Shown here one piece after another: positions 1-64,000 of a stretch of 64,000 bases of DNA. The notes beneath the pieces were generated by a model. That model did no database searches. It worked only from the letters and a program-made list of their open reading frames with translations, and had not been told where the DNA came from. This DNA is from Boswellia sacra (lineage: Eukaryota; Streptophyta; Magnoliopsida; Sapindales; Burseraceae). Location of the stretch: the NCBI GenBank assembly GCA_013180625.2, contig SNVD02009784.1:310001-374000 (forward strand), written 5' to 3'. Position numbers and translations under genes: made by a program. Positions within the stretch are counted from its first letter, which is position 1. The number at the start of each line of letters is the position of its first letter.

Positions 1-1067
1 AACAACTCCAATTATGAAATCACCTTATTGATCCTTGCCTTTTGAATTGATGTGTGATGCAAGCAATTATGTTGTTGGTGCTGTCTTAGGACAAAGAAGA
101 GAAGGTAAGCCTTATGTGATATAGTATGCAAGTAGAACTTTAAATGATGCGTAAATGAATTATACTACAATTGAAAAAGAGCTACTTGTAGTAGTATTTC
201 TATTGGACAAATTTTGATCTTATTTAATTGATTCCCTAACTGTTGTTTACATTGACTATGTCGTTGTGAGATAATTAACGTCTAAACAGGATGCAAAACC
301 TAGATTGATACAGTGGATCTTGTTACTCCAAGATTCAATATCATAATAAAAGATAAGAAAGGAGCTGAAAATGTCGTTGTAGATCATCTGTCTAGATTGA
401 CAACAGAGACATCATTTGAAACCTCACCTATCAATGACTCTTTTTTCAATGAATTTTTATTTTTAGTTGCTACAATACCTTGGTTTGCTAACACTGTAAA
501 TTTTCTTCCAACAAAAGAAATGCCACCTCACTAGAGTGCCTAATACTTGACAGAGGCAAAAATTTTTTATTGGGATGATCCATATCTGTTCAAATGTTAT
601 CCCGACCAAATAATTAGAAGATGCATACTTGACAATAAGGTAAGTAGTGTTATCAATTTTTGTCATTCTGAAGTATGTGAGAGACACTTCTCGTCGAGAA
701 AAACAGTTGCAAAAATCTTACAATGTGGATTTTATTGGCCCACTTATCTAAAGATATACATGCATTTTGTAAAACTTGTGAAAATTATAAAAAATTGGGA
801 ACTATTTCAAAATGAAACATGATGCCTTTGAATCTCATTCTTGTTGAAATTTTTTATTGTTAGGGTATTGATTTCATGGGACCTTTTCCACCATCATTTG
901 GTTTTCTTTACATTCTTCTCGTAGTAGATTATGTCTCAAAAGGGTTTGAGGCAATTCCATATCAAAACAATGATCACAAAATAGTTCTCAAATGCTTAAA
1001 AGAGAATATCTTGTATCGATTTGGAATCTCTGGAGCCATTATTACTGACGGGGGTACACATTTTTAT
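1..1067 (+). pseudogene. Athila-like Ty3/gypsy pol remnant (RNase H and integrase)
   Basis: This is the 3' portion of a retrotransposon pol gene. It aligns through its whole length with the better preserved copy at about 60,365-61,450. The RNase H part comes first (near nt 45-110, with the CDASNYVVGAVLG block), followed by the histidine/cysteine zinc-binding region of integrase (about 655-790) and the start of the integrase core ([12 protein letters not shown] near 862, ITDGGTHF near 1040). Reading is destroyed by in-frame stops, the first a TAG near nt 122, and by frameshifts near 535 and 830. The element begins before the window. It is cut at 1067 by a CACTA terminus inside the integrase core, and the remainder of integrase does not reappear downstream. 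It is non-functional. Confidence 0.9.
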
Positions 1068-1240
1068 CACTACAAGAAAAAATGTCATATTTGGCGGTCT
1101 TTATATTTGGCGGTCATAAAAACGCCACCAATGGCACCGCCAAATATGGTATATTTGACAATATTTGGCGGTCGGTCAAAACGCCAAATATAGTGTAAAT
1201 CATATTTGTCATATAAAAGCGCCAAATATAACTCAAAAAA
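1068..1240 (+). mobile_element. CACTA (En/Spm) transposon left end with subterminal repeats
   Basis: The sequence starts with CACTACAAGAAAAA, the typical CACTA terminal inverted repeat, exactly where the integrase reading of the preceding gypsy element stops. The next ~160 bp carry several copies, in both orientations, of a TTTGGCGGT/ACCGCCAAA motif, the kind of subterminal repeat bound by CACTA-encoded proteins. I found no matching inverse end (TTCTTGTAGTG) and the interrupted gypsy sequence does not resume, so the right end is lost or rearranged. No transposase is visible. Confidence 0.75.
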
Positions 1241-3180
1241 TACTGTACAAAAATAACATATTTGTCACTTTTTTGTCAAAAGTGAAAAAAGCAGAAATTC
1301 AGTCAATAATCAACAACTATTTAGTCAAATCTATCCAAACAATGACATACAAAATAACATAAAAAAATTCATTAACCAAGGACTTTATGCAATACGATTA
1401 TAGAATATAAAGAACGATTGCAATTTTGGAAATTTAACTACTATTTTCCTACAGTTTCATAGCAATCAAATAGAGTGAAAACATCAAAGCTAGAAACCAT
1501 AATAACAACAACAACTCAAACAATACAAGGACACTCTCTTTTGCTTTTGATTGATTACGTAATAATAAAACTAAAAGAATCACGCCTTCCTTTATTTGAT
1601 TATTTGCATAAAAGTAAAAAAATTTGCACCATCATATCATTAATTTATTCATTTACAAACAAACTGAAAGTGATTTTTTAATACAAGTCTATTGCTTGGT
1701 TGTTCATGGGCCCAAAGAAACTATGCTTATAGATTACACCAGAACACAATTACAACACAAAAAATAGTATAAACATAAAAAAAAAAAATAAGCGCCTCAC
1801 ATAAGATAGACAACCAAATAACCCAAAAACCCCCTGAAAAAAATTTAATAGAAGTAAAAATAAATGCATGCATGTAAAGAGAACAAGCATTACCGATATA
1901 AATTTGAAATTTTGCTACATACCCATTTGAGATCGTGTGGAACCCATATGAGAAAGGTAATCAAAGAAATGAACACCAATTTTAAAGAAGTGTTAAATAG
2001 TGAACACACATCAATTTATGTTAATCCAAAATAACTTCTAATTGAAGCATACAAACTACTCAAAAACATAACCCAGATAGAAATATGAACAAAAAACTCC
2101 CAGCCCCCATCCAAAGCATTCAAAAACAAAAAACACACAGCCCCTACTTAAAGCATGAACCCATTCAAAGAACCAACCCTTGCCCTCATGCCCATAAAAA
2201 CAGTCACCTCTCCACCAAAAAAATACAATCGAAATAAAAAAAGATACGAGAAATTAAAGAGATTAGCCACTGAACTTGAGAAATCAAACAAGCAATTCAT
2301 TTATCACCCGATATAAGAAACATAAATTAGTACAACATATCATAATATACATTCTAGATACAAAAATATTATTGGTTTTAAAAGAGGTTTTATAAAGAAG
2401 GAAATTAACGAATTTTATCCAGAAAGATGAAACAGAACATGTACAGAAGATAGGAAAATTAGCTATGTAGGTTATAAAATCAACAAAATGGAAGGAATTT
2501 CTTAAAATGACTTCAAAAAACACAATGGATCTACTTTAATACTTAAATAAAACTAATCCAGACTTCTTAAATTGTAAGCGAGAGCTATGAAGAGCAACTT
2601 ACCTTACTATAGATTTCGAGAAATGACACATGGAGTAAGAACTCTCTTCCAGGTGCCTGAAGTCAAACGATGTTAGTGTTCTAAACTTGATTCATGAAAG
2701 TATAAAAAAGTAAAAAGGAATATACAACAAGACCAGGCAGGAAAATCAGTTTATTGACAAAATAAAAATGTTTAACTCCTAACTCTCCTAAACGAAAAAG
2801 CTCAATTTTTTCTTACTCTCACGTCTAGCCTCAAGTGAAGAAATAATAAAATAAAATAAAGAACAACAAAAACTTGGCAAAAACTACCAAATCAAGCAAA
2901 CACAACCTAGTTTCCAACAATAAAGTAGACAAACAAACAAATAAAAATGGAGACGAAGAGAGATCAAATCCAGAGACAAGCAGAGATAGAGAGAGGCAAG
3001 AGAGACACAGAGAGAGAGTAACTTGGTAAAAGAGAAACAAGGAAATGATTTGGGAACGAGAAGGAAGAATGCAAAGATAAAAGATAGAGATCCAAGCAGA
3101 TGTAAGAAGAAAAAACTGTAGAAGAAAGAAAGAAAGAAGTTTGTAAAAAATAATCAAATCAATTGAAATGAACAACAAAA
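1241..3180. other. AT-rich stretch without recognisable gene
   Basis: No convincing coding sequence. It is probably the interior of the CACTA element starting at 1068, since nothing marks another boundary. Short ORFs here are low in complexity. The part from about 2,940 is purine-rich (repeated GAGAGA tracts). Confidence 0.5.
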
Positions 3181-3457
3181 TCACTTACTAATTAGCTGTG
3201 CTGACTGAGCAGAGAGAGGGCACGTAGCAACTAACCAACGACTGGTGACTGAGCAGCGAGCAACTGAGCGGCAAAAGGGTTTGTCATAGTGTTTCGAGTG
3301 ATAGACTGATGAGAGTGATACAGAATGATGAGAGTGATGAGGGAGAGAACGGGCTAGGGCAAAAAAGAGGGATTCTGTGAAAGTGATGAGAGTGATGAGG
3401 GAGAGAGGGCACACAGCAACTGAGCAGAGAGAGGGCACATAGCAACTGAGCAGAGAG
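3181..3457. repeat. Imperfect short tandem repeats (GAGCAGAGAGAGGGCAC, GTGATGAG)
   Basis: Two interleaved motifs recur several times: a unit around GAGCAGAGAGAGGGCACATAG and a unit around AGAGTGATGAGGGAGAG. Overlapping ORFs on the minus strand are products of this periodicity rather than genes. Confidence 0.6.
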
Positions 3458-3604
3458 AGTAAGATGGACACCTGCAAAAGCAGCTTTATGCCAATCAAAG
3501 TATATCATGGATTTGTTATCTTCATCTATCCCAATCAAAGTATATCATGGATTTGTTGAAAAAAAGTAAGATGGACACCTACAAAAGCAGCTTTATGCCA
3601 ATGA
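3458..3604. repeat. 107-bp tandem duplication at a copia fragment border
   Basis: A ~38-bp block beginning AGTAAGATGGACACCT occurs at 3458 and again at 3565, and a 27-bp block beginning CCAATCAAAGTATATC occurs at 3491 and 3531. The duplicated sequence includes the start of the copia fragment, so duplication happened after or with its insertion. Confidence 0.8.
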
Positions 3605-3747
3605 GCACTGGGAGCAAATTCACCAAGATTGGAGGTGAGCCTTTTCAAGATGCAACACAATATAGAAGCACCGTTGGAGCCTCACAGTACGTGACAATCA
3701 CCAGACCTGAAATTGCTTTCTCTGTTAATACAATATTTTTTCATATA
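3547..3747 (+). pseudogene. Ty1/copia reverse transcriptase C-terminal fragment
   Basis: The 67-residue reading contains the copia signature YRSTVGASQYVTITRPEIAF, which lies after the YVDD catalytic region and before RNase H in copia polyproteins. Only this short segment survives; no LTR, primer site or upstream domain is attached. It is a scrap of an old insertion, distinct from the large copia element starting at 4435. Confidence 0.85.
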
Positions 3748-3876
3748 TAGCACAGTGATCTCCAAAAAAAAAAAAACTGCTATTTATATACAACAAATGA
3801 GTTTTTGATGGTTAAATTAATTAATAATTTGACCTATAATTTGGTGATTAAATATTTCAATTATTCATTTATTTTT

Positions 3877-4290
3877 GGGATAATTCTAATTTGCCCCCTG
3901 AGGTTAGGCTTAAAAAAAATTGAGGACCTCAGTTTTCTAAAACCTAAGATTGCCCCCTGAGGTTACTGTAGTACTGTTAGATTTAACGGAAAATATATTA
4001 AACCGTTAGATTTGACGGAAAATGTATTAAATAATAACTTAATGTTAATATTAGATTTAACAAAAAATGTATTAAATAATAATTTAACGCTAATAAGCAG
4101 TAAAATAGACTATAATAGACTATAATACACTTTTCTAAATGGTTTGTAAAACGTTAAGTTACTATTTAATATATTTTTCGTTAAATCTAACGGTGCTACA
4201 GTAACCTCAGGGGGCAAATTTAGGTTTCAGAAAACTGAGGTCCTCAATTTTCTTTACACCTAACCTCAGGGGGCAAATTAGAATTATCCC
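3877..4290. mobile_element. 414-bp Mutator-type MITE with 9-bp target duplication
   Basis: The element starts GGGATAATTCTAATTTGCCC and ends with its reverse complement. The inverted repeats extend through most of ~150 bp at each end (shared segments include CCCCTGAGGTTA and GAGGACCTCAG). It is flanked by the identical 9-bp sequence TTTATTTTT at 3868-3876 and 4291-4299. Nine-bp duplications with long inverted repeats are typical of Mutator-like elements. There is no coding capacity. Confidence 0.9.
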
Positions 4291-4763
4291 TTTATTTTTT
4301 ATCTAATAAAATCTTTTCCAATTTTCTCTCAGTGTCTTATATGCTCCCCCACTCACAATTTCATGCTTCTTGGAATTTTAGAAAGAAAATAAAATAAAAA
4401 TTAAATTAAACCTTGGTATAAACTTAGATGTTTTTGTTAGCCCTAAGGCTACATGATAATTTTGATGATAACAATACACATTGATTCATTGTGATTTACT
4501 AACATGTTTATTTATGTGCAAGAGTAATATCATTGAAATAATTGTAAAATCAAGAAGAGGCTTATTAAAATGAAGTGTTGAAGCTAAGGAGAAGACTACA
4601 TCTTAAAGGCACCAAAGTTTAAGAACAAGGTTTGATTCAAGGAATGTGACACATGAGCAATGTTCAATCAATTGGTCATATATTTTTCTACAGATGTCCA
4701 AATGATGTGATTCTTGAGCCTTTGGAAATCTTATTCAATTTGTAACATTTCATATTTTTTAAA

Positions 4764-5345
4764 GAAATTTAAATTTCAAGTGTAAGGTTGTCCAAATCAT
4801 CATGCAATTTGAAAGACAAATAGAAGCAGCTGACATGAGCACCGAATACTCTTTTGAACATATATTGAGCTAGAAAAATCAAAATGACTTGATTCTTATG
4901 GCATTCGAAAGAGAACATAATGAGGCACATTTCATACGTTTTGAAGAAATTCAAATTTCAAATGGAAGGCTGACATAATTGACATGCAATTTGGTAGACT
5001 GACACAAGGAAGAAAAATCAACTCACATGAGCACCGAATGGTGTTTTGGCCATATCTTAAGATAGAGATATCCAAATGCTTTGATTCATAATGTTTTGGA
5101 AATACTATTCAAATATTCAGATCTTTTATGTTTTGAATAAATTCAAATTTCAAACGGAAGGCTGACAGAATTATCATTCAATTTGGTGGACTGACACAAG
5201 AAAGAAAAATCAAGTCACATGAGCACCGAATGGTGTTTTGGCCATATCTTGAGCTACAAATATCAAAATGACTTGATTCTTGATGAGTTGGAAAGCTTAT
5301 TCAAATGTACAGATTTTTATGTTTTGCAGATTTTCAAATTTCAAA
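4764..5345 (+). repeat. ~190-bp imperfect tandem repeats in copia U3
   Basis: Units begin at the AAATTCAAATTTCAA motif near 4764, 4947, 5139 and 5330 (partial). Each carries GGCTGACA, CATGAGCACCGAAT and TTTGGCCATATCTTGAG. The 3' LTR contains the same series (about 11,595-12,180). They may be duplicated enhancer modules of the promoter; that is inference. Confidence 0.8.
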
Positions 5346-5444
5346 CGGAACATTGACAAAAATGGCAGACAAGATTACGGTTTTTATGGTGGGCAGAAAA
5401 TTTGGAGATGGTGTCTTCACTTGATTAAGTTCATCTCATTTGCC

Positions 5445-5452
5445 TATAAAAG
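5445..5452 (+). promoter_or_regulatory. TATA box of copia 5' LTR
   Basis: TATAAAAG in the 5' LTR, downstream of the U3 repeats. The 3' LTR has TATAAAAT at 12277. Transcription (U3/R border) would start about 30 bp downstream. Confidence 0.6.
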
Positions 5453-5678
5453 GAGCCCTTCTCCCATGCATTCAAGAAGAGTAAGAGAAGCATCTATCAA
5501 GCAAAAAACAAGAGAAATATCAAATCTAGAGAGCTTTTATATTCTTTATCTACTCTTTGAAGAGAGTTGTACTTTTGTTGAAAAAATTATCCTTGTTCTT
5601 GTATTGTGGTGAGAGTGAGATATTCTTGTAAAGGATAATAGTTATCCTTGAGAGAACTCTTGTTGTGTGTTATCAAGA

Positions 5679-5911
5679 GTTGAAGGAAGTTTCTTTGGTG
5701 AGGTTGTTCATCAAGAAGAACTCTTGGTGTGGTGTTATCAAGGGTTGAAGGAAGTTGCCTTGGTGAGGTTGTTCATCAAGAATAACTCTTGGTGTGGTGT
5801 TATCAAGAGTTGAAGGAAGTTGCCTTGGTGAGGTTGTTCATCAAGAAGAACTCTTGGTGTGGTGTTATCAAGAGTTGGAAGAAAAAGTCTTGGTGAGGTT
5901 GCTCATCAAGC
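5679..5911 (+). repeat. 65-bp tandem repeat array in 5' LTR
   Basis: Three full units start at 5679, 5744 and 5809 and a partial one at 5874. Each reads GTTGAAGGAAGTTGCCTTGG at its start and ends GGTGTTATCAAGA. It lies downstream of the TATA box, so it would be in the transcribed leader. Confidence 0.9.
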
Positions 5912-6229
5912 AAGTTGTAAATATTTCTACAACTTAGTGGAAAGCTTAGCTCGTGGAGCTAGGAGCTCGTGGACGTAGGCAAGGTTTGCCGAACCACGTA
6001 CATCGAGTTTGCACTCTCTCTATCCCTATCCTCTTTACATTTACTTGAACTTGTGATTGTTCTTTATTGCTATTCTCTTGATTGCATTCTATTTTTATCT
6101 TCTTCACCTTTGTTCTTAAAGAAAGATTTAAATAATTTTGATCTTTCAAGAAAAGTTTTCTAAATCCGTTTTTATAAATAAAAACCTAATTCACCCCCCC
6201 TCTTGGGTTGCCATACCTGGGTCAACAAG

Positions 6230-6241
6230 TGGTATCAGAGC
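6230..6241 (+). other. Primer binding site, initiator Met-tRNA
   Basis: TGGTATCAGAGC two bases after the 5' LTR end matches the 3' end of plant initiator methionine tRNA, the usual primer of copia elements. Confidence 0.95.
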
Positions 6242-6281
6242 AAGGTTGCTCAATTTTTTAAATCTTAATCGATTTTGAGCT

Positions 6282-7236
6282 ATGACAACTTTTAATTCAA
6301 CTTCATATGTTGAGGGACTTTCTATCTCTAGACCTCCGTTTTTTAATGGAAGTGATTACTCTTATTAGAAGACTAGAATGAGTATTTTCTTGAAATCTTT
6401 TGATTATGATTTGTGGTCTATTGTTTTGGAAGGACCTTTTGTTCCTACCATAATTGAAAATGGGGAATGCATGCTTAAAGAACCTAAAGAGTTTAGTGAA
6501 GATGATAAAAAGAAATTGAGTTTGAATGCTAAAGCTATGAATGTGTTGTATTGTGCTCCTGATAGAAATGAGTTTAATAGAATATCTACTTTTTCTACGG
6601 CACAAGAAATACGGCACACACTTGAAGTAACTCATGAAGGAACTAGTTAAGTTAAAGAATCCAAAATTAGTATGCTAGTTCATAGTTATGAGCTTTTTAA
6701 GATGAAATCGGATGAATCAATTTCTGAAATGTTTACTAGATTTACGGATATTATTAATAGTTTTGAAATCTCTTGGTAAATCTTATTCTAATGTTGAAAT
6801 GGTGAGAAAGATTCTTAGGTGTCTACCAAAATCTTGGGAGCCAAAGGTGACGGCAATTCAAGAAGCAAAGGACCTCACTAAACTACCATTAGAAGAACTT
6901 ATAGGTTCTCTCATGACTCATGAAATCACCTTGAAGGAGAATGAAGAAGATTTCAAGAAAAAGAAAAATATCGCTTTCAAATCTTCAACAAAAGAAGATG
7001 ATGAGTCCGACGATGAAGGAGATGATGAAGATCTTGCATTCATCACAAGAAAGCTAAAAAGAATGATTAGAAGAAACCAAGGATTCAAGAAGAATTCTAG
7101 AAGGGAGTACAAAGGGCAAAGCTCAAAGCAATATAAGAAAAATGATCAAGTCATTTGCTATGAGTGCAAGAAACCGGGACATGTAAAGATGGATTGTCCT
7201 TACTTCAAGAGCAAAACAAGAAATCCAAAGCAATGA
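6282..7236 (+). pseudogene. gag: Copia gag (capsid/nucleocapsid), broken
   Basis: The reading starts at ATG 6282, the first ATG after the primer site. The gag body resembles the UBN2/DUF4219-type capsid of plant copia elements and ends in a CX2CX4HX4C zinc knuckle (CYECKKPGHVKMDC, about 7159-7200) preceded by an acidic then basic stretch. Three defects are visible: a TAG at 6366 where a tryptophan codon is expected, a TAA at 6648, and a single-base frameshift near 6765. The first two look like C-to-T type changes, common in methylated plant DNA. Confidence 0.9.
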
Positions 7237-7251
7237 GATCCACAATTGGGA

Positions 7252-8014
7252 TATAGTGAAGCTAGCTCCACCGAAGAAGAAGATTGCGAAGTAACATGTG
7301 CTTCATGGCTTTAAGTGAAGATGAGGTAAGTATTTTAAACTATGATCCTAAACTTTCATATGATGAATTACTTGAAGCATTCCAAAATTTACATGTGCAA
7401 GTTGATAAGCAAAATTCAAAAATTAATGCTTTCAAAAAGAAGTCAAAAATCATGTTATCTCAATTAGAAGAGTTGTGGAAATAAATGAAGCTTTAGAAAA
7501 TGAAAATGAAATTTTAAAGCAAAAAGATTTTGAAAATTTGAAAAGTCAAATATATTTTTTAAAAACTGAAAATGAGATTTTAAAACAAAAGGATTTTGAT
7601 AAATTAGAGAAAGAAAATGTTATTTTGAAAAAGGAAAAAAATGACTTAAGAAATATTGTTGATAGTTTTACAAAAAGCACAAAAAATTTGAATTCTATGT
7701 TACAAACCCAAAGGTGTGTTTTTGATAAAAGAGGTTTAGGATATAAAACTCATAAAAATCAAAAGTATTTTAAAAATTATTTTGATCATGCATCTTCTAG
7801 AAATAATCCTAATCATTCATGTACTTATTGTGGAAGAAAAGGACACAAAGTGCATTCTTGCTCTATTAAAAGAAATCCTAATTTGAAACAAATATGGGTT
7901 CCAAAAAGTATCATAACTAACCCCCAAGGACCCAAGAACTTTTGGGTACCAAAAAGTTACTCCTTGAATGTTGATTATAGAGACAAAGGAGTGGCAAACA
8001 CAAGTGGTACTTAG
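7252..8014 (+). pseudogene. Copia gag-pol linker with coiled coil and second zinc knuckle
   Basis: Two overlapping readings (7284-7484 and 7475-8014) follow gag. The second is rich in Glu/Lys/Leu/Asn with repeated ENEILKQKDF blocks, predicting a coiled coil. It ends with a CX2CX4HX4C knuckle (CTYCGRKGHKVHSC, about 7817-7860). The two parts are separated by a frameshift near 7480, and a second shift near 8005 separates them from the protease. Confidence 0.75.
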
Positions 8015-9495
8015 ATAGTGGATGCTCAAGGCATATGACCGAAGATGCCTCCAAGTTCTCAAGATTAATCATGAAGAAAAGAGGATATGTGACCTTCGGT
8101 GATAATGCCAAAGGAAGGGTAATCGGACATGGTGATATTGGTAACCCTTCTTCACCTATTATTAAAGATGTTTTGCTTGTTCATAGTTTAAAACATGATT
8201 TGATTAGCATTAGTCAATTGTGTGATAAGGGATATTTTGTTACTTTTGAGCCTAATAGATGTGTGATTAAGGATGTTAGTAAAAATAAGACATTATTTGT
8301 TGATAATAGATGTGGTAATATTTATACAATCGATATTGATGTTAATGATCATGTAGAAAATTGTTTCATTGTTAATCATGATGCTTGGTTATGGCATAGA
8401 AGATTAGGTCATGCTAGCATGGACACAATTTCAAAAATTTCTAAAAATGATTTAGTTGATGGTCTTCCAAAAATAAATTTGAAAAGGATAAGATTTGTGA
8501 TGCTTGTCAATTTGGAAAACAAGTGAGAACTTCTTTTAAACAAAAGAAAATTATTTCAACAAATAAACCTCTACAATTACTTCATTTGGATTTATTTGGA
8601 CCATCAAGAACTCAAAGCCTTGGTGGAAAGTATTATGTTTTTGTTATTGTGAATGATTATTCAAGATTCATTGGGTATTATTCTTGAATACTAAAAATGA
8701 GGCCATACAAGCTTTTTCAAAATTTGCAAAAAGAGTCCAAAATCAAAAAGGGTATTCTATTGTGTCCATTAGGAGTGATCATGGTGGTGAAGTAGACAGT
8801 GTTGCATTTGAAAATCTTTGTGATGAAAATGGTTTTGAACATAATTTTTCTGCACCTAGAACTCCACAACAAAATGGTGTTGTTGAGAGAAAAAATAGGA
8901 CTATCAAAGAAATGGCTAGGACCATGTTACTTGAAAATAATTTGCCAAAATATTTTTGGGCCGAAGCCGTTAATACCGCATGCATTATAATCAATAGAGT
9001 CCATGTTAGAGCTTTAATAAAGAAAACTCCTTATAAACTTTGGAAAGGAAGAAAACCCAACATTGGATTTTTTAAAGTTTTTGGATGTAAATGTTTTATT
9101 TTAAACACTAAGGATAACCTTGGAAAATTTGATGCAAAGCCGATGTTGGAATTTTTGTTGGCTACTCCAACCATAGTAAAGCATATAGAGTTTTTAACAA
9201 AAAGACTCTTACTATTGAAGAATATATGCATGTTGAATTTGATGAAACTAATGTTATTTCTTCAAAGAATTTAGATGATGATATTGTTGAGGTAGAAAGG
9301 CAAATCAAAGAATCAAGGCTTGATGAAAAGAGTCAAGATGAATTACAACTTCAACAAGAAAAGCTTGAGGAAGTAATTGATTCTTCCCAAGAATTACCAA
9401 AGGAATGGAGGTATGCAAAAGCTCACCCTAAAGATCTCATTATTGGTGGACCATCACAAGGTATGAAAACTAGATATTCTTTAAGAACTTTGTAA
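8006..9495 (+). pseudogene. pol: Copia protease and integrase, frameshifted
   Basis: The aspartic protease begins at about 8006 with WYLDSGCSRHMT, where DSG is the active site. The pre-integrase zinc region is near 8395-8515 (LWHRRLGHASM, then a Cys pair after a frameshift near 8490). The integrase core has its first Asp in LHLDLFGPS (about 8580), the second in IRSDHGGE (about 8770), and its Glu in PQQNGVVERKNRT (about 8863-8905), so the DDE triad is still readable. Frameshifts near 8490, 8675 and 9150 break it. The C-terminal part after 9226 is the acidic linker before reverse transcriptase. Confidence 0.9.
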
Positions 9496-9689
9496 TCATT
9501 TGGCTTTTGTCTCTCAATTTGAACCAAAATCTTTTAAAGAAGCCGAAAATGACGAAAGTTGATTTTGGCTCTATGCAAAGAAGAATTGAATCAATTTGAG
9601 AGAAATTAGTTTGGGATTAGTTCCATAGCCAAAAATCATTTATTATAGGCACTAAAATGGGATTTTGAAATAAAAGTAGATGCGAAAAT

Positions 9690-11053
9690 GGCGACCATTA
9701 TTAGAAACAAAGCTAGACTTGTTGCTCAAGGATACATCAAGAAGAAGGTATTGCACGTATGAGGAAACCTTTGCACCGGTTGCTAGATTAGAATCCATTA
9801 GAATGTAAATGTTGTGTGCATTTGCATGTTATAAAAATTTTACATTATATCAAATGGATGTCAAAAGTGCATTTTTAAATGGTTACATTATGGAGGAAGT
9901 ATATGTAGAGCAACCTCTTGGTTTTCAAAATCATGATTTTCCAAACCATGTTTTCAAACTCAAAAAGGCACTTTATGGCTTGAAACAAGCACCAAGAGCA
10001 TGGTATGATAGATTGAGCAAATTTCTCATTGATAATGGTTTCGAAATGAAAAAAGTTGATACTACTCTTTTTGTTAAAACAAAAAATGATGATTTATTAA
10101 TTGTTCAAATCTATGTTGATGATATTATATTTGGTGCTACTAATATCTCTATGTGTGAAGAATTTTCCAAGTGCATGCAACAAGAATTTGAAATGAGCTT
10201 AATGGGAGAATTAAATTTCTTCCTTGGACTTCAAATCAAGCAATCAATAGATGGATCTTCATTAATCAAGCTAAATACACAAGAGATCTTCTCAAGAAGT
10301 TTGGCATGGATAATTCAAGGACATATAACACACCTATGGGTACATTAACCAAGCTTGACAAAGATGAAGAAAGGAAAAGATGTTGAGGTAACAAAGTATC
10401 GAGGTATGATTGGCTCTCTTTTGTATTTAACTGCTAGTAGACCTGATATTATGTTTAGTGTGTGTATGTGCTAGATTTCAATCTTGTCCAAAGGAATCTC
10501 ACCTTAAAGCTGTCAAAAGGATATTTAGATATCTTTTTGGAACCATAAATCTAGGTCTTTGGTATCCTAAGTGTGATAATTTTGATCTAATTAGTTATTC
10601 GATGCGGACTTTGCTGGAAGTCTTCTTGATAGAAAGAGCACTAGTGGCTCTTGCCATTTTCTAGGACATGCATTAGTCTCATGGTTTAGTAGAAAACAAA
10701 ATTCTGTTGCCTTATCAACCGCGGAAGCCGAGTATATTGCAGTAGGAAGTTGTTGTGCACAATCTCTTTGGATGAAACAAATTTTAAAAGATTATGGTGT
10801 GGTATTTGATCATATTCCCATCAAATGTGACAATACAAGTGCCATCAACATTTCAAAAAATCCATACAACACTCTAGGACTAAGCATATAGAATTAAGAC
10901 ATCATTTTTATTAGAGATCAGTACAAAAACAGGTAATATTTCTTTAGAATTTGTTCCCACCGATAAACAATTAGCCGATATATTTACTAAACCTCTTAGT
11001 CAAGATAGATTTTGCATAATTAGAAGAGAATTAGGCATGTTGGATATGTCTTA
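9690..11053 (+). pseudogene. pol: Copia reverse transcriptase and RNase H, frameshifted
   Basis: The RT begins near 9690 (IIRNKARLVAQGY), continues open from 9809 with [12 protein letters not shown] and [15 protein letters not shown], and holds the catalytic YVDD (about 10,110). Frameshifts follow near 10,290, 10,365, 10,465 and 10,600. RNase H is recognisable from about 10,600 with STAEAEYIAVGSCCAQ near 10,715 and the C-terminal ADIFTKPL near 10,975. The last codons end at the TAA near 11,052, about 230 bp before the polypurine tract. Confidence 0.9.
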
Positions 11054-11280
11054 ATTTTGCTTTAATATGATAATCTTTGAATGTTAGCATATGTTAAGGG
11101 GGAGAATATATTTATGGGGAGTAGTTAATTTGATTACATCTTTTTGATGATAACAAAAGGGGAAGAAATGGTTGGATTGCTTATATTCATAACAAGTGCC
11201 ATTTTTTTGTTTATTCTTTATTTTATTTTCATTCTTTATTTTAGATATTATTTGAAAGCAATCAATGGTTTGTCATCATC

Positions 11281-11294
11281 AAAAAGGGGGAGAT
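11281..11294 (+). other. Polypurine tract of copia element
   Basis: AAAAAGGGGGAGAT lies directly before the 3' LTR; it primes plus-strand DNA synthesis in LTR retrotransposons. Confidence 0.9.
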
Positions 11295-13029
11295 TGTTAG
11301 CCCTAAGGCTACATTATAATTTTGATGATTACTAACATGTTTATTTATGTGCAAGAGTAATATCATTGAAATAATTGTAAAATCAAGAAGAGGCTTATTA
11401 AAATGAGTGTTGAAGCTAAGGAGAAGACTACATGTTAAAGGCACCAAAGTTTAAGAACAAGGTTTGATTCAAGGAATGTGACACATGAGCAATGTTCAAT
11501 CAATTAGTTATATATTTCTCTAAAAATGTCCAAATAACGTGATTCCTAAGCCTTTGGAAAGCTTACTCAATTTATAACATTTCATATGTTTTAAGGAAAT
11601 TCAAATTTCAAGTGTAAGGTTGTCCAAATCATCATGCACGTTGAAAGACAAATGGAAGCAGCTGACATGAGCACCGAATACTCTTTTGGACATATCTTGA
11701 GCTAGAAAAATCAAAATGACTTGATTCTTGCGGCATTGGAAAGAGACTTAATGAAGCACATTTCATATGTTTTGAAGAAATTCAAATTTCAAATGGAAGG
11801 CTGACATAATTGACATGCAATTCGGTGGACTGACATAGAGAAGAAAAATCAACTCATTTGAGCACCGAATGATGTTTTATCCATATCTTGAGTTAGAGAT
11901 ATCTAAATGACTTGATTCTTGTGAAATTGGAAAGATGATTCAATGGAGCAGATTTCATATTCTTTGAATAAATTCAAATTTCAAACAGAAGGCCGACATA
12001 ATACACATGCAAATCGGTGGACTGACACAAGGAAGAAAAATCAAGTCACATGAGCACCGAATGGTGTTTTGGCCATATCTTGAGCTACAGATATCCAAAT
12101 GACTTGTTTCTTGATGCGTTAGAAAGATTATTTAATTTTGAAGATCTTTTATGTTTTACATATTTTCAAATTTCAAACAGAACATTGACAAAAATGACAG
12201 ACAAGATTACGGTTTTTATGGTGGGCAGAAAATTTGGAGTTGGTGTCTTCACTTGATTAAGTTCATCTCATTTGCCTATAAAATGAGCCCTTCTCCCATG
12301 CATTCAGCAAGAGCAAGAGAAGGATTTATCAAGCAAAAAACAAGAGAAATATCAAGTCTAGAGAGCTTTTATATTCTTTATCTACTCTTTGAAGAGAGTT
12401 GTACTTTTGTTGTAAAAATTTTCTTTGTTCTTGTATTGTGGTGAGAGTGAGATCTTCTTGTAAAGGATAAAAGTTATCCTTGAGAGAACTCTTTCCTTGG
12501 TGAGGTTGTCATCAAGAAGAACTCTTGGTGTAGTGTTATCAAGGGTTGAAGAAAGTTGCCTTGGTGAGGTTGTTCATCAAGAAGAACTCTTGGTGTGGTG
12601 TTATCAAGGTTTGAAGAAAGTTGCCTTGGTGAGGTTGTTCATCAAGAAGAACTCTTGGTGTGGTGTTATCAAGAGTTGGAAGAAAAAGTCTTGGTGAGGT
12701 TGCTCATCAAGCAAGTTGTAAAGATTGCTACAACTTAGTGGAAAGCTTAGCTCGTGGAGCTAGGAGCCCGTGGACGTAGGCAAGGTTTGCCGAACCACGT
12801 AAATTGAGTTTGCACTCTCTCTATCCCTTTCCTCTTTACATTTACTTGCACTTGTGATTGTTCATCATTATTATTCTTTTGATTGCAATTCTATTTTCAT
12901 CTTCTTCACATTTGTTCTTAAAGAAAGATTTAAATAATTTTGATCTTTCAAGAAAAGTTTTCTAAATCCGTTTTTATAAATAAAAACCCAATTCACCCCC
13001 CTTCTTGGGTTGCCATACCTGGGTCAACA
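11295..13029 (+). repeat. 3' LTR of copia element
   Basis: 1735 bp, same ends as the 5' LTR. Differences include loss of a ~25-bp segment near the start (after GATGAT), many substitutions in U3 and a shorter 65-bp array. Confidence 0.95.
12494..12711 (+). repeat. 65-bp tandem repeats in 3' LTR
   Basis: A partial unit from 12494, full units from 12544 and 12609 and a terminal partial unit from 12674. One unit fewer than in the 5' LTR, consistent with slippage or unequal exchange after insertion. Confidence 0.85.
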
Positions 13030-14528
13030 CTAATGCTCTTAACACTATTACTTGATATCATCACCCAATAATCAACTTTCATTGCCAAACTCTAAAATGG
13101 ATTGATGATGGTGTATTCTCATTTTCCTTTCTATTGATTTATTTATTAATTTCTTCAAGTTAGATGGATGATTAATCATATCACTCAAATTAAATGAACA
13201 AAATTTTAATAATTAACATTACCATAAGTATTGATATCGATCAAAAGAAACGAAATGAAGATTTATGGGTTTGTGTAAATAGTTATATTCAAATGTCATA
13301 AAATAATTGTATCATATATTTTTACATGATATACTACATATTCATAACAAATTGATAACTATGTTGATGAGAATATAAAACAACACCAAAAAATAAATTA
13401 CTTAAACAATAATAAATATTGCAGAAAATTTTTATTATTCATATTCTTTCTGACATGGAAATTCAACCATATCTTTTTACCAATTACTTTGCTTCCTTGC
13501 ATTTTAGGTAGAGCCTATACATCATTTTTCTCCGTTAAAATCTATGCAATTACACAATAAACATATGAATCATGCTACATGCCCAATCAATGACATAAAC
13601 AAACATGGTATATTTATATTTTTCTCAATTACAACTTTATTCATAACTAAATTAGTAGGAAAAAATGTAGATCTACCCTAAAAAAATTTATATTTTACAA
13701 GTCATTGATAAACAAAGAAAAGAAACTAAAAAGAAAGATAGGACTAAGTTCAATAGCATATATTACTTGGGAATAATAATGCAAACGACATTAGGGAGAT
13801 AATTGGGCTTTTGTTAGAAAATAGTTGCCCCCAATATATTTTATACTAGGGGTGACAGAGACGTATCTTTAAACAGGTTCTTCACATCTCTTCTAGATAT
13901 ACACATTTTTTAAGTTTTAAAATTAAATCTTAATTCACTATATTTCATGATTGTGACAAATAGTATTTATATTCATTATGAATTTCGTCGAATTTGTGAT
14001 AAGCTTTCAATAGAAGATCTTAAGATGCATACTAGTGACTTTACTATTGTATCCAAGTTGACTCAGTCTGTTTATGAGATTGAAGAATCAGTTTTGGTTA
14101 GAGAAGCTATGTACTAGTAATACTGTGCTTTGATTATCTGCGATAAACGATGGCTATCTCAAAACTCAATTGTCATCAAAGATGCTAGGAAAAAAACAAA
14201 AGCATATGCAATAATTTGATAACTATTGGATAACTATATTGGACAGAGAGCACTAAGAGGTATTCATTTCTCTCTAGATCACTTTAAGCTCATCTCCTGA
14301 AAGGGTACAAACATATATGTAGTTTGCCCATTAATTATCATTTTTCTTTAATATGTGGGTGGTCTTTTATTATTCTTTTTGAAAGAGAGGCATTTAGGCC
14401 GTTTATTATTGTAAAGTATGTTTGAAATAGGGTTCGTTGTTATTATTATTATGTTGTTCATTTTAGTTTTATGCAGGACAGAGCTTCCAATATTATTGTT
14501 CTTTACTCAAGAAGCTTGATTTTGTCAT
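13030..14528. other. Non-TE AT-rich segment with a diverged duplicate at 34.9-35.7 kb
   Basis: About 13,085-13,960 aligns in the same orientation with about 34,937-35,660. Shared landmarks include AACTCTAAAATG, CAATAAACATATG, AAACAAAGAAAAGAAA and ACTAAGTTCAATAGCAT. No gene is recognised. The last ~540 bp contain two short open readings that could be exons of an unknown host gene (see 13985-14116 and 14476-14528). Confidence 0.6.
13985..14116 (+). other. Possible exon remnant of unknown host gene
   Basis: A reading of ~43 residues without low complexity (RICDKLSIEDLKMHTSDFTI at its start) ends at TAG near 14,115. A second short reading begins after a TTTATGCAG acceptor-like site at ~14,475 and runs to the point where the 19-kb gypsy element is inserted; joined to the sequence after 33,616 it would end at once in a stop. 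I do not recognise the protein. This may be chance. Confidence 0.2.
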
Positions 14529-15480
14529 TGTTGATGTTGAAAATCACTCGACCTCCAGCTCACCAGTAAAATTTATATTTACTATGGAAGATCTGATTCA
14601 ACCAGAAGGCAATGATGAAAAATGTGGAGAAGGATGGTGAAAATAAGGGGTTTCAGGCTAGGTGTTTATCAAGATGCATTTTTGTCAACTAAAGCTTTGT
14701 GGTTAAAATAATCAGCACACAAAGAGAAAACAAGGGTCAGACCCACCGGCGGTGTTGCCAGTGATATTGCTTTGATGCTCAAGTCAAGGATTAAATATGG
14801 AGTGAATTAAATATCTGGTCGACCAGGGAGAAACGAGATAGAGAGATAGAGTTTCAGGTTATAAAGAGAGTGTTCAAAGCTTGATTCATAGCAAAGGGCT
14901 ATATTTACAAGAGAGTTTATTTACAGGTGGTGGGATGCAAAGGGCTTAGATGACACCATGTTGCATGCAAAAGAGTTGGTGTTGGCACCTGGAGCCATGG
15001 AGACACTTGGAGGATAAGAATCTCATTTAAGAGAGACATGGAGAGAAGCTTCTATGGAGTCTTATGCCTCCGACATTTTATTAATTTTTATGGAACTTGG
15101 GAGATAATCATTAAACTCAGGAGGGGAAACTCTTATTAAATATTTTTTCTAACATTAACAGCTCTGATTTAGAAACTTATGCCATGCAATATCTTTGGTG
15201 CAATATCTTTAGTGGTGACATTGTGAGTCGTGTCCTTCATCGACTAAGCAAGGTATTTGTTATATAATTATCTGGTCAACTAAAAATCCTCAATTATAGG
15301 AGTAATGACGAAGTCTTTGTCAACTAGAATAATAATAAAGGATTCATTTTCCTAGGAGTCATGCCGCCACATAGGATTAAAGACATATTTATTCCAATTA
15401 GAATACAAGAAAAATTATAAACTTTGATGTCGTGGCTTGGGAAATTAATCTTATTGGTTGTCCTAGTTTTTCATCCAACA
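14529..15480 (-). repeat. 3' LTR of the outer gypsy element
   Basis: 952 bp; matches 32672-33611 with many substitutions and small indels. The adjoining internal sequence lacks an obvious polypurine tract. Confidence 0.9.
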
Positions 15481-18060
15481 ACTAGTCGCATTTGGCTTGG
15501 ATTCCATATGTCTTAGCACTACACTCTTGATTGTGTTACTTCTTTTCTTCAAGGTCTATTCAAATACTAACAATTCTCACTATTTGCTTGATGTGTGTAT
15601 TGTGACTTTTTGTGTTAACTTCTAACAAGAAGGGCAAGATTGTAAATGAATTTGTTGTTATGTTGCTCTAGAATACTGGAAGAAAATAAGCAGCAATTAA
15701 AATTGTAAAGGAGAAGGTTTTATTAGAGAAATCCTTCCAAGTTATAGTCATAAAGAGAAAAGTTGTATAAAGAGAAAATACCAATATAAGTGGAGAAGAG
15801 GAGAAAACCATTTTGTCGACATCTCTAATCTACTAAAGTATAGGCGATTTAGCTTCACCTTTTGGCTCGCCAACTAAATCTGAGTTAGACCTTCTAATTT
15901 CAACAAATAGATTAATTATTCTTTTCATATTGTGCCCGTAATTGCTGAAGTGACTCTTGGAGGAAAGGATGTAACTGGTTGCAAGGCACGAACAAGTAGC
16001 ACAAAGATATATTCTTGAAATCCCTTTAGTTAACCAAGATTTAGATGAAATCTTCGTATGTGGAGCTTTCATGAAATCCAAACTCATACCATTGAATGTA
16101 TAGAGGGTTTGATATTTCTTTCTTCTCATGTATTGACAATAAAGATTTGTATTTGTCTCATCCTTACTTACTTAAGTAAGTCTTTTGTGATTGTTTTTCC
16201 CACTTGAAAAGATTGATGAAGAGACCAATGTTAGTTATAAAGGCTATGGTGCACAACATTATCCAATAGAATGTAGGGCTTTGATAGAGCTGGTGTTATT
16301 AACGAAGTTGATGATATGAATAGAGCTAATGGCACTAAGAAAATTAGTGGTACTTATGAAGCTGGTGGTACCAAGAATACTTATGGCAGATTTTGGGTAG
16401 ACAAGGAGATTTTCAGAGAATACGACTTTATCTTGTTGTGTTTGGAGAATTGAACTCATACGATGTAGCCTTTATCACTTATTTGAATTTTGTTTGGAGT
16501 ACTATGATTGTTTTTATACCTCCATATTCACATCACATCTTTATCTATTCTCAGATAAGAGCTTGGTCGACTAGAGGGTAGATATATTAGCAAATATTAG
16601 CATACATTAGATATTGTATGCCCGCCAATTAAATGGCCATCTCAAACGGTGATCTTAAATAGAGAGATTTTGGTCAACCAAGCACACCAACTTAATTATC
16701 TTTCCTAGCAATCTATTCAAATATTGAATACTTATACGGTAGGCACCAGATAGTTATCCATTATGCTAGCATTCTAGGTGTTGATCACGTATAATGGCCT
16801 TGGTTAACTAGATGCATTACATGGAAAGCCTTATATGGCACACTATTAATATAGAAAGTAGCCTCAGCTTAGATGAATATTACAATGGTGAAAATATAAG
16901 GCAATTATACTTTAGGCATCCCAAGCCTTATGGTTGCAGCAGCATTACAAATAGAGATGACAAACAGAGGCCTTAGTTGACCATATACATTAGAGTAAGT
17001 ATCCTTCATGGTGATTTATTGAAATAGAAGGTAGCTATACATTAGGCACCAAATGCCTCTCTATACAATGGTCCTGATTGACGAGATACATGACATGGAA
17101 AACCCTCATACGGCGAATCATTTAAATAGGAGGTGACTTTATTGTAGATGAATCTTACAATGGTGAAAATATAGGGCAATGGTACCGTAGGCATCACACG
17201 CCCTATGGTTTTGCCAACATTTCAAATGGAGAAAATAAATCAACATCTTGGTTGACCCATCACATTGTGCTAGGAATCTTTCCTGGTGAATTCGGATAAT
17301 AATACCTCTGGCGCAAGATCACCTTTCCTAGTGAATTTGGGCAACAGTACCATGGACGCCAGCCCACCTTTTAAGTTTAAGGTAACTCTGCCTTAGGCAT
17401 CACATGTCCATGATTGCTCTAGCACATCAAATAAAGAAAAAAAATAAAGGTCTTGGTTAACCCATCATGTTATGCTAGGAATCTCCCTGGTGAATTCGGG
17501 TAATAGTACCTCAAGCACTGGACTGCCTTTCCTAATGAATTTAGGTAATAGTATCATAGGCGTTAGCCGCCTTTCCTAGTAAATTTGGAAAATAGCAATC
17601 GGAGTGCCAGTCCATCTTTCCTAGTGAATTTGGGTAATTGTACCTCGAGTGCTAGTCTGCCTTTTAAATTTAAGGTAACTCTACCTTAGGCATATTGTGC
17701 CTATAATTGCACTAACTCTTCAAGTAGAGACATAATCCAAGGTCCTTGTTGGCCCATTATATTGTGCTAAGCATGGGAGATCTTTATGGAGATATAAACG
17801 CACCAAATGGAGAGTCAGCAACTTTTGAAAGAGATATGTGCATCATAAATTAATAAGGCATATATGTTTCAAGAATTGTAACTTGATTGATGTACTTGGT
17901 GAAGTGTAAAACAAAGATTGTGATAATACACTCTTATATATATGGAACTATATGAATAACAAGACTTGTTGAGTTCATATCAAGAAACTAACCTTATTTA
18001 TATTTTTTTAGGTAGTTCTTACTGATGGATATAAATGCCAAGCTCTTTAGTTGAAGATCC
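15481..18060. other. Non-coding 3' internal region of outer gypsy element
   Basis: No reverse transcriptase, RNase H or integrase can be read on either strand where they would be expected. Short ORFs (for example 15833-16129 minus) match nothing I recognise. From about 16,600 it consists of diverged repeats with words such as CTTGGTTGACC, GGCATCACATG and TAGTGAATTTGGGTAAT. Confidence 0.6.
17255..17760. repeat. Imperfect ~57-bp tandem repeats nested in ~200-bp repeats
   Basis: The core CCTAGTGAATTTGGGTAATAG recurs at about 57-bp spacing (near 17,278, 17,325, 17,490, 17,535, 17,575, 17,620). A larger unit (TTTTAAGTTTAAGGTAACTC to TGCTAGGAATC) recurs near 17,370 and 17,670. Tandem repeats in the 3' untranslated part are frequent in Tat/Ogre-type gypsy elements. 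Confidence 0.75.
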
Positions 18061-18061
18061 A

Positions 18062-18700
18062 TTAGGTGTAAGTTATCATCTCTTGGTCTAGATTAAAGAT
18101 TGGAATAGCTTTTTCAACTGGTTGATCAGGAAAAACTTCAACTGGTTGATCACCATCATCCCTTGGATTCGGATTATGGATCGGGAGAGTCTCCGTATCT
18201 TGTTCATTTATAAAAATAGCATAGTAGGTCCTTGCCAACTCTTGGTTACCTCGCATGACTCAACACCTTCCTTAGTAAGAAATTTTAGCGTCGACTGACA
18301 GATGGAGATTGTTGCCTTAAAGTTGATTAGGGTTAGTCAACCAAGAGTAAGATTATAAAAACTAGAAAAATCCACCATCAAAAAATTCACAAGGGTTGTT
18401 TTTTGTAGAGACCATCCTAGTGTTAATGTAACTGGATTGAACCAATGGGGGTTATGTAATCTCCAGCAATGCCTCACAAGGAGGTTTCATTCGTTTAGAG
18501 TCGATCTTTGGATAATTTTATGCGAGTAAAGGTATCTAGGAAAAGTATGTCTACAAAACTCTCGGTATTCACCAACACTTGCTTTATACTTCAATTTGCA
18601 ATTGTCATTGTCACAACCAAGGCATTATCATGTGGAAAAACTATGTCTTCAGCATCTTCTTCGTTGAAGGGTAATGGAGTATTGTAAAGGTGGCGTTGTT
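18062..18700 (-). pseudogene. Gypsy (Tat-like) aspartic protease region, decayed
   Basis: On the minus strand the reading LPFNEEDAEDIVFPHDNALV (from about 18,690) followed by TMTIAN and a VLVNTESFVDILF segment corresponds to the retropepsin region of Tat-type gypsy polyproteins. The catalytic D[ST]G is not intact (NTES in its place). Several stops follow. The end of the region (open reading at 18062-18256, MRGNQELARTYYA) matches the linker that normally precedes reverse transcriptase, and the homology stops there. Confidence 0.75.
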
Positions 18701-19079
18701 TCATAGCCTTTGTCGACACACTAACCTTTGGAGCTTTTGTACACCCCCAACCCCTCTTGCATAGGCTTTTAAAGCACGATGTGAATTTCCTACGATACCA
18801 GGTTCCCCAACTACTATATTGATAGAGGTGGTCCTTTTCTCATTCGACCTAGTATGCTTCCCTTGCTCTAGTCGACTAGGAAGAGACGAGAAAGAGGATC
18901 AGATCTCAAAGGCTTAAGACAAATCAACAAATTCTTGTCCTTGATAGCATCAAAGATCTCACAACGAGTGACTTTTACTAGAGTATATTAGAGATATTGG
19001 ACCTTTACCATTTTACTTGGCCTGGCAATATTTGGTGCTTCTCTTAGTCAACCAGGACGATCAATTATTGAAGGTCTCT

Positions 19080-19830
19080 AATTGTCATTCCCTTTTTTTA
19101 TTCTTTTCTCCAAAACGACTGCCCTCACCTCGTTGACCAGCTTTCATGAGCTCTAATTCTTCCCCAGAATGGGCATATGTTTAAGCCTTCTCGTGCATCA
19201 TATCACATAAAGTTGGCATATTATCTCATATTATCCACCATAGTCTGGTCGATGTAATCGTACTAATCATACCATCTAAGACCACAAGATCATTAAAAAC
19301 ACTAAGTTTCATCACCTCGACATGGTATCTTTGAACATAACTCATCAAGCTTTCATTTCTCCCTTGTTTTAAAGCTAACAAGTATGCTTTAAATTTTCTA
19401 GGCGCTCTAACCCCAATGAAATGAGAAATGAACTCCTTTAAAAGTTAGGAAAATGAACTTATGGGCCCTGGCTTTAGTGATCTATACCAAGTTCGGGCTA
19501 TTCTAGCCAATGTGAGAGGGAAGATTATGTACATAGCATCCTCAAAAACAAATTGAAATGCCATGTTCTCTCTGAATAACTTCACATACTCTACTGGGTC
19601 GACCAGCCAGCTATACATGTCTATTTAGGGCACAAAGAATTTTCTTGGTAGTATGGAGGTTGTAATTATAGGAGTAAAAGGAGATTCTAATTCCCCTATG
19701 ATGCCTTTCGTTGAATTTCTCTCTCTATGTGCTTCTTTTAAGGTGCGTAACTCTTCACATATTAACCTTAACTCCTCTTGGGTTTTATCCATTTCTTGCT
19801 TCTTATGTTGCTGTGAACAAGGCTTTCATC
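19080..19830 (-). pseudogene. gag: Gypsy gag central and C-terminal part, decayed
   Basis: Minus-strand reading shows the Retrotrans_gag pattern: an N-terminal linker (MDKTQEELRLICEELRTLKE near 19,770), then YSWLVDPVEYVKLFRENMAF, LARIARTWYRSLKPGPISSF, and an HFIGVRAPRKFKAYLLALKQ block near 19,400. Stops (near 19,628 and 19,190) and shifts break it. The N-terminal part lies on the other side of the nested LTR element at 32161-32624. Confidence 0.8.
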
Positions 19831-19834
19831 TTGC

Positions 19835-21683
19835 CAGACCATTTGTGACCATGATACTGTGCCAAAGCCTCTTTTGCGACTTAAGGAAACACAAACAAGC
19901 CATAAGCACGTCTAGAGAAAGGAGTTGCCACCCAATTATTCAATTGGGAATGAATGGGGGCAATCCGATCCCTTGCTTCAGGACCTAAACTAACTCATCC
20001 CTTCAGAGGTGGGTTTGGGAAGTTAGGTACGAGTCCTTCAACCCGCTCGGATGTAAATCCAGCCTCCACTTAGGAAATACCAAATAGAAATAGCTCGTAT
20101 TATTACTTAGTCCGCTTAAGTGGTTGATTTTATGCACACGATTCCATTTTATCTTCATTAGGCATGTTAAGTGATTATTTAATCAATGGCAATTATAAAC
20201 ATCCATAGAAATGGGGAGGAGTATGGATTTCATTTTCTTTCAAACATAGGGGAATGGGAAGAGGATTACATCATTTGTTCTTCAACAATAGTAAAACATT
20301 CCATGCATTCATATATTTGAATATTAAGTCTAAGTAATAGTCTCTCACCATCAATGTGAGTCCACCATCATTTTATGGCATTACGCAATTATACTTCATA
20401 ATATACAAACATTCGTACATTCATAAATAAACAAATTATAGATCAAACAAAGCTATAATCTAGTATCATGGCACTTCTACCTATATTTGATAATTCTATT
20501 ATGGTATTCTACCTATTGCTATTCTAGCATAACTTATATCAATTCATATTATGATGACATTTCTAGCCTAACATGATTATCATGGCATATTCTAGCCTAA
20601 TAATGGCATTCATGGCATATTCTAGCCTAATTCAAACATCTAACATCAATCATGGCATTCAACGTAAAATAGTAATTCTTATCTATTATAGGCTATTTCC
20701 TAGTATTCATCAAAACAAATAAGTTTTCCTATCATGATTCTAATCATGTGCTCTTAAGCATGATTATAGACATGTTCTCCTAGTCATGATTCTAAGTATT
20801 TGCAAAGAAAATAAATTCCTAAACATGATTCTAAAAAAAGAAGGATTGCGAACTTACCTTAACACGCTTATCCATTTTTGCAAGACAAATTGGTTAGAAC
20901 AATTCATAATAACCCTAAACATGCTCCTAAGCATAAAATAAAACCCTAAACATGCTTATTCTAAGCAAGAAAAATAAAAGAGAAAGTGAGAGGGAGGAGA
21001 AAATTTTGCTCGCAAGACGTACCCTTTCTGGGTTCAGAGCAACAAAACGCCTAACAAAATTATACTGAAAAAGACTTCTAGAATTCTCGAGCGTGTCTTC
21101 AAGAGGGAGAAAGATGATTGTATTCCACAATCAGTGTGAATTGCAAAGTGAGGGGGGGAGGGTTTATATAAGAGAGGGGTGAAGATGAAAAAGGAAATTT
21201 CCTAAGCTAATTTCCGAAAATAAACCAAAGAGAGTCGGGTAACCATCTCCAGGTAGTCGAGTGGCCATCTAACAGACGGTCGGCCATTGGCCAACAGCCA
21301 GGTGGCTCTCAGACAGATGGCCGCCAAAATTTCCTTTCGGCCCCTTCCTTTTTTATCATCTGTCGATGCAGTCCTTTCGAACCTTTGTTCCTTCAATCGC
21401 ACATAACTTTTGGAATTCAACTCTGATTCGTGATTCGTAAATTTCTATGAAAACTAGACATCTGTAGCTTCACAATGGCATATGATTCATCACTAGATTC
21501 CTCCTAGATTAATTTCTACTTGGTTTTTCAAAGTCACGTATCGGTTTTGTAGACTCTTTACCAACTTCTTTTCACCCTTCTCTTCTTAACTCTTAAGGGC
21601 ATTTTGGTCATTTTCTTTGCACAATATTCATCTTTATTTCATTCTCAAGCCTCAAAAATTCAGTTTCTAGCTTATTCCCTACA
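19835..21683. repeat. Left LTR of nested element
   Basis: Matches 30338-32160 over its length; shared landmarks include GGGCAATCCGATCCCTTGCT and the TAATAACCCTAAACATGC block. It has an extra ~12 bp near its right end and a GC-richer segment around 21,235-21,345. A TATA-like GTTTATATAAGAG lies near 21,162 and can be read on either strand. Confidence 0.85.
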
Positions 21684-21829
21684 TTGGAGAGGTTTGCGAG
21701 ATACAAAAGTCGACAAAGCATTCTTACTCTGTATTTCTTTCTTCCTTCTCATCATCTTCAACTTTGTCCTCTTTCTTTCTAACTTTCTTGCCACTCCCTT
21801 CTATTCATGCAAAGTGTGTTTCCATTCAG

Positions 21830-22500
21830 GGACTAATGTGCCCATCTAAAGGTCAACGTGTCTATCTAAGGCGAGTGTGCCCATTCAAGGGGCGAACGTG
21901 CCTATCTAAGACAAGTGTGCCCATTCAAGGGCAGATGTGCCGTTCAAGGGCTAGAAAGCATCCTTACGATGCTTAAATAAGACACTCATTGGTGCATCTA
22001 CTTCTTAAGGCTTAGTAACACTCTTCAGTGTGCCTATTCTAAGGGTTTCAAACACTTTTAAGTACACCTACTTCTTAGGGTTTTTAACACTTTTCAGTGC
22101 GCCTTTTCTTAGGGCTTATGTCTATTCTAAGGGCTTAAAACACTCTTAAGTGCACCTATTTCTTAGGTCTTCTAACACTCTTCAGTGCACCTATTTCTTA
22201 GGGTTTAGTAACACTCTTCAGTGCACCTACTTCTTAGAGTATGGTAACACTCTTCAGTGCGTCTATTCTAAAGGGCTTTAAACACTCTTAAGTACACCTA
22301 CTTCTTAAGGTTTTTGACACTGTTCAGTACGCCTCTTCTTAGGGCTTGTGTCTATTCAAAGGGCTTAAAATACTCTTAAATGCATATATTTTTTAGGGTT
22401 TTTGACACTTTTGAGTGTGCCTCTTCTTAGGGCTTGTGTCTATTCTAAGGGCTTAAAACACTCTTAAGTGTCCTTATTTCCTAGGATTTGCTTCTAATGC
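21830..22500. repeat. Tandem repeats (~34-bp and ~60-bp families)
   Basis: 21,835-21,960 repeats GTGCCCATTCAAGG / GTGTCTATCTAAGG units. 22,005-22,490 repeats a ~60-bp unit built on AACACTCTTCAGTGCACCTA and TTCTTAGGGCTT about ten times with variation. Confidence 0.85.
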
Positions 22501-23059
22501 ATGCCCATTGGAAAAACTTCTATTGTGCATTGCTTCGCACTCTTTAGACCTTCTCATTCTTTATGCCTTCAGCTAAGTATTCTTCATTCTTCTTTGATCT
22601 CTTCAGACTTTGAATTAGTCGGGTTTCATACCCCTCTTCTAAGTATTCCTCATGCTTCTTCCAGTCTTTGTATTCATTGGGTTTCATGCCCTTCTTTCGA
22701 GTATTCTTGCTTCTATTCTCAATTTCTTTTGGTGCACTGGGAAAATCTCTTAAATTCTTCATTCTCATGTTGTTCATTATCTGCATCATTGGGGATCAGT
22801 CCTTTGTCTTTGCAAATTCTTGCAATATTCAAACATTTCTAATGTAAAAGCAATTTAAGTTTTACCTTGTTTGGTGTGTTCCTTAACAAATAGCTTTCTA
22901 GTATCTGGAGGAATTCTTCCCTGTGATTTCGATCAAAGATTCTTTCGACTAATGTTGCTCTTCTTTTCTTATGAGTTGCTAAACCATTGTCATGGCCAAG
23001 CGCTTGACGCCAATTCTGTTTGAAAATTCTTTGAGCGTCTTAGGACTGATGAAGAATTT
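22501..23059. other. Non-coding, weak ~75-bp repeats
   Basis: TAAGTATTC-TTCATTC-TTC and GGGTTTCATACCC motifs recur two to three times (22,550-22,700). No gene seen. Confidence 0.5.
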
Positions 23060-23290
23060 TTTTTCCTTCTTTTCTTGCTCTTCTCTTTCTTTTTTTTTTC
23101 TTTCTTCCTTCTTTTCTTTTTTTTTTTTCTTCTTTTTCTCTCTCTTCTCTCTTTCTTCTTTCTTTCTCTTTTTTTCTTTTCTGTTTCTATTCCTCTCTCT
23201 TCTCTCTTTCTTCTTTCTCTTTTTTTCTCTCTCTTTTCTCTTTCTTCTTTCTTTTTTTCTCTTTCTGTTTTCTCTCTCTTCCCTTTACCC
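23060..23290. repeat. Polypyrimidine low-complexity tract
   Basis: Almost uninterrupted T/C with TTTCTTTC and CTCTCTTC runs. ORFs on both strands here are artefacts of composition. Confidence 0.95.
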
Positions 23291-23409
23291 TTCAAACTAT
23301 TTGACTATGAATCTTTTTCTTCTTCTTTTTTTTCAACTCCTTCAAGGTGAGCTTCAAATTTCTTCTTCAAATTCCTTCTTCATGGTGAAACAAAAGAGTT
23401 GTCTTTTCA

Positions 23410-23725
23410 AGTTGTAAGTCTTCTTCATGGTAGATGCCTTCTTCGAGGGAGATTTCTTCTTCGAAATAGATACCTTCTTCAAGGAAGATGTCTTCTTTGA
23501 GGTAGATGCCATCTTCGAGGGAGATGCCTTCTTCGAGAGAGATTCCTTCTTCGAGGTGGATGTGCTATTCGAGAAAGTTACCTTCTTCAAAGGAGCTTCC
23601 TTCTCCAAGGTAGATGACTTCTTTAAGGGAGATTCCTTCTTCAAGGTGGATGCCTTCTTCAAGGGAGATTCTTCCTTCAAAATTAATGCATTCTTTAAGG
23701 AAGATGCCTTCTTCAAGGTGAACAT
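23410..23725. repeat. Minisatellite, 21-bp / 42-bp unit, open on both strands
   Basis: Repeats of GAGGGAGATTCCTTCTTCAA-like and GTAGATGCCTTCTTC units. The plus frame gives FFKGDSFFKVDAFF-like and the minus frame LKKASTLKKESPLKK-like heptads. The array stops exactly where the CACTA terminus begins. Confidence 0.85.
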
Positions 23726-23726
23726 C

Positions 23727-24130
23727 CACTACAACAAAATGTTTAATTAACAACTTTAAATTTACAATGGGATGTATGGTGACAATGTAGAAAAACTATA
23801 TTAACCACATACAAGTTTTTGGCGTTGATAAAAGTTATTACAAATTGCATTCAACAACTTGGGAACATGATGTGGTTAATATTCATGTTTTTTTTACAAC
23901 ATGAATTTTGTGGCATGAGGTTAATAATTAATAACTACTACTTACCTCTACATGTGGTTAATGTGTACGTTATTAACAACGTGGACTAAGTGGCATGTGG
24001 TAATTATTTATTTTTCTACCACATATATGATCAAGTGGTTGATATTTATTTTATTCACAACTAGTCCTTCAACACACAAGATTGATATTTTTAAAAGACC
24101 ATAGTAATTATCAAGTGGTTAATATTAATA
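23727..24130 (+). repeat. CACTA terminal and subterminal repeats
   Basis: Terminal CACTACAAC plus at least six copies of (C)ATGTGGTTAAT or (TC)AAGTGGTTAATATT and complements (near 23,800, 23,872, 23,925, 23,960, 24,030, 24,115). Confidence 0.7.
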
Positions 24131-24599
24131 ACACTTCAATATTAACTTATCTAAGGAATTAATTAAGAAGACACGCAGCTTATATTTTGTTTTCTCGTGA
24201 GTGTTAAGCTGGTTTTTAACCTTTACTTCTAGAAACCCTAAATTAGTTTGTTCCTCCTCCAATCGTTAAAGGCAAGTATCACAAATTGTTTTATATTCAA
24301 TTCCAATAACTGAATATTTCATGTCATTCCTTTTTTTTTAGCTATTTATTTATTTTTCATTTAGTTTCAATTCAATCCATCCCACCAAAAAGTGCAATTT
24401 GAAATAAAAAAGGTATGAACTCAATTAGATTGTTCCTATCATTGAAGCCGTTTGTTACTAAGTTGTTGTTACAAATATATTAGTATTCTATTATTTGATT
24501 GGATTAAAAGATTATATTCTCTTTGTGTTGATGTCAATCTTTTAATCATAAGGGAGGTATATTTTTGACTTTCCAATTCGTTTCTAGTCATTGATTGGG

Positions 24600-25180
24600 C
24601 TAATATATTATTTTCTTGTTTTATTTTGTTTCTAGGTTTGTCTTTTTTTTCTTCCAAGTCGTTTCTACAGATTTGATTACATTAATTTTTTGTTCCCTTG
24701 TTCTATTCTTTTTCCAGGTTGGTCTCCTTTTTTTTTTTCAAGTCGTTATTGCTCATTTGATTATATTAATGTTTTATTTTCTTGTTTTGTTCTATTTTCA
24801 GGTTTGTCTTTTCTTTTTTGAAGTCGTTTCTACTCATTTGATCGGATTCATAATTTACTTTCTTGTTTTGTTGTGTTTCCAGGTTTGTCTCTTCTTTTTT
24901 TCCCCAAATCGTTTCAGCTCTAATCAAATGAGAAAAAGCATATAAAGACCAATTCTTGCTTAATTTACTTTCTTGTTTTGTTGTGTTTCCAGGTTTGTCT
25001 CTTCTTTTTCTCCCCAAACCGTTTCAACTCTAATCAAATGAGAAAATTTATATAAAGACCAGTTCTTGCTTAATTTACTTTCTTGTTTTGTTGTGTTTCC
25101 AAGTTTGTCTCTTCTTTTTTTCCCCAAACCGTTTTAGCTCTGATCAAATGAGAAAAACCATATAAAGACCAGTTCTTGCT
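24600..25180 (+). repeat. 80-110-bp tandem array with repeated splice-acceptor-like motif
   Basis: Each unit carries CTTGTTTTGTTGTGTTTCCAG followed by GTTTGTCTCTTC and a TCGTTTC block. Units with a 110-bp period start at 24854, 24964 and 25074; shorter, more diverged units precede (TTTCAGG or equivalents near 24,635, 24,717, 24,800). The array lies in the 5' non-coding part of the CACTA element. Confidence 0.85.
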
Positions 25181-27060
25181 TCTAAAAGTTTAATCATTGC
25201 TCAACAAAGATTTGTTTCCTGCAACCGCTTGCCACTACAGGTATTCTTTCTTACAATTAAAAGTTATACATGACAAATTTAAATGTAACCAAACATCTTT
25301 TATTTACTACCCTACCTATAAGAGAGAATAATATAGCTATTGTGGGTCACGTGGGATTGTTGTAATGTCCATACACACAAGAGTCAATGAGTCAACAATA
25401 ACAAGCTACAATAAATGTCTATACACACAAGAGTCAATGAGTCAACAATAACAAGCTAGGGATAAGGCTAGCTAGGTAGGTTCACGTGCTCTCAAATTAG
25501 ATGGAAATTCATAAAACTCTTTTGACACTCTCCTGTAGCCCTGTATAGTAAATAGAAAGGCTGCCCTATTTTGATAAAGCCAACCCATCATCATTCATAC
25601 TCGATTCACTAAGTTCTAAACACTGCTCTGAAACCAGATTTTTTAGCAAAGTATATTGGTTTGCTATGAGATATTCGAAATTGTTAAAATTTTGTTATGA
25701 ACTTCTTCTACTTTTTTTATCTTTTCTTATACAATTGATTGTTCTCTTGTTTTCATTGTTTGAAAATTTTCATCTTTTAAAGAAAATATTTTTGGTATTT
25801 TAATCATTAATTACTATGCTTTGGTTTTGGTTTGTGATTGTAGGGAAGCAATTTGGTTGAGCTGGAAAGAAACTGTTTGATAATTTTTCTCACTTTGATT
25901 CAGTTTGTGGGTTAATTTGGTAATCCAAATTAGAAGTCGCTTAGAGGTTTGTCAATACATAATTTTTTTTATTTATCTATTTTTTGGCATATCATCTTGA
26001 TGTTTGAAATCTGTTTCATACTTTTAGATTGGTTGAAAAGTTATTTTGCTTGTGTTATTTTAGATTTAATAGGAATTCTCTACGTGATAAATTAGAATGA
26101 TACTTTTAGATTGTTGTTTTACTTAAGAAGTTCATTAAATCTAGTCTTTACTCTCTTGTCTCTCCCTCTATATATATATGTGGTACTCTTCATGTGGGAT
26201 TATGGGAAAATCATAACTTCATTATATAACTAATAACTAGATTTAATTATTATTAAATTATAAGAAGTTAGAACACTTATAGCTTCAACAAACTCTAATA
26301 ACTAGATTTAATTATTATTAAATTTTGCAAGATAATTCATTAGTTATAGTATTTTTCATATAAACCCATACATATTGGAAAAACTACAGAAATTTCTAGG
26401 TTCAGGTAGCAAAATTAAAAAAAAAATCATTAAAAAAAGTATGAATTTTTTAATGAAACAAAATTTGACGAAACCTTTGAGATGTCAATTCCAAAATATA
26501 AAAATTTTAGAGTAAACCAAGAACATAAAAATTTTTGGAAATTATCAGAATACAAACTATTAGTTAAAAATTTGTAGATGATTAATTAATTAGCTACACT
26601 AGATTTGATATTATTAATTAATCTTTTAATTATACTTGAATCACAGATTACCATTGAGAAACTCATTCTTGTCATTTGATTTAGACGCATGCAATGGATA
26701 AGGATTGGGTAAAACATTCAAGGTTATTTCACCAACTTAATGAATTATTATTAAACTATTTAATCAAGGAATGATTTAGAAGTAATTATATATATTTTTT
26801 GTACTTGTAGAATTTCTCAAGATTATATAGATGGCGCAAAAAAAATTTGTGAAAACAGCTCTACAAAATTCAGAAAATCAAGATTCAATCATTTGCCCTT
26901 CCCAAGTTTATCAAAATCAGTGTTATTGCTCTCCTAATATATTATATGAACATTTGGTAATCAATGGGATGGATCCTACGTATACTACTTAGGTCTTTCA
27001 CGGAGAAAAACCAAGTGTGTCTAACAAGAAAAAAATGTTAGGGAGTCAGAGACATTCAAG
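25181..27060. other. CACTA internal non-coding region with short duplications
   Basis: A 50-bp unit is tandemly duplicated at 25366-25415 and 25416-25459 (CATACACACAAGAGTCAATG). A 29-bp block (TAATAACTAGATTTAATTAT) is repeated near 26,229 and 26,301. Possible 5' exons of the transposase gene may lie here (for example after ATG 26,834), but I cannot support any. Confidence 0.5.
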
Positions 27061-27838
27061 ATGTATAGAGATGCTTGCATTGAGAATGAAAATATTTTAG
27101 AGCATGATTTTGAAATAAGAGATGAAAATATAACAAGTAAAATGGAAGAGAGTGAATGTCCATTATATGATGGTTGTGAAAAATACACAAAATTATCAGC
27201 TGTAGTAGTTTTATTGAAGCTTAAAGCTACACATGGCTTATCTGACAAGTGTTTTGACCAACTCTTAGAGACTTTCAAAGATATGTTGCCACAAAATAAT
27301 ACACTTCCTGAATCATTATACTCAGCAAAGAAGTTGTTGAAAGTGTTTGACCTGGGGTATGAAAAAATAGATGCTTGTATAAATGATTGTTGCTTGTTTA
27401 GAAAAGATTTAGAACATCATGATAACTGTCCTAAATGTGGTGCTTCTCATTGGAAAGTAAATGCACGCACCAACCACATTCGTAGAGGAGTGCCTGTGAA
27501 AGTGTTACGCTATTTTCCAATAATTCCAAGATTTAAAAGGATGTTTAAGTCAATAGAAATGTCGAAAGACTTAACTTGGCACCATACCCATAAAAGTCAG
27601 GATCAAAAGATGAGACACCCTGTTGATTCACTAGCTTGGGATACTATTGACAATTCATGCCCATCCTTTGCAACAGATCCACGCAATTTAAGACTTGGTC
27701 TAGCTACATACGGTTTTAACTCTTTTAGCAACTTAAGCTCTAGATATAGTTGTTGGCCAGCGATTCTTGTCACATATAATCTTCCACCATGGAAATGCAT
27801 GTCAAAGGAAAATCTAATGTTAACATTATTAATCCCAG
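27061..27838 (+). pseudogene. CACTA TNP2-type transposase, truncated
   Basis: Plus-strand open reading of ~260 residues. It has the diagnostic features of the plant CACTA transposase (Transposase_21 family): an IDACINDCCLFRKD block, a CPKCGASHW zinc motif (residues ~134-139), GVPVKVLRYFPIIPRFKRMF (~161-180), RHPVDSLAWDTID, FATDPRNLRLGLATYGFN (~216-233), and YNLPPWKCMSKENLMLTLLI. In the intact family the catalytic region continues for several hundred residues; here similarity stops at LLIPG and the last ~30 residues of the open frame are unrelated. The true N-terminus may lie upstream in other exons. Non-functional. Confidence 0.9.
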
Positions 27839-27840
27839 GA

Positions 27841-28330
27841 CTCATTCTTCAAAACAATAGTCCTCTTCGATTACCATTCGTTCTAGACATCTTGTACATG
27901 GCACTACTTGAATTGCTTAAACACATCACGTTGCTTTAGGTGATCATTAGGTCTCAGCAAGACTAAGATGCTTGATCCTAGTAACTTGCATATCGTGCTA
28001 CCTATATCGAGACTAGCTTGCTCATCATGTTGCTTCTATTCTTCTAAGTCTCATCGAGATTGATTTGCACATTGTGCTATTTCTATTACTATTCCTCTAG
28101 TTGTTGAGACCCCATCCTTTACGGTTACCCCTAGTATTTCACACTGCTTTGTGATTCTATAGAACTTGATCACTCTTGGACTATGCTTCATTATGGATCA
28201 TGCTTCCTGCAAGAAAAAGATTTATGATTCATGTATTCATGATGTCTATTTTTCTAACTATATGCTTCTTGCTTGGACTGGACGGGTCTCCTGCAAATCT
28301 AGTGCCTAGAGTGAGAGGTTGAGCGTCTTC
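27841..28330. repeat. Diverged ~60-bp repeats after transposase breakpoint
   Basis: The word pattern (T)GCACATTGTGCTA / CATATCGTGCTAC / CATCATGTTGCT recurs at about 60-bp spacing with intervening TCTAAGTCTCATCGAGA-like sequence. It looks like an old tandem array belonging to the host LTR element rather than to the CACTA. Confidence 0.5.
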
Positions 28331-28509
28331 AGGCTCAAGTTGCTGCTTCTTTAATTAATATTGGTGATGATGAGTAAGGATTGTTGCCATCGGCTTTCTC
28401 ATTTTCCTTTCTACCTCTCTTCACACCTTCCAATGTCTCTTCTCACATTTCTTAATATGTTTGAGCCTTCTCAAGACCCTCCAGCCTCTTTTGAAGCCTC
28501 TAAAGGATG

Positions 28510-28886
28510 ATGACTAGAAATGACTTGAATCCATCAGTCTCTTTGACCTAAAGTTCCTTCGACATGTAGAGCTTGACGTCCCTTTTTTAAAGGAATGCAT
28601 AATCTTCAGGGACCTTTATGATCACATCTTCCGTTTCAATGGGCAAGAGCTTTGCCCCTTGTATGAGGAATTCTCTACCATACTCAATCATTATTCATCC
28701 AGTTCTGAGAGCCTTATTCTTCCTACTATCCAGACAACTTCAGCAACTGATCTTGCCCACTTTTTTGACGTCACGACTTCCACTGTGGGCATTCACACCA
28801 GGGGTGGCAGGGTGACATTATCCTCCATCCTGCCTTTGCTTGGGATAATGGACAGGACTTCGTCTGGTAGGCTTTGCCTTTTTTAA
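28510..28886 (+). pseudogene. ORF1-like fragment (plant retroelement-associated domain)
   Basis: After a break near 28,565 a plus-strand reading runs through IIFRDLYDHIFRFNGQELCP, YEEFSTILNHY and VTLSSILPLLG to the TAA at 28886. The arrangement F-x-F-x-x-x-E-L-x-P-x-x-E-E-(F/Y)-S followed by a LPLLG-type end recalls the extra ORF of Ogre/Tat gypsy elements and the plant mobile-domain-like family; this assignment is from memory of the pattern and is tentative. Upstream a short reading ending INIGDDE then stop (about 28,316-28,376) may belong to another ORF. Confidence 0.35.
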
Positions 28887-30337
28887 TTCTGCTTTCTTGC
28901 ATGCTTTCTATTGGTCTCTCTGGATGGTCTTGGTGACCTTTATTTTGTGATCATCATTTCTCAGATAGGCCTAGGTTTCATAGTAATTCCCTTGATTCTA
29001 GCTGAGATGTTGATCGGACTGGATCAAGTCAAGATTAATCCTTGTTAGAGATTCGGTGGCAGTCTTTTGCTTCTTTAGGTTTTTTTTCTAACCCTAAATT
29101 TTGCCTAAGCCGCCCTTTTGGGTTTTCAGCTTAGCGAGTTCAATTATTTTTTATTTCTTTTTTTTTTATACTTTAATTTTAGCCTAAGCCGCCCTTTTCA
29201 GGTTTTCGACTTAGCAAGCTTGCCTTAACCTTTGTCTCAACTGCCCTTTCTGTGTTATCAACTCACCAGGCTTTTCCTTCCTTTCTTTCATGCCCTAGCT
29301 TTTGCCTAAGCTGCCCTTTTGGGTTTTCAACTTCACTGCCTTGCCTTAATTTTTGCCTGAGCCCCCTTTTCAAGGTTTTCGACTTAGTAGGCTTTTATTT
29401 ATTTTTCTTTTTTTCTTCACGAGAGCTGTCCATTCCAGCATCATTTTCTTGCACTTCCTCCAAGATGATTGAGATAATTCTATTTTCCTTGATTTTCAAG
29501 ATGGTTAAGTCAATTCCTTGCTCCCTTGCTTCTTTTCACTCCTTAAGACAAGTGGGTAATTCGTTTACCCCTGTATGAAGAGTCTGGTATTGTCTTGAGG
29601 AATTTGTTCATCTAGCATTAAAGGCATTATTCCTTCTTCTTTGTAAACATCCATACTAGACAAAGTGGCCAACTTCTTCCATATATCTTACTTCTTCACC
29701 ATTGGTGGCAAAGTTGCTTTCTTTGATACCGTTGATAGGAACTAGTGGTGGATTTTCTTCTTTTTGACATGTTTTCAACACATCCAATATCTCTAATAAC
29801 AAGTTGAAATGCTGAATGTGAGTTGTGTATTAATTTGATTAACATTCAAATTCTTCAAAGATTCCCTAAGTTCAATAGCTCAAAAGTAATACATTGAAAT
29901 TATGATTCTTCATAATTTCGACTCTAATGCTAGAATTACTTCATTCAAGATTCTTCATGTGTGTGTGCATAGCCAATCATACTTCACTTGCTAAGACTCG
30001 GATTAGAAACTATTGATCAATTTCTAAAGATAGAAGGACCATCACAAGCCCGCTTTTCACACTACTCTCCACTAATGTCGGCTCATCACCACATCAAGAA
30101 TCATTAGGGCTTTATCAAGCTTATAATGATAGCCTACGGTCAAGGTATGATAAAAGAGACTATAAGGTTATCTCACCCATAATCATACAACCATCCTAGG
30201 TTTTAATTAAGAGCATCAACTTCTTCCATTTGTACCCCCAAACTTTGATTTTTTACCCACTATGTTTGTTGTGCTTTTTGATTTCAAGTGGCTACACCCC
30301 TAAACTTTACGATTAACAAGATTAGCACTCTTCCCCA
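28887..30337. other. Non-coding interior with ~75-bp repeats
   Basis: From 29,095 to 29,390 the unit GCCTAAGCCGCCCTTTTGGG-TTTTCGACTTAG recurs about five times with divergence. Beyond 29,400 the DNA is pyrimidine-rich then AT-rich, with no gene recognised up to the LTR. Confidence 0.6.
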
Positions 30338-32160
30338 TGACTTCATCGATACAGATATGACACTATGTGAAAGCCTTTTTCGAGACTTAAGGACAACTAT
30401 GGGCACGTCTAAAGAAAGGAGTTGCTACCTAATTATTCAATTGGGAATAAACGGGGGCAATCCGATCCCTTGCTTCGGGACCTAAACTAACCTCATCCCT
30501 TCAGAGATGGGTTCGGGAAGTTAAATACGAGTCCTTAGACCCGCCCATATGTAAATCTGGCCTCCACTTGGGAAATACCAAATAGGAATAGCTTGTGTTG
30601 TTACTTATTCCGCTTAAGTGGTTGATTTTATGCACACGATTCCATTTTATCTTCATTAGGCATGTTAGATGATTATTCAATCAATGGCAATTATAAATAT
30701 CCATAGAAAGAGGGAGGAGAATGGATTATATTTCCTTTCAAACATGGGGGAATGGGAAGAGGATTACATCATTTGTTCTTTGACAATAGTAAAATATTCT
30801 ATACATTCATATATTTGAATATTCACTCTAAGTAATGGTTCCTCACCATCAATATAGGTCCACCATCATTTCATGGCATTACGCAATTACACTTCATAAT
30901 ATAAAAGCATGCACGTTCATAAATAAACAAATTATAGATCAAACAAAGCCGTAATCTAGTATCATGGCATTTCTAACTAGATTTGATAATTCTATCATGG
31001 CATTCTACCTATTGCTAGTCTAGCATAACTCATATCAATTTGTATTATCATGGCATTTCTAGCCTAACATGGTTATCATGGCATATTCTAGCCTAATTCA
31101 AGCATCCAACATCAATCATGGCGTTCAAGGGTAAAACAGTAATTCTGACCTATTTTAGGCTATTTCTTAGTATTCATAAAAGTAAATAAGTTTTTAAATC
31201 ATAATTTTAATCATGTGCTCTTAAGCATGATTCTAGACATGTTCTCCTAGTCATGATTCATGATTCTAAGTATTCGCAAAGAAAATAAATTCCTAAGCAT
31301 GATTCTAAAAAAGGAAGGATTGCAGACTTACCTCGACACTCTTATCCATCTTTGCAAAACAAATTGGTTAGAACAATTCATAATAACCCTAAACATGCTC
31401 CTAAGCATAAAATAAAACCCTAAACGTGCTTATTCTAAACAAGAAAAATAAAAGAGAAAATGGGAGGGAGGAGAGAATTTGGCTCTCAAGACTACCCTTT
31501 CTGGGTTTACAGCAATAAAACGCCTAAAAAAAATTATACTGGAAAAGACTTCTCAAATTCTCGAGCATGTCTTCAAGAGGGAGAAAGATGATTGTATTCG
31601 ACAATAGGTGTGAATTGTAAAGTGAGAGGGGGAGGGTTTGTATAGGAGAGGGGTGAAGATGAAAAAGGAAGTTTTCTAAGCCAATTTCTAAAAATAAACC
31701 AAAGAGGGCCAGGAGACCATCTCCAGACAACCGGCCGACCATCTGACAGATAGTCAGCCATTTGTCAACAGCTGGGTGGCTCTTAGATGGCCGGGCGGCT
31801 GTTTTAGACAATCGGCTGATTTCCTTTCGACCCCTTCCTTTTTTATCATCCTTTGATACAGTCCCTTCAAACCTTTGTTCTTTCGATCACGCATAACTTT
31901 TGGAATTCAACTCCGATTCGTGATCTGTAAATTTCTATGAAAACTAGACATCCGTAGCTTCGCATCGGTGTATGACTCATCACCAGATTCCTCATGAATT
32001 AATTTTTGTTTGATTTTTCAAAGTCATGTATTAGTTTTCCAAACTCTTCACCAACTTCTTTTCACCCTTCTCTTCTTGACTCTCAAGGGCATTTTGATCA
32101 TTTTTTGGCTAGATATTCATCTTCATTTTATCCTCGAGCCTCAAAAATCCAATGTCTACA
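30338..32160. repeat. Right LTR of nested element
   Basis: Matches 19835-21683. Ends AATGTCTACA and is followed by CTTGC. Contains the TATA-like segment and the GC-richer block (about 31,715-31,815), as in the left copy. Confidence 0.85.
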
Positions 32161-32640
32161 CTTGCCTCTTACTTTTATGACGTGAATCCAAGGAATGCCT
32201 AAGGTCTTCATCATCCAAATCATCCTTGGTCCTTGTTTTTGAACTACCAAAGCAACTATGATCAGGATAAAATCAATTTTCTAATACTTTAGCATTGCAT
32301 CGACCAGAATCATGTGGTCTTTTCTTTCCACGACTCACAGTGCTTATTTATACCTATTCAACCTACCAATGCATCGTGTGGTTGACCAGATGCTCCTTAA
32401 TCATTTACCAAGATCCCATCACCATCAACATTAGAGCATCCTTGTGCAACAAGAGCTTGTATTTGAGTTTGCATTTGAACACTTTGTTGGTTCATAAGCC
32501 TCAGTTGTTCTTGAATAGCTACCGCATCTTGTTGTCGTGACCTTTTCCCCTTCATTGCTCTTAACCCCTCCTGGTCACTATGGAGATCCTCAATGAGGAC
32601 ATTCCGTTGTAGTGGGTTGTTCACGGCGATATATATGGCT
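32161..32640 (-). pseudogene. gag: N-terminal gag of the outer gypsy element
   Basis: Minus-strand open reading 32397-32624 has a Gln-rich, coiled-coil-like composition (RQQDAVAIQEQLRLMNQQSV), as in the N-terminal linker of Tat-like gag. It lies just downstream of the primer site. It was separated from the rest of gag (19080-19830) by the nested element. Confidence 0.6.
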
Positions 32641-32654
32641 TTTTGTCAGAATTT

Positions 32655-32669
32655 TCACAGACGGCGCCA
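32655..32669 (-). other. Primer binding site of outer gypsy element
   Basis: Minus strand reads TGGCGCCGTCTGTGA two bases after the LTR end CAACA. TGGCGCCGTCTGTG is a common start of the internal region in plant gypsy elements. Confidence 0.8.
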
Positions 32670-32671
32670 AC

Positions 32672-33611
32672 TGTTGATGCTAAAAATCGATCAACCTCTA
32701 GCTCACTAGTAAAATTTATATTTGTTGTGGAAGATCTAACTCAATCAAAAGGCTATGTTGGAAAATGTGGAGAAGGATGGTGAAATAAGGGGTTTCAGGC
32801 CATGTGTTTGTCAGGATGGTTGTTGTATTTTGGTCAATTGAGGCTCCATGGTTTAAATGATCTACACACAAAAAGAAAACAAGAGGTCAAAGGCACCGGT
32901 GGTGTTATCGACAACAATCCTCCAACGCTCAAGTTAGGGGATTAAATATGGAGTGAAATATTTGGTCGACCATGGAGAAACAAGATAGAGAGATAGAGTT
33001 TCAGGTTATAGAGAGAGTGTTCAAAGCTTGATTCATAGCCAAGGGCTATATTTATAGGAGAGTTTATTTACAGGTGGTGGGATGCATAGGGCTTAGATGA
33101 CACCATGTTGCATGCAAAAGAGTTGGTGTTGGCACCTGAAGCCATGGAGACATTTGAAGGATAAAAATCTCCTTTAAGAAACCTGGAGAGAAGCTTCTAA
33201 GGAGTTTTTTACCTCCAATATTTTATTAATTTTTATATAACTTGGGAGATGATCATTAAACTCAGGAGGAGCAACTCTTATTAAATATTTTTTTCTGATA
33301 TTGACGGCTTTGATTTAGAAACTTATGCCATGTAATATCTTTGGTGGTGAAACTGGGAGTCGTGTCCTTCGTCGACCAAGCAAGGTATTTGTTATATAAT
33401 TATCTGGTCAACCAGCAATTATCAATAAGAGGAGTAATGAAGAAGTCTTCGTCAACCAAACTAATAATGAAGGATTGATTTTCCCAGGTGTCATGCCGCC
33501 ACATAGGATTAAAGACATATTTATTCCAATTAGAATACAAGAAAAATTATATACTTTGACGTCGTGGCTTGGGAAATTAATCTTATTGGTTGTCCAGTTT
33601 TTCATCCATCA
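32672..33611 (-). repeat. 5' LTR of the outer gypsy element
   Basis: 940 bp, matches 14529-15480. Followed by the target duplication GTCAT at 33612. Confidence 0.9.
33048..33057 (-). promoter_or_regulatory. TATA box in outer gypsy 5' LTR
   Basis: Minus strand reads CTATAAATATAGCCC, with the pyrimidine-poor LTR leader downstream. In the 3' LTR the corresponding site is altered (TGTAAATATA). Confidence 0.5.
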
Positions 33612-35963
33612 GTCATCAAATAGTATTCTTCTTATATGCCCAAGTAAAACTTATCGACTGACTTCCCCTTCAGTCGCTGATGAGCTGGAAGAACAAAATA
33701 AACAATTAGCATCAAGTCAAGCCAATTAATTTAGTTTGCAAAGTCAGCAAAGTAAAAACAGAAGCAATAATCCCATTTTAACAGAGACTTCCAGCAAAAT
33801 TTTGTAGAAAACCAAAGCGAGCTCGTAATGTGACTTCATTGCAAGTTAACAGTACAGCTAAATCAAGAAATCATTTTTGATCGGGTGAAAGAGAAATATT
33901 CATATATTGGATTTGGTAATTAAAAATGCGTGTACTCAAACTCAAAACTGGAAGAGTTGGAATTATAATGGATTGAGAAATAAACATAAATTTTGAATTA
34001 TAATTAAATATTCACGAGATCCTTAATAATTTGGTGAATCACACATTAAGCAGAACTTCTTTAAATTTATTGCTGAAAGAATGCCAGTAATTTAATTATA
34101 ATTGAATATTCTTAAGTTACTCTTTATCATTTCTCAGACTCGACCTTTTAATGATCATATTCTTCTTTAGATTTTATGCTTTTTAATTATCATCCCGCAA
34201 AAGTTATTTTGCTAGATTTATTTATTTTTTTTCAATTCATTGACATCTACTGCAAAAGCTATGTATCTTCTTCTTGTTCTTCTAAATTTTGCTTTCTGTA
34301 TTTTAATCAGATTTTTATTACAATTTTATCCTTAATTAAAAGTGGGGTGAGAGACATTGGGGAATTTTGTGGGCGCCATTTAGCATAATTCTCTCTCTTT
34401 CTGTGGCCTTTGATTTTGTCATATTCAATTTACGGCCAAGCGCATGGGGTCGCAAGCCTGATGAGGAGAGGCATCCAATGTTTTGATTTTGTCATATCAG
34501 TAGCCCATCGAAATTGGGCTTGTTTAACAGCCTCCTCCTTCCTTTTACTTTGCCCAGGTTGGGAGCAAATGAATTTGACAACAGTTAGATAAGGTTGATT
34601 GATAAATGATAAAACTTTATTACCTATTTTTTATAGATGAGAAATTAATTTTAAGGAATAAATATTTTTTTAATGAACCTCTCAAAATAATTAGTCACTT
34701 ATAATCTTATGATAACCAATTTATCAATAAATCATGATAATCACTATACCAATAAATTATGATGATAATCACCAGAAATAAAATGTTTGCTAACAGAAAT
34801 ATAACATCTGATAAATGATATTAGAAAACTTAGAAGAAAAGTTAGGTAGAGTTTGCAATATAGGGGTTCTAGTGTTACCCACTCACGATCATTGGGAACA
34901 TCTTCAAAAACCGGTAATAGAACGATCAAGTTAAACAATAAACTCTAAAATGATAATTTTTTATTGGTTTATTCCTAATTTTCTCCAGTATATTGTCATA
35001 GTTTCATTGATAATTAATTATTTAACTTCATAAAAGAATTTTAATAACTAACATTAAAATATGTATTGAAACATTGAAAAACCAAAAGAAGATTAATGGA
35101 GTTTGTATATATACTTGTATCTAAATATCATGACATAAGTGTCATATACCATGCATTTGTAACAAACTAATATTAAAGGAAGAAGGGTAAGTTAAAAATA
35201 TTTTTGAAATTCCATTTTAAAAGAGCAACGTATGTTCACAATAAACATATGGGTCATGCTACATACTTCATCAATGACCAAAATAAACCTTAGTTTTAAC
35301 ATTTTTGTTAAATACACTTTTATTCACAACTAAATTATTAAAATACCAAAAGAAAACAAGATAATCGAATCTACGCTAAATTTTTTTTGTTTTACAAAGT
35401 AACAAAGTCAATAAACAAAGAAAAGAAATTACAAAGAAATATAATACTAAGTTCAATAGCATTTATATATTATCTACTTTGCAAGAAGAATGTGAAGGGT
35501 ATTTAGGAAATAATTGGTGTTTTATTAGAAAATATTTCCACTAAGAGGTGGAACTAAATGCATCTCTAAACATGCTCTTCGTATTTCTTCTTCTAAATAT
35601 ACACAAGGTTTGCATTTGAGAATTAAATTTTAATATTCACTCTATGTTTGTAATTTTGAAGAAAGAGTATATGTCCAATCGATATAAATGTAGCAAGTAA
35701 ATATATTATTGAATAAAAAATTTGTTTGAAACCTAGATGAGTTATTAATAAAAAATATAATTTAGGAATAAATACATCTAATAATAATAAATACACTTTC
35801 AAAAAAAGTCCTACAATTATTTTTTGAGTTGCATATAATCCAACACTTTCTCTCACCAAGTGTAGATAATGCCCATCTTAAAATAGGCCAAGCCCACCAG
35901 CCAGATGATTTTCCGTAGCTTTTGATTTAAGTTATTTAGCTATGATTGATTTGCTCACTAGGT

Positions 35964-36105
35964 CACATTTCTAAGTTTAAGTGGGATAAGAGTAATTCTA
36001 TTCACCCCACTTATGATTTCAATAGCCTCCATCTCACATCTCCAAGTTTAAATAGGATAAGAGTAATTCTATTCAGCCGACTAATGATTTCAATAGCCTC
36101 CATCG
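35964..36105. repeat. 71-bp tandem duplication
   Basis: Units 35964-36034 and 36035-36105 share GGATAAGAGTAATTCTATTC and TGATTTCAATAGCCTCCATC. Confidence 0.9.
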
Positions 36106-37707
36106 TATTGATAAAATTGTAATTTTATAGATTTTTCAATGAATTAAAAGATTTTAATAATCTTAATTCCATGAAATCTTTATTACCTATATTTTTTTTA
36201 CATAGTTAAAAGTATTACATATTTATCATATACTAACCCAAAAGAAGAAGCAACCAGCCATTTATAAATTTTACAAAGATTTTCTATTTGTGAAATTTGA
36301 ATTTGAAATAATATTTAATTTACAATATCTAAGATAAAACTTATCCAGAATTGCACCACAAATTATATTCTTTTGCTTTTCTATTGTTTTCCCAAATTCC
36401 TGGACAAACAATTTTACAATATGGGAAAGAAGATAATTTTACCAATTTTTCAATGGTTAACAGAATTTGAGAGGGTGGCAGCGGAGTGGAAATAGGGTAT
36501 TAAGAAGTTTATTAATAAAGATTGAGTGATGTTTGAGCGGAGAGAGGCAGCGGTTCAGGCATTTGCTCCTTTTTTCATTTTTTAATTACATTTTTATCAA
36601 TAAAGAGTGAGTAATAGTTTTGCTTTTATTTTTTTTTAATTTTTAGTAGGGAGGGTCTAGTGAGGAAATTAGAGGTTTTGAATAGCATGTCTCAGGATAT
36701 AAACGAGTGAAAAAGAAACAGGCCTGAGTCTTGCCACTCCAAACTCCACTATCTTCCAGTCCTCTATTGGTGATCTTTCTAATTCCTTTATGTACTTGGA
36801 TGCTAGCCTTCCAACGTCAGTCAAATATCATTGAACAACTTGAAAATCTTCTTTTTCACATTGCAAATTTGATCGGTTGAAACTTCAGAAAACAATAAAC
36901 GAAAAATAATATAATTTTCATTGTGATAGTTTATGATGTGGTTCTATCTTATATACAGTAAATTATTCTTATTGTCATTCAAATATTTCAAAAGTAGACA
37001 ATATATTGAAAATTTATACACTACTTGCTGCTCTTTTTCCATTAATGTATAATAAATATCTAATAGTCTAACAGACGCCAAAATTCATAGAATTAGGAAT
37101 ATTTAAAAATCTTTTAATTAGGGCTTTAAGCATACTGTCTTCATGACTTCATCCTCTTATTTTCCTCTGAAAAATCAGATTACAAACGTAAATGAAACTA
37201 TCTATAGTTGATTGAAAACTGTTAGAAGTATTGATTGTTAATAGATCAAAGTTTAATTAATATTAGTTACCTTTAATTGATAATTATCACTGGGATGATC
37301 TTTTCAAAATTAGCCAAAGATGATATTGGAACAAAAATGAAGGCTATTACCAATTTAAAATAAAAAGTATGTCACGAAGAGACCGAAGTACAGAGATAAA
37401 ATGTTTGAATGGAAATATGACAACATCAGTATTAACAAAGCATCGTCAAAAATAAATTGTGACTAATCATCATGAGAGAGTTGATCATCATCATTTTTCC
37501 CCATTTGACATACAACAATCTATCTGATCAAGCCTCTCACAGAGTCACAGTCACCCACTCATGATGCATCCTCCATTTTCTTCTGACCCCTCAATTATCA
37601 AAAATAAATTGCTTCTTCAACCCAACCACCTTCTGCCTCTCTCGTCTTTGACTTCCTCAGCAGCGCCGTCTTCCTAGCTACCAGTTGCCTGACCCAATTT
37701 TTCCACA

Positions 37708-37917
37708 AATGGTTGAATCTTCAACAGGTGCCAATTGCTTCTTCAACTGGGCGATAAAGTACAAATATTCATCCAGTTGATTGAGCATCATACTTTACAT
37801 GGGCCTACCCCATTATTAAATAAAAGCCTCTCAACTACTGAAGATGATTCCAGTCAAATTACTAAGCATGAGTACCTAAAACTTACTAACACCTGGGAAA
37901 GTATCTGCCTGGATTAG
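37708..37917 (+). other. Possible exon pair of unknown host gene
   Basis: An ATG at 37,709 opens MVESSTGANCFFNWAIK and is followed by a GT. A second open stretch (37735-37917) contains SQITKHEYLKLTNTWESICLD with normal composition. Slightly higher GC than the surroundings. I do not recognise a family. Confidence 0.2.
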
Positions 37918-38541
37918 TGTAAATTTGATTCCTTGAGGTGTGAAGCTACGCCTGGAAAAGTAAGCCAATAAGTAGATTTATAATTACCACCATCTTTAAA
38001 CAGTGATTTAAATAATTATTTAATGACAAAAAAAAACTATAAAACAAAACAAATTATTTGTCAAGGTGCATCCTCAATCATTTAATAAAATATTCTTACT
38101 CTTAACTGCCCTCATCATGTTCAGATGTAAAAACACAAACCGTATCAATAAAATTATACACAATCGTAATATGTAAATCCAAATTATTTAAATGACAAAC
38201 ACCCACGAGATTAACTTTAATTTTGAAAACCCAAAAACTGTAGACAATCAACCATCAAATAAACTAAAATAAAAACTTAAACACAAAAACATCAACAACT
38301 TAGAAAGATAGAACTAAGGTGTAATGCGGGTTACTGACTTAGAAGTTGCAGTTGCACATGAAAGAAAATGGTACATGAAGCAAGCAAGAGAGATGGTTGG
38401 TTAGGCATTTGATGTTAATTCCCTCCCACATTTGATTTTTACTGGTTGATTGATGATTAATTATGTAATTTGAACTAAACTAACAAACTATTGATAATTA
38501 ACATCACAAATCCATAAAAGATGACCAGTTAATGATGTTTG

Positions 38542-39797
38542 CAGTGACGGAGCTAGAAAGTCCGTCAAGGAGGGGCAAAATTTCATAAACAGTAAAATTT
38601 TTGTTAGGTAAGTTCATAACGGTAAAATTTTAAAATTTTCATATAAACAATAATATATTCAATTACTAAATAATTTCTTGTCAAATTACTAAGTTAATTA
38701 TTTAATATTTTGAAAGTATGATATGATATCTAATTTATCATATTATTAACTAAATTAGCATTTAACCATTGATCCTCATTTAGTTATGTAAATGAATTTT
38801 CAAAAAATAAAAAATAAAAACACTTTCTTAAAGAAGAATAATCAACTTAGTAATTTGACCAACTTTTACTCCATGTATAGAATTACTTACTTAAAGTAAT
38901 AATCAACTTAGTAATTTACTATCCAAATAAATCATAGTTGGCTTTTGAGTAATAAAATTAAGATTTTCTAATATTGATAGTTTTAAATAATTCAACAAAT
39001 CCAACAAAGTTTCAATTCTTATTTTACGATACAAATAAATGATAGATGAGGCATGTAGCGTCCATGCTTATTTAATTTATATTATAACAAATATAAAATA
39101 TTCAAAATCATGACCCTTAACACAGTTTAAAAAAAATTACAAATATATATAAGAAATAAAAAGATTGTATAAATAGAAATTATAATACACTAACAATGGC
39201 AACAACTAGTAAGTCATTGGACAAAAGAATAAAGCAGTTATATTAAATCATTGTCTCATTTTCATAGATAATACAATGATAATAAACAAATGGCTATAAA
39301 TTACAAACCAAGATGAAGAATAAAAAAAAGTGATCTTCAATAATATTAAATTAGAGTGCATTTGCTTAATATGATAAAAAACAATAAATAAAAGAGGAGA
39401 AGAAGATTTTTAATTTTGTATATACTAACTTCTATTTTTTTTTTTTTGGTGTAAATAGATGAGACAAACAAGATAGATGGGTTTTGATTTGGTAAAGGTG
39501 TCGAGTGAAGTGAAAAAGAAGAAGAAGAAAAAATTCTTTATTTTATGTAAATACATAAGAAAGAAAACATAATATCTTATTTTATGTATTTAGATAGGAC
39601 CACAAAACATAAAATTTAGTTTTAAATTTGCTGAGGTGCACAGATAAGGAAGAAGAAAACAATAAAAAACGGATCAAATTTAATTAAATTTGTAATTTTA
39701 GAATAAAAGAATGGCAAAATAGATAATATATTTTAAAAAAATTTCAAATCCAGGAGGGGCAATTGCCCCTCCTTGTCCCTTCTTGGCTCCGTCCATG
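38542..39797. mobile_element. Non-autonomous hAT element (Tip100-like ends), 1256 bp
   Basis: Left end CAGTGACGGAGCTAGAAA and right end (reverse complement) CATGGACGGAGCCAAGAA form imperfect inverted repeats of the CAGNGGCGGAGCCAG type. A further inverted block, AGGAGGGGCAA, lies ~25 bp inside each end. Flanks are GATGTTTG (38534-38541) and GATATTTG (39798-39805), an 8-bp duplication with one mismatch, as expected for hAT. The interior is AT-rich without coding capacity. Confidence 0.85.
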
Positions 39798-40428
39798 GAT
39801 ATTTGTATATATATCTTAATGTGATGATGTAAACGTTGTATATACTTTTTGTACATATATACTGCTAAGGGTATGACCAATTCAAATCTAAATTATCCAA
39901 CTCCCAAAGTTATTCCTTCAATTAAGCTCAATTACAGTGATCATCTTTCCATGCACTTTTGTGCATACTCTTTGTAATATAAATGAAAAATATGTAGTTT
40001 ATTGTTCCATCTTAAATGCCACCAGAGTCTTTTTCAACTCTAATAAATTCCTTTGATCCTTTGTTTTTTTTTTTTTCTTTTCTTTTTAACTGTGATTAAT
40101 GAAACTTCAAAAAGCTCACAAACTATCATGGAATCAGCCATGGTTGTCTTAATGCCAAATAATTTTAACCCAAAAAAGTCGCGCCAAAATTTTATATATA
40201 TTGGCATACTTCTTTATTAGTTGTTTCTTACTATGAATTTAAATAGAAAATCACAAATGTTTATCAATCTCTCTAAAATCTACATCTGTGGTCTTCTAAT
40301 CACAATTGGTCACAACATCATTAAATTTTCATCACATTAGTCCAACAACCTAGGCTTTGGCTTTTCTATATTTCCTTGCATAATTGCAACAACTATAAGT
40401 CCCAATAGTTCCTATATGAAAAAAGCTA

Positions 40429-40429
40429 T

Positions 40430-40462
<33 letters not shown>
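40429..40462. repeat. (CA)n microsatellite
   Basis: Alternating CA with two interruptions; a related (GT)n tract lies at about 40,735-40,748. Confidence 0.95.
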
Positions 40463-40990
40463 AACTTTAGTTAAAGAGCATTTCTGTTTAACCCCCACAT
40501 TTATTTATCTTTCCATGCACTTGTGTGTATATTCTTTGCGATATAAATGAGAAATTTGTACTTCATTGTTCCATCTTAAATGGTATCAAAGGGCTTTTAA
40601 ACTCTAATAAGTTCTTTTGATCCTTTTTTTTTAACCATGAGTGATGAAACTACAGATAGCTCACCAACTACAATGGACTCAACCATGGTCATCTTAATGC
40701 CAAATAATTTTAACCAAAAAACCACCCCAAAATTGTGTGTGTGTGTGTCTATATATTGGCATACCTCTTTATTAATTTTTTCTTACTATGAATTTAAATA
40801 GAAAATGACAAATGTTTACCAATCTATCTGAAGTCTAAATGTGTGGTCTTTTAATCACAACAAGGCACAACCTAAATAGATTTTTTTTCACATTATTCCA
40901 AAAACATAGGCTTTCGATCTTCTATATTTCCATGCACAATTACAACAACTATAAGTCACAATATTATTGTATGAAAGAAACTGTTTTTCT

Positions 40991-40993
<3 letters not shown>

Positions 40994-41039
<46 letters not shown>
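40994..41039. repeat. (TA)n microsatellite at retrotransposon insertion border
   Basis: About 23 TA units directly precede the LTR of Athila-like element A. A similar (TA)n tract lies within that element at 46764-46802. Confidence 0.95.
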
Positions 41040-41041
<2 letters not shown>

Positions 41042-42429
41042 ATGAACACTTAAATATGTATGCTTAATAAGAGTTTAATTCATCATATTGCATTAATAGT
41101 GTCATTAAATTCCTCAACTTAAGCATGTTTGTAGTCTTTGCATCTTTGGAATTAAGTTTCTCTTAATTTTGGTTTTGTTACAGGTTCGGTAAAATGGGCA
41201 TAACTTTCTATTTATAGATCCGAATGGTGCAAATCTTAATGTTTTGGAAATCTAATTAAATTATCTACAAGATTGCATTTCACAAGAATCATCAAATTCG
41301 GGCTCTTAGTAGACCAAACATGGGCTTGAAGTAAACCCATCTGCAGATTTGGCCCAGCCTGACCATGCCTCAGTATTTTGATCATATCTCTCAGAATACA
41401 TATCCAAATCATATGAATCAAGATGTTCTAGAAAGCTGAGAGAAATATCTACGACTTTCATGAAGATATGTGATTAAAATTCACAATAATTCAAGGTCAA
41501 AATTGGTGGTCAAAGTCGGTTCACCTAATTACCCCAATTGTGAAAGTTGGTGCATCTAATATTTGACAATTATTCCTTTGTAATTTGACAAGTTTGCCCT
41601 TGAATGTATCTATAAATAGAGGTGCCTTGTGACCCATTAGGGCATCTTGGCCTTGGTTGGATCATCTTGGCCTTTGCTGGGATCTTGTATTGTGTTTCTC
41701 TCTTGTGTTTTAATGTTATTAATGAATTTCCTTTTTCTTGCATTTTGTGTTCTTTCTCTTATAATGTCTTGCTAATTTCTCTCTTGCTAAGGTGAAAGGG
41801 TGAAACCCTTGGTATGAGAGTAATGATTCTCTAACCCTTGATATGTGCTTAATTATCATAATCTTATGTTGTTTATTTTATATGAGTTACATTTACTTTC
41901 TTAATCAATATTGACACCACTCGTAAAGTGGAGGTCTTGATCCATTGTAGACAATCCTTGGCACATCAAATGCTTGGATCCTTTCTAGATGTCGTATGGT
42001 TCTTTCTTACCGACACGAATCTAGTTAGGAACCTTGATTTGTTGTAGACATATGGAGATTGGCACATTGGATGCTTGAACCCATTTACAAGAGTGGTATA
42101 AATATTGGTAACGAAGCAAATATAATTCATATAACTAAAATGGGTTGTTTATCCTTATTTGAATATCAAGGGCGGATCCCCTAACCTTAGCTTTCATTAT
42201 TATTGTGTTAATTTCTCTTGTGTTATTATCATCTATTGTTTATGAACTTGTTCTTTACTAATATTCATTGATATTATCTTGCCATCTCTTTGAATCAATC
42301 GTATCATATTTGCTTACCTTATAATTTGTAGCGCTAAAATCTCCTTCCTCGTGGATCGAACCCGGTCTTACCGGGTTTATTATTTCGACACTCCTATACT
42401 TGGGAGACAATCCTTTTTCGGATGTGACA
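41040..42429 (+). repeat. 5' LTR of element A
   Basis: 1390 bp, TGATGAACACTTAAATATG to GATGTGACA. The same family occurs at 47103, 49936 and, reversed, at 56105, 57613 and 58793. Confidence 0.95.
41611..41619 (+). promoter_or_regulatory. TATA box in element A LTR
   Basis: CTATAAATAGAGGTGCC; conserved at 47674 and 52165 in other LTRs of the family, and followed by a leader rich in CTTGGCC. Confidence 0.6.
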
Positions 42430-42435
42430 AGTTTT

Positions 42436-42453
42436 TGGCGCCGTTGCCGGGGA
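42436..42453 (+). other. Primer binding site, Athila type
   Basis: TGGCGCCGTTGCCGGGGA, six bases after the LTR. This is the standard Athila-lineage primer site (complementary to an Asp-tRNA 3' end, from memory). Confidence 0.9.
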
Positions 42454-42680
42454 AGGTAAAATTTGGCGTACAAAATTGTAAGTATTTTCTTTTCCCATTT
42501 CTATTTTTATTTTTCTTGCATATGTTCATCCCTTCTCTCCCCATTTCTATTTTTATTTTTTCTTGCATGTGTTCATCTTTTCTTTCTCTTTGCATCAATT
42601 GGTAAAATTGTTGGGAATCACTCATCTTCTCTAAAAAAAAAAAAAAAAAAAACCATGCTCATACCCAACCAAGAACATAA

Positions 42681-44633
42681 ATGGACTCCATAAATTTTAG
42701 AAGAAGTTGTGCACAATCATGCATAGTCTTCCCTTGTGATGCAAAATATTTCAATCATGAACTGGATTTCATTCAATTCTTACCCCACTTTCATGGCCTA
42801 GATGTTGAAAACCCATTTTTGCACTTGAGAGATTTTAAAGAGTTTTGCAATACCTATAATGACCTAAATTGTAGCATAAACATCTTTAGATTAAAGCTTT
42901 TTCCTTTTTCTTTAAAAGATAAAGCTAAAACATGGCTACAAAATCTTAGGTCAGGATCTATTAGCTCATGGGATGAAATGCAACAACAATTTCTTAAAAA
43001 ATTCTTTCCTCCCTATAGAACAAATTCTCTCAAAAGGCAAATCATCAATTTCACTCAAAAACAAGGAGAGACCTTTTACCAATGTTGGGATAGGTATAAC
43101 GCATTACTTAATTCTTGTCCTCACCATGGTTTGGAAACATGGAGACTAGTTTTAATTTTCGATGAAGGTCTAACACATCAAGCTAGGCACATGGTAGATT
43201 TAATATGTAATGGACAATTTGAAAACAAAGACCCTGATGAAGCTATGGATTACCTAGACTTACTAGCGAAAAATGCCCAAAATTGGAACAATGTTGGCAC
43301 CTATGAGATACCAAGAACATCTAGTAAAGGCATTTATAACATTAGGGAGAATCATGATCATCATGCTAAATTTGCATCCCTAGCTAGAAAAGTTGAGGAT
43401 TTAGAAATGTGGTCTATGCAAGAAATTGTTTGTCACACTTGTAATTCTAGTGATCATCCTACGGATGATTGCCCAATTGTACCTACCTTTAGAAAAAATC
43501 TCCATGAGCAAACCAATGTTTTAAACACTTTCCAAAGGTCAAATCCTAATCCTTACTCACAAAATTTTGAATGGAAAAATCACTTGAATTCTGATTTGAG
43601 GAATGATAATAATGCACAATTTTATCAACCTCCCTTTCAATCATATCAAAATTTTCAAAAATCTCATGATCATGCATCTTATGAGGATCTCGAAGAAACA
43701 TTCAATTCATTCATTGCAAAGCAAGAGGCTTTTAATAGTCAAGTTGCTCAAACTATGGCAAACTTGAATGATGCTCTTGAAGTACTTGCATTTGCACTTA
43801 ATACTCATGAGACAGGTGAGTTTCCATCTCAATTAGAGCTAAACTTCATCAATCCACATGTGAGTAATCCAAATGGCCAACATCTAAATGGAGATTCGGT
43901 AAGTACTCTTCATGATGGTAAGGTTGATAAAGAACATATTCTTAACCCTTATGAGAAAGATGATGAATCAATCTTAAAGGGTAAGGAAAAGGTTAATAAA
44001 CCTACACCTAAAAAGGAAGAGATCGAATCCTCATTTATGCCCTCATGTCATCATGCAAAGGAACACAACCAAAATTTTGACAATAATGAATTTTTCAAGC
44101 ATGATGAATGTGAGGAAGCTAATAAGATTAACGTGGAAGACTATATCCAAAATGAGAATTTTTCAAGTCCTTCAAAAATTGGGTTAACTAGTTCATTTGA
44201 AGCAAATATGCAACTAGAGCCTATTACTTCTAAAGAATTCTCATTGCTTGATTTTGTACAGGTGAAGCAGATTAAGAGTTGGGAGCCATGCTTTGAAAAA
44301 AGGCAGGAAGAAACATCCACACTCAAGAATGCATGCCTTAAGGACAAACAAACTCAATCAGTGGTAATCTCTTCCATTCTCACAAATAAAGGAAAAAGAG
44401 AGGTACCACCTCAATGCCATATTTTTGACCGTGGTAAATTACTTTCGAAGAGATTTCTCTTTTGGCCTTTTTTCACGACTAACCAAATTTTATCTGTTTG
44501 TGCCATATTTTCATTTTTATTCTTGATTTTTGCTATCATTTCTAGTTTGTTCTTATTTTATTTTATGTGTTTTTATTTTAGTGTGTGTTTGTCTTTTATT
44601 TTTCGGTCAAGTGACGGATATGGTACTCCATAG
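42681..44633 (+). CDS. gag: Athila-like Gag polyprotein with read-through tail
   Basis: Open frame of 650 residues. The Retrotrans_gag capsid region covers about residues 35-200: FHGLDVENPFLHLRDFKEFC, LFPFSLKDKAKTWLQNLRSG, FLKKFFPPYRTNSLKRQI, then CPHHGLETWRLV. A CX2CX4HX4C zinc knuckle (CHTCNSSDHPTDDC) lies at about residues 251-264, later than a basic linker. A Gln/Asn-rich region follows. The protease seen in element B is missing: the frame passes from the gag C-terminal region at about nt 44,260 into sequence that in B lies after pol, ending RSSDGYGTP. The last ~75 residues include a very hydrophobic stretch from T-rich DNA, probably non-coding by origin. Gag forms the particle and binds RNA; this one has no stops and could still be made. 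Confidence 0.85.
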   Translation: MDSINFRRSCAQSCIVFPCDAKYFNHELDFIQFLPHFHGLDVENPFLHLRDFKEFCNTYNDLNCSINIFRLKLFPFSLKDKAKTWLQNLRSGSISSWDEMQQQFLKKFFPPYRTNSLKRQIINFTQKQGETFYQCWDRYNALLNSCPHHGLETWRLVLIFDEGLTHQARHMVDLICNGQFENKDPDEAMDYLDLLAKNAQNWNNVGTYEIPRTSSKGIYNIRENHDHHAKFASLARKVEDLEMWSMQEIVCHTCNSSDHPTDDCPIVPTFRKNLHEQTNVLNTFQRSNPNPYSQNFEWKNHLNSDLRNDNNAQFYQPPFQSYQNFQKSHDHASYEDLEETFNSFIAKQEAFNSQVAQTMANLNDALEVLAFALNTHETGEFPSQLELNFINPHVSNPNGQHLNGDSVSTLHDGKVDKEHILNPYEKDDESILKGKEKVNKPTPKKEEIESSFMPSCHHAKEHNQNFDNNEFFKHDECEEANKINVEDYIQNENFSSPSKIGLTSSFEANMQLEPITSKEFSLLDFVQVKQIKSWEPCFEKRQEETSTLKNACLKDKQTQSVVISSILTNKGKREVPPQCHIFDRGKLLSKRFLFWPFFTTNQILSVCAIFSFLFLIFAIISSLFLFYFMCFYFSVCLSFIFRSSDGYGTP

Positions 44634-45055
44634 CTTTTAAAGTCGGTTTTTCAGTTCCCTAAAAACTATTGCTCACCTTGCATTCATTTTCTTTTCTTTT
44701 CTCTCATTTTCTTCATAGTCTTGGGAATCTGACTCAAAATGACCCTGTTTGCCAGTTTATAAGAAAACTAGATGGGAAGCATATCCCCAACTCATAAAAG
44801 GTGTTTAAGCCGTTTCTGGACGTAAAACCAGAGGAAGATGTGAGCCACAGTCACAACTACCTGTACATATGCATGCGTGCCATCATTTTTGAATTTTAAT
44901 GCCTCATAGCTGTCATTTTGGAATTGGTATCTTTTGTTTGACTTATGGTGTCTTATTTCATCGTCTTTTGAATTTTTATGCATCATTGTCAACTTTTTCA
45001 ACAAACAACCGAGCTACCTAGCTAGATATCATCATTAGCATACCTTTTTGCAGTC

Positions 45056-45064
45056 CATAAATAC
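45056..45064 (+). promoter_or_regulatory. TATA-like box upstream of LOG
   Basis: CATAAATAC, 49 bp before the LOG start codon, followed by a pyrimidine-rich CTTGTTCTCTTCTTC leader. The same segment is kept in element B (63105). It could be a private promoter for LOG or chance; no transcript evidence is available. Confidence 0.3.
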
Positions 45065-45112
45065 CACATGTCTTGTTCTCTTCTTCACACATAGTTAGAG
45101 TGTTGCATAGAC

Positions 45113-45763
45113 ATGGAGGGAACTTCACAACGTCGAATCCAAAGGATATGTGTATTCTGCAGATCTCGACCGGGTAAAAGTGAGGAGTTTGTAGAAGTAG
45201 CAAATTATCTTGGTAGGCTACTGGCTGAAAGAAAGATTCATGTGGTTTATGGGGGAGGTAGCCTCGGGTTAATGGGTTGTGTGTCAACAGCTGCACATGT
45301 AGGAGGTAGTCAAGTTTTAGGAGTGATTCCTAAAGCTTTGGCTATAGAAAGCGTCGTTGGAAAAATGGTTGGGACGGAGTTACAGGTCTCCTCTATGCAT
45401 GAACGCATGGCACATATGCTCATCAATTCAGATGCTTTTATTGCTTTACCAGGTGGCTTTGGTACTCTTGAAGAAATCTTTCAAATTGCCTCTTGGGCCC
45501 AACTGAATCTCCATCAAAAACCCATAGGTTTGTTGAATGTCAAAAATTTCTTTGATCCTTTGATAAGTTTTGTTGATGCAGCTGTGGAACAAAATTTTAT
45601 CCCTCATTGGGCGAGACAGATCCTTGTTTCTGTCACTTCTGCTGGTGAGTTACTTGACAAATTACAAGCAGTAGAGTATGAACCTGACCCAGCTAGTGCT
45701 CAAATTAATTGGTCAGGAGGGCAAAACAAAAAGTGCAAATTGGATCTGAATCTCCGTTTGTAA
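45113..45763 (+). CDS. LOG: Retrotransposon-borne cytokinin riboside 5'-monophosphate phosphoribohydrolase (LONELY GUY)
   Basis: LOG enzymes release active cytokinin base from its riboside monophosphate in one cytosolic step. The 216-residue open frame has usual LOG length (~215). Motifs in order: VFCRSRPGKSEEF (14-26), VVYGGGSLGLMG (44-55), GSQVLGVIPKAL (65-76), SMHERMAHM (94-102), ALPGGFGTLEE (111-121, the family signature with Glu121), and KPIGLLNVKNFFDPLISFVD (136-155). The start is chosen because MEGTSQRRIQRICVFC gives the standard short N-terminus. Two conserved positions are changed: Gly of the FCGS loop is Arg17, and Lys after the conserved Arg98 is Met99, so activity is uncertain. 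It has no introns, whereas plant LOG genes normally have several, suggesting capture of a spliced RNA. It lies downstream of gag in element A, on the element's coding strand; a frameshifted homologue occupies the same place in element B. Confidence 0.93.
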   Translation: MEGTSQRRIQRICVFCRSRPGKSEEFVEVANYLGRLLAERKIHVVYGGGSLGLMGCVSTAAHVGGSQVLGVIPKALAIESVVGKMVGTELQVSSMHERMAHMLINSDAFIALPGGFGTLEEIFQIASWAQLNLHQKPIGLLNVKNFFDPLISFVDAAVEQNFIPHWARQILVSVTSAGELLDKLQAVEYEPDPASAQINWSGGQNKKCKLDLNLRL

Positions 45764-46762
45764 TTTTTTTCTTGTCCTTATTTTATTTTTAGCATTGTAT
45801 TTTATGAGTCTTTCAGGTCATCTCTCTTGAATAACAGAAGCTTTAGGTAATGTCTCCTATACTTTATCTCTCTACATTTAAACATTGAGGACAATGTTTT
45901 ATTTGGTTGGGGGGGAAGGATAGTAGACATAAGTATGTTTTCAATTTTCTTTTTCTTGTCAAAAAAAAAAAAGCGAGTTAGTAACTAGATTCAGAGTGCG
46001 GCGTAAGGAGTTCAAATCCTCTTGAGATGCATTCTGGGTCAGGAATGGCAGAGTAAGGAGGACCAGTTTGAACTCTTGAAACCCATTCTAACCAATTTGT
46101 CATTTTATTTTGATTTGTGAACTCATTTTAGCTAACTTGATATTATTTAGTCTTGATTTTTGAATTTTATAACAAGGAGGTCTTTTTCATTTCACTTTGA
46201 ATTATTCAAATCTATGAACTCTCATAACATTATCAGTTAATAAACTGTGTGCTTATGTACTCGTTAAGCAAGTATTCATGAACCTTTCTTCACACACACA
46301 CATACCTTGATGTATGATTGTGGATGGCGAAATGAAATGTTGCAATATTTAAGTTCTTTTATTTTGTTTAGGATAACAACAAAAGGAAGGGGAAAGTAAA
46401 AAAAAAAAATGAAAGCAAAAGAAAAGAGGTAAAAAAAAAGAGAGCAATTGTGGATAAGTTTGGTCTCGTAGCCTCCTTAATTCGAGCAATTAAGCCCGAG
46501 GGGTGCCTCAACACCTAATACCCTAAGACCAACTGGTTTGGGAGCTATTGGCCCAAAGCTCGCTACATGGATTAAGGAGAAAGCTTAATGGGATTGAACC
46601 TTGCACTATCCACAAGTTTATAAGCAAAAATAAAGCATCGGCAACCCGAGTCGTTAAGCTCGTAGGGGTGTCTTAACACCTAATGCCCTAAGGCCAACTG
46701 GTCTGGGAGTCATTAGCCTAAGGCTCGCTACATGGGTTAAAGATGCATTCTTTCAAAAAAAA

Positions 46763-46805
<43 letters not shown>

Positions 46806-47102
46806 AATTAATGCCCCCTACCTAAAGTTGTTAGCCTTAACAAATATTAGAACCGATATGGCTTCTTTCTAATAAGCCCCATAGTCATGTGTCGACTGAG
46901 CCCAAAAAGAAGGTTTATTGATATATTGACTGAAGGGTACATGAGTTGTAAAAATTAAAAAAAAAACGGTTGAGAGTTTGTTTATTTGGATAAAATCAAG
47001 GAGAGTGCAATAATGACCACCTTGGACGTAAAATTCTATAAATCACTTCTAAATAATAACGCTTTAATTGCTAGGGACTAGCAATAAGCTGGCTGGGAGG
47101 TG
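45764..47102 (+). other. 3' non-coding region of element A
   Basis: Directly after LOG is sequence shared with element B: the conserved ACATTGAGGACAATGTTTTA then TTTGGTTGGGGGGGAAGG motif (about 45,884-45,930), usual in Athila-type elements. At 46,450-46,745 a block (CGAGGGGTGCCTCAACACCT to GCTCGCTACATGG) is duplicated, and a (TA)n tract lies at 46764-46802. CTGGCTGGGAGGTG just before 47103 is the candidate polypurine tract. Confidence 0.7.
46450..46745 (+). repeat. Duplicated block in 3' region of element A
   Basis: Two ~95-bp copies (about 46,489-46,575 and 46,650-46,735) share AACACCTAAT-CCCTAAG-CCAACTGGT and GGCTCGCTACATGG. Confidence 0.85.
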
Positions 47103-48288
47103 TGATGAACACTTAAATATGTATGCTTAGTAAGAGAGTAATTCATCATATTGCATTAATAGTGTCATTAAATTCCTCAACTTAAGCATGTTTGTAGTCT
47201 TTGCATCTTTGGAATTAAGTTTCTCTTAATTTTGGTTTTGTTACAGGTTCGGTAAAATGGGCATAACTTTCTATTTATAGATCCGAATGGTGCAAATCTT
47301 AATGTTTTGGAAATCTAATTAAATTATCTACAAGATTGCATTTCACAAGAATCATCAAATTCGGGCTCTTAGTAGACCAAACATGGGCTTGAAGTGAACC
47401 CATCTGCAGATTCGGCCCAGCCTGACCATGCCTCAGTATTTTGACCATATCTCTCAGAATACATATCCAAATCATATGAATCAAGATGTTCTAGAAAGCG
47501 GAGAGAAATATCTACGAATTTCATGAAGATATGTAATTAAAATTCACAATAATTCAAGGTCAAAATTGGTGGTCAAAGTCGGTTCACCTAATTACCCCAA
47601 TTGTAAAAGTTGGTGCATCTAATATTTGACAATTATTCCTTTGTAATTTGACAAGTTTGCCCTTGAATGTATCTATAAATAGAGGTGCCTTGTGACCCAT
47701 TAGGGCATCTTGGCCTTGGCTGGATCATCTTGGCCTTTGCTGGGATCTTGTATTGTGTTTCTCTCTTGTGTTTTAATGTTATTAATGAATTTCCTTTTTC
47801 TTGCATTTTGTGTTCTTTCTCTTATAATGTCTTGCTAATTTCTCTCTTGCTAAGGTGAAAGGGTAAAACCCTTGGTATGAGAGTAAGGATTCTCTAACCC
47901 TTGATATGTGCTTAATTATCATAATCTTATGTTGTTTATTTTATATGAGTTACATTTACTTTCTTAATCAATCTTGACACCACTCGTAAAGTGGAGGTCT
48001 TGATCCATTGTAGACAATCCTTGGCACATCAAATGATTGGATCATTTCTAGATGTCGTATGGTTCTTCCTTACCGACATGAATCTAGTTAGGAACCTTGA
48101 TTTGTTATAGACATATGGAGATTGGCACATTGGATGCTTGAACCCATTTACAAGTAGTGGTATAAATATTGGTAACGAAGCAAATATAATTCATATAACT
48201 AAAATGGGTTGTTTATCCTTATTTGATATATCAAGGGCGGATCCCCTAACCTCAGCTTTTATTATTATTGTGTTAATTTCTCTTGTGT
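47103..48288 (+). repeat. 3' LTR of element A, truncated at right end
   Basis: Matches the first ~1,180 bp of the 5' LTR, then stops after TTTCTCTTGTGT and continues into unit c of the TRIM-like array. The last ~200 bp of LTR and the target duplication are lost. Confidence 0.9.
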
Positions 48289-49110
48289 CATTTCTATTCA
48301 GCCCCCACAATGATTTATCTTTCCATGAACTTGTGTGTATATTCTTCGTAATATAAAAGAAAAATATGTAGTTCATTGTTCCATCTTGAATGGTATCAGA
48401 GCCTTTCTAAACTCTAATGCGTTCTTTCGATCCTTTATTTTTTTCCCCCTTTTAACCAAGGTTAATGAAACTATAGAAAGCTCACCAATTGTTATAGAAT
48501 CAACCATGGTTGTCTTATTGCCAAATAATTTTAACCAAAAAGTCATGCCAAATTTTACATACATGTATATATTGGCATACCTCTTTAACAGTTGTTTTTC
48601 ACCATGAATTTCAAAAGAAAATGACAAATGTTTACCAATCTCTCTGAAGTCTAAATGTGTCGTCTTCTAATCACAACAGGTCACAGCCTCAATAAATTTT
48701 CTTCACATCATTCCAAAAAAACTAGGCTTTCGTTTTTCTATATTTCCATGCACAATTACAACAACTATACGTCCCAATAGTTATTATATGAAAGAAAATG
48801 TTTTTCTATTTTTTTGGATATCTAGTTAAAAAGCGTTTCTATTGAGCCCCTACATTTATTTTTCTTTCCATGCACTTGTGTGTACATTCTTTGAAATATA
48901 AATGAAAAATATATACTTCACTGTTCCATCTTAAATGGTATCAGAGCCTTTTAAAACTCTAATGAGTTCTTTTCATCCTTTTTTTGGGTTCTTTTAACCA
49001 GGATTCATGAAAATATAGAAAGCTCACCAACTATCATGGAATCAACTATGGTTGTCTCAATGCCAAATAATTTTAACCAAAAAGTCACGTCAAAATTATA
49101 TATATACATA
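48289..49110 (+). repeat. Tandem TRIM-like array, units c and d
   Basis: Unit markers CTTTCCATG at 48319 and 48864 (545-bp spacing); primer-site motifs TGGTATCAGAGCC at 48391 and 48936. Unit d is truncated after the gag-start-like stretch. Removing element A restores a spacing of about 561 bp between units b and c, showing one continuous array before insertion. Confidence 0.8.
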
Positions 49111-49935
49111 CACTTAATTTACAAAATAAACTTATAATAACATGTATTAGCCTAATCCATTGAATTTTGGCTAATGATAAATCACATTCAAAATATCAAA
49201 CATATTGAAATGAACAAAAGAAAACGAATAAAAAGAACATCATCATCTTCAATGGAAGGGTATACTAATAATGGGTTTGTGTATTTATTCTGTGAGTACA
49301 AATATAAGAAAACATAATTTATAGTGATGTGGCAATGCAAGTTGAGATTAAACAAACCCAACTAGGGATGGCAAAGTCTGGGTGCAGGTGTGGGTTTTAC
49401 ATTTTCGCACTTGAGCCGAATGATGTGGTGCCCTCCCCGCCCCCCGGTTTTCCTAGGATTTTTTTTCATGCATTGTGGGTGTAGTTTTCCTTGGATATGT
49501 AAATTTCCCCCTGCACCCAGATTTTACCCGGAATAAATCCTTAAATTTCCCCAATTTGTGAACATTTTTTTGTCGGGTTGGGTTGAACAAATTTCCTTGG
49601 AATTTTTTCTGGATTAACCAATTTAATGAGGGCTCAAGCTCATTCAAGGTTCTTTAAATTTATTTTGGGCCTTTTAGAAATTATATTTGAATAGATCTTT
49701 GAATTTTTTTGGGCCCTTTTAAAAATTATATTACAAAATGTTTCATGTTTTACAAATGTGATGGGGCTTGGCAGTTTAGTTTTGAGATTTAAAAAATAAT
49801 TAAACATCTTTGTGAAAGGCGTGAGTTGTGAGACAAGAGTTCGGAGTTGATTAGTTAGGTAGTATATTTGGGATTTGAATGTTTAACATTTTAAGTTTTT
49901 TAACACGTGAATAATAATAGTAATATAATACATTA
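49111..49935. other. AT-rich, no gene recognised
   Basis: Contains a short C-rich patch near 49,430. Near 49,370 TAGGGATGGCAAAG followed by alternating G- and C-rich blocks resembles a hAT-family end, but no partner end was found. Confidence 0.5.
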
Positions 49936-52900
49936 TGATGAACAATTAAATATGTATGCTTAATGAGAGCTTAATTCATCATATTGCATTAATAGTGTCA
50001 TTAAATTCCTCAAGGGATAATGTCACAAACCTCTCCTATGTTTTGCCTTAATGTCATAGAGATGGGACTTTTGCATTTTTTTCTAAAAAGAGTCCCTACT
50101 GTCTGAGAAACGCGTCATGGGGACCCCTTCTGTTACATTTGCCATTTAATTTATATAAATAAGTTGAAGTAACAAGGGTATATGAGTCTTTTAGATTGAA
50201 TCAGTCAACATTATATAAATGTAGTCAAAAATACAAAAATTCCAATCGAGCCCGCCCACCACTATCGTCACGCACACCCTACTAGTTGACCCAAAGTTTT
50301 TCCTTCAATCAACTGTTCATCTTCCCGCTTCGCGTGAACTCAGTGTACGTAGGACGAGCTTTCAAGCCAGTTGCAGAGTGAAGTCCGATCCTTGAAGAAG
50401 ATAGCGACACTCTCATGTTTACCTTCGCTGGAATAGAGAATCATGCAAGTGTCAAATCACAAAATATTCCAGTTCATCTGAAACAAGAGAATTACAGCTA
50501 AAAAGAATACAATTAAACATAACAAAACTTAAGATAAATATTATAAAGAAACAAGTCTTTTCAAATCCCAATCCATTCTGGGACTGTTTTATCTTCATCT
50601 TTCTGTGTAAATTCATGTTACAGAAGCCATTACTATTAATCCAAACTTCAAAAAATATGTAACGTTAAAACTTAGCCTGGAAAAGTAGTTTGAAATAGAC
50701 CATCAAACCCACCATAAAATTTATCAGAAAAAACGAAGAAACAATGGTTGTTTTCTCAGAAAGTATGGTTTTTTCTTAGAATCTCAAAAACACAAAGATG
50801 CAGAAACTTTCTAAATTAGTTTCATTTGTTAAAGACAGAGAAATGACAAGAAAAAGACGGCTGACTTGCAGCTACAGCTACAGCCACAACCACTTCTTTT
50901 CGAACACATAGAAATTAAGCATAGAAGCTTCAAACTTTTTCATTTTTCCTATGTCACATCACATGAGCAAGGCAAAATGTGATTATGCTAACACCTTTAA
51001 CTCACCGTTTGAGAAGAGCAAATCTAGAAGAAAATGTGAATATGCTATGATGTGCTGTGCTATGCTGTGCCCTCCAAAGATCGAAACAGGCGAAGAGTGC
51101 GTTGAAAGTACAGATAAACTGAGAATGAGGATCTTTCTTGGCTGATGAATAGGAGAGAAAGTTAGAACAAAAGTGGAAATTCAAAGGCTGGAGATTTGAA
51201 TAATGCAAAAGCTTTCGCGCTAATAATTATAAAAATAATAATAGAAGAGAAGAAAAAGTTGAGCTTTTTGCAGAGAAGTTCATGGGTGGGCTGGATGGAA
51301 TAAGCCTCCAGCGGAAAGCGAAGCTTCCATATTTTTAATTATTATAAAACTTTTCGACTGAATCGGACTTCACACTGCCCGGATTTGTTTTTTCATGTTG
51401 CATTTCGGGGGTAAAATTGTAAATTGATTTATCCTCCCTTGTTTATTATTATATATACATTTTTACTTATTTATAGACAAGGGTATATATGTAATTGAAA
51501 TGTAAATAGATGGAAAGATGATGTCATGTAACGGCAAATGTAACAGAAGGGGTGCCTATGACACGTTTCTTAAGCAGTAGGGACTTTTTTTAGAAAAAAA
51601 TATAAAAGTCTCATCTCTATGACATTAAGGCAAAATATAGGGGAGGTTTGTGACATTATCCCAATTCCTCAACTTAAGCATATTTGTAGTCTTTACATCC
51701 TTCGAATTAACTTTCTCTTAATTTCAGTTTTGATGTAGTTTTGGTAAAATGGACAGAACTTTCTATTTATAGATCCGAATGATGCAAATCGTAATGTTTT
51801 GGAAAGCTGATTCAATTATCTACAAGATTGCATTTCACAAGTATCATCAAATTCGAGCTCTCAGTGGACCAAAACTGGGCTTGAAGTGAACCCATTTACA
51901 GTCTCGGCCTAGTCTGACCAGGCCTCAGTATTTGGACCATATCTCTCAAAATACGTATCCAAATTGTGCAAATCAATATGTTCTAAAGAGCTGAGTGAAA
52001 TATCTACAACTTTCATGAAGACATGTGATTAAAAGGCTTAATATTTTAATGTCAAAATCGGTGGTCAAAGTGGTGCACCTAATGATCCCAATGGTCAAAG
52101 TTAGTTCACCTAACATTTGACAACTATTCCTTTGTAATTTGACAAGTTTGCCCCTGAATGTATCTATAAATAGAGGTGCCTTGTGACCCATTGGGGCATC
52201 TTGGCCTTGGCTGGGATCTTGTATTGTGTTTCTCTCTTGTGTTTTAATGTTATTAATGAATTTCCTTTTTCTTACAATTTGTGTTCTTTCTCTTATAATG
52301 TCTTTCTAATTTCTCTCTTGCTAAGGTGAAAGGGTGAAACCGTTGATATAAGAATAAGGATTCTCTAACCCTTGGTATGTGCTTAATAATCGTAATCTTG
52401 TGTTGTTTATTTTATATGATTTATATTTATTTTCTTAATCAATCTTGACACCACTCGTAAAAGTGGAGGTCTTGATCCATTGTCGATAATCGTTGGTACA
52501 TCAAATGCTTGGATCCTTTCTAGATGTCGTATGGTTCTTCCTTACCGACACGCATCTAGTTAGGAACCTTGATTTGTTGTAGATATATAGTGATTGGCAC
52601 ATTGGATGCTTGAACCCATTTACGAGAAGTGGTATAAATATTGGTAACGAAGCAAATATAACTCATATAACTAAAATGGGTTGTTTATCCTTATTCGAAA
52701 TATCAAGGGCCGATCCCCTAACCTTAGCTTTCATTATTATTGTGTTGATTTCTCTTGTGTTTTAGTTATTCTCATTTATTGTTTACGAACTTGTTCTTTA
52801 CTTATATCTATTGATATTATCTTGTCATCTCTTTGAATCATCATATCGTATTTGCTTAGCTTATAATCTGTAGCGCTAAAATTCCCTTCCTCGTGGATCA

Positions 52901-52971
52901 ACCCTAGTTTCACCGGGTTTATTACTTCAACACTCCTATACTTAGGAGACAATTCTATTTCAGATGTGTCA
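49936..52971 (+). repeat. 5' LTR of element B, interrupted
   Basis: LTR sequence is 49936-50013 plus 51663-52971 (about 1,377 bp without the inserted element and its duplication). Ends CAGATGTGTCA. Confidence 0.95.
50014..51662. mobile_element. 1.65-kb Mutator-like element inserted in LTR, possible Pack-MULE
   Basis: Begins GGGATAATGTCACAAACCTC and ends with its reverse complement; the inverted repeats extend about 130-150 bp (shared CATAGAGATGGGACTTTT, AGTCCCTACTG and CTTCTGTTACATTTGCC). It is flanked by AATTCCTCAA on both sides (50004-50013 and 51663-51672), a 9-10-bp duplication; uninterrupted LTRs have this word once. The interior has no transposase. It holds a GC-richer patch (about 50,240-50,450) and another at 50,940-51,150 that could be captured gene fragments. 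Confidence 0.9.
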
Positions 52972-52977
52972 AGTTTT

Positions 52978-52995
52978 TGGCACCGTTGCCGGAGA
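52978..52995 (+). other. Primer binding site of element B
   Basis: TGGCACCGTTGCCGGAGA, two differences from the site in element A. Confidence 0.85.
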
Positions 52996-53170
52996 AGGTA
53001 AAAATTGGCGTGAAAAATTGTAAGTGTTTTCTTTTATCATCTTAGATCTAAATTTTTTATTTTTTATTTTTTGGTGTGTTCATCTTTTCTTCTCTCTTTC
53101 TTGCATGAAATTTTGGTCACGAACATCTAGTGGTAGACTTGTTAGAAAAACATCATCTTCCTTGGAAAAC

Positions 53171-55507
53171 ATGGCCTTCAATCTAGTGGAAAGGTTCACG
53201 GATGAAGGGGACAACCGTTCCCAACAAAATGATCAAAACCAACGAATAACCCTCAGAGATTACATGAATCCGGTAAGGACTAGTGCACCATCTTGTGTAG
53301 TTTCTCCTCCAGATTCTATCCATTTCAATTTCAAGCCATGTTTTGTTTGACTTCTACCCACCTTTCATGGCCTTGATGTGGAGAACCCATATTCGCACTT
53401 AAAACTCTTTGAAGAGGTATGTAATTCCTACACTGACCCAAATTGTATCATAAACACCATTAGATTAAAGCTTTTTCCTTTTTCTTTAAAAGATAAAGCT
53501 AGAACATGGCTACAAAATTTGAGGTCGAATTCCATCAGTTCATGGGATGAGATGAAACAACAATTTTTGAAAAAATTTTTTCCTACCCAAAGAACAAATT
53601 CTCTTAAAAGACAAATTTCCGATTTCTCTCAAAAACAAGGGGAAACCCTTTACCAATATTGGTATAGGTATAAGGAACTACTTAATACCTGTCTTCACCA
53701 TGGTTTTGAAACTTGGAGAATAGTTGCACATTTCTATGAAGGGTTAACACCTCAAGATAGGCAACTAGTAGAATTAATGTGTAATGGAGAATTTAAAGAA
53801 AAAGACCCTGAGGAAGCACTTGACTACATAGATTCCTTGGCAGAAAAGGCACAAAATTGGGACACTGCTGGCACCTATGAGGTACCAAGCAAGGCCCCAA
53901 CCTCAACATCCAATAGAGGCATTTACAACCTTAGAGAAGACCATGACCTTCAAGCCAAATATGCATCCCTAGCTAGAAAAGTCGAGGCTTTAGAAATGAA
54001 AAAGAATGGTCAATTGAATTCTATTCAAGAAAATGTCTGTAACATTTGTAATGACAATGACCATTCTACTGATGATTGTCCAACTTTGCCTGCCTTTAGG
54101 GAATGTCTCCATGAACAAGCCAATGCTTTGAACACTGTCAAAAGGCCAAATCACAATCCATACTCACAAACCTACAATCCTGATTGGAGAAATCATCCAA
54201 ATTTTAGTTGGAAAAATGACAATCATGCACAATCTTCACAAGTCCCTTTTCAAACACAACAAAAATTTCAAAATTCTCATGATCATGCATATGCTCCTCC
54301 TCCTAGGAATGACCTTGAAAAAACATTGCATTCTTTCATTACAAAGCAAGAGACTTTCAATAGTCAAACTGCTCAAATATTAGCAAATTTGTCAGACACT
54401 CTTGCAAAATTTGCATCTACATTTAGCATCCAAGAGAAAGGAAAATTTCCTTCTCAAACATTGCAAAACCCCAAAGATCAATCTAACTCAAATGCAGGGA
54501 GTTCAAATAACCATTATTTTGACCAAGCCAAGTCAGTCATGACCCTTTGCAATGGTAAGGTTGTTGAAAAACACATTCCTAACCCTTGTGAGAAAGAAGA
54601 AGAATCGATCTCTAAAGGGCAGGAAGAGGTTGCCAAACCAACACCTAGCGAAGAGGAAACCAAATCCTCATTTGTGCCTCCATTTCCTCAAGCATTAGCT
54701 ACACAAAAGAAGCCAACTCACAATTCTGAAATCTTTGAAATTTTCAAACAGGTAAAGGTCAACATTCCTTTGCTTGATGTGATCAAACAGGTACCGTCTT
54801 ATGCAAAATTTTTGAAAGACTTATGCACTGTGAAAAGGAAATTGAATGTGAAAAAGAAGGCCTTTCTAGCTGAGCAAGTAAGTGTTATTCTTCAAAACAA
54901 TAATACAGTGAAATATAAGGATCCAGATTGTCCTACAATTTCATGTGTTATTGGAGACCATAAAATTGAACAAGCTTTACTTGATCTTGGTGCTAGTATG
55001 AATTTGCTTCCATATTCGGTTTTTCAGAAACTCAATCTAGGTGAGTTAAAACCGACTTCTGTGACTCTTTTGCTTGCTGATAGATCGATCAAAGTATCAA
55101 GAGAAGTAGTAGAAGATGTGTTAGTTCAAGTTGATAAATTCATTTGTCCAGTGGATTTTATTGTCTTGGACACACAACCAGTGGAAGTATGTAATTCAAC
55201 TCCTATCATTTTAAGGCGTCCATTTCTAGCTGCCTCTAATGCTTTGATTAATTGCAGGAATAGAGTCATGAAGCTATCATTTGGGAACATGACATTGGAA
55301 CTGAATGTTTTCAATATGTGCAAACAACCACATGAAAAAGAAGATGAAATTGAGGAGGCCAATGTGATTAAAACTATTGTGGAAGACCATATCCAAAAAG
55401 GGAGTTCTTCTGACCCTTTGGAAACTTGTTTAGTGAATTCATTAGAATCAAGTATGGAACTAGAACCTGATCTTTCTGATATGTGTTCTTTACTGGATTG
55501 TGCATAG
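53171..55507 (+). pseudogene. gag-pro: Athila-like Gag-protease with premature stops
   Basis: Starts at ATG 53171 (MAFNLVERFTDEGDNRSQQN), hits TGA at 53348, and continues in the same frame to TAG at 55505. The capsid block (LFPFSLKDKARTWLQNLRSN, FLKKFFPTQRTNSLKRQI) is followed by the zinc knuckle CNICNDNDHSTDDC near 54,035-54,080. Near 54,960-55,020 is the aspartic protease DLGASMNLLPYSVFQKL, with DLGAS as the Athila form of the active site. Element A has a Gln codon (CAG) where this copy has the TAG at 55505, so that stop is a mutation and not a normal gag/pol boundary. Confidence 0.9.
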
Positions 55508-56104
55508 GTGATGGAAAAAGGCTCAAAATCAAGATTCGAAGAATTGGGGCAAATGAATGAAAGCAAGGAAGAGGAAGCTCGCAAGTTAGAATTGAAGCCC
55601 TTACCTGAAGGACTGAAATATGCATATCTTGGGGAGAATCAGACATATCCGATGGTAATTTCTTCATCCCTCAAAAGCGACCAACAAGGTAAGTTGATAC
55701 ACGTACTTAAAAGGCATAAAAATGCAAGCAGGTGGACGTTAAAAGACATAAAAGGCATTAACCCTTTGATTTGTAGACAGAGAATACATTTAGAAGAAAA
55801 TGCCAAAACATCCCAACAACCTCAAAGGAGATTAAATCCCCAGACGAAAGAGGTGATTAGGGCTGAAGTTCTCAAACTACTTGATGTGGGAATTATCTAT
55901 CCTATTTCTGATAGTAAGTGGGTAAGCCCTACACAAGTAGTACCTAAGAAATCTGGCATTACAGTAGTCAAAAATGAAAAGGGTGAATTATTGCCAACTC
56001 GAGTCTCATCTAGTTGGAGGATGTGCATTGATTATAGAAAATTAAATTATGTCACCAGAAAAGACCATTTTTCCTTACCTTTCCCTGACCAAATTCTTGA
56101 AAGA
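55508..56104 (+). pseudogene. pol: Athila-like reverse transcriptase, N-terminal part
   Basis: Continues the gag-protease frame. Contains LLDVGIIYPISDSKWVSPTQ, VPKKSG and SSSWRMCIDYRKLN, the usual entry of gypsy RT. It stops at DQILER where the reversed solo LTR is inserted (AAAGA duplicated at 56100-56104 and 57470-57474). Confidence 0.9.
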
Positions 56105-57469
56105 TGACACATCCAAAAAAGGATTGTCTCCCAAGTATAGGAGTGTCGAAGTAAAAAACCCGGTAAGTCCGGGGTCGATCCACGAGGAAGGAGATTTTAG
56201 CACTACAAATTATAAGGTAAGCAAATATGATATGATTGATTCAAAGAGATGGCAAGATAATATCAATGAATATTAGTAAAGAACAAGTTCATAAACAATG
56301 GATGATAATAACACAAGAGAAATTAACACAATAATAATGAAAGCTAAGGTTAGGGGATCCGCCCTTGATAATTCAAATAAGGATAAACAACTCGTTTTAG
56401 TTATATGAATTATATTTGCTTCGTTACCAATATTTATACCACTTCTTGTAAATGGGGTTCAAGCATCCAATGTGCCAATCATCATATGTCTACAACAAAT
56501 CAAGGTTCCTAACTAGATTCGTGTCGGTAAGAAAGAACCATACATCATCTAGAAAGATCCAAGCATTTGATGTGCCAAGGATTGTCGACAATGGATCAAG
56601 ACCTCCACTTTACGAGTGGTGTCAAGATTGATTAAGAAAATAAATATAAATCATATAAACAACATAAGATTATGATTATTAAGCACATATTAATGGTTAG
56701 AGAATCCTTACTCTCATATCAAGGGTTTCACCCTTTCACCTTAGCAAGAGAGAAATTAGAAAGACATTATAAGAGAAAGAACACAAATTGCAAGAAAAAG
56801 GAAATTCATTAATAACATTAAAACACAAGGGAGAAACACAATACAAGATCCCAGCTAAGGCCAAGATGTCCTAATGGGTCACAAGGCACCTCTATTTATC
56901 GATACATCCAGGGGCAAACTTGTCAAATTACAAGGGCATAATTGTCAAATATTAGTTGTAAATATCTTTGACAATTGGGATCATTAGGCACCGACTTTGA
57001 CCATCAATTTTGACATTGAAATGTTGAGAATTTTAATCACATTTCTTCATGAAAGTTGTAGATATTTCTCTCAGATTTCTAGAACATATTGATTTGCACA
57101 ATTTGGATACGTATTTTGAGAGATACGGTCCAAATACTGAGGCCTGGTCAGACTGGGCTGAGACTGTAGATGGGTTCACTTCAAGCCCAATTTTGGTCTA
57201 TTAAGAGCCCGAATTTGATGATTCTTGTGAAATGCAATCTTGTAGACAATTGAATCAGCTTTCCAAAACATTAAGAATTGCACCATTCTGATCTATAAAT
57301 AGAGAGTTATGGCCATTTTACCAAACCTGTAACAAAACCAAAATTAAGAGGAAGTTAATTCAAACATGCAAAGACTACAAATATGTTTAAGTTGAGGAAT
57401 TTAATGACACTATTAATGCAATATGATGAACTAAGCTCTTATTAAACATACATATTTAAGTGTTCATCA
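56105..57469 (-). mobile_element. Reversed solo LTR of the same Athila-like family inside RT
   Basis: Minus-strand copy of the LTR, TGATGAACAC end at 57469 and TGACACATCC end at 56105, 1,365 bp. Flanked by the perfect 5-bp duplication AAAGA. No internal domain, so it is the product of insertion followed by LTR-LTR recombination. Confidence 0.95.
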
Positions 57470-59882
57470 AAAGAGTAGCAGGGCACTTCTACTACTGCTT
57501 TCTTGATGGATATTCAAGCTATTATCAAATTCCCATTGCGCTCGAAGACCAAGAAAAGACCACATTTACATGCCCCTTCGGCACTTTTGTATTTAGGAGA
57601 ATGCCTTTTGGAAAGTCGGTAAGGAAGAACCATACGACATCTAGAAAGGATCCAAGCATTTGATGTGCCAAGGATTGTCGACAATGGATCAAGACCTCCA
57701 CTTTACGAGTGGTGTCAAGATTGATTAAGAAATTAAATATAAATCATATTGAATAAACATTATAAGATTAAGATTATTAAGCACATATTAAGGGTTAGAG
57801 AATCCTTATTCTCATATCAAGGGTTTCACCCTTTCACCTTAGCAAAAGAGAAATTAGAAGAACATTATAATAGAAAGAAAATAAAATGTAAGAAAAAGGA
57901 AATTCATTAATAACATAAACACACAAAACACAATACAAGATCCTAGCCAAAGCCAAAATGTTCCAGCCAAGGCCAAGATGCCCTAATGGGTCACAAGGCA
58001 CCTCTATTTATAGATACATCCAGGGGCAAACTTGTCAAATTACAAGGGCATAATTGTCAAATATTAGTTGTAAATATCTTTGACAATTGGGATCATTAGG
58101 CACCGACTTTGACCATCAATTTTGACATTGAAATGTTGAGAATTTTAATCATATGTCTTCATGAACATTGTAGATATTTCTCTCAGCTTTCTAGAACTAT
58201 TGATTTGCACAATTTGGATACGTATTTTGAGAGATACGGTCCAAATACTGAGGCCTGGTCAGACTGGGCCGAGACTGTAGATGGGTTCACTTCAAGCCCA
58301 ATTTTGGTCCACTAAGAGCCCGAATTTGATGATGCTTGTGAAATGCAATCTTGTAGACAATTGATCAGCTTTCCAAAACATTAAGATTTGCACCAAAAAT
58401 TTCTGATCTATAAATGAGAGTTATGCCATTTTTACCAGGGGGAGGCGTGGGGGAAGGGGGGGGATAATGAGGGGGAACAGGGGAAGAGAAAAGAAAAACT
58501 TTAACAAACCAGAATTAAGAGGAAGTTAATTCCAAAGATGCAACAGACTACAAATATGTTTAAGTTGATGACTTTCATGATACGCTATTAATGTCAATAT
58601 TATTAACTAAGCTCTTATTAAACATACAATTTAATTGTTCATCAAAGAGTGTGGCACGGTCACTTCTACTACTTCTTTCCTTGATGGATATTCAAGTGCT
58701 ATTATCAAATTCCCATTGCGCATCTAAGACCAGAAAAGACCACATGTTCGTGCCCCTTCGGCACTTTTGCATTTAGGAGAATGCCTTTTGAAAAGTCGTA
58801 AGGAAGAACCATACATCATCTAGAAAGGATCAAGCATTTGATGTGCCAAGGATTGTCGACAATGGATCAAGACCTCCACTTTACGAGTGGTGTCAAGATT
58901 GATTAAGAAAATAAATGTAAATCATATAAACAACATAAGATAATGATTATTAAGCACATATTAAGGGTTAGAAAATCCTTACTCTCATATCAAGGGTTTC
59001 ACCCTTTTACCTTAGCAAGAGAGAATTTAGAAAGACATTATAAGAGAAAAAACACAAATTGCAAGAAAAAGGAAATTCATTAATAACATTAAAACACAAG
59101 GGAGAAACACATACAAGGATCCCGCTAAGGCCAAAGATGTCCTAATGGGTCCCAAGGCACCTCTATTATCGATACAATCCGGGGCAAACTTGTTCAAATT
59201 ACAAGGGCATAATTTGTCATATTAGTTGTAAATATCTTTGACAATTGGGATCATTAAGCACCGACTTTGGACATCATTTTTGACATTGGAAATGTTTGAG
59301 AATTATAATCATTGTCTTTCTGAAAAGTTGTAGATATTTCTCTCAGATTTCTAGAACATATTGATTTGCACAATTTGGATAAGTATTTTGAGAGATACGG
59401 TTCAAATACTGAGGCCTAGTCAGACTGGGCTGAGACTATAGATGGGTTCACTTCAAGCCCAATTTTGGTCTACTAAGAGCCCGAATTTGATGATGCTTGT
59501 GAAATGCAATCTTGTAGAAAATTAAATCAGCTTTCCAAAACATTAATAATTGCACCATTCTGATCTAGAAATAGAGAGTTATGCCCATTTTACCAAACCT
59601 GTAACAAAACCAAAATTAAGAAGAAGTTAATTCCAAACATGCAAAGACTACAAATATGTTTAAGTTGAGGAATTTAATGACACTATTAATGCAATATGAT
59701 GAACTAAGCTCTTATTAAACATACATATTTAAGTGTTCATCAAAAGAGTAGCAGGGCACTTCTACTACTGCTTTCTTGATGGATATTCAAGCTATTATCA
59801 AATTCCCATTGCGCTCGAAGACCAAGAAAAGACCACATTTACGTGCCCCTTCGGCACTTTTGCATTTAGGAGAATGCCTTTT
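56523..59882. repeat. Tandem triplication spanning solo LTR and RT junction
   Basis: Three successive units (about 56,523-57,612; 57,613-58,792; 58,793-59,882) each run from inside the reversed LTR, through its TTCATCA end and the AAAGA duplication, into ~140 bp of RT coding sequence ending RRMPFG. The junctions 57,612 and 58,792 have the same odd joint (CCTTTTGG-AAAGTCGGTAAGG), so the copies arose from one rearrangement. The middle unit has many small indels and a G-rich insert. A sequencing or assembly origin must be considered. Confidence 0.9.
58438..58494 (+). other. G-rich block with quadruplex-forming pattern
   Basis: At least five runs of four to nine G within 57 bp, replacing a TTTTACCAAACC stretch found in the sister units. 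It has no counterpart elsewhere in the window. Confidence 0.6.
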
Positions 59883-60230
59883 GGACTTTGCAATGCCCCA
59901 GCCACTTTTCAAAGATGCATGTTAAGCATTTTTAGTGACATGGTTGAGCATTGTTTAGAAGTCTTTATGGATGATTTAACTGTCTTTGGAAACTCTTTTG
60001 ATAATTGTCTTGAAAACTTAGAAAAAGTCCTAAAAAGGTGTGAAGAAAAAGGTCTTATTTTGAATTGAAAAAAATGTCATTATATGGTCACTTCGGGAAT
60101 TGTCTTTGGTCATGTGGTGTCTTATAAGGGAATTGAAGTGGACAAAGCAAAAGTGGAATTAATTTCCCATTTGCCTCCACCAAAAATAGTCAAAGAGGTT
60201 CGTTCATTCTTAGGGCAGGATTTTATAGGA
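59748..60230 (+). pseudogene. pol: Athila-like reverse transcriptase, catalytic part
   Basis: RT resumes after the triplication: FLDGYSSYYQIPIALEDQEK, FRRMPFGLCNAPATFQRCM, then VFMDDLTVFG, where MDD is the catalytic motif. A TGA at 60066 interrupts the frame where Trp is usual. A one-base shift near 60,222 follows. Confidence 0.9.
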
Positions 60231-61200
60231 GGTTCATAAGAAATTTCAGTACTATATCTAAAACTCTATGTAACCTCTTAATAAAAGACACTTCTTTTGA
60301 ATGGACTCAAGAATGTCAAAATGCCTTTGATAAATTAATTGGACTTTTAAGAATTGCTCAAATTATGCAATCTCTTAATTGGTCCTTGCCTTTTAAATTG
60401 ATGTGTGATACAAGTGACTACGCCGTTGGTGCTGTCTTAGGACAAAGAAAAGAAGGTAAGCCTTATGTGATATACTATGCAAGTAGGACTTTAAATGATG
60501 CCCAAATGAATTACACAACAACTGAAAAAGAATTACTTGCTGTAGTATTTGCATTGGACAAATTTCGATCTTATTTAATTGGTTCTCCCACGATTGTTTA
60601 CACTGACCATGCAGCTGTGAGATATTTAATGTCTAAACAGGATGCAAAACCTAGATTGATACGGTGGATCTTATTGCTCCAAGAATTCAACATCACAATA
60701 AAGGATAAGACAGGAGCCGAAAATGTCGTTGCTGATCATCTTTCAAGACTAACAACAGAGACATTAATTGAAACTACACCTATCAATGATTCTTTTCCTG
60801 ATGAATTTTTATTTTCTGTTGCTACTGTACCTTGGTTTGCTAACATTGTAATTTTTCTTGCAATAGGAAAAATGCCACCTCATTGGAATGCTCAAGACAA
60901 AAGGAAATTTTTAACCGAGGTGAAAAATTTTTATTGGGATGACCCATATCTATTCAAATATTGTCCAGACCAAATAATAAGAAGATGCATACTCGACAAT
61001 GAGGTAAGTAGTGTCATTAACTTTTGTCATTCTGAAGCATGTGGAGGACATTTTTCATCTAGAAAAACGGCTGCTAAGATCTTACAATGTGGATTTTATT
61101 GGGCCACCTTATCTAAAGATGCACATGCATTTTGCAAAATGTGTGAAAATTGTCAAAATTAATGATCCATTTCAAAAGAAACATGATTGCCTTTGAATCC
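60231..61200 (+). pseudogene. pol: Athila-like RNase H and integrase zinc domain
   Basis: Open from 60365 to 61162. RNase [41 protein letters not shown] and YTDH near 60,600. The linker [11 protein letters not shown] follows. The integrase zinc region is [20 protein letters not shown] (with His residues) and CKMCENC near 61,135-61,155. A frameshift follows at about 61,160. Confidence 0.9.
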
Positions 61201-61219
61201 CATTTCTTGTTGTTGAAAT

Positions 61220-62170
61220 CTTTGAATGTTTTGTTTTTTGGGGTATTGATTTTATGGGACCCTTTCCACCGTCATTTGGTTTTGTGTACATCCTTGTTGA
61301 AGTAGACTATGTTTCAAAATGGGTCGAGGCAATTCCATGTCGAAACAATGATCACAAAACAGTTGTCAAATTCTTAAAGGAGAATATCTTAAGTAGATTT
61401 GGAATTCCTCGAGCATTATTAGTGATGGGGGTACACATTTTTGTAACAAACCATTTGAAACTTTAATGAAGAAATATGGAATAACCCATAAAATTTCTAC
61501 ACCTTGTCACCCAGAAACAAGTGGACAAGTTAAATTAGCTAATAGGGAGATAAAACAGATCTTAGAAAAAACAGTTAACCCAAATCGTAAAGATTGGTCT
61601 TTAAAACTTAATGATGCACTTTGAAAACAAAAACTTAAAAAAAAGAAAAAAAAACTTAAAAAACAAAACTTAACCGAACTAGCTTTCAAAACATCATTGG
61701 GAATGTCCTCCTTATAGATTATTTTATGGAAAACCGTGTCACTGCACTGTGGAAATTGAGCAGAAAGCTTATTGAGCCATTAAAACATTCAACACAAATT
61801 TGAATGATGCTTGCAAGTTACGTAAACTCCAACTGAGTGAACTTGAGAAATCAGGAATGAGGCTTATGAAAATTCTAAAATCTACAAAGAAAAAATGAAG
61901 GTTTTTCATGACAAATCCACTGTTAGAAAATCTTTTGAACCTTCACAAAAAGTTCTTTGGTATGATTCAAGATTGCATTTGTTTCCTGGTAAACTTCGGT
62001 CTCGTTGGACTGGGCCTTTCATTGTTAAAAATGTTTTCCCTCATGGAGCAGTTGAAATTGAGAACCTAAAGAATGGTAATGTGTTTAAAGTTAATGGACA
62101 ACGGTTAAAACCATTTTTTGAAAATTTTGACCAAAATGAAGAGTCCATTGCTTTAGTCGATCCTTTTTAA
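61220..62170 (+). pseudogene. pol: Athila-like integrase core and C-terminal domain
   Basis: The core begins [20 protein letters not shown] (first Asp). The second Asp (SDGGTHF) lies across a frameshift near 61,418. The Glu region [14 protein letters not shown] (about 61,519-61,560) is readable in a second frame. 61,620-61,880 is corrupted by an A-rich insert and stops. The end (61895-62170) is open, with [20 protein letters not shown], the GPF/Y-type integrase C-terminus, and stops at 62168-62170. Confidence 0.85.
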
Positions 62171-62297
62171 GGATTGATTTTTCCCGCTCAACTGGCGGAT
62201 ACGGTACTCTGTGACTTTTAAAGTCGGTTTTTCAGTTCTCTAAACACTGTTGCTCACCTTGCATCCATTTTCTTTTCTTCTCTCTCATTTTCTTCAC

Positions 62298-62780
62298 ATG
62301 GATACCATTATCTCAAAGTTGCACAAACATTTTCCCTCTCTTCCTCAAAATGATTTGCTTAAAATTTACAAAGCCCGCACTGAAAGACTAAGGATGTTGA
62401 TGTTTAAGGGTATGCCTGTTGAAGTAAGATGGTTAATTGAAGCCAAGGTTCGATTTTCTTATGAATTTTCAGATAATCTTGTTTCTCACATGCCAGGTAT
62501 AGGAAAAAGCTCTTACGCCAAAAAGCGAAGAGCAAAAAGGTTACAAGTTTGTCCCAAATGTGTAAGATGGACTTGTAACCAGCGTTGCCGCTCATTGGGA
62601 TATTTGTCTAATAATCGAGATGATAAACTACAGTTCATCAAGAATGGACTGAGTAGGGAGTCCTTGGATGATATCCGAATGACTCTTGAACGTATTTTTG
62701 TGGACTTGTGCAGCGTGAAATTTTTAACTTGTGGACACAATTCCGAGATAAGCAGGAATGCTATAGTCTTGGGAATCTAA
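62298..62780 (+). CDS. Unknown Cys-rich basic ORF between pol and LOG
   Basis: Open frame of 160 residues from ATG 62298. The upstream ATG at 62250 only adds a hydrophobic run from pyrimidine-rich DNA, so I prefer 62298. Basic centre KKRRAKRLQVCPKCVRWTCN (~residues 75-95) with CPKC then CNQRC suggests metal binding; another Cys pair (DLCSVKFLTCGH) is near residue 140. Sequence resembles nothing I can name. It lies where Athila relatives may carry an env-like ORF, but it has no signal peptide or transmembrane segment. In element A the sequence from 62,296 to about 62,763 is cleanly absent. Confidence 0.5.
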   Translation: MDTIISKLHKHFPSLPQNDLLKIYKARTERLRMLMFKGMPVEVRWLIEAKVRFSYEFSDNLVSHMPGIGKSSYAKKRRAKRLQVCPKCVRWTCNQRCRSLGYLSNNRDDKLQFIKNGLSRESLDDIRMTLERIFVDLCSVKFLTCGHNSEISRNAIVLGI

Positions 62781-63161
62781 CTCAAAACGACTCTGTTTGC
62801 CAGTTTATAAGAAAACTAGATGGGAAGCATATCCCCAACTCATAGAAGGTGTTTAAGCCGTTTCTGGACGTAAAACCAGAGGAAAATGTGAGCCACAGTC
62901 ACAACTACTTGTACATATACATGCGTGCCATCATTTTTGAATTTTAATGCCTTATAGCTGTCATTTTTGAATTTGTATCTTTTGTTTGACTTATGGTGTC
63001 TTATTTCATCATCTTTTTGAATTTCTATACATAATTGTCAAATTTTTCAACAAGCAGCCGAGCTACCTATTTGGATGTCATTATTAGCATACCTTTTTGC
63101 ACTCCATAAATACCACATCTCTTGTTCTCTTCTTCACACATAGTTAGAGAGTTGCATAGAC

Positions 63162-63811
63162 ATGGAGGGAACTTTAAAACGTCGAATCCAAAGGATATGG
63201 GTATTCGTGGATCTCGACCAGGTAAAAGTGAGGAGTTTGTAGAAGCAACAAATTATCTTGGTAGGCTACTGGCTGAAAGAAAGATTCATGTGATTTATGG
63301 GGGAGGTAGCATTGAGTTAATGGGTTGTGTGTCAACAGCTGCACTTGTAGGAGGCAGTCAAGTTTTAGGAGTTATTCTTAAAGCTTTGGTTATAGAAAGC
63401 ATTGTTAGAAAAACGGTTGGGCATGAGTTACAAGTCTCCTCTATGCATGAACGCATAGCACATATGCTCATCAATTCAGATGCCTTTATTGCTTTACCAG
63501 GTGGCTTCGGTACTCTCGAAGAAATTTTTTAAATTGCCTCTTGGGCCCAACTGAATCTCCATAAAAAACCCATAGGTTTGTTGAATGTTAAAAATTTCTT
63601 TGATCCTTTGATAAGTTTTGTTGATGCAGCTATGGAACAGAATTTTATCCCTTATTCGACGAGACAGATCCTTGTTTCTGCCACTACCGCTAGTGAACTA
63701 CTTGACAAGTTACAAGCAGTCGAGTATCAACCTGATCCAGCCATCACTCAATTTAATTGGTCAGGGGGGCAAAACAAAAAGTACAAATTGGATCTGAATC
63801 TCCGTTTGTAA
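63162..63811 (+). pseudogene. LOG: LONELY GUY copy in element B, frameshifted
   Basis: Homologous over its full length to the LOG at 45113, including the ~400 bp before it and the 3' sequence. The start codon at 63162 is kept, but one base is missing near 63,206 (in the Cys-Gly-Ser loop), shifting the frame, and a Gln codon has become TAA at 63530, just after the PGGFGTLEE signature. Besides these, about 25 residues differ from the other copy, including LGLMG to IELMG and IPKAL to ILKAL. The codon that is Arg17 in element A still reads GGA (Gly) here, indicating that the change in A is secondary. It is non-functional. Confidence 0.93.
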
Positions 63812-64000
63812 TTTTTTTTTCTTGTCCTTTATTTTATTTTTAGCATTTTATTTTATGAGTCTTTCAGGTCATCTCTCTTGAATAACAGAAGCTTCAGGTA
63901 ATGTCTCCTATACTTTATCTCTCTACATTTAAACATTGAGAACAATGTTTCATTTGGTTGGGGGGGAAGGATAGTAGACATAAGTGTGTCTTGAAATTTT
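63812..64000 (+). other. 3' non-coding region of element B
   Basis: Same sequence as after the LOG of element A, including the ACATTGAGAACAATGTTTCA then TTGGTTGGGGGGGAAGG motif. The element continues past the window. Confidence 0.85.

Follow-up and report, generated by a model that had tools for sequence, protein, structure and literature searches.

A LOG-family gene carried by two retrotransposons of a putative Athila-type family in Boswellia sacra

A gene of the LOG family, open over its full length, lies inside an LTR retrotransposon in the stretch of Boswellia sacra DNA analyzed here (the window; 64,000 nucleotides), and a second, broken copy of this gene sits in the same flanks within a diverged relative of that retrotransposon. 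We refer to the two retrotransposons as element A and element B and to their LOG genes as copy A and copy B (Table 1). The intact copy has lost two residues of the base-binding site, a lysine and a glutamate, to other amino acids. On balance, we are fairly confident that a LOG retrocopy was captured and then amplified along with its element, and that its product is probably no ordinary cytokinin-activating enzyme now.

An intact LOG gene between the gag ORF and 3′ LTR of element A

An earlier note on this DNA had described an uninterrupted 216-codon LOG gene with a PGGFGTLEE signature, and this description was borne out by an ORF that runs from ATG to stop without interruption, contains the signature, and scores above the respective cut-offs of Pfam PF03641 (E 1.3e-37) and NCBIfam TIGR00730 (E 1e-48). 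The LOG equivalog of NCBIfam, NF058542, is a model built for prokaryotic annotation and gave copy A 112.5 bits, which is under its cut-off of 300 bits. The best solved relative is Arabidopsis At2g37210 with 51% identity over residues 6–191 and two gap positions, and copy A is LOG-like across residues 5–191 of its 216, combining near-full-length LOG homology with the motif PGGxGTxxE. When 41040–48292 was shuffled 200 times base by base and read on both strands, the longest stop-free run was 192 codons and none of the shuffles reached 216. A search of viral contigs with LOG as the query confirmed no relative.

The same note had placed the gene on the coding strand between gag and the 3′ LTR, and the succession of 5′ LTR, primer-binding site, gag ORF, LOG, and 3′ LTR in element A agrees with it. 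A CATAAATA-like box lies around 55 bases 5′ of the copy A ATG, a G-run at 45909 falls between the gene and the 3′ LTR, and the purine-rich sequence GGCTGGGAGGTG immediately precedes this LTR. Element A showed no pol. The LTR pair shows 22 differences among 1188 aligned columns, with gaps in 2 further columns (K2P 0.019), and the 3′ LTR lacks about 200 bases, with another repeat taking over at 48292. Repeat units of around 500 bases flank the element on both sides (39917–40990 and 48292–49109, with TGGTATCAGAGC at 48391 and 48936), and element A seems to be embedded in an array of another element's repeats.

Table 1. Features of elements A and B in the window
Feature	Positions	Strand	Evidence
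5′ LTR, element A (TGATG...GACA)	41040-42429	+	41040-42227 98% identical to 47103-48292; ends read
Primer-binding site TGGCGCCGTTGCCGGGG, element A	42436-42452	+	Sequence
gag-derived ORF, element A, 650 aa	42681-44633	+	Retrotrans_gag, E 1.6e-19
Pre-LOG stretch common to elements A and B, overlapping the end of the gag ORF	44595-45112	+	Self-comparison
Intact LOG ORF, copy A, 216 aa	45113-45763	+	ORF call; Pfam, solved-relative, and NCBIfam matches
Post-LOG stretch up to the 3′ LTR, without recognized gene	45764-47102	+	
3′ LTR, element A, cut short by another repeat	47103-48292	+	LTR comparison
LTR-derived 5′ part, element B	51650-52976	+	87-88% identical to element A LTRs
gag/protease ORF, element B	53378-55507	+	Retrotrans_gag (E 4e-23); sub-threshold Asp_protease_2 (E 6e-4)
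Reverse transcriptase, RNase H, and integrase pieces, element B	59733-61624	+	RVT_1, RT_RNaseH, and Integrase_H2C2 above cut-off; two rve pieces below
Carlavirus nucleic-acid-binding-protein-like ORF, element B, 160 aa	62298-62780	+	Above cut-off: Carla_C4 at E 5e-6, Viral_NABP at E 1e-5
LOG copy B, broken	63162-63811	+	One-base frameshift and one in-frame stop; both pieces match PF03641

A broken LOG copy in the same flanks of element B

The flanks of copy A had also been described as common to a second element, which is correct and extends to the gene itself: 44715–45948 and 62763–63999 are 92.5% identical, LOG included. Copy B has lost one base and contains one in-frame stop, and it is placed as a sense extra ORF downstream of the integrase of element B, whose expected 3′ LTR would lie beyond the end of the window. 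Since copy B occupies the same flanks in element B, copy A is explained neither by an assembly join nor by a lone host gene, and both explanations were rejected because both LOG junctions recur there. An ordinary host LOG gene or an assembly join beside unrelated retrotransposon sequence could appeal to the TATA-like box found 5′ of the ATG in both copies, but the two junctions are common to two diverged elements, the ORF is uninterrupted, and element A has LTRs on either side of it, all of which makes this explanation exceedingly improbable.

Three head-to-tail LTR copies of the element A family (56075–59743, minus strand) interrupt the pol region of element B as nested insertions. A further RNase H/integrase copy at the start of the window (6–1070) is 83% identical to 60357–61447. 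No relative was confirmed when viral contigs were searched with the RNase H–integrase piece of element B.

Lineage of the two elements

The pieces of element B follow the gypsy domain order of reverse transcriptase, RNase H, and integrase, and the primer-binding site of element A, TGGCGCCGTTGCCGGGG at 42436, fits a tRNA other than tRNA-Met, with a sequence that we take to be of the tRNA-Asp type. Non-chromoviruses avoid tRNA-Met, and Asp is among the tRNAs that are used, according to the available part of PMC6317226. Neither a chromodomain nor the second RNase H that marks Tat elements was found in the scanned pieces, which are broken and represent a subset of frames. The Athila ORF-1 domain PF03078 had no match in the ORFs scanned, and this is not decisive because just 16% of Athila elements reportedly have this domain (PMC6317226, same part). 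Elements A and B would thus be Ty3/gypsy elements of the Athila type, a putative assignment that follows from domain order, primer-binding site type, and the lack, in the scanned pieces, of features marking Tat elements or chromoviruses rather than from a tree. With the elements so classified, the proposal of a LOG-derived gene within an Athila-type element, and in more than one such element, holds up on the evidence of copies A and B and of the element anatomy.

Divergence and probable history of the LOG module

Between elements A and B, K2P amounts to 0.066 upstream of LOG, 0.091 within it, and 0.068 downstream. This divergence is 3.5 to 5 times that of the element A LTR pair (0.019), so that, judging from these distances, LOG was in the family before element A inserted and already before A and B separated. 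Substitution rates of 1.3e-8 and 7e-9 are used for LTR dating, and with these rates the LTR K2P of 0.019 translates into an insertion age of roughly 0.7–1.3 million years for element A.

Identity between the two elements varies strongly with position, from 87%–88% in the LTRs over 77% across 42001–43492 (end of the LTR, leader, and beginning of gag) and 69% in the remaining gag to 87% across 44595–44715. The LOG module reaches 92.5%, compared to 69%–77% for the gag stretch, and a module that is more alike than gag suggests exchange between subfamilies. LOG is no more similar between the elements than its flanks are, which recent common ancestry via recombination would explain better than constraint on the gene. 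LOG genes of peanut have 3–7 exons, the majority of them 7 (PMC13257298, available part), and the absence of introns from the ORF studied here therefore points to a processed copy.

The history that we propose begins with a spliced LOG mRNA that would have been captured by a Ty3/gypsy element of the Athila type via template switching and would then have traveled with it as an additional sense ORF lying between integrase and 3′ LTR, the layout seen in element B. Subsequent loss of pol in element A would have left LOG between gag and the 3′ LTR, and the module probably reached the two diverged elements by copying with the element together with recombination between subfamilies. Element A would then be a gag-LOG derivative that may be mobilized in trans with pol supplied from elsewhere.

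Selection since the split of copies A and B

A Nei–Gojobori dN/dS of 0.40 between copy A and copy B (Fisher P 0.003 on rounded counts) hints at constraint, but this signal is gone once the observed kinds of substitutions are imposed. We simulated divergence by placing the observed substitution types at random on copy A (54 differences; codon 16, a gap in copy B, excluded), and the 30 nonsynonymous codons seen compare with 34.2 expected (one-sided P 0.12) and the 17 synonymous ones with 12.1 expected (one-sided P 0.07), while stop counts gave a one-sided P of 0.28. The differences did not spare conserved positions either, since they fall on 7 of 48 conserved columns and on 16 of 128 others (P 0.80; 23 of the 30 amino-acid differences, namely those in residues 10–185). 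Purifying selection as an interpretation of the ratio was therefore dropped.

Departures from the conserved residue at these 48 columns number 7 in copy A and 11 in copy B, for which codons 16 and 124 (the latter a stop in copy B) were set apart and the copy A residue was entered in the list of copy B. One departure is private to A and five are private to B, and at position 99 both copies depart, differently. These private departures, small as their numbers are, fit longer constraint on the lineage of A. The open frame of copy A as such needs little explanation, because it would have gathered few changes in the time since element A inserted.

Residues of the active site and predicted activity

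The proposed catalytic residues of CgLOG are Arg99 and Glu122, and its inferred prenyl site comprises Met96, His97, Lys100, Glu125, and Trp129, which are said to be identical in AtLOG3, OsLOG, and CpLOG (PMC4979012, available part). Copy A keeps the catalytic residues as Arg98 and Glu121, each of which is found in 80 of the 80 bacterial LOGs examined (the best 80 of at least 591 confirmed), as well as Met95, His96, and Trp128 of the prenyl site. The lysine and glutamate of the adenine/prenyl site, corresponding to Lys100 and Glu125 of CgLOG, are replaced in copy A by Met99 and Gln124. Their equivalents are present in 80/80 bacterial LOGs each, retrieved with a scan pattern that permits Met at the first position (99) and leaves the second (124) uncovered, and also in the 4 solved LOG chains that were aligned out of 17 matched. 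In copy B, position 99 is Ile and codon 124 a stop. Arg17 is found in copy A alone, at a position where the bacterial LOGs have Gly (75/80) or Ala (5/80).

The earlier note had taken the product for an enzyme that makes active cytokinin. Its view is in line with the catalytic Arg98 and Glu121 and with the PGG motif, all of which are kept, but Met99, Gln124, and Arg17 make activity doubtful as far as residues can predict it, and with it the role of copy A as a cytokinin maker. LOG-like proteins in which Met follows the Arg exist in plants, and the captured source may have been a LOG-like host paralogue already carrying Met99 and Gln124. A loss of activity is predicted rather than shown, because the LOG of Mycobacterium marinum differs at three prenyl-site positions, the S19A variant of CgLOG is more active than the wild type (PMC4979012), and in wheat, activity varies among LOGs that have identical critical residues (PMC11593424; available parts of both sources).

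A first alternative is that LOG is a working accessory gene that raises local cytokinin and keeps host cells dividing, by which the element would gain access to the meristem or germ line. The retained Arg98, Glu121, and PGG motif and the open ORF of copy A agree with such a function, as do the tolerance of natural LOGs like that of M. marinum for some prenyl-site changes and the recurrence of the YgdH domain in elements of Citrus and Populus (PMC9289625, available section). It is nevertheless distinctly unlikely, given that the lysine and glutamate of the adenine/prenyl site are replaced, that alanine at AMP-binding or catalytic residues nearly abolished the activity of CgLOG with one exception (PMC4979012, available part), that selection is not established, and that copy B is broken.

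The element might instead have repurposed LOG, e.g., as a nucleotide-binding protein that has another substrate, and Met99 and Gln124 would be part of the change. This would agree with the loss of the lysine at position 99 from both copies (Met in A, Ile in B) and with the preservation of Arg98, Glu121, and the PGG loop in copy A. We consider it unlikely, however, since selection is not established with two copies, position 124 is unreadable in copy B where it is a stop, and copy A has Arg17 in place of a nearly invariant Gly. Under the preferred reading of a captured retrocopy amplified with its element, the LOG protein would now be mainly a passenger whose activity is reduced or changed.

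A carlavirus-type ORF in element B

A short ORF resembling the nucleic-acid-binding proteins of carlaviruses is located between the integrase and the broken LOG of element B and has no counterpart at the equivalent position in element A. Its product has a basic stretch followed by clustered cysteines, and the ORF is possibly an RNA-virus gene acquired by the retrotransposon. No relative was confirmed in a viral-contig search with this ORF, and none of the literature titles and abstract beginnings covered, which represent part of the literature, joins a carlavirus-type ORF with a plant retrotransposon; the words carlavirus, retrotransposon, and Athila all occur in PMC5967125. It is conceivable, if very unlikely, that this Athila-type family possesses a two-gene 3′ accessory module composed of the carlavirus-type nucleic-acid-binding ORF, a possible silencing suppressor, followed by LOG with a remodeled base-binding site, and that recombination moves this module between subfamilies as a host-manipulating cassette directed at silencing and cell division.

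Comparison to known systems

LOG-family sequences in plant retrotransposons are already in print, and the suggestion that no LOG-bearing Athila family had been described is therefore not supported as a claim to novelty of kind. The YgdH domain, otherwise found in LOG proteins, is reported for gypsy consensuses from Citrus sinensis and Citrus clementina, where it passes a filter requiring five consensuses in each species, and for gypsy elements of Populus trichocarpa it is reported without this filter (PMC9289625, citing Steinbauerova et al. 2011). These elements are like those studied here in having a LOG-family domain inside a plant Ty3/gypsy element; the section of PMC9289625 that treats them does not describe them as Athila and does not give their lineage, the position of the domain in the element, its residues, or its intactness. 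That YgdH passes the five-consensus filter in Citrus suggests lasting retention there (same section), which we count against the passenger reading.

Other plant LTR elements carry sense extra ORFs between pol and the 3′ LTR, i.e., in the same place and orientation, but most of these are either env-like or lack a known domain in common, whereas the ORF described here encodes a recognizable host enzyme (PMC7264820, PMC6317226; available parts). The AlkB-type (m6A demethylase) domain of orchid Ty3/gypsy elements is likewise an enzyme domain that was taken up and amplified by gypsy, though it is termed functional in a title while LOG activity is doubtful here (PMC9289625, available section). Maize Bs1 is likewise an LTR retrotransposon with transduced host sequence; its sequences come from different host genes, in contrast to one nearly full-length gene in two elements (PMC7264820, available part). 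Our literature search, which did not extend to Steinbauerova 2011 as the likeliest place, found no description of the element anatomy, the altered base-binding site, or the adjacent carlavirus-type ORF.

With LOG located in a defined element and present in two copies, the gene belongs to an element family and not to a single insertion. The two binding-site residues provide testable ground for doubting mobile cytokinin genes, and the family would be a clean case for why retrotransposons retain host enzymes if intact, constrained copies of LOG exist elsewhere in it.

Other features of the window

Another element spans 4501–13029, where LTR-like repeats of about 1.7 kb are 90%–94% identical, TGGTATCAGAGC occurs at 6230, and several ORFs between the repeats look Ty1/copia-like by eye. 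An ORF with a Transposase_21 (tnp2) domain at 27061–27939 on the plus strand presumably encodes a CACTA-type transposase.
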